The notes beneath the pieces are model-generated. The model ran no database searches. It had not been told where the DNA came from and was given only the letters and a program-made list of their open reading frames with translations. Positions 1-36,335 of a stretch of DNA of 36,335 nucleotides are shown piece after piece (the stretch's first letter is position 1; each line of letters begins with the position of its first letter). Origin of the DNA: Planctomycetota bacterium (GTDB lineage Bacteria; Planctomycetota; Planctomycetia; Pirellulales; Pirellulaceae); contig JAPLNL010000123.1 of NCBI GenBank assembly GCA_026692905.1, positions 1 through 36,335 on the forward strand. The letters run 5' to 3'. The position numbers were made by a program, and so were the translations under genes.

Positions 1-130
1 ATTCGTCGAGAACCGGGGCTAGCGCCCATCGGCTAATCAGTGCGAAAAAACATGCGGATGCGCTTAGCAGAAACGCGACCCGGTCCGCGAGATCGTCAAG
101 CCAGTGGGTAAGCTTAGCGAAGCCTCTCAT
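1..130 (-). CDS. Partial membrane protein, 3' end outside window
   Basis: An open frame starts with ATG at 130 and runs off the left edge without a stop, giving about 43 residues beginning MRGFAKLTHWLDDL. A hydrophobic stretch at about residues 19-40 looks like a membrane segment or signal anchor. The start is supported by GAGG at 137-140, six bases upstream. It overlaps the last 17 bases of the acyl-CoA ligase gene, which suggests translational coupling and a shared pathway, perhaps lipid metabolism. The family cannot be recognised from this fragment. Confidence 0.5.
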   Translation of the reverse strand, partial: MRGFAKLTHWLDDLADRVAFLLSASACFFALISRWALAPVLDE

Positions 131-1631
131 ATTCAGCCTCGATCGCATTGCGATTGAGACCGCCTTTGAAATTGACCATTCCATTTTTAGTCGTCCAATC
201 CTCTTCGACAACAATGATTTGTTTGGGAATCGCATGTCGCGGAAAATCGCTCAGGAGCAGCTCCACCTGAGATTGGTACTCCGCCAAGCAAACGACATCT
301 GTCTCCGCCAGCGATGTCAGCTTGAGTAGCAGCACGGGATATGGGCGGTTCCTGCCGATCAACATGCATTGCGAGACCCAGGGCTGCGACTTCAAAATCT
401 TTTCAATTGGAAACGGCTGTACCTTGTATCCATTGCTCAAGACAATTGTGTCATCGGCTCGCCCCAAAATACGGATCACACTTTTTTCTTGTTCCAAATT
501 TGTGCCCGATACAAATTCAGCGAGGTCGCCCGTATCCAACCAACGGTCGACGAGCTTTACGCGCGTCGCCTCTGGCTCACGCCAGTACCCCAACATGATC
601 CCCTCTCCTGACACCCAAAGCCGTGAATCGGAGTCAATCTTGATTTTCACTCCTTTCACTGGCTGCCCCACCTCATTCAGAATAGAGTTCTCCTTGCCAG
701 CACCTTCTCGGTTGGAACAGACTACCGGCGAACTCTCCGTCAGCCCGTAACCTTGAAAGATCGGCATGTCCACTCTCGCAAATAAAGCTCGAACGGTATC
801 GGAAAGCGTTGCTCCTCCGCTTGCCAAACGCCGTATTCTTTCCCCCAAGAGTTCGTGAAAGGCTGATTGGGTTCCGCCCGCTTGCCCCCACTTCGCCACA
901 AGACGTTCGTAGAACACAGGAACACCATTGAGTAGCGTTGGCTGTGCGATGCTCGCATTGCTGAGTACGTCATCAATGCCATTTGCAACTTCCATGCTCG
1001 AACGGCTAATCAGCCAAGTCGTCAACTCGCATGTTCTCGCATAAGCATGCGAGAAAGGAAGGAAGTTGAGTCGATGGTCGCTGTGATCTTGTGGCATTGC
1101 GTCAAGTTTAGCATAGGCGTTCGAAATCAAATTTTTGTGACTGAGCATCACTCCGCGCGGACTACCCGTTGTGCCTGACGTGAAAAGGATATTGGCAAGT
1201 TCGTCATCGTGAAAAGGGCGGACTATTGTTTCAAGCCGCTCCGAAACATTTGGCTGGTGGAGTATTTCGCCGAGATCGTGAACACCTTCTGAAATGGAGT
1301 CTCCGAAAAGCATCTTGGGTTCCACTAGGGCAATGCAACGTTCACATTGCGATGGCGAAAAGCGGGAATCAATCGGAACATGAACGGCATTGATGGCTGA
1401 ACAGGCAAGGTCAAGCACCGCCCATGCTAACGAGTTCGCCCCTAGATTGACCACTCGATCACCAGGACCAACCGAATGGTCAATCAAGAAACTCGCGGCA
1501 GACGCCGTATACCTTTTTACGTCCGACCACGTCCAAGTTTGAGTTGCATTCGAGTTGCGATCGCGCTCAACCCAGGCAATTCCGCACAATCGATCGGCCG
1601 AAATACTCAGTAACTCATCTGCAAGACGCAT
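114..1631 (-). CDS. AMP-forming acyl-CoA synthetase / acyl-adenylate ligase
   Basis: A 505-residue member of the ANL adenylating family, which activates a carboxylic acid with ATP and normally passes it to CoA or an acyl-carrier protein. Visible motifs are the P-loop TSGTTGSPRG (about 151-160), the A5-type motif GYGLTESSPV, WLDTGDLAEF with the ribose-binding Asp, GRADDTIVLSNGYKV, and KNGMVNFKGGLNR near the C terminus holding the likely catalytic Lys. The length fits the lower end of fatty-acyl ligases. No signal peptide is seen, so it is probably cytoplasmic. The next gene in the same direction overlaps its end. Substrate chain length cannot be read from the sequence; an acyl-ACP synthetase role is equally possible. 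Confidence 0.85.
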   Translation of the reverse strand: MRLADELLSISADRLCGIAWVERDRNSNATQTWTWSDVKRYTASAASFLIDHSVGPGDRVVNLGANSLAWAVLDLACSAINAVHVPIDSRFSPSQCERCIALVEPKMLFGDSISEGVHDLGEILHQPNVSERLETIVRPFHDDELANILFTSGTTGSPRGVMLSHKNLISNAYAKLDAMPQDHSDHRLNFLPFSHAYARTCELTTWLISRSSMEVANGIDDVLSNASIAQPTLLNGVPVFYERLVAKWGQAGGTQSAFHELLGERIRRLASGGATLSDTVRALFARVDMPIFQGYGLTESSPVVCSNREGAGKENSILNEVGQPVKGVKIKIDSDSRLWVSGEGIMLGYWREPEATRVKLVDRWLDTGDLAEFVSGTNLEQEKSVIRILGRADDTIVLSNGYKVQPFPIEKILKSQPWVSQCMLIGRNRPYPVLLLKLTSLAETDVVCLAEYQSQVELLLSDFPRHAIPKQIIVVEEDWTTKNGMVNFKGGLNRNAIEAEYERLR

Positions 1632-1674
1632 TTCGCATTTCGCACATTAGCGTTAAAAAAAGGGGAGAGCGAGG

Positions 1675-1832
1675 CCACCGCTGTAAACATCTTTGCAAAG
1701 TCAATTCCATTGAAAACCTTAGGGAGGCGAGGCTCCTGCCGAGCCAACGGTGCAAATGTTCGGCAGGAGCCTCACCCTCCCGAGCAATGAATGACTTAGG
1801 TAAACTCGTTGGAAGCATGTTTACAGGGGTGG
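1675..1832. repeat. Repeat family 1, copy A, with terminal inverted repeats
   Basis: A 158 bp element lies between the ligase and floA genes. Its ends are inverted copies of one another (CCACCGCTGTAAACAT at 1675-1690 and its near-complement ending at 1832). The centre is a palindrome with arms GAGGCTCCTGCCGA (1729-1742) and its exact complement (1760-1773). It is the inverted counterpart of the copy at 28920-29078, nearly identical along its whole length. Further half-palindrome sequence (GAGCGAGG) flanks both ends, so the element seems to sit inside an older copy. This looks like a small non-autonomous element; no transposase is present. Confidence 0.8.
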
Positions 1833-1869
1833 AGCGAGGCTCTTGCCGAGGAACTTAAGTCTTCTGGTA

Positions 1870-2850
1870 CTAGGTTCCAGTGGTAGCTTGGAAGTGGCCA
1901 TCGACAAATGCCTTGGCCATCGCCTTCGGAACTTCGGATTCCGCAAGGACGAGGTTCGCTCTATTTTCAGCAACCTTGGCCTTCATGACTTGCTCCGATG
2001 CGATTGCTTCGGAGCGGCGTTGTTCGGCTTGAGCGCGAGCCATTCGCACGTCCGCTTCGGCTTGGTCTGCTCGAAGTCGAGCCCCAATATTTTGTCCAAC
2101 CTCAATGTGAGCAATATCGATGGAAACGATCGTGAACGCGGTCTGGTTATCCAATCCACGCTTGAGAACCGTTCGCGATATCAAATTCGGATTTTCCAAA
2201 ACGACCAAATGCGTTTCCGAAGAACCGATCGAGCTAATGATACTCTCACCTACACGCGCAATAACAGTCTCCTCTGTTGCGCCACCGATAAGCTGCTCGA
2301 GATTGGTTCGAACCGTGACACGAGCCTTGACTCGGAGTTCGATTCCATTGCGTGCGATTGCGGATAAAAAGCCGCTGCCACTATGCTTTGGATCCGGGCA
2401 ATCGATAACTCGGGGATGAACCGAAGTTCTAACGGCATCCAAAACATCGCGTCCGGCAAGATCGATAGCTGCAGCGCGGTCAAAATCCAAATCAATTCCT
2501 GCACGATGGGCCGCGATAATGGCGTTGATGACATTCATCACATTGCCCTCTGCGAGGTAATGAGCCTCAAGTCGTTGAGTGCTGATTCCGTTCGAGCGAT
2601 TGATGTCTAGTCCTGCTTGCGCGGCCATGATTTTTGCATTGACGATGACTTGCGAACGCACTTGTCGAAAGTACATTCCGATCAAACTGGACATAGAGAC
2701 ATCTGCACCGCTCGTCTTGGCTTGAAGCCATAAACTCCCAAAATTCCAAAAGACGGTCAAACTGATCACGCCGACAATCAGTGCGAGAATCAGAAGTCCG
2801 ATCAAGACCGGCGGAGAAGTTAAGCTGAGTTGGGCGAAGAAAATGCTCAT
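1870..2850 (-). CDS. floA: Flotillin-like protein FloA
   Basis: A 326-residue protein when started at the ATG at 2850, matching the usual length of about 330 for FloA. FloA proteins form membrane-microdomain scaffolds that influence secretion and signalling. An N-terminal hydrophobic segment ([20 protein letters not shown]) is followed by the conserved SLIGMYFR region, then an SPFH/Band-7 region containing [42 protein letters not shown] and the C-terminal Ala/Glu-rich helix [20 protein letters not shown]. The frame is open up to a possible ATG at 2952, but that start would overlap mnmA and add residues the family lacks. It lies 80 bases downstream of mnmA and is probably cotranscribed. Confidence 0.88.
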
Positions 2851-2930
2851 GGGGTATTGGACTTCTAGACCGAGGGAATGCATTGGAATCAAGCTATTGT
2901 GATCGGAACTGGACTGTATTAGCAACGGGG

Positions 2931-4067
2931 CTAACCGGTTTTTCCAATCCAACCGCAGCCGAGGGCTCGAGACCCTTGAAAGACAGCGGCTAATTGTCCT
3001 GGAGAAACAGCATAACTAGGTGTCTGAAATTCGACACGAAACTGTTTTTCGGAAATTCTTTCGACCGCGGCTGGTTCAGGCCCAGAATTGTATCGAATCT
3101 GCACTTCCCCCTGCAATTTGGCTCCTATCGGAATTTCCACCAGCCAATTCGATCCATCCGCAATCAGCCAGGATCGAGCAAGTTCGCTCAAGGGACCAAT
3201 GACAACACGCGAAGATTCCGGCAAAATGTCCGTGACATAGTAAGGCGACCCCATCGCGACACCAGTTCCTTTTCGCTGACCAACGGTAAACCCCTCGATC
3301 CCCGCGTGTGAGCCAACCACTCTTCCGTCCGATGTCACAATTTCGCCTGCGGTGGAAACACTTGACTTGTCCCGAACAAACTGTGCATGAGCACCCGAGG
3401 CGACGAAGCAAATCTCTTGGCTATCTTTTTTGTCTGCAACCCTTAAGCCGATGTCGGAGGCCATACGCCTGATCTCCGATTTTTGAAACCCGCCGACAGG
3501 TAGCAGCATGCGGGGTAGAAGCGACTTGCGAATGCCGGTCAATACATACGCTTGATCCTTGCCTTCATCCAAACCACGATGCAGCTCCGGCTCGCCACTT
3601 ACGTTCTCAGACGGAAGCATTTGTGCGTAATGCCCGGTTGCCACATAGTGGGCTCCGACCGCATCTGCATAGTCAAAAAGCCTCCCGAATTTCAACCAAT
3701 TATTGCATTGCGCACATGGATTAGGTGTCCTACCATTCTGATACTCATCGACAAAGTAATCGACGATACGCTTGAAGTCGGACTCCAAATCGAGCGCGTA
3801 AAAAGGAATCCCGAACTTGTCCGCGACGCGTCTGGCATCGGCCGCATCACTTGCACTACAACATCCCTGCTTGTGATCCAACCGTCCCTGAAGGATCGGG
3901 AGCAAAGGATTGGGTTTGCCAGAATCCAGTTCGCATGCAGCACTCGATTTTTCGCCATGACGCATAAAAACGCCGATAACGTCGAATCCTTGCTCAATCA
4001 AAAGACTGGCTGCGACGCTCGAGTCCACGCCGCCGCTCATTGCTAAAACTACACGATCGCGGAGCAT
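2931..4067 (-). CDS. mnmA: tRNA-specific 2-thiouridylase MnmA
   Basis: A 378-residue ATP-pyrophosphatase-family enzyme that places sulfur on U34 of tRNAs for Lys, Glu and Gln. The PP-loop SGGVDSS is at residues 11-17. The two catalytic cysteines are visible as NPCAQC (C118, with C121 nearby) and DSQEICFVA (C220). [19 protein letters not shown] marks the junction to the C-terminal beta-barrel. Between the first strand and [12 protein letters not shown] there is an insertion of about 25 residues compared with short homologues. It is followed on the same strand by floA. The assignment is firm; the insertion is of unknown significance. Confidence 0.95.
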
Positions 4068-4139
4068 GAGGCTGATTGTTTTTCCAAATAGTAATGGTCA
4101 CGAATTACATTACTATAACGCACTGGACGCGTTCGTCAT

Positions 4140-5369
4140 CTAGTGTCCTACTCTGCCCAAGAAAACAGCCTTGGCCGTTTTCAGGATCAGAACAAAATCT
4201 CCAATGATGGTTCGATTATCGGCATAATTCAAGTCCAAACGCATCCACTCCGAGAAGGAGATCTTGCTTGACTTGGAAATTTGCCAAGTGCAAGTCAAAC
4301 CCGGCTTGGTATCAAGCCGTCTTCTTTGCCACCATTCGCATTTTGCAGCTTCATCGCACGGCAGTGGTCGTGGACCAACTAAAGCCATCTGCCCAATCAA
4401 AACGTTCCACAATTGCGGCAACTCATCGAGTCCCGTCTTTCGAAGCAATCCACCGATTCTCGTAACTCTTGGATCGTTCTCAAGCTTAAATGCGGGGCCA
4501 TCCCGTTCATTCAAAACTTCCAAGTTCTCTTTCAGCTGTTCTGCATCGACCACCATGGTTCGCAATTTGTACATTGGGAATGCACTGCCGAATTGCCCCG
4601 AACGCATTTGCCTAAAAAAGACAGGCCCTTTCGATGTCAACTTAATGGCGATGGCAGCAAGCAAAATAACCGGTAACGCAAGCATGAGGCCAATCGAAGC
4701 GCCCAAAAGATCCATGCATCTTTTCCAGCCTGGGTACCTCGGGCAAATGTGCACAGAATGAGCCGTGTCCACAGAAACTTGTTTGCTAACCGCAGATATC
4801 CGACTTTGCGATACGTTGTCTGCTCGCACGATCCGTTTCATGGTCAACGGTGCCAATGATCCACGAGTGGAAAATGGTTCACTCTCGACTGAGGTATCTT
4901 GAACGCTTGATCGATGTTCTTCGTCAAATTCGAATTCGGAATCTGATGTGTTGTCAGAGTTCTCATCTGCTAGGTACGGCTTTTCGAAACCTGAGTAGGA
5001 AAATATCTGAGTGTCCAGTGAAAGACCGTTCCGGGTTGCTGCAACGAGAATTGAGTTCTGAACGACTTTTGCCCCGTGCAATTCCGTCATGGGCAGCATT
5101 ACCCCTAAACCACCTTTCAGCAGGAAACCGATTTCATCGGTAAGTCGCAATCTTTTATGAAGTATTTTGGCGAGAAGATTGATTTGACTGGCTTTTGATG
5201 CAGTTCCAGTCTGCGTTAGCTCAACAACAATCAGAGAAAAATGAAGGCAATAGCGATCGCAACGCATACGTTCCTTGCAAAGAAGCAACTCCATCGCTCC
5301 TGGGGAATGGAGAAGCGAAGACACCTTCGTCCGTACCTCCATTTTTGAAGTGGTCTTGGAATCAGCCAT
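4140..5369 (-). CDS. Sugar transferase with degenerate GGDEF-like N-terminal domain
   Basis: A 409-residue protein from the ATG at 5369 (an in-frame ATG at 5426 is less likely). The C-terminal 200 residues are a bacterial sugar transferase (polyprenyl-phosphate glycosyl-1-phosphate transferase): KRCMDLLGASIGLMLALPVI with one membrane segment, GPVFFRQMRSG, YKLRTM, DELPQLWNVL, MALVGPRPLP and KPGLTCTWQI. Such enzymes start lipid-linked exopolysaccharide or O-antigen synthesis. The N-terminal 130 residues resemble a GGDEF domain (HFSLIVVEL, RLRLTDEIG, GGLGVMLPMTELHGA), but the GGDEF signature has become LLKGGLGV, so cyclase activity is not expected. An acidic, low-complexity linker joins the parts. 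No other glycan genes are adjacent. Confidence 0.87.
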   Translation of the reverse strand: MADSKTTSKMEVRTKVSSLLHSPGAMELLLCKERMRCDRYCLHFSLIVVELTQTGTASKASQINLLAKILHKRLRLTDEIGFLLKGGLGVMLPMTELHGAKVVQNSILVAATRNGLSLDTQIFSYSGFEKPYLADENSDNTSDSEFEFDEEHRSSVQDTSVESEPFSTRGSLAPLTMKRIVRADNVSQSRISAVSKQVSVDTAHSVHICPRYPGWKRCMDLLGASIGLMLALPVILLAAIAIKLTSKGPVFFRQMRSGQFGSAFPMYKLRTMVVDAEQLKENLEVLNERDGPAFKLENDPRVTRIGGLLRKTGLDELPQLWNVLIGQMALVGPRPLPCDEAAKCEWWQRRRLDTKPGLTCTWQISKSSKISFSEWMRLDLNYADNRTIIGDFVLILKTAKAVFLGRVGH

Positions 5370-5736
5370 GATTAATCCTGTTGCAAATCTTGTGCTCCGT
5401 GAAGATATTCGACTCGACAAATCCACTTCGTTGAGTTGTTCTCATGGGGCAGGGTAAGTCCGCAAACTTCCCTATGACTTATCATCGCTACGCCATTCCA
5501 ATTTACGAGGTGCATTCATAACAAAAACATAAAAATCCCAAGAAATAAGGGGTAATCTCGGTTAACATCGCTTTGTTGAAAAAATAACCATCGGGAGCAA
5601 GAGCCCTCAAAGCCAAACCAAGGTAGTGAGGTTTTTTTGGGGTGCTATTTAAGGCTTGATGGTGGCCCGGATAGCACAAAAACGAAATCCGGGGGGCAGT
5701 ATTTCCTTGTTTATCATTCCGCTTCGAAACACGAAC
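5370..5736. other. Intergenic region upstream of the sugar transferase
   Basis: No convincing gene is seen. The part near 5370-5560 should hold the minus-strand promoter of the sugar transferase, but no clear -35/-10 pair could be picked out. The part near 5665-5693 has the hairpin listed separately as a possible end of the kinase transcript. Confidence 0.5.
5666..5693 (-). terminator. Hairpin downstream of the kinase gene
   Basis: CCCGGAT at 5666-5672 pairs perfectly with ATCCGGG at 5687-5693 around a 14-base loop. It lies about 44 bases after the kinase stop codon. There is no run of T after it on the minus strand, so intrinsic termination is uncertain. Confidence 0.35.
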
Positions 5737-8145
5737 TCAGTGCTCAGCATCCAAAGTTGCTTCGTTCGCGGTACCCGTCATCTCAGTACCACTACTCCCC
5801 CTCGATCGCATTGCAGATGCAAAGCTGTCCGGCAATCGCATAACCCAGAGCACAACCACCCAAAGAACACTCACCACCGTCAAAAGCACGAAAAGCGCGA
5901 AAATCCCCTCGCGTATAAGACTAGAAACCATGGATTGCACTGGAGCCGTAATTGAATCCGCGCGCTCTTGAACCAAAACCCATAAATCCGTCGATTGTTT
6001 TCTTTCCCTAGAATCCGAACCCCTTCGAGAAATGTCCACCCGCTGCATGGCCGCAATCCACTTTCCACCGTATTCCTTGCCTTGAGGATCCATCGAGACG
6101 GGATCTACATATTGAAGCGTTCCAACATCTTGCAATGTCTTCAACATCTTTGCATCAATCTGATACTGCGTCACTTCCTGACGAGACGTTTTCGAAAAAA
6201 TAGGATGCTGCAAAATGGTTCCAGCGCGGGTAGCCGCCCCCTCGCTGGCTCCTACATGCCCGTCAACCAAGACTGCGAATCTATTTTTATGTCCAGCGTT
6301 TTCGTTGTCGTCGTGAGGATCTTTTTCGTCGTCTTCCGAAAGAAGCTCGAAGTCGCCGATATTGATGGTCAGAACCAGCAACCCCTCAATGACTTGTTCA
6401 TCCTCCGCACCTTTTGGTTCGCTTGATTTTTTGGCGTCAGAGTCACCCTTTGGTTCGCTCTCTTTTTTATCGCTTTCAGTTGGGGCGGCCGCGGGCTTTT
6501 CATCGTCTTCAGGCGGTACCGGACGCGAGATGGAAATGGGTGTTGATACCGCTATTTTGTTGCGATTGGTGGTCTTGGATTTAAAAGGGACACTCACCTG
6601 CGAAGAAGTCGTTCTCGGAATATTTTTGACAGGAGTCTTTTCATCGAGATCAAGCGACTGTCCAGAAAAATAACTTCGAAACGCGACATTCGAACCAATT
6701 GGATTGGAGACACGATCGGAAGTAAATGACCCTGCTAGAATCGTTCCAAATCGATCTGTCACAAACATGCTGTCAAACCTCGCGGGCTTTTGCGAACTGC
6801 CGATATGCAATTTGATCTCGGAAAGTCGCTCTTCGAGGTATTGCTCAAGTTTGATGCGGCTTGCAAACCCCCCAAGCATAGCTCGACCTTGGCTATCCGC
6901 GGGTGCTCGATCCTTTGCCAAATTGCCCAAGAAATCTTCTGTCGCTTCGTCCACACAGGCCAAAAACCGATCTTCGAGATCAGATCGCCTCGCATCCTCT
7001 TCGATCAATTTAAAGAGGGATGCCATTTCCGATTCTAGAGTTCTTGCGGCGAACTTGGCCGCGAACAAGTTGCTTTGTAAAACCGACTCGCGCAACTGTT
7101 CCGACGCACCTTCCTTGGCTACAAACACTCCACGCCATGCAAACAATCCCATCACTGCCAACAATAAAATTGGCCCGACAATTCCCAAAAGCATCAGCGG
7201 TCTACGCAACCGAGCCATTTGCCGGCGTTCTATCGCAGCCAAAACCTGTTGAACGTTGGCAAAACGATCTTCAGGTTTCTTTGCAATACAACGATCCACA
7301 ATCGCCAGCAACCATCGGTCCATCCCGCGAACACGATGATGCGCCCGAGGGAAGTGGCTCTTGAAAATGGTATCGCGGTATCGTTTCAATCTCTCAGGCA
7401 AACTAGCCGCTGTATCCAAAGTCGAAACCGTATCCGGCGTTTTGTAAGGTGGACTGCCGACAATCATGCAGTAAAAGATCGCGCCCAATGCATACACGTC
7501 CCACCGAGCATCGGGCAACGCATTCAAATCGGCTTGCTCAGGTGCCATATAAAATAACGTACCCAACGACGGCGTCTGTTCATTCGATAGCCGACTCTGA
7601 CCGAAGTCCGCCAATTTTGGCAGCCAATCGTGATCCAAAAGCACGTTCGCAGGTTTTAAATCGCAATGCAAAACCCCTTTGCCGTGCGAATGATTTAGGC
7701 CCATCGCAATATCGGAAAACAACTCAATCGCTTTGGAAGGCGGCATCGCTCCGCGCGCGCGAATCAAATCGTCTAGTGAGCCATTCTCCAAATACTCCAT
7801 TACATAATAAGGCGGCTCTGCATCCCAGCCGACTTCGAGAACTTGAACAATAAAACGATTGCCAGCCATGCTGACCAAGTTCTTGACTTCTCGCGTCAGC
7901 GATGACCAATTGACTCCAGAACGATGAAGATAGAACTTGATCGCAACGGTACGTCCCGTATTGAGATTGTTCCCCACCCAAACTTGACCGAATGCTCCCT
8001 GACCCAAGAGTCGATCCAATCGGTATCCGGGAACTTGAGCAGGCGGCGTCGTCGCGCGCAGACTAAGCTCTTCGGCACGCATTTGCTCGCCGACTGTTTG
8101 ATTCAGTGTGTTTTCGATTGGGTTCGGATCAGAAACGAGAGTCAA
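5737..8145 (-). CDS. Transmembrane Ser/Thr protein kinase with Cache-like sensor
   Basis: A protein of up to 802 residues. The start is TTG at 8145 or ATG at 8082 (residue 22). The kinase domain spans about residues 41-310: glycine loop GQGAFG (48-53), VAIK Lys70, Glu86, catalytic HCDLKPAN (160-167), DFG (180-182) and APE (201-203). A membrane segment at about 317-340 leads to an extracytoplasmic region with MFVTDRFGTILAGS and GSNVAFRSYFSG, which resembles a dCache ligand-sensing domain. A charged low-complexity stretch (about 560-600) interrupts it, and a second membrane segment lies near 740-768. The HCD rather than HRD marks a non-RD kinase. Likely role: sensing an outside signal and phosphorylating cytoplasmic proteins; ligand and targets are unknown. 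Confidence 0.9.
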   Translation of the reverse strand: MTLVSDPNPIENTLNQTVGEQMRAEELSLRATTPPAQVPGYRLDRLLGQGAFGQVWVGNNLNTGRTVAIKFYLHRSGVNWSSLTREVKNLVSMAGNRFIVQVLEVGWDAEPPYYVMEYLENGSLDDLIRARGAMPPSKAIELFSDIAMGLNHSHGKGVLHCDLKPANVLLDHDWLPKLADFGQSRLSNEQTPSLGTLFYMAPEQADLNALPDARWDVYALGAIFYCMIVGSPPYKTPDTVSTLDTAASLPERLKRYRDTIFKSHFPRAHHRVRGMDRWLLAIVDRCIAKKPEDRFANVQQVLAAIERRQMARLRRPLMLLGIVGPILLLAVMGLFAWRGVFVAKEGASEQLRESVLQSNLFAAKFAARTLESEMASLFKLIEEDARRSDLEDRFLACVDEATEDFLGNLAKDRAPADSQGRAMLGGFASRIKLEQYLEERLSEIKLHIGSSQKPARFDSMFVTDRFGTILAGSFTSDRVSNPIGSNVAFRSYFSGQSLDLDEKTPVKNIPRTTSSQVSVPFKSKTTNRNKIAVSTPISISRPVPPEDDEKPAAAPTESDKKESEPKGDSDAKKSSEPKGAEDEQVIEGLLVLTINIGDFELLSEDDEKDPHDDNENAGHKNRFAVLVDGHVGASEGAATRAGTILQHPIFSKTSRQEVTQYQIDAKMLKTLQDVGTLQYVDPVSMDPQGKEYGGKWIAAMQRVDISRRGSDSRERKQSTDLWVLVQERADSITAPVQSMVSSLIREGIFALFVLLTVVSVLWVVVLWVMRLPDSFASAMRSRGSSGTEMTGTANEATLDAEH

Positions 8146-8327
8146 GGCAATGCACAGAAAAGCGAAACAATGAATTCAATTGCTGCTAACAGTTTAAGCA
8201 AAAAATCGCCATTCGTCCTACCCTATGCTTCAAATAATCGAAGGACCTTTGGCTTTTACTTTGCACCCCTCGCCCCTCATTGGGCAACGCTTTGAAGCAT
8301 CTTGCGCAGACAAAAAGAGGCTTTTGC

Positions 8328-8396
8328 GTAGCGAAAGTCGTCAAGACTTTCCGCTGAATCGCCGAAACGACCGAAACTCTTGACGAGTTTCGCTAC
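8328..8396. repeat. Repeat family 2, copy 1 (69 bp double hairpin)
   Basis: The ends GTAGCGAAA and TTTCGCTAC are complementary. Inside are two small hairpins, GAAAGTC/GACTTTC and GAAACTC/GAGTTTC. A copy of the same length and layout lies at 20801-20869, and a rearranged one at 24022-24100. It sits between moxR and the kinase gene, so it is transcribed if these are cotranscribed. Confidence 0.8.
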
Positions 8397-8444
8397 AAAT
8401 TGCTTCACTGAGATGCTTTTTTGGGAGAGGGCTGCGGGCGATTT

Positions 8445-9440
8445 CTAACTGTGAATCAAAACGGGAGCGGGTGTGCTCTTCGCAAGCGATTCAATGATTT
8501 GAATGGTGTCCACTCCGTCTCCGATCGCTCGGTGGTTGACGATGATTCGATGCCGTAATACCGGAATCGCAACCGACATCAAATCCTCTAGGATCGGTGC
8601 TGTTCGCCCCTCCAGCAATGCCCTGGCTTTGGCTGCCAAAACTAGATTCTGGCTTCCTCGAGGCCCCGCGCCAAACGCCACATAGTTATCTACCATTTTA
8701 TTCCCCGAACCAGGCCGTGTACCTGAGCACAAGGATACAGCAAAGTCCGCGATGTGGTCCGGGACCGGTACACTTCGAACCGCCATTCGCAGCTCCAAAA
8801 ACGCCTCCCGCGTTAATTTGCTATCGACCCCAGCGGCTTCAATGCCTGTCGTCTTCATCACGATCTCTTTTTCTTGAGCATGCGTCGGATACCCTACATG
8901 AATCTCCATCATGAATCGGTCGAGCTGAGCCTCGGGCAAAGGATACGTCCCCTCCTGCTCAATTGGGTTTTGCGTCGCTACCACTAAAAACGGCTCTTCT
9001 AATTGGTACGACTCCCCTCCTACCGTTACATGCCTCTCCGCCATCGCCTCGAGCAGGGCACTCTGCGTTTTCGGAGCCGCTCGGTTGATTTCGTCCGCCA
9101 AGATCAAATTTGCAAAAATGGGACCTTTGCGAAACTGCATCTGCATTTCATTCGACTGACCATCGCGCCCCAACAACTCATAGCCCGTTATGTCGCTGGG
9201 CATCAAGTCTGGCGTAAACTGAATGCGAGAAAACTTCCAGTGAAACGCGCTAGCCAAACTCTTGACCATCAACGTCTTGGCAAGCCCAGGCGCTCCCACC
9301 AACAATGCATGCGAGCCCGACAAAGCACAAACAAGCAACTGATCCAAAACCAAATCCTGTCCGACGATTGATTGGCTAAGTATCTTTCGAAGATGAGGAA
9401 TCTGGGCAACGAACGCTTCAGCTGACGAGACGGTATTCAA
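8445..9440 (-). CDS. MoxR-family AAA+ ATPase
   Basis: A 331-residue ATPase. Walker A is GAPGLAKT (49-56), Walker B LILADE (112-117), with the MoxR-typical INRAAPKTQSALLEAMAE, sensor 1 VATQNP (154-159) and EGTYPLPEAQLDRF. A C-terminal lid domain contains GAGPRGSQ. MoxR proteins act as chaperone-like ATPases, usually with VWA and DUF58 partner proteins encoded next to them. No such partner lies in this window. The predicted start is a TTG at 9440 with a weak purine-rich stretch (GGAAAG) upstream; no in-frame ATG gives the full N terminus. The kinase gene follows on the same strand after a 299-base gap containing a repeat. Confidence 0.92.
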   Translation of the reverse strand: MNTVSSAEAFVAQIPHLRKILSQSIVGQDLVLDQLLVCALSGSHALLVGAPGLAKTLMVKSLASAFHWKFSRIQFTPDLMPSDITGYELLGRDGQSNEMQMQFRKGPIFANLILADEINRAAPKTQSALLEAMAERHVTVGGESYQLEEPFLVVATQNPIEQEGTYPLPEAQLDRFMMEIHVGYPTHAQEKEIVMKTTGIEAAGVDSKLTREAFLELRMAVRSVPVPDHIADFAVSLCSGTRPGSGNKMVDNYVAFGAGPRGSQNLVLAAKARALLEGRTAPILEDLMSVAIPVLRHRIIVNHRAIGDGVDTIQIIESLAKSTPAPVLIHS

Positions 9441-9573
9441 AACGCATTCTTTCCATTGAGGGCTAGGGGCGTAAGACGCAATGATGGACTAATCGTCAGC
9501 CTAAGATATGCCGCGTGATCGATCCTCCACGCTCATTGTAATGCTGTTCGGCCACAATGTGGCTCCCACCGAT

Positions 9574-9632
9574 GTAGGATGGGATCATTGTCCCGTCCTT
9601 TAAACGAGTTCAGGACAATGGGCCCAAACTAC
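9574..9632. repeat. Repeat family 3, copy 1 (59 bp imperfect palindrome)
   Basis: The sequence runs from GTAGGATGGGATCATTGTCC to GGACAATGGGCCCAAACTAC, two arms that are imperfect complements around about 19 bases. Related copies are at 25946-26003 and, inverted, at 31170-31228. Thirty-odd bases later comes a half of repeat family 1; the same pairing recurs at 31114-31228. Confidence 0.78.
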
Positions 9633-9652
9633 TTCTAACACATGCAGACCGT

Positions 9653-9712
9653 GGCGTAGACAGCTCGGCAGGAGCCTCGCTCTCCCGTTGAAATTGCAAG
9701 CAATTTCAAAAA
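9653..9712. repeat. Repeat family 1, copy D (half element) overlapping the fur stop
   Basis: Contains TCGGCAGGAGCCTCG (9665-9679), CTCTCCC and the near-palindrome GAAATTGCAAGCAATTTC (9690-9707). The last part is the inverted match of the left arm of copy C at 34107-34130. The Fur-family stop codon at 9706-9708 lies inside this repeat. The sequence before it (9643-9664) matches the complement of 31133-31160. Confidence 0.72.
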
Positions 9713-10152
9713 GATGATGGCTCGCAGGTCAAGCAATGTCCTTTGACCAAAATCTCACTAATGCGAGCTATGTTCAGTGATTTCTTCATGCTGTCGTCTG
9801 GAAGCCCGATCCCATCCATGCAGGAAACGGTGCCGCATTCCACACAAACGAAATGAGGATGGCTACTTCGATCATGCGATGGATCGCGGATCTCAAACCG
9901 CCAAACATGGTCCCCCAACTCAGTTCGACTCACTAATTCCGCATCGGTCAGATCACTAAGATTTCGGAAGACCGTCGCTTTGTCAAAACCGATCGGTACC
10001 AGTTTGTCTGATAGTTCCGCATGAGTTTGAGGCTTGCTACCTCTTCGCAATGCAATCAGCACCGAAATGCGCGCAGGAGTGCTCCTCAGCCCAGCCGATC
10101 TCAAGATCTCCCGGACCTTTTCGATCTCGTCGGTATCCTTTTTGTTGCTCAT
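9706..10152 (-). CDS. Fur-family metal or peroxide regulator
   Basis: A 148-residue Fur superfamily repressor. The N-terminal winged helix contains LRSTPARISVLIALRR and DKATVFRNLSDLTDAELV (recognition helix TVFRNL). The C-terminal dimerisation domain has HPHFVCVECG (C103, C106) and GHCLTC (C140, C143), the structural Cys4 zinc site. Whether it is Fur, PerR or Zur cannot be settled by eye. It starts 29 bases after the receiver-like gene on the same strand and probably belongs to the same transcript. Its last two codons and stop overlap a dispersed repeat, so the C-terminal end may have been set by an insertion. Confidence 0.9.
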   Translation of the reverse strand: MSNKKDTDEIEKVREILRSAGLRSTPARISVLIALRRGSKPQTHAELSDKLVPIGFDKATVFRNLSDLTDAELVSRTELGDHVWRFEIRDPSHDRSSHPHFVCVECGTVSCMDGIGLPDDSMKKSLNIARISEILVKGHCLTCEPSSF

Positions 10153-10181
10153 GATTTCCCCTTGCGATACTCCGCGTATGG

Positions 10182-10565
10182 CTAAACAGCTTTTGGGTCG
10201 AGGAATCGCGATAAGCGTTCGTGGGTCGACGGTTGGGCATACTCCAACTTTCCAAATCCGTATTCCGCCCCTTCCGCCACTGCGGCCCGCTGTTGTTCCG
10301 GATAGTTTGTAATAATCATAACAGGAATCGACTTGGTGGCGTTATCTTGCTTAAGATGCCGAAGGATTTCAATGCCATCGCTGTAGTCGATGTCCAGCTT
10401 TCGATTGATGACAATCAAGTCTACCTTTTGCTTTCCTAACAACTCGTTTGCGTCGCTAAGTTGGTGGGCTCGCAGTACCGCAACGTCGTATTTGCTCGCC
10501 AGCATTCGTTGCATTGATGCATGATCGGGATCGCAATTACCAATATCCAAAACTGTTTTGGTCAT
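10182..10565 (-). CDS. Stand-alone receiver-like protein lacking the phospho-acceptor Asp
   Basis: A 127-residue protein with the CheY-like fold pattern: an acidic pocket near the N terminus (D12), strand VDLIVIN, SDGIEILRHLK, PVMIITN with the conserved Thr (T86), and GKLEY with the conserved Lys (K106). At the place of the phosphorylated Asp there is Asn54 (codon AAT), so ordinary phosphotransfer is unlikely. No output domain is fused. The start codon overlaps the stop of the large secreted-protein gene by four bases (ATGA), the fourth link of a coupled set. It is probably a protein-interaction module; the partner is unknown. Confidence 0.82.
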   Translation of the reverse strand: MTKTVLDIGNCDPDHASMQRMLASKYDVAVLRAHQLSDANELLGKQKVDLIVINRKLDIDYSDGIEILRHLKQDNATKSIPVMIITNYPEQQRAAVAEGAEYGFGKLEYAQPSTHERLSRFLDPKAV

Positions 10566-12733
10566 TTTGAGTTTATGATTTCGGTTTCTAGTGTTCGAAC
10601 CAACGTGTCTTGGAGATACTTTTGCATCAGCTGACGTGTTACGTCAAGCATCGATTCGATTCGTTTGACAACACCACTGAGCAGTGAACCTTTTTCCGTG
10701 GACAGAGCCCTGCGCTGAATACTTTCGACCTGTTCGGACATTTTTTCGAACGATTTGACTCGCTTGAGTTCATCCAACAACTTTTCTGCCTTGACGAGAT
10801 CTTTCTTAGCAATTTCCTGCTTGATTCGCGACTCCAACACTTTTCTTCGAATCACAATATCCAAAACTTCTGACTGCATTCCTTTAAGAAGTCCTTCGGT
10901 TTCCAATCGACGCCTGTCATCAGGCAAGTCCGCTTGCTCTATGGATTTCATTCCGTTAACAATCGGCAGTCGAGCCAACAATGTGCTACCGTTTTTGACG
11001 TAGTACAAATAAAGCGGCACGTTGATCTGGATAAACCCTCTTGCTCTCTTGGTGACCTCCGGGGCCTTTGGACTTTCGGCTTTCTTGGGTGGCTCATCGT
11101 TTTCGTCGTCTCCAGAATTTTTGCTGGGTTCCTTTACGGCAGCCAGCGAATCCGCACTGGCTGTACTCGCTGCATTGGCTGCTACTGGGTCATCAACCAG
11201 CTCGTACTCGGGGGGAGCTACTGGTTCAGGTGCTAGTTTGCGAGCGTTGCTGATCGCTTGTGTTTTGCTCTCGCCAGGAGGGTCGTATTGAATGGTTGGA
11301 AGGTCTGAAACTCCAATCGTCAAGACACCGCGCCAGTCGGTTCTTCCAACCATTTCGAGGTCTTCACTGCCCGGAGTTCGGCGGTAAATTTCAGCGCCGA
11401 CAAAAGAACTGTCCGGCACACGCTGCATTCCAAGCTTAATATTGGTTTCTGGATGAGTTGGACTTACCTTCAATCCGACTCGCTGCGTCCGCCGATTCTT
11501 GGCAGTAGAGAGAGCGCCTCGACTCGCAGTGAATATTGCCCCGTAAAGCCTCGACACACTATCAATCTTTTCCGTGATTGCAATAAACGTAAAAGGAATT
11601 GTTTGAAGGACTGTCGGGTTCCCATTGGGATCGTCTCTGCGAATAATCGGCAGCAAAACATCGCCAGGCAAAACTCGAATGGGATGGTCCTCTTTCGTCA
11701 ACAATCCGGTGGCTTTGACTCGTAACACAGCTGTCTTAAAATCCGTTTCCTCAATACGAACGATCGGCGAGAATGCGACCTTTGCCAACTCCGCAACCGT
11801 TCTCGCGATGTCTTGCTTGCAAACGACATCTGCGGCAGCGATTTCCCCCATCCTCCGCACAAAGGAATCCAACTCCTTGACCTGGATTCGAATCGACTCC
11901 CCAACTTTGTCGACCGACGCCAGGAATATCTTGTCATTGTCTCGCAACAGCGCCTCGGGCTGCCAAGGTAATCTGGTTGGAAGAGTCCGAGCTACCTTTT
12001 TGAATTTTTCGAGATCCTGTTTCTGTACCAGTGCCCCAATGATCTTGCCCGATGCAAGCTGGTTTTGCAGTTCTTCATTCGTGCCTTGAAAGGGTTTCAC
12101 AATCTCCTTGAAATCCACCCACTGCTTCTTGTCTAAAAATGGCACTATGTCTCGTTTCATACCCGCATATTGCAGAGGCTGAATCGCAATGTGCTTGATC
12201 TTTTGGATCGCGGCCTCCAGCGTGCGAACGCTTTGCAAACTGGCCGCTCTTGCCTCAAGATCCGCCATGTTTTCGATCTCTTCTTTGGTCCGTTTTTTCT
12301 TCGGCGCTTTTGGGTCTTCGGGAGGTTTCGGTGGTGGCGGATTCATAATCAAAAACTCCGCCTTCGCTTCGTCCGATTTACCTACCACCAAAATCAATTC
12401 TCTCGCAAGCAATTGATCAGCCGTTAAGTCATCCAAGCGATAAAGTACCGAACCGAACAGAGCATCCGGCGTTGATTCGACTTGAATCGCCCATGTCGGC
12501 CCAAAGTTGAGCTCGGCATATTCGGAAATCTGCCGATGGATTTCCCGCTCAGACTCGTCACTCAAGGATAACGTAGGCGATACGCTCACCCAAACTTTAA
12601 CTCGATAGGGAGAATACTCCCAAACTTCTTGTGCATGGGCACTTAATTCCAAACACAAAAGTACAACGCTCGAAAGCAAAACGGCCAAGCTAAAACTTGC
12701 AATCGATGTTTTCAACCCCACCAATCGACTCAT
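10562..12733 (-). CDS. Large secreted protein of unknown function
   Basis: A 723-residue protein that I do not recognise. A signal peptide (hydrophobic residues about 11-33, cleavage near AHAQ-EV) points to export. Visible parts are an N-terminal region beginning YSPYRVKVWVSVSPTL, a Pro/Lys-rich insert (PPPPKPPEDPKAPKKK), a long central region, a second low-complexity stretch (about 500-560), and a Lys/Glu-rich helical C-terminal 130 residues likely to form coiled coil. The gene overlaps both neighbours by four bases (ATGA), so its product is probably made in step with the substrate-binding protein and the pseudo-receiver. A structural or regulatory envelope role is a guess. Confidence 0.85.
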   Translation of the reverse strand: MSRLVGLKTSIASFSLAVLLSSVVLLCLELSAHAQEVWEYSPYRVKVWVSVSPTLSLSDESEREIHRQISEYAELNFGPTWAIQVESTPDALFGSVLYRLDDLTADQLLARELILVVGKSDEAKAEFLIMNPPPPKPPEDPKAPKKKRTKEEIENMADLEARAASLQSVRTLEAAIQKIKHIAIQPLQYAGMKRDIVPFLDKKQWVDFKEIVKPFQGTNEELQNQLASGKIIGALVQKQDLEKFKKVARTLPTRLPWQPEALLRDNDKIFLASVDKVGESIRIQVKELDSFVRRMGEIAAADVVCKQDIARTVAELAKVAFSPIVRIEETDFKTAVLRVKATGLLTKEDHPIRVLPGDVLLPIIRRDDPNGNPTVLQTIPFTFIAITEKIDSVSRLYGAIFTASRGALSTAKNRRTQRVGLKVSPTHPETNIKLGMQRVPDSSFVGAEIYRRTPGSEDLEMVGRTDWRGVLTIGVSDLPTIQYDPPGESKTQAISNARKLAPEPVAPPEYELVDDPVAANAASTASADSLAAVKEPSKNSGDDENDEPPKKAESPKAPEVTKRARGFIQINVPLYLYYVKNGSTLLARLPIVNGMKSIEQADLPDDRRRLETEGLLKGMQSEVLDIVIRRKVLESRIKQEIAKKDLVKAEKLLDELKRVKSFEKMSEQVESIQRRALSTEKGSLLSGVVKRIESMLDVTRQLMQKYLQDTLVRTLETEIINSK

Positions 12734-15060
12734 CGCGCTTGATACCTCCAGTTCTTGATATCCTGGTACAAGGCAGTCGGCTTCTTTGTTACCCCAACCG
12801 CTTCTCGTCGATAAGCAAACGTTTCACTAACTTGCCAAAGAGGCAATATCGGCAGATGAGATGCTACTAAGGTATGCAGATCTTGACACCCCTCTCGAAC
12901 CTCGCGCCAGTTGCGAGCCACACTCAGTTTTCCTAAAGCTTGAACAATAAACTGGTTGCTTGATTCCGCCGCACCTCCAATACCGAATAGCCGCTCCGCA
13001 TCGGTTGCTGGTTCCCAAATCGCAGCGGAAACATAAAGGAAGTCCAATCCCGCCCTTTCCTTGGGGCCAGGCATCTTGTCCAAAACTACCAACTCCGCTG
13101 GAACCTCGATCAATTTCCAAGCTTGAACAATTGCCTCACCCGCAATTTTTGCCGATTCGTAGTCAGGGACACCCAGTCGAATCGTCGGGATGGGCGCGAG
13201 TACTTCGCGCTTCTTGTCCGCTTGGCTCTTCAGTTTTGCCTTCGTCAGCATCATCAGCACCTTGGCCAGTTTGGGATCATAGGCGAAATTCTCGACACTC
13301 TTGTTGTATGCATACGACAGCGGATCCGCATCCGTTGCACCAAACGGAAAAGGACCGCTGATCACTCGACTCACGCCAGGATCGGAATTCCCCAATATCT
13401 CGCCATTCAAAATGCCTTCACGATTGATGGCATAGAGCAACGCACGTCTAAACTCAGGATCGTCCAGGTACGCATTCTTTCCAGTTGGGATCAGCATATG
13501 AACGATGGGTAACGCATACTGGTCGATGACCACCTCCGTTGCCGTCCGAAGCTTTGTCGCATCTGCTGGGAAAAGACGATCGATCATTTCGACATCTCCT
13601 CGCTTTAAGTCCGTAATCGCTTTTTCCGGGTCCGAATACAGGATTTCCTGAATCTCCTTTGGTTGATAGTCTGCCGGTGGGTTTAGTCCCGCCCATTCAA
13701 ATCGCTTTACTCCGGCCTCGTTACTCTTCAGCCGGTATAGCGTTTTCGATCCTAATGGGTTGCTATCTTTCGGCATTTCCCATTGCAAATATGCTTGTGG
13801 CAAAACGTGTGGTCGTCTCAGTTTCAGCTTCACTTTTTCCGGACCAAAAACGGCAACGGTATCCACAATCGCGGCCCAACTCGGAGAATACTTTGGGCTG
13901 CCGATTGTCGCGCGATCCAAAAACGCTTGCGACATGGTTAGGCTGTCTGGCACTCCATCTTTGCCAGGATTCTGTATTAGTAGATCCAACTCCGTTCGAT
14001 CATCGTTGACCTGGTAGGAACCACCAAAGCGAAACGCGTACATGCCCCCCTCAGGGCCTGTCTTCGTAAATTCGAACAGCGGATTCGATATCAGTTTGCC
14101 TATTCGGCACGAAGGCCAGTCGGCCAACGCAGCCGAATCGGGCTTGTCCGATGACTGAAAAACAGCAACGCGAATCATCGGATATGCCAAAATCAATTCA
14201 TTCAAGAATTGCTTTCCACCCTCAATGTCGGGCTCGATCGCGAGCATCCGTAACGCCGCCTTTCTTGCCTTGGCAAAATCACCAGCGTCTCGCTCTCGGA
14301 TCGCATCCTCACGGTGGGTCATGGCCAACTCCAAGAACTTCCCTCGCCATTCCGTTACGACCGGCAAAGGATCCTTCGGGTAGTCCTTTTCAAGTCGCAG
14401 GATCATTGCTCTCGCCGTTCCATAATCCTTCGCGTCAAAATAGGCCTTGATGAGCTTGCTCGATACGGATGATATCGCCTTGCGAATACTTTCTTTTTCC
14501 TTGTCCTCCGGAAATGTTCTTTGGAATTCTTCAAGCACCCCTAAAGCATGGGGCAATTGCTGTTGGGATGCCATCTCGAGAGCACTTCGATACAAGAAGT
14601 CACGGCGCAGCTTTGAGAGCCCTGCGGTTTGCGGATAATTCTTACTCAAAAAATCAAGATGCTCGAAAGCTTCGCCAAATTTCTTTTGGCCAAGTAGATT
14701 GTTGGCTTGTTGCAAAACAAGGTCTTCGTAGAGAGTTATCTTTTCGATATCCCGCCAAGCGATTTCGTAAATACGATCCGGAAAAAGCGGAAACGTCACA
14801 CGGAAAACATCCGTCTCCTTCGGCGATTCGGGGAGCTTTCTGTTCGGAAACTCAATAGGATTTACTTTGACGCTGCGTCCTTCCTCCGCCTTCTTCAAGG
14901 TGATGATATCGAAGGGAGCTTTTTCGTCCAAAACGGAACCGACAACCCCGATTTCGGCCAACAGTTTTTCCTGCTGGCCGAACGCAGTCGGTTCCAAGAA
15001 ATCAAAAAGGCACAAAAGAGTCAATGCCAGCAGGCAAACACCGTGTCGAAAAATCATCAT
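12730..15060 (-). CDS. TPR plus family 5 extracellular solute-binding protein
   Basis: A 776-residue exported protein with an N-terminal signal peptide (LLALTLLCLFDFL, cleavage near AFGQ). Residues about 108-275 are TPR-like helices (FGEAFEHLDFLSKNYPQT, DYGTARAMILRLEKDYPKD). From about 290 onward it resembles the peptide/nickel-type substrate-binding proteins of ABC transporters (SBP family 5), with the typical DDPEFRRALLYAINREGIL, and ILPLWQVSETFAYR near the end. No permease or ATPase genes adjoin, so it is an orphan, and may bind a ligand for signalling or scaffolding rather than import. It overlaps the genes on both sides by ATGA. Confidence 0.85.
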   Translation of the reverse strand: MMIFRHGVCLLALTLLCLFDFLEPTAFGQQEKLLAEIGVVGSVLDEKAPFDIITLKKAEEGRSVKVNPIEFPNRKLPESPKETDVFRVTFPLFPDRIYEIAWRDIEKITLYEDLVLQQANNLLGQKKFGEAFEHLDFLSKNYPQTAGLSKLRRDFLYRSALEMASQQQLPHALGVLEEFQRTFPEDKEKESIRKAISSVSSKLIKAYFDAKDYGTARAMILRLEKDYPKDPLPVVTEWRGKFLELAMTHREDAIRERDAGDFAKARKAALRMLAIEPDIEGGKQFLNELILAYPMIRVAVFQSSDKPDSAALADWPSCRIGKLISNPLFEFTKTGPEGGMYAFRFGGSYQVNDDRTELDLLIQNPGKDGVPDSLTMSQAFLDRATIGSPKYSPSWAAIVDTVAVFGPEKVKLKLRRPHVLPQAYLQWEMPKDSNPLGSKTLYRLKSNEAGVKRFEWAGLNPPADYQPKEIQEILYSDPEKAITDLKRGDVEMIDRLFPADATKLRTATEVVIDQYALPIVHMLIPTGKNAYLDDPEFRRALLYAINREGILNGEILGNSDPGVSRVISGPFPFGATDADPLSYAYNKSVENFAYDPKLAKVLMMLTKAKLKSQADKKREVLAPIPTIRLGVPDYESAKIAGEAIVQAWKLIEVPAELVVLDKMPGPKERAGLDFLYVSAAIWEPATDAERLFGIGGAAESSNQFIVQALGKLSVARNWREVREGCQDLHTLVASHLPILPLWQVSETFAYRREAVGVTKKPTALYQDIKNWRYQAR

Positions 15061-18000
15061 CGACTCTCACCTGAGTTTTCCGAACCGGCAGTGAGCAACG
15101 GGACCTGCACGACGATTCCTTCGTCGCATGGAATCAACATGGCTTTGGGAAGAATCAACGGAGCCCCACTAATGGGCTCGCCAATTTGCACCCTGGCAAC
15201 CATGTTTCCATCGGACAAAGACACGCGGATCAATTCACCGCTTGTCGAAGCAACAATACAGTCCGACTCAATCAGACTAGGCGTGCCAACGAGAACAATT
15301 TTTTCCAGTGGCTTCGACCAAAGCAGCTTGCCCGTTTCGTCGCAAGCAACCAAGCCGTCAATGTCACTTAACGCCAACAAGTAGCCTTTCGAATCGCTCT
15401 CGACGGCATAGGGGCCCCATACAAAGCGGCCTTCGACTGGCACCGATGTAAATCGCTTCAACTCACTCGAATCATAGAAATCCAATTGGTCCCCTGCAAC
15501 ACCCGCCGAAACACCAACAATCACGTCCTTGACGATCGACAATCGCCCCTTCAACTGTTTTTCCAAAGGTTGCGAGGTGATGCTGCGCAACTGCTTGCCT
15601 GTACCAAGCTTGTACATGAATCGTTGCTGGTCGGCCACAATCGCTGTTTGCTTGTCCGCCAAAACGGTGGGGTTCAGCCATTTGGGGCGCTCGCCCGCTT
15701 GCACAATCGGCTGAAAAGGTAAACCGACCACCTGCCCTTTGTCCGGATCGACCATGGCTATTTGGCCATTCGTCAAGGGGACCAGAATGGTCCCATTGCC
15801 CAGCGCAATGGGTTCACTCGCCGGAAAAGCATCCGCGAAATCTAGCGTGAGCATTTTTGTTGGAGTGCTCGATCGGCGGCTTGGCTCAATGACTAACAAC
15901 TGGTTCCCAAACGCCTGATTCATCATCACGATGGAGGAATCGGGTCTCCTGATTGGCTCAATAAACATCATCGAACGCTGGCTTCGTCCAAGATTCTGCA
16001 CTTGACCAACAGGTTGTTTGCTTTGGAATGCTGCGGACTCGATCGAAAACGCAGCACCCTGGGCTGTGATAGCCAGAAAACCCTTACCGTCCGTTGAAAG
16101 AGAAGTGACCGGAGCTCCAAGGTCAGATTCCCAAACGATTTCGCCCGTTCCTATCTTAATCGCCGTTGCACGCACGCCACGATTGCCGCGAACCACTCTT
16201 GTATGGATTGCCATATCATCCACGCTGATTGGTCTAGACGTAAATTGATCGAGATCGTAGTTGGACCATTGCTGATTTAGTTTCTGAGAGCTCTCTTGTA
16301 TCTGATAGAGAGCAAGCCGAGTTGAGGCAACCAACAAATTGTTTTCCACCATCAGTGGCCATGCCAACTTGGGAGTTTCCTGTTTTTCAAGCGAATTCAC
16401 CTGCTTGAAGACTTTGTCTTTTTTGTTAAGAGCGTCTACCTCCAAAATGGCGATCTCGCCAAGGTTCGTCAGGACCGCAATCCGCCGTCGGTCGACCTGA
16501 GGCGCGATCACTACATGCCCTTTGAACCGAATCGGTTTTTGACCAACTTGCACATCGAGCCCCTCGTCATTGGTTTGGAAAACTCGCATCAAACTGTAGT
16601 CCGATCCTTCGTTTTCAAACAAAATCAACTGATTTTGAATCCAAATGGGAGGTACTGCAATTGAGGATGGTGCATGACCGATGTATTCCACTTCTTCACA
16701 CTTCCCGCTTGTTCGCGAAAGAACATAGAGATTGGAGTGATTGCCCAAAACGTATCGCTTTTTCTTGCCTGCAGCACCACCGGGCCCAACATCGATAGGT
16801 TGTGGAAATTTCTTGCCCCATCTCGCTTGACCTGTGGCCACGTCCAAACAAAACACCTCGCCTGGAGTCGTTTCGCCGGCCGCCGTTTTGCCACCCGCAA
16901 TCGATACGAAAATATCATCACCATCCATTGCAGGCTCGATAATTCGCCCAGTAAACTTGGCTTCCCAAACGACAGCTCCATCGACGGAGGCAATCCGCTG
17001 AATTTTTCCTTGCTCGGGAATCGAAATCAAAACATCGCTGTCCGATGTCGACATTAACGGCTTGGGCTCACCCGTCCAGTCAGTACCGATATGCTTGCGC
17101 CAAAGAACTTGACCGGTCGCTGCATTTAACGCGTAAACGGCTCCTTTGGCCCGCACAACAACGGTTGCGCCTGTGGTCTCGGGGATGTTTTTGCGACCAA
17201 CAAGCACGACACTTTTGGAGGGATTTCCAGGATCCTGTTCGCTACCCACGGTCGGTGTCTGCGAGGAGGTGCCCACCAACTCTTGCTGCTGACCTGTTGC
17301 CTGCGCGAGCAGTTCATTGAGTTTGATGTCTGTCTCCAACTGAGGGTACTTGCGAAGAATTTTTCGCCTCAAATCGTAAGTCTCTGCAACGTTCTTCGCT
17401 TCCACCGACTTGGTCATTTCAGCGATTGTCACAATGAGATCCTCACCCTTTTGGATATCGCGAACCAAACGGCTTTGATTTTCTTCTATCGTCTTGATCC
17501 GAAGCTCGTTCTGGGTTCTTTCTAAAGTACCCACGTATCTTGGATCTCGAACCAAGTCCATATGCTGGTTCATCTTGTCGATCAACGTTTTCCGATCTGG
17601 AATCGATTGTGTGTTCTCAATTTTCATGACGAACTTTTCTGCGATTCTCAACAACGTATCCGTAACGTCACCGCGGAATTGGGTCATCGCCGTTTCATTG
17701 GTAATGGCGGGCAAATGCTCGAGACAAGCCTTCGATCCAATTGTCGGATCCACCGCTTTTTCAGACTCTTGCCTAACTTTCGACAATGCAGAAAACACCC
17801 GAGCTTCACTCGCGTGCTCATTCGTAGGGAAACGCCCCGCAAACTCCGAAAAACTCTTGCTCGCTCGTTCGTAGTCCTGAGACTTATAAGCGTTTTCAGC
17901 TTGTTCAAAAGCGTCAACGGCCGACCCGTTCCAAAACCAGGTGATCAAGGGCACAAAGAAAACAAGCAAAAGAAGGACGAGGAAGCCGTAGCCAATAATG

Positions 18001-18488
18001 CGAAAGGACTCCCAGGAACTCTTCTTTTTGACTTTCGTTTCCCGAACGATGCGGATCGGACCATCATCCAATTCCGCGACCACACGTCGTCCCCGAACCG
18101 GTTTGGCATTCTCTACGATCTGTACCTCTTCCACGCCATCCTCGATCACCTCCACCGATTCGACGGAGTCTTCTGCCTCAACAAACTCGTCGGGCAAAAG
18201 ATCATCAACGGAATCATGATCGTTTACCGGCTCGGGTTCCAATGGGCGTCCACCCCGGAGCGCTTTCGATGGATCAGGCCTTTCACTTCCTAAGGATTCG
18301 TTTAACTCGGTCACCAGCTTGGTGGCCTGAAATCGAGTTAGCTGGCCATTGTCCACAAGCAATTTAGCAATGGCTTCTGGCGTTACACGAACCTTAGATT
18401 GCTCAACTTGTCGGTGGAGCTCGACAATGATTTCGGGGTCAAGTAGACCGCGACTCTCCAACAGTGCTATAAACTGCGATGCTGCCAT
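15057..18488 (-). CDS. Membrane-anchored PQQ-type beta-propeller protein
   Basis: An 1143-residue protein, first of the coupled set. Residues 1-67 form a helical domain (LLVDNGQLTRFQATKLV) of a kind also seen near the N terminus of planctomycete kinases. An acidic linker (about 85-145) leads to one membrane segment at 163-186. Outside lie TPR-like helices (ENAYKSQDYERASKSFSEFA, about 198-217) and, from about 430 to 1120, PQQ-like repeats such as GAVYALNAATGQVLWRKHIG and GKIQRIASVDGAVVWEAKF. Such propellers bind proteins or, in dehydrogenases, PQQ; no dehydrogenase residues are evident, so binding or scaffolding is more likely. Its TGA stop overlaps the ATG of the next gene. Confidence 0.87.
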   Translation of the reverse strand: MAASQFIALLESRGLLDPEIIVELHRQVEQSKVRVTPEAIAKLLVDNGQLTRFQATKLVTELNESLGSERPDPSKALRGGRPLEPEPVNDHDSVDDLLPDEFVEAEDSVESVEVIEDGVEEVQIVENAKPVRGRRVVAELDDGPIRIVRETKVKKKSSWESFRIIGYGFLVLLLLVFFVPLITWFWNGSAVDAFEQAENAYKSQDYERASKSFSEFAGRFPTNEHASEARVFSALSKVRQESEKAVDPTIGSKACLEHLPAITNETAMTQFRGDVTDTLLRIAEKFVMKIENTQSIPDRKTLIDKMNQHMDLVRDPRYVGTLERTQNELRIKTIEENQSRLVRDIQKGEDLIVTIAEMTKSVEAKNVAETYDLRRKILRKYPQLETDIKLNELLAQATGQQQELVGTSSQTPTVGSEQDPGNPSKSVVLVGRKNIPETTGATVVVRAKGAVYALNAATGQVLWRKHIGTDWTGEPKPLMSTSDSDVLISIPEQGKIQRIASVDGAVVWEAKFTGRIIEPAMDGDDIFVSIAGGKTAAGETTPGEVFCLDVATGQARWGKKFPQPIDVGPGGAAGKKKRYVLGNHSNLYVLSRTSGKCEEVEYIGHAPSSIAVPPIWIQNQLILFENEGSDYSLMRVFQTNDEGLDVQVGQKPIRFKGHVVIAPQVDRRRIAVLTNLGEIAILEVDALNKKDKVFKQVNSLEKQETPKLAWPLMVENNLLVASTRLALYQIQESSQKLNQQWSNYDLDQFTSRPISVDDMAIHTRVVRGNRGVRATAIKIGTGEIVWESDLGAPVTSLSTDGKGFLAITAQGAAFSIESAAFQSKQPVGQVQNLGRSQRSMMFIEPIRRPDSSIVMMNQAFGNQLLVIEPSRRSSTPTKMLTLDFADAFPASEPIALGNGTILVPLTNGQIAMVDPDKGQVVGLPFQPIVQAGERPKWLNPTVLADKQTAIVADQQRFMYKLGTGKQLRSITSQPLEKQLKGRLSIVKDVIVGVSAGVAGDQLDFYDSSELKRFTSVPVEGRFVWGPYAVESDSKGYLLALSDIDGLVACDETGKLLWSKPLEKIVLVGTPSLIESDCIVASTSGELIRVSLSDGNMVARVQIGEPISGAPLILPKAMLIPCDEGIVVQVPLLTAGSENSGESR

Positions 18489-18798
18489 CGATTAATTAAA
18501 CCTCTCGACCACGGACACTTGAATACCATTGAAGATTTGTTCTCTTGGACGCCATGATGAACGCGAAAAAGATGCGAAGCGAAAAAACAATGTCGTTCAT
18601 CGGCGCGAAATCCAAGGGGCAGAAAAGAAAAGCCTTAGTAGTGCGATGCCAGAAAAGTTAGCATCGTAAGGAGGAGCCTACTCTTTCGCCCTATGATAGC
18701 CAAAGCTTTGCCGTTTGAGCATTCCCTACCTGGATATTTCATAAGAGATTGATCCTTTCAATAGGTGTCCGGCTTTCTGCTTCGGTGCGTTCCCTCCG
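18489..18798. other. Intergenic region upstream of the coupled operon
   Basis: No gene is supported. It should hold the minus-strand promoter for the five-gene set, but no clear -35/-10 pair was found. CGATGC (18644-18649) and GCATCG (18661-18666) form a 6 bp hairpin that might end the speA transcript. A GGAGG-like stretch at 18670-18675 on the plus strand is not followed by a credible reading frame. Confidence 0.45.
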
Positions 18799-20700
18799 CT
18801 ACTCCAAATAAGTCGTCCAATGCGCCGCACTGGCATATTGTTGGATTAGTTTGTCTCCATTTTCCTTTGGACAGCTTCCGGATTCAACCGCTGCTCGGAT
18901 TCTCTTATTAAAGGCTTCCTGCAGATGGGGCACGTCGAAACGTGCAAAAGTCACCATTTCTTGAATGCGGCTACCTGGCACGATCTTCGAAACGTGAAAA
19001 CGACCGTCCGACTCCATGAAGATCTGCGCCTCATTCGGTAACCCGAAAAGGTTGTGCCCAGAGCCCATCACTTCTTGATAAGCCCCCAGCAGAAAAAGAC
19101 CAATGTAGTAGTCCTCGTTTTCTCGCCATTCGGGCAATTCCAACGTCTCCTTGACATCCTTGAGATCGACGAATTTGTCGATCTTCCCATCCGAATCGCA
19201 AGTTACGTCTACCAATGTTGCAAAGTCCACCTTGGATTCCTGTAACCGATGCAGAGGAATAACAGGAAACAACTGGCCGATGGCCCACGAGTCAGGGGCT
19301 GATCGAAACAAGGAGAAGTTGCAAAGATACTTCGCAGCCAAAACGCGTTTGACGTCCTCGAACTCCTCATTCGGCGACCGGGAAAGCTCTGACTCTCGCA
19401 ACGCCCTGGCGCATACCTCCCAATACAAGACCTCACCCTTGGCACGATCCTCAAGCGAGATCAGGCCTAAATTGAACTGCGTGTGCAACTCGTCCTTGAG
19501 CTCGACCGCGTCGTGATAATACTCAAAATAGTTTTTGCCATTGAGCTCATCGCATAGTCCTTTGAGTTCGGTGATTACCTGCGGATCATCCTCGTCGATC
19601 AAAACCACCGGTTGGTCGTCTGCAAACGTTTCGATTTCCTCCCGAATCGAAACGACTAGTACCGTGTGGTACGCGGTCATCATTCGACCACTTTCCGTGA
19701 CCAAATTCGGATGCGGTACGTTCTCTTCATCGCACACGGTTTTGACCGTATAGACCACATCGTTCGCAAACTCTTGCACCGTGTAATTCATCGACGACTC
19801 AAACCGGGTTTTGGAACCATCGTAATCAACACCCAATCCACCTCCGATATCCAAGAAGTCAACGGGTAATCCTTGCTGATGAATTTTGGAATAAACCCTG
19901 GCTGCCTCCTTCATCGCATTCTTGACCCGCTTGATGTCCGTGATTTGGGAGCCGATGTGAAAATGGAGCAATTTCAAGTACTGTTCTTTTTTGTTCTCTC
20001 GCAACAATCGAACACACTGAATAATCTCCGAAGTCGTCAATCCGAACTTGGCTGAATCGCCACCGGAACTCGCCCATTTGCCCGATCCCCGAGTGTAAAG
20101 CTTGGCTCGCAACCCAATCCACGGGCAAACACCCGTTTCGTTAGCTACCCGCAACAGCATTTTCAGTTCGTTCAGCTTTTCCACAACAATCACGACCCGC
20201 TTTCCAGACTGGAGAGCCAGTGAAGCCAGTCGACAAAATGCCTCGTCTTTGAATCCATTGCAAATCAGCAATGACTCGGACGTTTGCTCTTGAGCAACCG
20301 CGGCATACAGTTCCGCCTTCGAACCGCATTCCAAGCCAACACGACAGCGATCGCTTTCCTTTAGAAACTCTTCGATGACTTCGCGTCTTGGATTCACTTT
20401 CATTGGAAAGACAGGATAGTGCTTGCCGCTGTAGTCAAACTGGTCCATCGCATGTTTGTATGCCCCAGTCAAAATGCGTAATTGATTGGTTAGGATCTGA
20501 GGAAATCGAAGAAGAATAGGGAGCTGAAGCTTCTTGTCCTTAACTAAGTGATCGACCAGGTCCTTTAAGTCAACATTTCGAGCGTCCTGCGCGCTCGGCC
20601 TAGCAATAATGTTGCCTTCATTGTTGACATCGAAGTAGCCCGCAGACCAATTTTCGATTCCGTACGTCGAGTGAATACGTTGAATCGTTTCTTCGTTCAT
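18799..20700 (-). CDS. speA: Biosynthetic arginine decarboxylase SpeA
   Basis: A 633-residue PLP enzyme that makes agmatine from arginine, the first step of a polyamine route. The PLP lysine lies in VFPMKVNP (K101). Other family signatures are LLHFHIGSQI, DFLDIGGGLGVDYDGS, TESGRMMTAYHTVLV, and VTCDSDGKIDKFV, which holds the active-site Cys. The length matches biosynthetic SpeA (about 630-660). No agmatinase or agmatine deiminase gene is nearby, so the rest of the pathway lies elsewhere. It is followed downstream by a 310-base gap and is probably its own transcription unit. Confidence 0.96.
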   Translation of the reverse strand: MNEETIQRIHSTYGIENWSAGYFDVNNEGNIIARPSAQDARNVDLKDLVDHLVKDKKLQLPILLRFPQILTNQLRILTGAYKHAMDQFDYSGKHYPVFPMKVNPRREVIEEFLKESDRCRVGLECGSKAELYAAVAQEQTSESLLICNGFKDEAFCRLASLALQSGKRVVIVVEKLNELKMLLRVANETGVCPWIGLRAKLYTRGSGKWASSGGDSAKFGLTTSEIIQCVRLLRENKKEQYLKLLHFHIGSQITDIKRVKNAMKEAARVYSKIHQQGLPVDFLDIGGGLGVDYDGSKTRFESSMNYTVQEFANDVVYTVKTVCDEENVPHPNLVTESGRMMTAYHTVLVVSIREEIETFADDQPVVLIDEDDPQVITELKGLCDELNGKNYFEYYHDAVELKDELHTQFNLGLISLEDRAKGEVLYWEVCARALRESELSRSPNEEFEDVKRVLAAKYLCNFSLFRSAPDSWAIGQLFPVIPLHRLQESKVDFATLVDVTCDSDGKIDKFVDLKDVKETLELPEWRENEDYYIGLFLLGAYQEVMGSGHNLFGLPNEAQIFMESDGRFHVSKIVPGSRIQEMVTFARFDVPHLQEAFNKRIRAAVESGSCPKENGDKLIQQYASAAHWTTYLE

Positions 20701-20800
20701 TCCAAGCGGCTTTCCAGAGGAAGAGAGTATTGCGCATTACAGCTTTCGAATTCTAGCTGTTTCGCAAGCCGAAACTAGGGCTAAGAGATTGGGCTTTTCT

Positions 20801-20869
20801 GTAGCGAAAGTCGTCAAGACTTTCGGCTGCATTGCGTAAACCACCGAAACTCTTGACGAGTTTCGCTAC
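20801..20869. repeat. Repeat family 2, copy 2 (69 bp double hairpin)
   Basis: Same layout and exact length as 8328-8396: outer arms GTAGCGAAA and TTTCGCTAC, inner hairpins GAAAGTC/GACTTTC and GAAACTC/GAGTTTC. It lies between the FtsQ-like gene and speA. Confidence 0.82.
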
Positions 20870-20889
20870 AAAATGCGAAACAGCGTTGC

Positions 20890-20925
20890 GTGAAACGGCG
20901 CCACCACACTGTGGCGCCGTTTCAC
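20890..20925 (-). terminator. Strong hairpin after the murB / FtsQ-like pair
   Basis: GTGAAACGGCGCCAC (20890-20904) and its perfect complement (20911-20925) form a 15 bp stem with a 6-base loop, 25 bases past the FtsQ-like stop codon. There is no T run after it on the minus strand. A stem this strong is likely to stop transcription or protect the 3' end. Confidence 0.6.
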
Positions 20926-20949
20926 GGCTCTTGTATTCATCGTGAAAGA

Positions 20950-21852
20950 CTATCGAGCAACTTGCCCTGTAGTCAAATCGATCAAGTCTTTGGTCTGCGT
21001 GCTCTCAGAAACGGCAGCCTTGAATCGTTCTAGCTTGACTGCTGCTGGCGGTTCTCCAACTGCTTCTTTACCAGGAAGAGGACAACTTCCCCACTTGAAT
21101 CCACGTTTTGGCTCCGCTGTCTGGATCTCTAACACCCATTTCGCTTTGCCGGTCGCCATCGAACCATAAACATTAACACTCTCAATTTTGCAGGCTTCGC
21201 GCAGCGGAGCCAACAAGCTGCACAAGCGAGCTGCTTCTTCAATTCGTGGATCACCAAACGGCCTCCCCTCTCTTTCGCTCGTAAAAGGCGAATCGCCACT
21301 CGCTCGAATAAAAATAAACTGCCTTACATCGGAGAAGTTGTTGGACGCCAACAACACGGACTCTTTGTCTATCGGAAAGAAACCTGCCTTGGTTTGTCCC
21401 GTGTCGTCGGTTACCGGGATTTGCACCATCGCCACCGGCATACGATACTCAATCGTCACCATTACCCCGCCCGCCATCTTTTCAACGCGATGGGTTTTGT
21501 AGACAGCGTGGTGCGCATCGAAAACACGAACAAGCGTTTCCGGCGTTTTCACGTCCATCAGCGAAAGTCTCGAGAGGGCATTCTTCTGAAAAACTTCGTC
21601 AAGCACCTTGGTTTCCTTCAACCAGGGAGGCTGAGGGGTAATATGGATGTTTTCTTTCTTGAGGCCGTAGTACGCCATGTCAAGATTGTGAGCACCGTAG
21701 TTCAGCCAGCCGAAGTAGCCGATGACGCAAAGCAACGAAGGCCCAACCATACTTAGAATCGCAGCCCGCGGAATCGCTCGAATCCACGAAACCAAATGAT
21801 TCCAAAAAATGGGCTGTTGTGGCGATCGCGAATTCACATCCACAGAAGCCAT
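20950..21852 (-). CDS. FtsQ-like single-pass membrane protein
   Basis: A 300-residue protein with a short cytoplasmic N terminus, one membrane segment (about 31-50) and a large outside part. Residues about 67-145 read like the POTRA and beta regions of FtsQ/DivIB: a substrate-like ITPQPPWL, a helix region, then KMAGGVMVTIEYRMPVAMVQI matching the typical P-x-x-L-x-I-x-V-x-E-R-x-P-V-A pattern, and GFFPIDKESVLL matching the following Leu-Val-Asp-x-x-G segment. GGAG upstream supports the start. It lies 74 bases after murB in the same direction, the order found in many cell-wall (dcw) clusters. The match is at the level of pattern and context only, so the name is provisional. Confidence 0.6.
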   Translation of the reverse strand: MASVDVNSRSPQQPIFWNHLVSWIRAIPRAAILSMVGPSLLCVIGYFGWLNYGAHNLDMAYYGLKKENIHITPQPPWLKETKVLDEVFQKNALSRLSLMDVKTPETLVRVFDAHHAVYKTHRVEKMAGGVMVTIEYRMPVAMVQIPVTDDTGQTKAGFFPIDKESVLLASNNFSDVRQFIFIRASGDSPFTSEREGRPFGDPRIEEAARLCSLLAPLREACKIESVNVYGSMATGKAKWVLEIQTAEPKRGFKWGSCPLPGKEAVGEPPAAVKLERFKAAVSESTQTKDLIDLTTGQVAR

Positions 21853-21926
21853 TCGGTTTTCCGCTCCCTCAATCCGTTTAGTGAAATGCCTTTACTTGCA
21901 ATCGAAGGCAAGCCTACAGATGAAAC

Positions 21927-22805
21927 TTACCAGATTTCTAAATGCAACTGCAATTGCACTCCCGTCCTATCTCTCACCCCTGCGATCACCCGTTCGACCA
22001 ATGTCAGAACTTCGGTACTCGTTGCTCCATCGCTAGCAATCAAATAATTGGGGTAAGTAGAGCTGAGCCGAACAGCACCCTCGATCGCGCCATTAAAACC
22101 AGATTGTTGTAGTAGCTCGGAAGCCTTGTAGCCGTCTGGATCCACAAAGGCAACCGACGCCCGCTCCGGAAAGTTCGGCTGCTTGCTCCGTTTTACAATC
22201 CAAAATGTCTGCTCTCGTTTGGTTAACCCACGAATATCTCCAGGTTCCAACTCAAAGGTTGCATCCAGAATGACCAACTCGTCTAAACTGCTCACACGAT
22301 GCGAAAAAGCTAGTTCGGCCCCCTTCACTTCAACAACGAGACCCTCTTTGGTCAACAATCTAGCCGACTGAATGACATGCCCGATATCCCCTTCGTCGGT
22401 CCCCGCGTTTCCTCGCAGGGCCCCGCCGATGGTTCCTGGGATCCCCACGAGATGCTCAAGCCCACCGAGGCCGGCACCAACGCAAAACGCAATCAAATGC
22501 GAAAGCTTTGCCCCAGCTCCACAAACTACCGTGTTTTCCACTCGGCGAATTTGTCCAAATGCCGGAGAAGTCAAACTGAACGTGGCTCCATCAAACCCTG
22601 ACTCGCGAATGAGCAGATTCGAACCGCCACCAAGTACGCGCATTGGAATGCCAGCGTCGAAACAACTTTTGACCACCGACGCCAATTGCTGACTCTCATT
22701 TGGCTCAACTAAATAGCGAGTTGGCCCGCCGATCTGTAACCAAGTGAATGGTGCAAGCGACTGGTTTTCCCGAAAAATTCCTGCGTATGAACTCAAAGCA
22801 CCCAT
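21927..22805 (-). CDS. murB: UDP-N-acetylenolpyruvoylglucosamine reductase MurB
   Basis: A 292-residue flavoenzyme that makes UDP-N-acetylmuramate, the second committed step of peptidoglycan precursor synthesis. FAD-binding signatures are LGGGSNLLIRESGF (about 58-71) and GLGGLEHLVGIPGTIGGAL (about 112-130), NAGT, and the substrate-binding Arg in FSHRVSS (R170). The catalytic Ser is probably S217 in ERASVAF, but the usual GS-x-F-K-N-P motif is changed to ASVAFVDPDG. A Glu near the C terminus (LHLEIW) fits the third catalytic residue. Two tandem 20 bp repeats lie just upstream of the start. The FtsQ-like gene follows. Confidence 0.92.
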   Translation of the reverse strand: MGALSSYAGIFRENQSLAPFTWLQIGGPTRYLVEPNESQQLASVVKSCFDAGIPMRVLGGGSNLLIRESGFDGATFSLTSPAFGQIRRVENTVVCGAGAKLSHLIAFCVGAGLGGLEHLVGIPGTIGGALRGNAGTDEGDIGHVIQSARLLTKEGLVVEVKGAELAFSHRVSSLDELVILDATFELEPGDIRGLTKREQTFWIVKRSKQPNFPERASVAFVDPDGYKASELLQQSGFNGAIEGAVRLSSTYPNYLIASDGATSTEVLTLVERVIAGVRDRTGVQLQLHLEIW

Positions 22806-22826
22806 TTCACTAGAACCTATTTCCCA

Positions 22827-22866
22827 GTTTATTTCACGAACGATTGGTTTATTTCACGAACGATTG
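22827..22866. repeat. Tandem 20 bp repeat upstream of murB
   Basis: Two exact, adjacent copies of a 20-base unit (22827-22846 and 22847-22866), containing TTATTTCACGAACGATTG. They end 22 bases upstream of the murB start codon, within the expected promoter or leader. They may be paired operator sites or a simple duplication. Confidence 0.85.
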
Positions 22867-23081
22867 GATTGCGACAGCAGCCTGTCTCGAGCGTCCGTGA
22901 AAATTGGATCATGAAACAGTGTCCAACGCCAGATCTGCCTGCCCCCACACTCGCGAGCGGAGGAGTGAAAGACTACCCCCAACTCGCACTGCATTCCATT
23001 TGCGAAATGAGTCTTAACGAAATGACTCTTTGAAACCCAACTCCCGCAATTTTCGGGTCCAGCAAGAAAAAGATCAAGCGA

Positions 23082-23489
23082 CTAACGCCGTAATGGAAGA
23101 ATCTCAGATGCCTTCCGAATGAGCTCTTTGACTCGAAGCTTCGTTTGCATTCCTGTCAACGAATATCGTTTCCAGCCTTGCTCACCCTCGCAAAAAACAA
23201 CCAGCTGCGGAAGTGTGTTTCCCTGCATCACTTGCTGCGCGATTTCGGGCTGAACATCTTTGTCGACTTGAGTAAAGACAACCTCGTTGAAATCACCTGC
23301 ATTCTTCATGCTGCTGATGGTTTCCGATTTCATGGTTCGACAAGCCGCGCACCAATTGGCACCGACTAAAACAACCAAAGGCTTCTTTTCTTCTTGAGCT
23401 TTTCGATAGGCCGCATCGTATGGAATTTGCTCGTCCGAAGCGGGAGCATTCAATACAGCCAAAAGCGTCAATGCTGCAACATGCAACAT
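23082..23489 (-). CDS. Secreted thioredoxin-like protein with WCAAC
   Basis: A 135-residue protein with an N-terminal signal peptide (MLHVAALTLLAVLNAPAS). The thioredoxin fold is shown by PLVVLVGANWCAACRTM, VDKDVQPEIAQQ and the cis-Pro segment NTLPQLVVF. The active site is CAAC instead of CGPC. It probably works as a thiol oxidoreductase in the periplasm. It reads as its own unit; a long leader with a foldable segment lies upstream at 23600-23691. Confidence 0.85.
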   Translation of the reverse strand: MLHVAALTLLAVLNAPASDEQIPYDAAYRKAQEEKKPLVVLVGANWCAACRTMKSETISSMKNAGDFNEVVFTQVDKDVQPEIAQQVMQGNTLPQLVVFCEGEQGWKRYSLTGMQTKLRVKELIRKASEILPLRR

Positions 23490-23599
23490 TTTGGACCCCT
23501 TTCCTTGTTAGGCAAAACTAAAATCATCACCCGAAGCTGCGAGGTCCATCTCGCCGCCCGCGAATATCCATTCGAGAGCGTGCAGGCAAGTGCGTTGTT

Positions 23600-23691
23600 G
23601 CCAGCTGATCCCGTTCGAAAAGTCTGGGATGAGGATCGGAGTCCCATGCCTCAAAGCGTTAAACTTTGCGGCCTGGGCAAGATCAGCCGGC
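23600..23691 (-). ncRNA. Candidate structured leader RNA upstream of the thioredoxin-like gene
   Basis: Read on the minus strand, CCGGCTGATC and GATCAGCTGG (ends of 23601-23690) form a 10 bp stem with one G-U pair; on the plus strand that pair would be an A-C mismatch, so the minus strand is favoured. Inside are a hairpin with CAAAG/CTTTG flanked by GCC/GGC (23648-23672) and one with TGGGA/TCCCA (23625-23646). No known riboswitch consensus was recognised. It lies about 110 bases before the thioredoxin-like start. Confidence 0.35.
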
Positions 23692-23842
23692 GTCCGTTAA
23701 GTCGAAGAGTATAGGGCTCCAGCCCTCCTCCGCAACCGCTTGACCCGCGTGACATTTGCTAGCTTCGCCACATTGCCTGTCTCATCTTGTGACAAACTGC
23801 CTCATCGATTCGATTGACTATCTAAGCGCATAGCTTTGCTAG

Positions 23843-23975
23843 CAAATCCAGTAAATCTTGACGACAACTAGACTTAGGCGTTCACGAAAAACAGCTACTT
23901 AGAGGGGGTTTTCGACCCTCCTTTAGAGGTGGTTCGACTCGTGTGGTTTGCCGCACTTTTGCGGCGTTTTTTTTT
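23843..23975 (+). ncRNA. Candidate small RNA ending at a plus-strand terminator
   Basis: A plus-strand intrinsic terminator at 23950-23975 has no plus-strand gene before it anywhere in the window. Upstream are a GAGGG/CCCTC hairpin (23902-23920) and CCTCCTTT (917-924 of 23xxx), which matches the 3' end of 16S rRNA (anti-Shine-Dalgarno). A TTGACT at 23814-23819 could be a -35 element, but the matching -10 is poor, so the 5' end given here is only a guess. No known RNA family was recognised. Confidence 0.4.
23950..23975 (+). terminator. Strong intrinsic terminator
   Basis: GCCGCA (23950-23955) and TGCGGC (23960-23965) pair around a CTTT tetraloop, followed by G and nine T. This is a textbook terminator on the plus strand. 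Confidence 0.85.
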
Positions 23976-24021
23976 GGAAACTTGTCCGGAAATTAGGTAA
24001 ACCTAACCTCACCGTGGGGTA

Positions 24022-24100
24022 GTCGTGGAGACTTTTGGAGCGAAACTCGTCAAGAGTTTCGGAGCTCGGAAGCAAGCAAAAGTCTTGACGACTCCACGAC
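24022..24100. repeat. Repeat family 2, rearranged copy 3
   Basis: Outer arms GTCGTGGAG (24022-24030) and CTCCACGAC (24092-24100) are exact complements. Inside are GCGAAACTCGTCAAGAGTTTC and AAAAGTCTTGACGACT, the same motif set as the 69 bp copies but in swapped order. It lies about 250 bases upstream of the S1 gene. Confidence 0.65.
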
Positions 24101-24345
24101 CGTGACGAGGATATTCAAAAAGAAGTGGGAAATGACACGGGCCATTGCCCTTCGAAGACCCATGAGTGACCGCTTCGCCGGATTAATTCGAGAAAGATGC
24201 TTATGTTGCTGCGTGATTATGGTAGGGACATACAGTACAATCGATAATCCCTAGATTGTTAGGACGCCATTGGTACACTTAGCCGAATCGCATTGAGACA
24301 TCTCTCGACCGCTTCCCATCTCGTTCAACTCTAATCCTCATTTCC

Positions 24346-25920
24346 ATGACCGATTCGCAAAATCCAACGGATTCCAACCCAGTTTCCGAAGCTCCAGTTG
24401 CTCCAACTCCAGCCGCAGCACCAGCAAGCACTGGGCCTATCAATCTTGAACAAATCCGATTGATGCGTGAAGCCCATCAACAGCGAATCCAACAGGATCA
24501 AAAAAGGCAATCGCGAGAGAAAGACAAACAATCACCTAAACCCAAAGCTCCAAAGGCGGCTCCATCCGAAGGGATCACCGTCACCAATGAATCGGCCCCA
24601 GAAATCATAGACGCTGAGGCGTTGGCACCACGCTACCGATCGAACAATGATTCCAATCCTGTTGCCGGTAAGATTCCAGTTCCAAGCGTACGAGCGAAAA
24701 GCAGTGAAGAAGAGCAGTCGGCTCTCGATGCTGAACTCGCAGGCGCTGACCTCGATGGCCTCATGATCGGCGATCGCATGCTACGCGTTGGCCGATCGCT
24801 TGAAGATGGTTCGCGCCATCAAGGCAAAGTGATCAAAGTCCACAATGCCAACGTCTTTATCAGTCTTGGCGGGCCAGACGAAGGGGTCGTTCCCCTCCTT
24901 CAGTTCGATACGCCTCCCACCGAAGGACAAGCGGTCGATTGCTTGATCCGCGCCTTCAATCAAGAAGAAGGCTTGTACGATCTTGCAATCCCTGGCGAAA
25001 CAGTTGCTGTCAACGACTGGGACGATTTGATCGAGGGCTCAGCGGTCGAAGCGAAAATCGAAAGTGCGAACACGGGTGGTGTCGAATGCTTGGTCGGCAA
25101 TGTTCGAGGTTTCATTCCCATCAGCCAACTTTCGGAATTCCGAGTTGAAACTCCGGCTGATTACATCGGGCAAAGACTCGTTTGCATCATTACCGAAGTC
25201 AATCCTCGACGAGGCAATTTAGTGTTGAGCCATCGTGCTGTCCTGGAACGAGAAAAGGCTGCCAAACGCAAGGAACGACTCGCGGCTCTCGAAGTCGGCG
25301 AAGCCTGTGAGGGGACCGTTCGCAAAGTCATGGACTTTGGTGCATTCGTCGATATCGGTGGCCTGGATGGGATGATCCACATCAGCCAACTCTCGTGGGA
25401 CAAAATCAAGCATCCAAGCGAAGTGGTGAAAGAAGGGGACAAGATTCAGGTTCGCGTCGAAAAGATCGATGTCGAAACCGGTAAGATCGGATTGTCCTAC
25501 CGATCGCTTCAAGATAATCCTTGGACTGACGTGGACGCAAAGTTCCCAATTGGAACACTGGTCCGTGGAACCGTGACTCGCCTCGCGAATTTTGGAGCGT
25601 TCGTTCGTCTTGCGACCGGAATAGAGGGGCTCATCCACATTTCCGAGTTGGCTCACAAGCGGGTCGCCAATGTGGCAAACATCCTCAAAGAAGGCGAAGA
25701 AGTTGAGGTGAAGATCCTCACTGTCGATCGCGAAAGTCAACGAATCGGCCTCTCTCTCCGCGCAACGCAAGCCAAACCGGAATCTGCAAACTCGGCAGCA
25801 AAGAAGCCAGAACCCGAAGACGAACCAAGACGTGAACCAGCTGTTCGCAAGTACCAAGGAACACTCAAGGGTGGAACCGGCGTAAACAATGGCGGCGAAC
25901 TCTTCGGCCTGAAACTGTAA
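24346..25920 (+). CDS. rpsA: Ribosomal protein S1-type RNA-binding protein
   Basis: A 524-residue protein with four S1 domains at about residues 156-216, 230-296, 318-386 and 402-472. The last two are the clearest (GTVRKVMDFGAFVDIGGLDG, MIHISQLSW; GTVTRLANFGAFVRLATGIE, LIHISELAH). The N-terminal 140 residues are Ala/Pro-rich and charged, and the C terminus is a charged tail. Bacterial S1 unfolds and docks mRNA on the 30S subunit. With four rather than six domains it resembles the shorter S1 forms of many non-proteobacteria; a second S1-like factor remains possible. No strong Shine-Dalgarno is visible before the ATG. Confidence 0.88.
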   Translation: MTDSQNPTDSNPVSEAPVAPTPAAAPASTGPINLEQIRLMREAHQQRIQQDQKRQSREKDKQSPKPKAPKAAPSEGITVTNESAPEIIDAEALAPRYRSNNDSNPVAGKIPVPSVRAKSSEEEQSALDAELAGADLDGLMIGDRMLRVGRSLEDGSRHQGKVIKVHNANVFISLGGPDEGVVPLLQFDTPPTEGQAVDCLIRAFNQEEGLYDLAIPGETVAVNDWDDLIEGSAVEAKIESANTGGVECLVGNVRGFIPISQLSEFRVETPADYIGQRLVCIITEVNPRRGNLVLSHRAVLEREKAAKRKERLAALEVGEACEGTVRKVMDFGAFVDIGGLDGMIHISQLSWDKIKHPSEVVKEGDKIQVRVEKIDVETGKIGLSYRSLQDNPWTDVDAKFPIGTLVRGTVTRLANFGAFVRLATGIEGLIHISELAHKRVANVANILKEGEEVEVKILTVDRESQRIGLSLRATQAKPESANSAAKKPEPEDEPRREPAVRKYQGTLKGGTGVNNGGELFGLKL

Positions 25921-25945
25921 GGTGGACCGCAGTCCGAATGATACC

Positions 25946-26003
25946 GTAGGATGGGACCATTGTCCCGTCCATTTCCATGTTCGGGGCAAAGGTCCCAAAC
26001 TAC
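25946..26003. repeat. Repeat family 3, copy 2
   Basis: Runs from GTAGGATGGGACCATTGTCC to GGTCCCAAACTAC, an imperfect palindrome matching 9574-9632 and (inverted) 31170-31228. It lies 25 bases after the S1 stop codon, between the two plus-strand genes. Confidence 0.78.
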
Positions 26004-26152
26004 AACGGTAGTTTTACTCCGCCGCTTGCTTACGCGTTTCATTCACTTCACGGTCGCACCCGGCAGGTGCGACCCACGGTGGGTGCAAACCATAAACCAT
26101 CGCGAACATGGTACGATAGAGAATTCGGTGCCCCGCTTACCGCTCTCTATTC

Positions 26153-26157
26153 AGGAA
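26153..26157 (+). promoter_or_regulatory. Ribosome binding site of the DUF1559 gene
   Basis: AGGAA six bases before the ATG at 26164. It decides the start: the frame is open back to 25951, but that upstream part lies over a repeat and lacks a leader. Confidence 0.7.
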
Positions 26158-26163
26158 CGCTCA

Positions 26164-27792
26164 ATGATTCGCATATTTAATTCCATTCGCAAACTCTTTG
26201 TTGGGGTCGCGTTTGCAACGCTGCTTTCTGCCCCAACCCAACTCAATGCTCAAACGCCAGCCGAACGCTACTTATCGATTCCCGCCGATTCTTTGAGTCT
26301 GACGTCCATCGATGTCGCTTCCCTGCGAAATCGCAAGGAGCTCGAAATTGTACCGTGGGAAATTATCACTGCGTTCGGAAGGCAGGAGCTCGGAATCGAC
26401 CCTCTCTTGATTTCCAGCGTGGACATCTCAGCTGGCATGCCAACTTTGAATGGCCCTGAATTCGGAGCCGTGATTTTGACGTCGGAACCTGTCGACATCG
26501 TCAATCTAAATAACAAACTGTTTTCGCTTGTTACCGAGTCCCCCAAAGTAAAAGGCATGCGTTTTCGGAACTTGCTGAACTCCAATGTCGCAATCAAGAT
26601 CGTTCAATTGGAACCTAAGAAACTTTTGGTCGGCACCGACACAACGATTCGCAAGATGATGTCCGCGAAAGCCAAACCGAACAAAATGGTCGACCTTGCG
26701 AGCGTCTCCAAGTATCCGATTAGTTCGGTCACGGCATTGGAATGGGTCCGGCCAATCGCTGATGGTGCCTTCGCCGATTTCAGTTCCAACGTCCCGCCGC
26801 AATTAGTGGATGACATCCAAATCGTCATCGACGAACTACAGTATGTCGTCACCGGCTCGGACATCTTTGCCTACTTTGGCAAAATGGAAATCAAAGTTGT
26901 TGCCAAGGATGATGACTCTGCAAAAAAACTAGCCGGAGCACTCGAACGGCTCCGGAAAAACGGAATGGTGCTTGGCGAGAAAGCTATTTTACAAGCCTTG
27001 CAAAGCGAGAAAGAGATTTCGCCGGAAGTGAAAGCGGCAACAATCCAATATCTCGAACGCCTGAAGGAATTCCTGAGTCAGGCTGAGTTGTGGAGTGTCA
27101 GCGGAAACGAAATCGCGATCAAGGGTGAGTTTGCTTACACCGTCCCAACCATCGGAGTCTTGACGGGCCTGTTGTTACCTGCGGTTCAAGCAGCCCGTGA
27201 AGCGGCCCGTCGCATGCAGTCGTCGAACAACACCAAGCAACTCTTGCTGAGTTTGCTAAACTACGAATCCGCATACAAAAGATTTCCACCGCGCGCATCC
27301 AAAGGGAAGGATGGAAAACCGTTGTTGAGCTGGCGAGTTGCAATGCTACCATACCTCGAACAAAATGCACTTTACGAACAATTCCATTTAGACGAACCCT
27401 GGGACAGTGACCACAACATCAAGTTGCTCGACAAGATGCCTGCGACTTTCAAACATCCTGATTACGCCGGCCCTGAGGGACATACGGTTTACCTTGCTCC
27501 ATTTTATGAAGACACGGTTTGGAATCTAGAAAAACCGAGGTTCGCGAACATAACAGATGGTACGTCCAATACGATCGCTCTATTCGAAGTCGATGATTCC
27601 CACGCGGTTCCTTGGACTAAACCAGAGGACTTGGACCTTCGCGAAATGGACCTCACCGAATGCTTCCGAGGCGTGGGGTCCAACGCTGGCTTCTTCGACG
27701 GGTCGGTAAGATATTTCCCGAGAAGTATGAATCCGGTCGTGCTCAAAGCGATTGTCACCAGCGCAGGCGGTGAAGTGGTTCAGGTCCCGTAA
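26164..27792 (+). CDS. Secreted DUF1559-family protein with internal pilin-like helix
   Basis: A 542-residue protein beginning MIRIFNSIRKLFVGVAFATL, a signal peptide with likely cleavage after LNAQ. Residues about 20-320 form a domain I do not recognise. At about 330-365 comes LLLPAVQAAREAARRMQSSN, the hallmark segment after the prepilin helix of planctomycete DUF1559 proteins, followed by YESAYKRFPPRA, SWRVAMLPYLEQNALYEQF, the TDGTSNTIALFEV region and the C-terminal GFFDGSVRYFP. In ordinary family members this segment sits at the N terminus after a type IV pilin-like leader; here it is embedded, so the protein is unlikely to be processed like a pilin. Function is unknown; a cell-surface role is inferred. 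Confidence 0.85.
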   Translation: MIRIFNSIRKLFVGVAFATLLSAPTQLNAQTPAERYLSIPADSLSLTSIDVASLRNRKELEIVPWEIITAFGRQELGIDPLLISSVDISAGMPTLNGPEFGAVILTSEPVDIVNLNNKLFSLVTESPKVKGMRFRNLLNSNVAIKIVQLEPKKLLVGTDTTIRKMMSAKAKPNKMVDLASVSKYPISSVTALEWVRPIADGAFADFSSNVPPQLVDDIQIVIDELQYVVTGSDIFAYFGKMEIKVVAKDDDSAKKLAGALERLRKNGMVLGEKAILQALQSEKEISPEVKAATIQYLERLKEFLSQAELWSVSGNEIAIKGEFAYTVPTIGVLTGLLLPAVQAAREAARRMQSSNNTKQLLLSLLNYESAYKRFPPRASKGKDGKPLLSWRVAMLPYLEQNALYEQFHLDEPWDSDHNIKLLDKMPATFKHPDYAGPEGHTVYLAPFYEDTVWNLEKPRFANITDGTSNTIALFEVDDSHAVPWTKPEDLDLREMDLTECFRGVGSNAGFFDGSVRYFPRSMNPVVLKAIVTSAGGEVVQVP

Positions 27793-27816
27793 TTCGGTTC
27801 GTCAAAGAGATTCTCT

Positions 27817-27840
27817 CGTCCCCGGGGCTGCCTGGGGACG
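27817..27840. terminator. Hairpin between convergent genes
   Basis: CGTCCCC (27817-27823) and GGGGACG (27834-27840) form a perfect 7 bp GC-rich stem, 25 bases after the DUF1559 stop and 90 bases after the opposing lipoprotein gene. It may end transcription from both sides; no T run is present. Confidence 0.5.
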
Positions 27841-27930
27841 CGTCACAGACCCGCAGGCAGTGCGCTCCTAAGCGAAGCCCTGAAACGCGGTGAGTTGAGC
27901 CTGAGGTTCAATTCGCCGCTCGCCTAAACA

Positions 27931-28152
27931 CTAGATAACGCCGCCGTGAACTCGGTATGGCGTCATGTGACTTGGCTGATCTAGGAACCAGAATCTTTCC
28001 CATTCCTGAACCAGCGATCGAAGATCTTCCGAGGTGTAGATCATTTGCTCGGCTCGCTTGGCTGGATTGGCTGAGTAGATCGGCAATGCGCATCCAACCA
28101 TTGGAAGGGACGAGCAGCAAACCAATAACGCCAAGCTTATTTTACGACGCAT
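27931..28152 (-). CDS. Small lipoprotein
   Basis: A 73-residue protein beginning MRRKISLALLVCCSSLPMVGCALP. The positively charged N terminus, hydrophobic core and lipobox-like MVGC indicate a lipoprotein of about 55 mature residues, with KRAEQMIYTSEDLRSLVQEWERFWFLDQP near its centre. A perfect GGAGG lies seven bases before the ATG at 28152, so this start is preferred to the in-frame TTG at 28158. I know no function. It precedes nothing on its own strand and faces the DUF1559 gene. Confidence 0.72.
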   Translation of the reverse strand: MRRKISLALLVCCSSLPMVGCALPIYSANPAKRAEQMIYTSEDLRSLVQEWERFWFLDQPSHMTPYRVHGGVI

Positions 28153-28159
28153 GACCAAT

Positions 28160-28164
28160 CCTCC
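28160..28164 (-). promoter_or_regulatory. Ribosome binding site of the small lipoprotein gene
   Basis: GGAGG on the minus strand, seven bases before ATG 28152. It supports the short gene being real and decides its start. Confidence 0.75.
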
Positions 28165-28206
28165 GTGAAAAGTCTCGCTATGACCTTGTATCTATCAATA
28201 TTTTCG

Positions 28207-28605
28207 TCAATCGGTCGGACGGGGCTCTGACTCAGAGACGCTCTCGTCTTCTTCGTCTTCCTCCAGTGTCACTTGCAATTTCCCAGAAGCGATTTCTTCT
28301 CGAATCTGTTGGGCAAGTGCTGTTCCCTCGATCGAATTCACCTTCTGCTCCATGATCTTGCCGGGCTTGAAAGTCACCACAAACTTCTCCGGAACTTCAA
28401 CCTGACGTCCCGTCCGAGGATTGCGTGCTTTCCTTGCCGCTCGGGGGCGAACCTGGAACACACCGAAATTGCGAAGCTCGATTCGACCCTCCTCAACCAA
28501 CGTGGCAACAATCGCGTCGAATGTCTTTTGGACAACCGTCTTGATTTGCTGCTGGTTTAGCCCGGTCTCATCGGAAATCGTTTTCACGATCTCTTTTTTC
28601 GTCAC
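28207..28605 (-). CDS. HU/IHF-family DNA-binding protein with acidic tail
   Basis: A 132-residue protein from the GTG at 28605, beginning [20 protein letters not shown], the HU dimerisation helices. [21 protein letters not shown] is the beta-arm region with the intercalating Pro (RNPRTG) and VTFKPGKIM closes the fold. After about residue 90 comes an extension ending in [14 protein letters not shown], an acidic tail that ordinary HU lacks. It should bind and bend DNA in the nucleoid. The frame is open to 28689, but AGGAG at 28613-28617, seven bases upstream, fixes the GTG start. Which HU subtype it is cannot be told. Confidence 0.9.
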
Positions 28606-28612
28606 GACAGAA

Positions 28613-28617
28613 CTCCT
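28613..28617 (-). promoter_or_regulatory. Ribosome binding site of the HU gene
   Basis: AGGAG on the minus strand, seven bases before the GTG start at 28605. It overrides the longer frame beginning at 28689. Confidence 0.75.
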
Positions 28618-28870
28618 AAGGGGAACTTCAAAACGACCTAAGTCGTTTTGCTGACTAGCTTTAATAGGCCAGCAGTCTAGGTTCCTCAAGGGGGTTCGTC
28701 AAGGTATCGGACAATACAGTCCTAGCCCTCGTCACGACGATCCGCAAAATCACTAATGGAGTTTTCGGCGGAACAACCCGCAAACTTGACCCAACCCGTC
28801 GAATTCTAGAGATTTTTGTTTGCCCGAGAGGGCAGCGCTGAAAAGCAGCGTAGCAAGAAATCGGGTGGGT

Positions 28871-28915
28871 GAGGCTCCTGCCGAACCGTGACGTGGCAAG
28901 CTCGGCAGGAGCCTC
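28871..28915. repeat. Repeat family 1, solitary palindrome next to copy B
   Basis: Arms GAGGCTCCTGCCGA (28871-28884) and its exact complement (28902-28915) around 17 bases. It abuts the left end of the 28920-29078 element, as if that element had inserted beside or within an older copy. Confidence 0.75.
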
Positions 28916-28919
28916 GCTG

Positions 28920-29078
28920 CACCGCGGTAAACATGTTTCCAACGAGTTTACCTAAGTCATTGATTGCTCGGGAGGGTGAGGCTCCTGCCGAACCTTTGCA
29001 CCGTTGGCTCGGCAGGAGCCTCGCCCTCCCCTAAGGTTTTCAATGGAATTGACTTTGCAAAGATGTTTACAGCGGTGG
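28920..29078. repeat. Repeat family 1, copy B, with terminal inverted repeats
   Basis: A 159 bp element. CACCGCGGTAAACATGTTT (28920-28938) is an imperfect inverted match of AAAGATGTTTACAGCGGTG (29059-29077). The central palindrome has arms at 28978-28991 and 29009-29022, extended outward by GGGAGGG/CCCTCCC. The whole is the inverted near-duplicate of copy A (1675-1832); the right half is shared with copy C. Confidence 0.8.
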
Positions 29079-29124
29079 CCTCGCTCTCCCATTGGTTTTC
29101 GATCAGAGCAGCAGTGTCAAAGTA

Positions 29125-30111
29125 CTAAGCATTATCCACCGCTGGGGTCCACTGATTCGGAAGCATATTGCAAGTCACGATCTCGCACTCCCCCGCACGC
29201 TTGCTAGGCAGGATTGCCAGCATTGCCGTTTCTCGGTTTTCATCGCAATAACTTACGGCCTCATCTATCCCTGCTACGAAAAGACCTGTGGCTAGAGCGT
29301 CAGCCCAACCAGCCGATGGATGCAGCACCGTAATACTTAATATTCCCTCGGCAGGCCACCCCGTTCTCGGATCGATGATGTGGCCGTACCGCTTACCGCG
29401 AAAGTAAAAAAACTGATTCGCTGGCCCGCTTGTTCCTAACGCTTGATCGAAAAGTGTCAGCGTCCCAAGAATTCTTTCGGATTGCTCCGGATGCCGGACG
29501 GCGATTTTCCAACCCTGCTCGTCCCCTTTGGAAGATTGATTGCCGCCGCAAAGGATACTGCTCTTGCCACCATGAAACGCAAACTCCGTCACACTATTTT
29601 GCTTCAAAAGGGACGCAGCGCAGTCGATCGCAAATCCTTTGCCGATCCCACCAGGATTGACCTCGAGAGGACGGCGAAAGTAGACTGTCTGATCGGTTGC
29701 ATTTAACTCGATGCTGCTCGATCCAACTTCCGCCAATGCTTGTACGATCTCCGATTCTGTTGGCATTTTCCCTTGGCGACGATAAAAGCCCCAAGTTTTA
29801 GACAACTTGGCCGCAGTCATATCGAACGCGCCACTAGTCTTCTCAAACACAGCCAATCCAAGCTCAAGTAAGCCAAACGTGGATTCAGAGACTTTGACTG
29901 GCCCCTCGCTCGCTCGTGCGTTTAATAAACTCAACTCGCTGGTCGGAATGTAAACGCTCAATAACTGCTCTAAGAAGGTAATGGTATCGAGAGCCGACAC
30001 AGCCATCTCGGGCCCGCTGGGCGGCTTGCCTGGATTCAGCAGTATCTCAAAGCGACAAGCCATCGCATCGCGAGCGATCTCTATCCAAACCGTTTTATTG
30101 GGCTCCCACAT
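29125..30111 (-). CDS. apbE: FAD:protein FMN transferase (ApbE)
   Basis: A 328-residue protein from the ATG at 30111, two bases after the stop of the DUF1080 gene. ApbE attaches FMN covalently to Thr of target proteins such as NqrB, NqrC and RnfG. Visible motifs are FLEQLLSVYIPTSELSLLN, SGAFDMTAAKLSKTWGF, VNPGGIGKGFAID, HIIDPRTGWPA and ADALATGLFVAG, which include the metal- and FAD-binding residues. Most ApbE proteins are exported lipoproteins; none of the residues here form a clear signal peptide, so either it is cytoplasmic or a different start is used (ATG at 30165 is in frame but overlaps the upstream gene). No Nqr or Rnf genes are nearby. Confidence 0.9.
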   Translation of the reverse strand: MWEPNKTVWIEIARDAMACRFEILLNPGKPPSGPEMAVSALDTITFLEQLLSVYIPTSELSLLNARASEGPVKVSESTFGLLELGLAVFEKTSGAFDMTAAKLSKTWGFYRRQGKMPTESEIVQALAEVGSSSIELNATDQTVYFRRPLEVNPGGIGKGFAIDCAASLLKQNSVTEFAFHGGKSSILCGGNQSSKGDEQGWKIAVRHPEQSERILGTLTLFDQALGTSGPANQFFYFRGKRYGHIIDPRTGWPAEGILSITVLHPSAGWADALATGLFVAGIDEAVSYCDENRETAMLAILPSKRAGECEIVTCNMLPNQWTPAVDNA

Positions 30112-30113
30112 TC

Positions 30114-30896
30114 CTATTCTTTGAAATCCGTATCCGGCTTGTCGAGGACCAACTCTTTGATCCAAATGTTGCGATAACGCACATCGTGCCCTTCGGCCTG
30201 CAGCTTGAGACCGCCAGGTACATCGGTGATCCCTCGGCCGTCATCGTTTCCTCCGTCGATGCCAGAGAATTTCCCTCCCCATACCTTGGTGATGCTATGA
30301 TTGGTATGTGCTTTCTTGCCGTTGAAGTACAACGTTACCAAAGGTTTCTCCGTCATTTTGCCATCTTGAAACCTAGCGGCCCGGAAAGTGATGTCATAAG
30401 AATTCCATTTTCCAAGACCGTTGTACAGCTCGTAATCGGTAGCTGCTTCGTTGATGATGGCAGCCATACCGTGGTTCGTTTTGTCCCCGTCGAGAACTTG
30501 AATCTCATAGCGATTTTGTAGGTAAACACCGCTATTACCACCTGTCTTGACGATCAAGAACTCCACATGGAGCCGAAAATCCTTGTAAGCTTTTTTGGTG
30601 ACGATATCCGCGGCTCCAAACGTCCCACCCGCCGAAGCCGGATCGTGAGTCATGACGGCGGTCCCTTTGTCGACAGGATCATCGACAATTTTCCACTGGA
30701 TCGGCATTTTACTGGAGAATCTTGGCCCTTCCCAATATATCCACTTTGCATCGAGCATCTCACGCGACCCATCGAGAATCACCTCTGCATTCGGAATTGG
30801 CTTGGCGCCAACACCAACGTCTGCCAACAAAACAGACGTTGCAGGAAATGCAAACAAGACTGCCAATGAAACCGTTTTTAAATCATGGAACCGCAT
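30114..30896 (-). CDS. Secreted DUF1080 (3-keto-disaccharide hydrolase) protein
   Basis: A 260-residue protein. The ATG at 30896 is preceded by AGGAG eight bases upstream, and starts a signal peptide (MRFHDLKTVSLAVLFAFPAT). The mature part is a concanavalin-like fold of the DUF1080 type: DIVTKKAYKDFRLHVEFLIV, GNSGVYLQNRYEIQVLD, ITFRAARFQDGKMTEKPLVT and GLKLQAEGHDVRYRNIWIKE. The family is common in planctomycetes and has a 3-keto-disaccharide hydrolase representative. The open frame reaches back to 31022 but those extra residues precede the leader and are not supported. A tandem repeat lies upstream. It probably acts on extracellular polysaccharide, and shares a transcript with apbE. Confidence 0.88.
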   Translation of the reverse strand: MRFHDLKTVSLAVLFAFPATSVLLADVGVGAKPIPNAEVILDGSREMLDAKWIYWEGPRFSSKMPIQWKIVDDPVDKGTAVMTHDPASAGGTFGAADIVTKKAYKDFRLHVEFLIVKTGGNSGVYLQNRYEIQVLDGDKTNHGMAAIINEAATDYELYNGLGKWNSYDITFRAARFQDGKMTEKPLVTLYFNGKKAHTNHSITKVWGGKFSGIDGGNDDGRGITDVPGGLKLQAEGHDVRYRNIWIKELVLDKPDTDFKE

Positions 30897-30904
30897 GAAA
30901 AATG

Positions 30905-30909
30905 CTCCT
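30905..30909 (-). promoter_or_regulatory. Ribosome binding site of the DUF1080 gene
   Basis: AGGAG on the minus strand, eight bases before ATG 30896; it decides the start against the longer frame from 31022. Confidence 0.75.
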
Positions 30910-30955
30910 GAATTTCGCAAGCCGCACCCAACTAGGTGGAAAGCTGCGAATCGAT

Positions 30956-30989
30956 CGGTGAGAGGTAAAGGCCGGTGAGAGTTAAAGGC
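30956..30989. repeat. Tandem 17 bp repeat upstream of the DUF1080 gene
   Basis: CGGTGAGAGGTAAAGGC at 30956-30972 is followed directly by CGGTGAGAGTTAAAGGC at 30973-30989, one mismatch. It lies about 60 bases upstream of the start codon and could be a pair of regulator sites. Confidence 0.75.
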
Positions 30990-31113
30990 GAGGTTGCGGT
31001 GACCAGCCAACGCAGGTCCCACTAGACTACGATAATATCACGGCACACACGGTCGTGCTACTAGCCTCCGATGAGCAAACTCAGGTCCCTACAGTCATGA
31101 ACATGTCTCAAAA

Positions 31114-31250
31114 TTGGGAGAGCGAGGCTCCTGCCGAGCTGTGGACGCCAAGGTATGCATGTGCTACCGGTAGTTTGGGACCATTGTCTCGAACTAGTTT
31201 AATGGACGGGAATGTGGTCCCATCCTACAACGGCAGGAGCCTCGGTCGCA
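31114..31250. repeat. Composite repeat E: family 1 half flanking family 3 copy 3
   Basis: GGGAGAGCGAGGCTCCTGCC begins at 31117, then a spacer (31138-31169), then an inverted family 3 copy (31170-31228), then GGCAGGAGCCTCGG (31231-31245). The spacer plus family 3 matches the complement of 9574-9665. The family 3 unit thus lies between the two halves of a family 1 palindrome. Confidence 0.75.
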
Positions 31251-31393
31251 TGGCGCCAAAACGGATGTTCGCCTTTCAGGCATAACTTGGGGAGAAGGCT
31301 TCGAATGGGAGGCAACCCTTTTCGATCCAACGCCGATGTCCTACGCGCAAGCTTGCGCGTCGTGCTAACCATATCGGCTTCCGCCGCTCGTCC

Positions 31394-33094
31394 TTACATC
31401 GATTCCGTAATCCAATTTCGCAACATGGTTGCCGCTGCATCTGGGTTTTCGCGAACCAGTGAAGTCAGGTCATTCTTGATGTCACCACCTGTCGTACGCA
31501 ATCGCGGTGGAGCGTTCTCCACCTCCTCTTGCGTATCGAATTCGGCGTTCTCTTCGTCCGTTAGCGAACTCAGGTCGATGTCGGTCGCATCATCCAAAGG
31601 TAAGTCAAATCCACGTTCGAAATCTCGATCGTTCGCGGTTGGCACCGTCTTCGCAAAACTGCGTAGCGAAAGCAATGCTGCCAAAACAATTCCAATGAGT
31701 GCTAGAGTCTGCCACGATTGCGATAGCCAAGCCAGGGAAGTCTCAGCGAGCGATGCGGCAGGTGGTTCGGCAACTGGGAAATCAGGATAGGAGTCCACAA
31801 AAACACGTGGAAATTTGTCTTCACCCGCTGCCACGGTCGGCAAGATTCCGTTGATGAGACTTTGGATATTTCGCTCGGTATCCTTTCGCAATGTGTCAAG
31901 TTCACTTGGAGTCAGCTCAGGCATTTCACTTGAAAGCTTTTTCGGATTCAACTGCTGCCATTTGTAGGCCGCCGCTTTCAAATAATAGGAAAATGGAATG
32001 GATATCGAGACCGAGACTCGAGTCGTCTGGTGCCCCACGGTCTCTGTCTTTTTGAGCGTATTGCCAGTGACACTCTTTTCGCTTTCCGTTTGCTCTTTCG
32101 TTTCAGAGCTCTGTTCTTGCTGTGCTAGCGACTGGCCTTCGTTCGGCTTGATCGCATTGGGTTGTGTGCCCGGCCGCCCGCCAGGAGTCCCTCGTAGCGA
32201 CTTGGCGTCTCGTTTGGTCGAGGCCGATTGAATCTTGGTCGGCTTTTCGTTGAAACTTATGCTCTCTGTTTCCTCCGAGGCGACTGGGTCAAGCTCAACA
32301 TTGACGTCCAAGCGGACGTTGCCATAATCCGCCAGGAGTCTTTCCGCTCGTTCGCGATAATTCTGCTCTTGCTGTCGTTTGATCAGATAGAACTTGGACT
32401 GCTGCATCGCGGTGGGATCGTCGGATACGATCGTGGTGTTCCCATTGCAGAATAATGCGATGTCGGATTGCTTCAGTCCTGCATAAGACTTTTGGACAAA
32501 GTCGATAATGCCTCTTCGTTGATCGGCGGAAAGATCTTTGTTGCCTCTGGTCTGAATCGCAATACTCGCGGTTTTCTTTCGATCACCTGAGAAGCCAAGC
32601 CGAGATTCATCGGGAGTAATGATGGCATCCACGATCATGGGATCCATGCGTTTGATGGCGTTCTCAAGATCTTTCTTCTTTCCATTTTGAAGCTTAGCTT
32701 GAGTGGAGAGAGAAGACTCCATCAACGAGTTGCTATTGAGTGCGGAATCCATCGCGTTTCCCATGCCGAGAGGATTCGCTTTCCCATCCGAAATGGCTTT
32801 CATGTAGAGATCGAGTGACGCTTTCGGCACTCGGATGCGTTTTCCATCACGTTGAAACTCACGGAGTGCGGCTTTGGAAAGAGCAAATTCGATGTTGTCC
32901 AACTCTTCGTCGCTCAACGATCTGCCACCCAGGATATGAACCGTCGCTCCACTGCTAGTCGTCGCTCCCTGGACCAAAAATACAGAGCTGATGGCAATCC
33001 CAACCGTTAGCAAGATGGCCATCAACTTGGACTGAGGAGTCATCCCAGCAAAGAGAGTGCGCATCTGTTGCAAGAACTGATTTATCTGATTCAT
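31394..33094 (-). CDS. fliF: Flagellar M-ring protein FliF
   Basis: A 566-residue protein that forms the MS ring of the flagellar basal body in the inner membrane. The N-terminal membrane segment (SKLMAILLTVGIAISSVFLV) is followed by a periplasmic ring-building region and a charged low-complexity stretch (about 285-355). The C-terminal membrane segment is QTLALIGIVLAALLSLRSF, and the end LTSLVRENPDAAATMLRNWI is the FliG-binding motif. AAGG precedes the start. Sequence similarity to canonical FliF is modest in the ring domain but layout and C terminus are clear. The fliG gene, expected next, is not present; a repeat-filled gap follows. Confidence 0.9.
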   Translation of the reverse strand: MNQINQFLQQMRTLFAGMTPQSKLMAILLTVGIAISSVFLVQGATTSSGATVHILGGRSLSDEELDNIEFALSKAALREFQRDGKRIRVPKASLDLYMKAISDGKANPLGMGNAMDSALNSNSLMESSLSTQAKLQNGKKKDLENAIKRMDPMIVDAIITPDESRLGFSGDRKKTASIAIQTRGNKDLSADQRRGIIDFVQKSYAGLKQSDIALFCNGNTTIVSDDPTAMQQSKFYLIKRQQEQNYRERAERLLADYGNVRLDVNVELDPVASEETESISFNEKPTKIQSASTKRDAKSLRGTPGGRPGTQPNAIKPNEGQSLAQQEQSSETKEQTESEKSVTGNTLKKTETVGHQTTRVSVSISIPFSYYLKAAAYKWQQLNPKKLSSEMPELTPSELDTLRKDTERNIQSLINGILPTVAAGEDKFPRVFVDSYPDFPVAEPPAASLAETSLAWLSQSWQTLALIGIVLAALLSLRSFAKTVPTANDRDFERGFDLPLDDATDIDLSSLTDEENAEFDTQEEVENAPPRLRTTGGDIKNDLTSLVRENPDAAATMLRNWITESM

Positions 33095-33135
33095 GGAGCA
33101 ACCTTAGGGCCAAAGCATGTTGGTTCAACGCGAGC

Positions 33136-33465
33136 TTAGACGTGGATCGAGTTCAATTCCTGATACGCATCCATCAATTTGTTTCGAATCTGCACAAGCA
33201 ACCGGAAGGACATGTCGGCCTTTTGCATGCTAGTGAACACCTCGGCTTGATTGACGTCACCACCGGTGAGCAACTGCTCCATTTGGCTATCAGCAGACTG
33301 CTGCATGTTATTGACTTGCGCGACGCCACCAACCAGCATGTTGGAAAACGGACTGCCGCTACCGGATTTGGACTCAGACGCTTCCGACTGAGAATTGACC
33401 CTCTGCAGCAGGCGCATCGCCTTCTCAGAGTGCTGTGCCAAAAGTGATTCGGAGCGGATTTGCAT
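33136..33465 (-). CDS. fliE: Flagellar hook-basal body protein FliE
   Basis: A 109-residue protein from the ATG at 33465; a TTG at 33474 in the same frame is also possible and neither has a clear Shine-Dalgarno. The C-terminal half matches FliE: GDVNQAEVFTSMQKADMSFR, LLVQIRNKLMDAYQELNSI. FliE links the MS ring to the rod. It lies between flgC and fliF on the same strand, the usual order. Length is typical. Confidence 0.9.
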   Translation of the reverse strand: MQIRSESLLAQHSEKAMRLLQRVNSQSEASESKSGSGSPFSNMLVGGVAQVNNMQQSADSQMEQLLTGGDVNQAEVFTSMQKADMSFRLLVQIRNKLMDAYQELNSIHV

Positions 33466-33500
33466 AGAGTTCAATCAGACTGCGAGGTAGGAGGAGCGAC

Positions 33501-33920
33501 TTACGCTAGAATGCTGAGCGTTTGCCTAGCCATGCCTTTTGTCACTTCCATCACGCCGATATTCGCTTCATAAGAACGCGAGGCCTCCAGTGCATCGACG
33601 AACTGTTCGTTCATGTCGATATTCGGATATGCTACGTATCCTTTGTGTTTTCCTTCCGTCGCAGCGAGCGGATGCTCGGGCTGCAAACGATACAGTGGCT
33701 CGGAATCCTCGATCCCGATCTTGGCAATTTTGACGCCAGCAGCCCCACCCTCTGCTTTCTCCTCTGAAGTCTCAAAATCAACGTAGCGAGGCTGGTAAGG
33801 TTTGTTTTCGCCGGCCTCGTTTTTCAACGTCGACATGTTGGCGATATTGCCAGAAATGGTATTGAGCCGAACTCGCTGCGCTACCAACGCGCTGGTGCTG
33901 ATATCCAATGCAGAAATCAT
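33501..33920 (-). CDS. flgC: Flagellar basal-body rod protein FlgC
   Basis: A 139-residue rod protein. The N terminus ALDISTSALVAQRVRLNTIS, then GNIANMSTLKN, is the flagellar rod signature, and the C terminus has YPNIDMNEQFVDALEASRSYEANIGVMEVTK. AGGAGG at 33929-33934, eight bases before the ATG, gives a strong start. It is the first gene of a flgC-fliE-fliF unit. The normal partner flgB, usually just upstream, is absent; a repeat-bearing gap and an amidase gene occupy that place. Confidence 0.94.
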   Translation of the reverse strand: MISALDISTSALVAQRVRLNTISGNIANMSTLKNEAGENKPYQPRYVDFETSEEKAEGGAAGVKIAKIGIEDSEPLYRLQPEHPLAATEGKHKGYVAYPNIDMNEQFVDALEASRSYEANIGVMEVTKGMARQTLSILA

Positions 33921-34325
33921 GTTCGTCGCCTCCTGCGATCACTGTTGAGTTGAAACGATGTGTTCCACAGTGATAGGCTTTAGCAAATCCGATGATTTGA
34001 GCCAATATCTATCAGAAAGATTTTGACGCGATCGCGGTAAACGATGTTGCTAGCCAATGGAGTGACATTTCCCTGCTTGCCTAAAGGCCGTCTCGCTTTC
34101 TTTTTGGAATTGCTTGCAATTTCAACGGGAGGGCGAGGCTCCTGCCGAACCTTTGCACCGTTGGCTCGGCAGGAGCCTCGCCCTCCCTAAGGTTTTCAAT
34201 GGAATTGACTTTGCAAAGATGTTTACAGCGGTGGCCTCGCCCTCCCAATTTCCTCCAAACGTTTTGTCGTGAGACACACCTGCCGTAGCCCGTCAGACTA
34301 AAGCGATTCGATTCCGCTATTGATC
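33921..34325. other. Intergenic region upstream of flgC
   Basis: About 400 bases without a supported gene. It should carry the minus-strand flagellar promoter, though no sigma-28 or sigma-54 consensus was recognised. Repeat family 1, copy C fills 34101-34245. Confidence 0.5.
34101..34245. repeat. Repeat family 1, copy C
   Basis: The central inverted repeat is perfect over 22 bases (34127-34148 and 34166-34187) with a 17-base loop. The left arm (34101-34126) has GGAATTGCTTGCAATTTCAA, matching copy D; the right arm (34188-34234) matches the right arm of copies A and B and ends in the same terminal repeat, AAAGATGTTTACAGCGGTGG. A weak match to the opposite terminal repeat lies at 34033-34050. 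Confidence 0.8.
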
Positions 34326-36083
34326 TCACAGACCCAACGGCAAGACCGGATTCGACGGCAGTTGACGCTCGATATGGTCTGCCACTGCAATGAGAATGGC
34401 GTCCCCGAAGTATTTTGACGTGAGCTTGATGACCCGAGGAGCGGTCGTGACAGGCTTCGTTTTGTCACTGTCTTGCGAAGTTGGCTCGCGTCTCGGGTTG
34501 GTGAGCTCCTGTGTGCCAAAGCGAACAATCATACTAGGATGCCCCGTCAAGTTGGTGCGAACCAGATCGTCGCTGCCCAACAAGACATCCACATTGCGCA
34601 GTACCCGCTCAGTTTCCTGGATGAGCATCGTTCTTGCTCGCATGCTTTGAATGTAGTGGATCCCCCTTGCAAATTGAGATTTGCGGAACGAAGGCCCCCA
34701 AAGCCCCATGTCGCTATCCGACTCAGCCGAGCGGAAGAGCGAATCGTGCATGGCTGCGGACTCAACGTCCAAGCCAACCATCAGAGCCTGTTGCGGAATG
34801 TTCTGCGGAAACTCGATCGGGATCATCTTCGCTCCGTCGCTCTCTAGTTTTTCGTAGACGATACGCTCGCTTTCAGCCAACTGCGATGGCACATATCCGA
34901 CGCGTAGTTTCTTGATATCGAATTGCGATGGCCAAGTCAGTGGGCGGTCCACGACCGTCGGGTCCAGACCATCACTCCCCTGAATGGCATTCAATACAAT
35001 TCCGCAATCGACGGCATAACGCGCGATAGTCCCTACTTTGTCCATGCTCCATGCCAAGGTCATGCAGCCGTATCGACTGACTCTGCCAAAAGATGGCCTC
35101 AGCCCCATCACGCGGCACCGCCGAGCCGGCGATACGATACTGCCTAACGTTTCCGTACCCAAAGCAAATGTGCAAAGGCCAGCAGCGACCGCCGAACAAC
35201 TTCCAGCAGATGATCCTGAACTACCTTGTTCGACATTCCATGGATTCTTGGTTGTTGCGTCATGCCAAATGTCTCCCATGGCGAGTGTTCCAACGGAGAG
35301 CTTTCCAAGCATCACGGCTCCAGCATCATTGAGGAATCTCGCAACGGTCGCATGGTTTGGACGCACGGTATCTCGATACGGCTTGGCACCCCAAGCGGTT
35401 GGGAAAGGTGGTACCGCGATGATGTCTTTGGCTCCCCACGGAATTCCATGCAGTAGCCCACGATCGTTACCTTCCTTGAGCTCAATGTCAGCTCGCTTGG
35501 CTTGTTGCATTGCGAGCTCTTCCGTAAGTGTCACCACGCAGCGCAATATTGGATCGTACTTCTTCAGCCTGCTCAAATAGAGCTCCGTCAAACGCAGGCT
35601 GGTTATCTTGCCGGCGCGAAGTGCTGACGCTTGTTCGACGATTCCGGAAGCCGCGATCGACAATTCGTCCTGCCAGTCCACGCGGCCAGTTTGTTTTGCT
35701 TTGGCGAGTGCGGACCAAGAATTGTCCGCTAGTGTTGTCGCAGATGCTGGCTTGGTGGTTTCTCGCGATTTCAAATCCTCGGGAAGATTCTCCGCAAAAA
35801 AGTATGGGACAAAGGCCATGGCGGGTCCTGTGTCAGCATCGATATTCAATGCCCGCAGTTTTCGCTCGTTTTCAGACTGGTCTTGGATTTGTTTGGCGAG
35901 CGTTTCTTTTTCTTTGTCCGTAAGCTCGATATCCGCGATCCACTGAGCATCGTGGATCATCTGTGCTGTGATGGTGCCGGTCTCACTCGCCCTGTGTGCG
36001 AGCGCCTTTTGGAAGGCCACCGATCCAACACCCAAAGCAGTCAGTCGGATCATCCAAGCTCGGCGGCTGGTCTCGAAAATCAT
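34326..36083 (-). CDS. Amidase-signature family protein with Tat-like leader
   Basis: A 585-residue protein from the ATG at 36083, which begins MIFETSRRAWMIRLTALGVG, a twin-arginine type signal. The amidase core contains the catalytic Lys in GIPWGAKDI, the cis-Ser loop EQGSSGSSAGSCSAVAAG, and the nucleophile Ser in GTETLGSIVSPA, followed by GLRPSFGRVSRYG. Such enzymes hydrolyse amide bonds; the family includes GatA, but no gatB or gatC is adjacent and the exported leader argues against tRNA-dependent amidation. An N-terminal 150-residue extension precedes the core. A longer start (ATG at 36152) begins next to a repeat and lacks support. Confidence 0.88.
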   Translation of the reverse strand: MIFETSRRAWMIRLTALGVGSVAFQKALAHRASETGTITAQMIHDAQWIADIELTDKEKETLAKQIQDQSENERKLRALNIDADTGPAMAFVPYFFAENLPEDLKSRETTKPASATTLADNSWSALAKAKQTGRVDWQDELSIAASGIVEQASALRAGKITSLRLTELYLSRLKKYDPILRCVVTLTEELAMQQAKRADIELKEGNDRGLLHGIPWGAKDIIAVPPFPTAWGAKPYRDTVRPNHATVARFLNDAGAVMLGKLSVGTLAMGDIWHDATTKNPWNVEQGSSGSSAGSCSAVAAGLCTFALGTETLGSIVSPARRCRVMGLRPSFGRVSRYGCMTLAWSMDKVGTIARYAVDCGIVLNAIQGSDGLDPTVVDRPLTWPSQFDIKKLRVGYVPSQLAESERIVYEKLESDGAKMIPIEFPQNIPQQALMVGLDVESAAMHDSLFRSAESDSDMGLWGPSFRKSQFARGIHYIQSMRARTMLIQETERVLRNVDVLLGSDDLVRTNLTGHPSMIVRFGTQELTNPRREPTSQDSDKTKPVTTAPRVIKLTSKYFGDAILIAVADHIERQLPSNPVLPLGL

Positions 36084-36162
36084 AACGCAAGGCTCTTGTT
36101 TTGGATTGGAGAAATCGATTTGAGGGACATTGTAATGTACTTTCAAGGACATGGAGACTCAT

Positions 36163-36223
36163 GGGAGAGCGAGGTTCCTGCCGAGCTGGGGATGCAGTGG
36201 CTCGGCAGGAGCCTCGCCCTCCC
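36163..36223. repeat. Repeat family 1, copy F
   Basis: Inverted arms at 36163-36184 and 36202-36223, 22 bases each with two mismatches, around 17 bases. Arm sequence includes CGAGGTTCCTGCCGA and TCGGCAGGAGCCTCG. It lies upstream of the amidase gene and lacks the longer side arms. Confidence 0.8.
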
Positions 36224-36335
36224 AAGTTAACAATCATCCGCGACTACACCCTTGTCCACAGCAAGCCAACTTCGATTGCCCATCATTGGCGAAGTCTTTG
36301 GCTCAGGGGACTTTCCGGCTCAGTGAACGCGAAAA

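What the first reader, a model, noticed from the sequence alone, without database searches (positions are those of the whole stretch)
10182..18488. Four overlapping genes: PQQ propeller, orphan SBP, unknown secreted protein, pseudo-receiver
Three successive ATGA overlaps (15057-15060, 12730-12733, 10562-10565) couple a membrane-anchored propeller protein, a TPR/family 5 substrate-binding protein with no transporter genes, a 723-residue secreted protein I cannot place, and a receiver lacking its Asp. Tight coupling implies a stoichiometric complex spanning membrane and cytoplasm. The mix (ligand binder, propeller scaffold, silent receiver) does not match a transport or two-component system I know. 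A Fur-family gene follows 29 bases later.
Basis: partly seen in the sequence, partly recalled or inferred. Interest (0 to 1): 0.72.

Follow-up and report, generated by a model that had tools for sequence, protein, structure and literature searches.

The report
Proton-driven envelope machine of planctomycetes
Three of the four overlapping genes are the conserved half of a probable proton-powered machine in the cell envelope of planctomycete bacteria; its motor genes usually sit next door but here have decayed and seem to be supplied from elsewhere in the genome, and the machine appears wired to signalling inside the cell.

Summary
The four ORFs and three 4-base overlaps are real, but the unit was framed wrongly. 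The conserved core is propeller (prop) - SBP - secreted protein (sec), in order in 86 of 98 fetched loci. The pseudo-receiver and Fur genes follow sec only in the window's genus (17 of 17 loci; 0 of 68 others). In the window only a fragment of the second exbD remains (18489-18541); a distinct ExbB-ExbD-ExbD set lies on another contig. Of 27 genus genomes 24 have exactly one such motor, none both. In 148 class genomes motor and SBP co-occur: 100 both, 42 neither, 6 discordant. The cytoplasmic ends carry exchangeable phospho-signalling domains: FHA or kinase on prop, kinase on ExbD. OppC_N 0 of 25 genus genomes; TolB_N 0 of 59 class genomes. I read it as a proton-motive-force-driven trans-envelope complex like Tol-Pal and Myxococcus AglRQS-Glt, with an SBP receptor and a cytoplasmic signalling end. 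Motor coupling is well supported; the function is inferred.

The parts
15057..18488 (-). prop: bitopic protein; cytoplasmic N-terminal domain with 'LTRFQA' motif, one predicted TM segment about 159-191, TPR-like region about 190-240, PQQ propeller from about 441
   Evidence: family alignment A3; PQQ_2 in 38 of 38 members
12730..15060 (-). SBP: secreted-looking TPR + family 5 solute-binding protein, orphan
   Evidence: 40-member profile hits solved family 5 SBPs, best AgaA E 1.8e-16; 139 of 148 class genomes at E <= 0.001, weak matches included
10562..12733 (-). sec: secreted-looking protein; no family found in Pfam or NCBIfam and no PDB match
   Evidence: 41 of 392 phylum genomes, 40 of the 41 in the class
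10182..10565 (-). pseudo-receiver (Asn54 at the acceptor position); lineage-specific neighbour, not core
9706..10152 (-). Fur-family regulator; lineage-specific neighbour, not core
15057..15060 (-). ATGA overlap prop/SBP
12730..12733 (-). ATGA overlap SBP/sec
10562..10565 (-). ATGA overlap sec/receiver
18489..18541 (-). decayed 3' end of a second exbD gene directly upstream of prop (frame ending IQVSVVERFN* against FQVTVVEEFD* in relatives)
   Evidence: local DNA alignment score 46 and 41 against two relatives; maximum 31 in 200 single-base shuffles each; same remnant in G021 (41, maximum 30); longer remnants in G022, G001, G015

Best explanation
The prop-SBP-sec genes encode the inner-membrane scaffold and periplasmic part of a proton-motive-force-driven trans-envelope complex that is widespread in the class. 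An ExbB/TolQ ring with two different ExbD/TolR subunits (D1, D2) is the motor [gene families, channel residues and genetic linkage shown; stoichiometry inferred from known ExbBD/TolQR]. Prop, with one TM segment, cytoplasmic N-terminus and periplasmic TPR plus propeller, takes force or state from the motor and carries it across the membrane [inferred]. The TPR-SBP and sec are secreted partners docked on it; the SBP binds a ligand, probably a peptide or sugar-like fragment, with no ABC permease to hand it to [lack of an OppC_N gene shown for 25 genus genomes; ligand inferred]. The cytoplasmic ends carry exchangeable phospho-signalling domains (LTRFQA-type, FHA or Ser/Thr kinase on prop; zinc ribbon or kinase on D2), so the machine reports to, or is switched by, Ser/Thr phosphorylation [domains shown; direction inferred]. 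In the window the neighbouring motor genes decayed [remnant shown] and an ExbB-D1-D2 set on another contig takes their place [presence shown; use by the trio inferred]; a widespread pseudo-receiver and a Fur gene were appended in this genus only.
For: Trio in order in 86 of 98 loci; motor complete directly upstream in 63 of 79 with more than 2 kb upstream (loci chosen because SBP or sec matched). Motor genes are PF01618 and twice PF02472; the ExbB profile matches E. coli TolQ, probability 98.5, E 2e-15; one Asp in the membrane segment of D1 and of D2 and two Thr of ExbB are invariant in 68 of 68 sets, the window genome's set included. Genus: 24 of 27 genomes have exactly one strong motor ExbB, 18 operon-type and 6 type S, none both. 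Type S is one clade outside the genus' operon-type motors, while its hosts fall in at least three places of the prop+SBP tree, and the place upstream of prop holds only remnants in the five hosts where it could be read (G000, G021, G022, G001, G015): repeated replacement with decay of the resident copy. In G671 the motor stands downstream of sec and groups with another family's motor: re-association. Class: 100 genomes with both, 42 neither, 4 SBP only, 2 motor only, the latter two having a divergent SBP in an intact operon. Domain swaps: FHA in 21 of 30, kinase-prop in 2 of 38, kinase-ExbD in 2 of 55. TolB_N 0 of 59; TonB_C 0 in the own genome, 11 of 59 in the class sample.
Against: No interaction, expression or phenotype data. 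Co-occurrence is phylogenetically clumped: 34 of the 42 'neither' genomes are one family (f118), and both thresholds were set after seeing the scores. G070 and G055 keep a strong SBP and no operon-type motor; in f22 (6 of 6 loci) the motor is not beside the trio and scores lower; in the 6 f118 loci and 3 of 4 f121 loci read only an SBP-like gene was detected (L213 also has a prop-like gene). The type S motor has not been shown to serve the trio, and in G004 its linkage is unknown because the contig ends inside prop. Prop shows no conserved His in its TM segment, unlike the SHLS-type motif of TolA/TonB described in the passages of PMC12204202, so how it would touch the motor is unknown. The sec structure model is unusable (mean pLDDT 34). 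Ligand binding by the SBP is untested.
Confidence: 0.66

Rival explanations
1. TonB-like nutrient importer: the motor energises outer-membrane uptake and the SBP is a periplasmic shuttle or capture protein.
For: Motor of ExbBD type; SBP of a transport family.
Against: No OppC_N permease gene to receive the ligand in the genus (0 of 25); TonB_C absent in the window genome and in 48 of 59 class genomes; no outer-membrane barrel among the Pfam hits of the operon genes scanned; FHA and kinase domains are not part of the importers I know.
Confidence: 0.18
2. Functional replacement of Tol-Pal: the machine pulls on or organises the outer membrane during growth and FtsZ-less division; the SBP domain is a structural or peptidoglycan-fragment reader.
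For: Same motor family; propeller and TPR partners as in TolB/CpoB; TolB_N absent in 59 of 59 class genomes while 3 of 14 control genomes ring; wide distribution.
Against: No Pal-like or TolA-like protein among the Pfam hits of the operon genes scanned; sec does not match TolB (hhalign probability 0.6); the 34 f118 genomes of the sample lack the motor type and a strong SBP, so the class can live without it.
Confidence: 0.2
3. One reading: propeller, SBP, secreted protein and pseudo-receiver form one dedicated four-protein sensor complex.
For: Overlaps; receiver present after sec in 17 of 17 genus loci.
Against: The receiver is a separate gene elsewhere and is absent after sec in 68 of 68 loci outside the genus; the motor is ignored.
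Confidence: 0.06
4. The operon is a conserved co-expression unit only; motor and trio do separate jobs.
For: The motor is not beside the trio in f22 (6 of 6 loci) nor in the type S genomes; G070 and G055 have a strong SBP without the motor type.
Against: Mutual exclusion with replacement in the genus, re-association in G671, co-absence in 9 of 9 genomes without an SBP match, kinase domain on D2 in two genomes whose prop shows no FHA-like start.
Confidence: 0.12

Closest known systems
Myxococcus AglR-AglQ-AglS motor with Glt machinery
   Same: One TolQ/ExbB and two ExbD/TolR proteins; a bitopic protein with cytosolic FHA domain (GltG); secreted TPR proteins (PMC3169522, passages and Table 1 rows seen).
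   Different: Here the bitopic protein ends in a PQQ propeller, not TonB_C; an SBP and a secreted family without a name take part; motor genes lie beside the scaffold genes; no OmpA-like or barrel gene among the Pfam hits. Homology of the other Glt proteins was not tested.
Tol-Pal (TolQRAB-Pal-CpoB)
   Same: Motor family; propeller and TPR partners in one operon (E. coli order seen).
   Different: Two different TolR/ExbD genes; no TolB_N in 59 of 59 class genomes; the propeller is on the transmembrane protein; SBP present.
TonB-ExbB-ExbD
   Same: Motor family.
   Different: No TonB_C in the window genome; the bitopic partner is the propeller protein.
PVC vWA force-transducer loci (PMC12204202)
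   Different: The transducer there is a vWA protein with an SHLS-type His; here a propeller protein without a conserved His in its TM segment; SBP and sec are not mentioned in the passages seen.
Opp/Dpp ABC importers (SBP family 5)
   Same: SBP sequence family.
   Different: No OppC_N gene found in the genus; fused N-terminal TPR; carried in a motor operon.

Membership tests
MotA/TolQ/ExbB-ExbD motors | PF01618 protein plus PF02472 protein | tested here: met
   relatives; window genome, contig C32
MotA/TolQ/ExbB-ExbD motors | pore Asp in ExbD and channel Thr in ExbB | tested here: met
   Asp in D1 and D2 and two Thr in ExbB, 68 of 68; that these are the channel residues is recalled
MotA/TolQ/ExbB-ExbD motors | motor genes beside prop in the window itself | tested here: not met
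   only an exbD remnant; set on contig C32
Tol-Pal | TolB with PF04052 N-terminal domain | tested here: not met
   0 of 59 class genomes; 3 of 14 controls positive (E. coli, Caulobacter, Bacteroides)
Tol-Pal | TolA and Pal | not tested
   no genome search made; none among the Pfam hits of the operon genes
TonB system | TonB C-terminal domain PF03544 | tested here: not met
   0 in the window genome; 11 of 59 class genomes have one
AglRQS-Glt | one TolQ plus two TolR/ExbD | tested here: met
   63 of 79 loci
AglRQS-Glt | bitopic FHA protein | tested here: inconclusive
   FHA in 21 of 30 of the A6 prop set, not in the window's own prop
AglRQS-Glt | homology of the other Glt proteins | not tested
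   -
Opp/Dpp ABC importer | cognate permease with OppC_N | tested here: not met
   0 of 25 genus genomes; 10 of the 40 searched, all in other families, have one
Response regulator | phospho-acceptor Asp | tested here: not met
   Asn in the window and in 11 of 11 relatives inspected
SBP family 5 | sequence match to PF00496 over cut-off | tested here: met
   60.8 bits against 32.4
SBP family 5 | ligand binding | not testable with these tools
   -

The most novel reading that the evidence does not exclude
A proton-driven envelope machine spread over most of the class does the job that Tol-Pal or Ton does elsewhere, reads a ligand with an SBP, and is wired directly to Ser/Thr phospho-signalling through swappable cytoplasmic modules, even a kinase fused to the ExbD motor subunit; in lineages reported to divide without FtsZ it could be an organiser of envelope growth.
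Probability: 0.3. Interest if true: 0.88.

Novelty: new variant of a known kind. Interest (0 to 1): 0.72.

Why it matters
Planctomycetes have an unusual envelope and division mode and many phylum-specific genes without a function (PMC10632474, abstract and passages). A widespread motor operon (motor type in 102 of 148 class genomes) with an orphan SBP, a secreted family without a name and exchangeable kinase/FHA ends is a concrete, testable candidate for how these cells couple the proton motive force to envelope events and signalling. The genus of the window adds a natural experiment: the motor has been replaced several times while the trio stayed.

Tried and rejected
Sec as a TolB relative: an impression from the sequence pattern; hhalign against E. 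coli TolB gave probability 0.6, rejected. Sec in PDB: only E 0.57. Sec in Pfam over 41 members: 20 families, each in one member only. Defence system: the three trio proteins, the receiver and the three motor proteins gave no PADLOC match; the two kinase fusions match kinase-based models, as many such kinases may. ABC importer: rejected. Receiver as core subunit: rejected. Essentiality in Planctopirus limnophila: the terms searched in the main text of PMC10632474 gave no mention of these genes; supplements were not available. Rhodopirellula baltica exbB/exbD RB12053/RB12055 are reported induced by salt (PMC2754498 passage); whether they are this motor was not tested. Literature: nine searches listed no paper whose title or abstract start describes this operon; I saw listings, and passages of five papers (PMC10632474, PMC12204202, PMC2754498, PMC3169522, PMC8567305), so absence from print is not shown.
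Full report
OBSERVATION. The four ORFs, their coordinates and the three 4-base overlaps are as described. Pfam gives a PQQ propeller (E 1.5e-22), SBP_bac_5 (E 1.6e-16) with weak TPR, a receiver (E 1.2e-08) and FUR (E 4.8e-11); the 723-aa protein has no family (one sub-threshold Pfam match, E 0.25). A hydropathy scan gives one TM segment in the propeller protein at about 159-191, N-terminal hydrophobic stretches in the SBP and sec proteins that look like signal peptides, and none in the receiver. The receiver has Asn54 where the acceptor Asp belongs.

WHAT IS CONSERVED. I fetched loci around SBP or sec matches from across the class (selection conditional on a match) and annotated them with profiles built from the window proteins and relatives. 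Counted: prop, SBP and sec in this order in 86 of 98 loci (19 of 19 in the window's genus g1, 39 of 40 other Pirellulales-like loci, 20 of 21 in family f21, 6 of 6 in f22, 2 of 6 in other families, 0 of 6 in f118). The single misses in the Pirellulales-like and f21 groups are contig ends (L078, L223); in L215 the order holds but about 4 kb lie between prop and SBP. The receiver and Fur genes follow sec in 17 of 17 g1 loci with enough sequence and in 0 of 39, 0 of 21, 0 of 6 and 0 of 2 loci of the other groups; the listings, made at E <= 1e-4, also show none outside g1.

THE MISSING HALF. Directly upstream of prop on the same strand many loci carry three more genes: MotA/TolQ/ExbB (PF01618, E about 2e-22 in the two scanned) and two ExbD/TolR (PF02472). 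Of 79 trio loci with more than 2 kb upstream, 63 have all three within 4.5 kb; two of the 16 others (L076, L079) are cut at the locus edge but show both exbD genes. The ExbB profile aligns with E. coli TolQ (probability 98.5, E 2e-15, 38 percent identity over 101 positions). One Asp in the membrane segment is invariant in D1 and in D2, and two Thr in ExbB are invariant, 68 of 68 sets. In many loci a further gene of the squalene-cyclase-like/HEAT type stands upstream of ExbB.

WHAT HAPPENED IN THE WINDOW. An arginine decarboxylase gene (18799-20700) stands where the motor should be. Between it and prop, at 18489-18541, the DNA aligns with the 3' end of the second exbD of relatives (score 46 against L065 and 41 against L232; best of 200 single-base shuffles 31 in each case). 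Relatives show remnants at the same place: G021 (score 41, best shuffle 30, same decarboxylase neighbour), G022 (scores 80 and 86, with an in-frame stop), G001 (112-aa ORF, 33 bits) and G015 (228-aa rearranged ORF, 38 bits). The window genome has ten ExbD hits; of the sets in the five regions fetched around them, the ExbB-D1-D2 set on contig C32 (L114 10554-12614) is by far the closest to the operon motors. Searching 27 genus genomes with its ExbB: six (G000, G021, G022, G015, G001, G004) have this 'type S' motor, at 68-100 percent identity (G004 in two pieces, 74 and 61 percent), on a contig other than the SBP contig; 18 have an operon-type ExbB at 48-52 percent, 17 of them on an SBP contig; none has both; three (G003, G016, G026) have neither. 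Of these three, G026 has the second exbD at its contig end and the G016 contig ends inside prop; G003 was not examined. In G004 the contig also ends inside prop, so its linkage is unknown. Apart from the split G004 gene, the next-best ExbB in any genome scores 49 bits or less. Trees (FastTree): type S forms one clade (support 1.0; five sets) outside the genus' operon-type motors, whereas its host genomes fall in at least three places of the prop+SBP tree, one of them (G015) next to G017, which has an intact operon motor. So the resident motor was lost repeatedly where an alternative motor was present; whether type S came by duplication or transfer is open. In G671 (L223) the motor lies downstream of sec and groups with the motor of L092. 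I read this as natural evidence that the trio needs a motor of this type.

CO-OCCURRENCE. In the same 148 class genomes (at least 90 percent complete), SBP at E <= 1e-60 and operon-type ExbB at 170 bits or more (the next lower ExbB match listed is 142 bits) give 100 both, 42 neither, 4 SBP only (G070, G055, G631, G641), 2 motor only. Both thresholds were set after seeing the scores. The two motor-only genomes are G506 and G544, which have a divergent SBP in an intact operon (L167, L168). All nine genomes with no SBP match lack the motor type. Caveat: 34 of the 42 belong to f118, so independent events are few. In f22 the motor is not beside the trio and scores lower (171 to 200 bits). In the 6 f118 loci and 3 of the 4 f121 loci read, only an SBP-like gene was found; L213 (f121) also has a prop-like gene. 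Sec by profile: 41 of 392 phylum genomes, 40 of the 41 within the class; the one outside, G292, showed no trio gene at its locus. Sec by single sequence: 110 of 196 order genomes. SBP by single sequence: 51 of 60 relatives.

CYTOPLASMIC MODULES. The window's prop has an N-terminal domain with an LTRFQA motif, which I recall from planctomycete Ser/Thr kinases; no Pfam model covers it. In the f21/f22-rich set A6, 21 of 30 prop proteins carry FHA at E <= 0.01. In L093 and L095 a kinase domain sits between this kind of N-terminus and the TM segment (2 of 38 in A3). In L160 and L165 the second ExbD is fused to a kinase domain (2 of 55 in A7), and prop in those two genomes shows no FHA-like start (by eye). 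The second ExbD otherwise often starts with a zinc-ribbon-like stretch (14 of 55 for Zn_ribbon_4 at E <= 0.01). FHA domains bind phosphothreonine (established knowledge), so kinase, FHA and kinase-associated domains swapping on the same cytoplasmic face suggest a link to Ser/Thr phosphorylation. The pseudo-receiver fits that theme, but it is an addition in one genus; the family itself matches in 76 of 98 class genomes at E <= 0.001 (weak matches included), away from the SBP position in the 11 relatives inspected, with Asn in 12 of 12 copies including the window's.

MECHANISM. The motor part is shown by family, channel residues and linkage. That prop takes up motor movement, that SBP and sec dock on it, and that the output is phospho-signalling are inferences. 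Against a simple TolA/TonB analogy, prop has a conserved W159-[DE]-S161 motif before its TM segment and no conserved His in it. The SBP profile aligns with solved family 5 SBPs over part of its SBP domain (AgaA 349-559, DppA 425-675, NikA 333-672 of 785 profile positions). It has no OppC_N permease partner in the genus (0 of 25; 10 of the 40 genomes searched, all in other families of the order, have OppC_N genes).

COMPARISON. Tol-Pal: motor alike, but TolB_N is absent in 59 of 59 class genomes. Ton: TonB_C absent in the window genome, present in 11 of 59. The nearest functional likeness is Myxococcus AglRQS-Glt: one TolQ, two ExbD, a bitopic FHA protein, secreted TPR proteins (PMC3169522, passages). 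[quoted passage not shown] I found no description of the prop-SBP-sec operon in the papers listed by nine searches, which does not show that none exists.

VERDICT. The finding is real but was framed around the wrong four genes. It belongs to a proton-driven envelope system, widespread in the class and of unknown physiological role, a new variant of the Tol/Exb/Agl kind, seen here in a lineage that has exchanged its motor.

Noticed in passing
L114 12801-14717: A second, divergently oriented ExbB-ExbD-ExbD set, followed by a 345-aa gene, lies next to the type S motor on contig C32; distant in sequence from the operon motors.
   Followed up: no
L071, L073, L074, L075, L086, L087, L093, L095, L096, L098, L100, L101, L103: A Ser/Thr kinase gene lies downstream of sec on the opposite strand in these Pirellulales-like loci; in several a Maf-like gene follows (name recalled).
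   Followed up: partly
L086 745-2472, L102 1602-3320, L087 18334-19998: A squalene-cyclase-like/HEAT protein stands upstream of the motor in many loci and stays near the trio in 5 of 6 f22 loci, where the motor is not beside it.
   Followed up: partly
L216-L221: In these six family f118 loci only a distant SBP-like gene was detected.
   Followed up: no
L226 14835-15521: In G015 motor gene remnants form one rearranged ORF directly before prop.
   Followed up: partly
window 5737-9440: A MoxR-type ATPase gene (8445-9440) and a Ser/Thr kinase gene (5737-8145) follow Fur in the window; the near relative L002 shows another gene after Fur (4743-5714).
   Followed up: no
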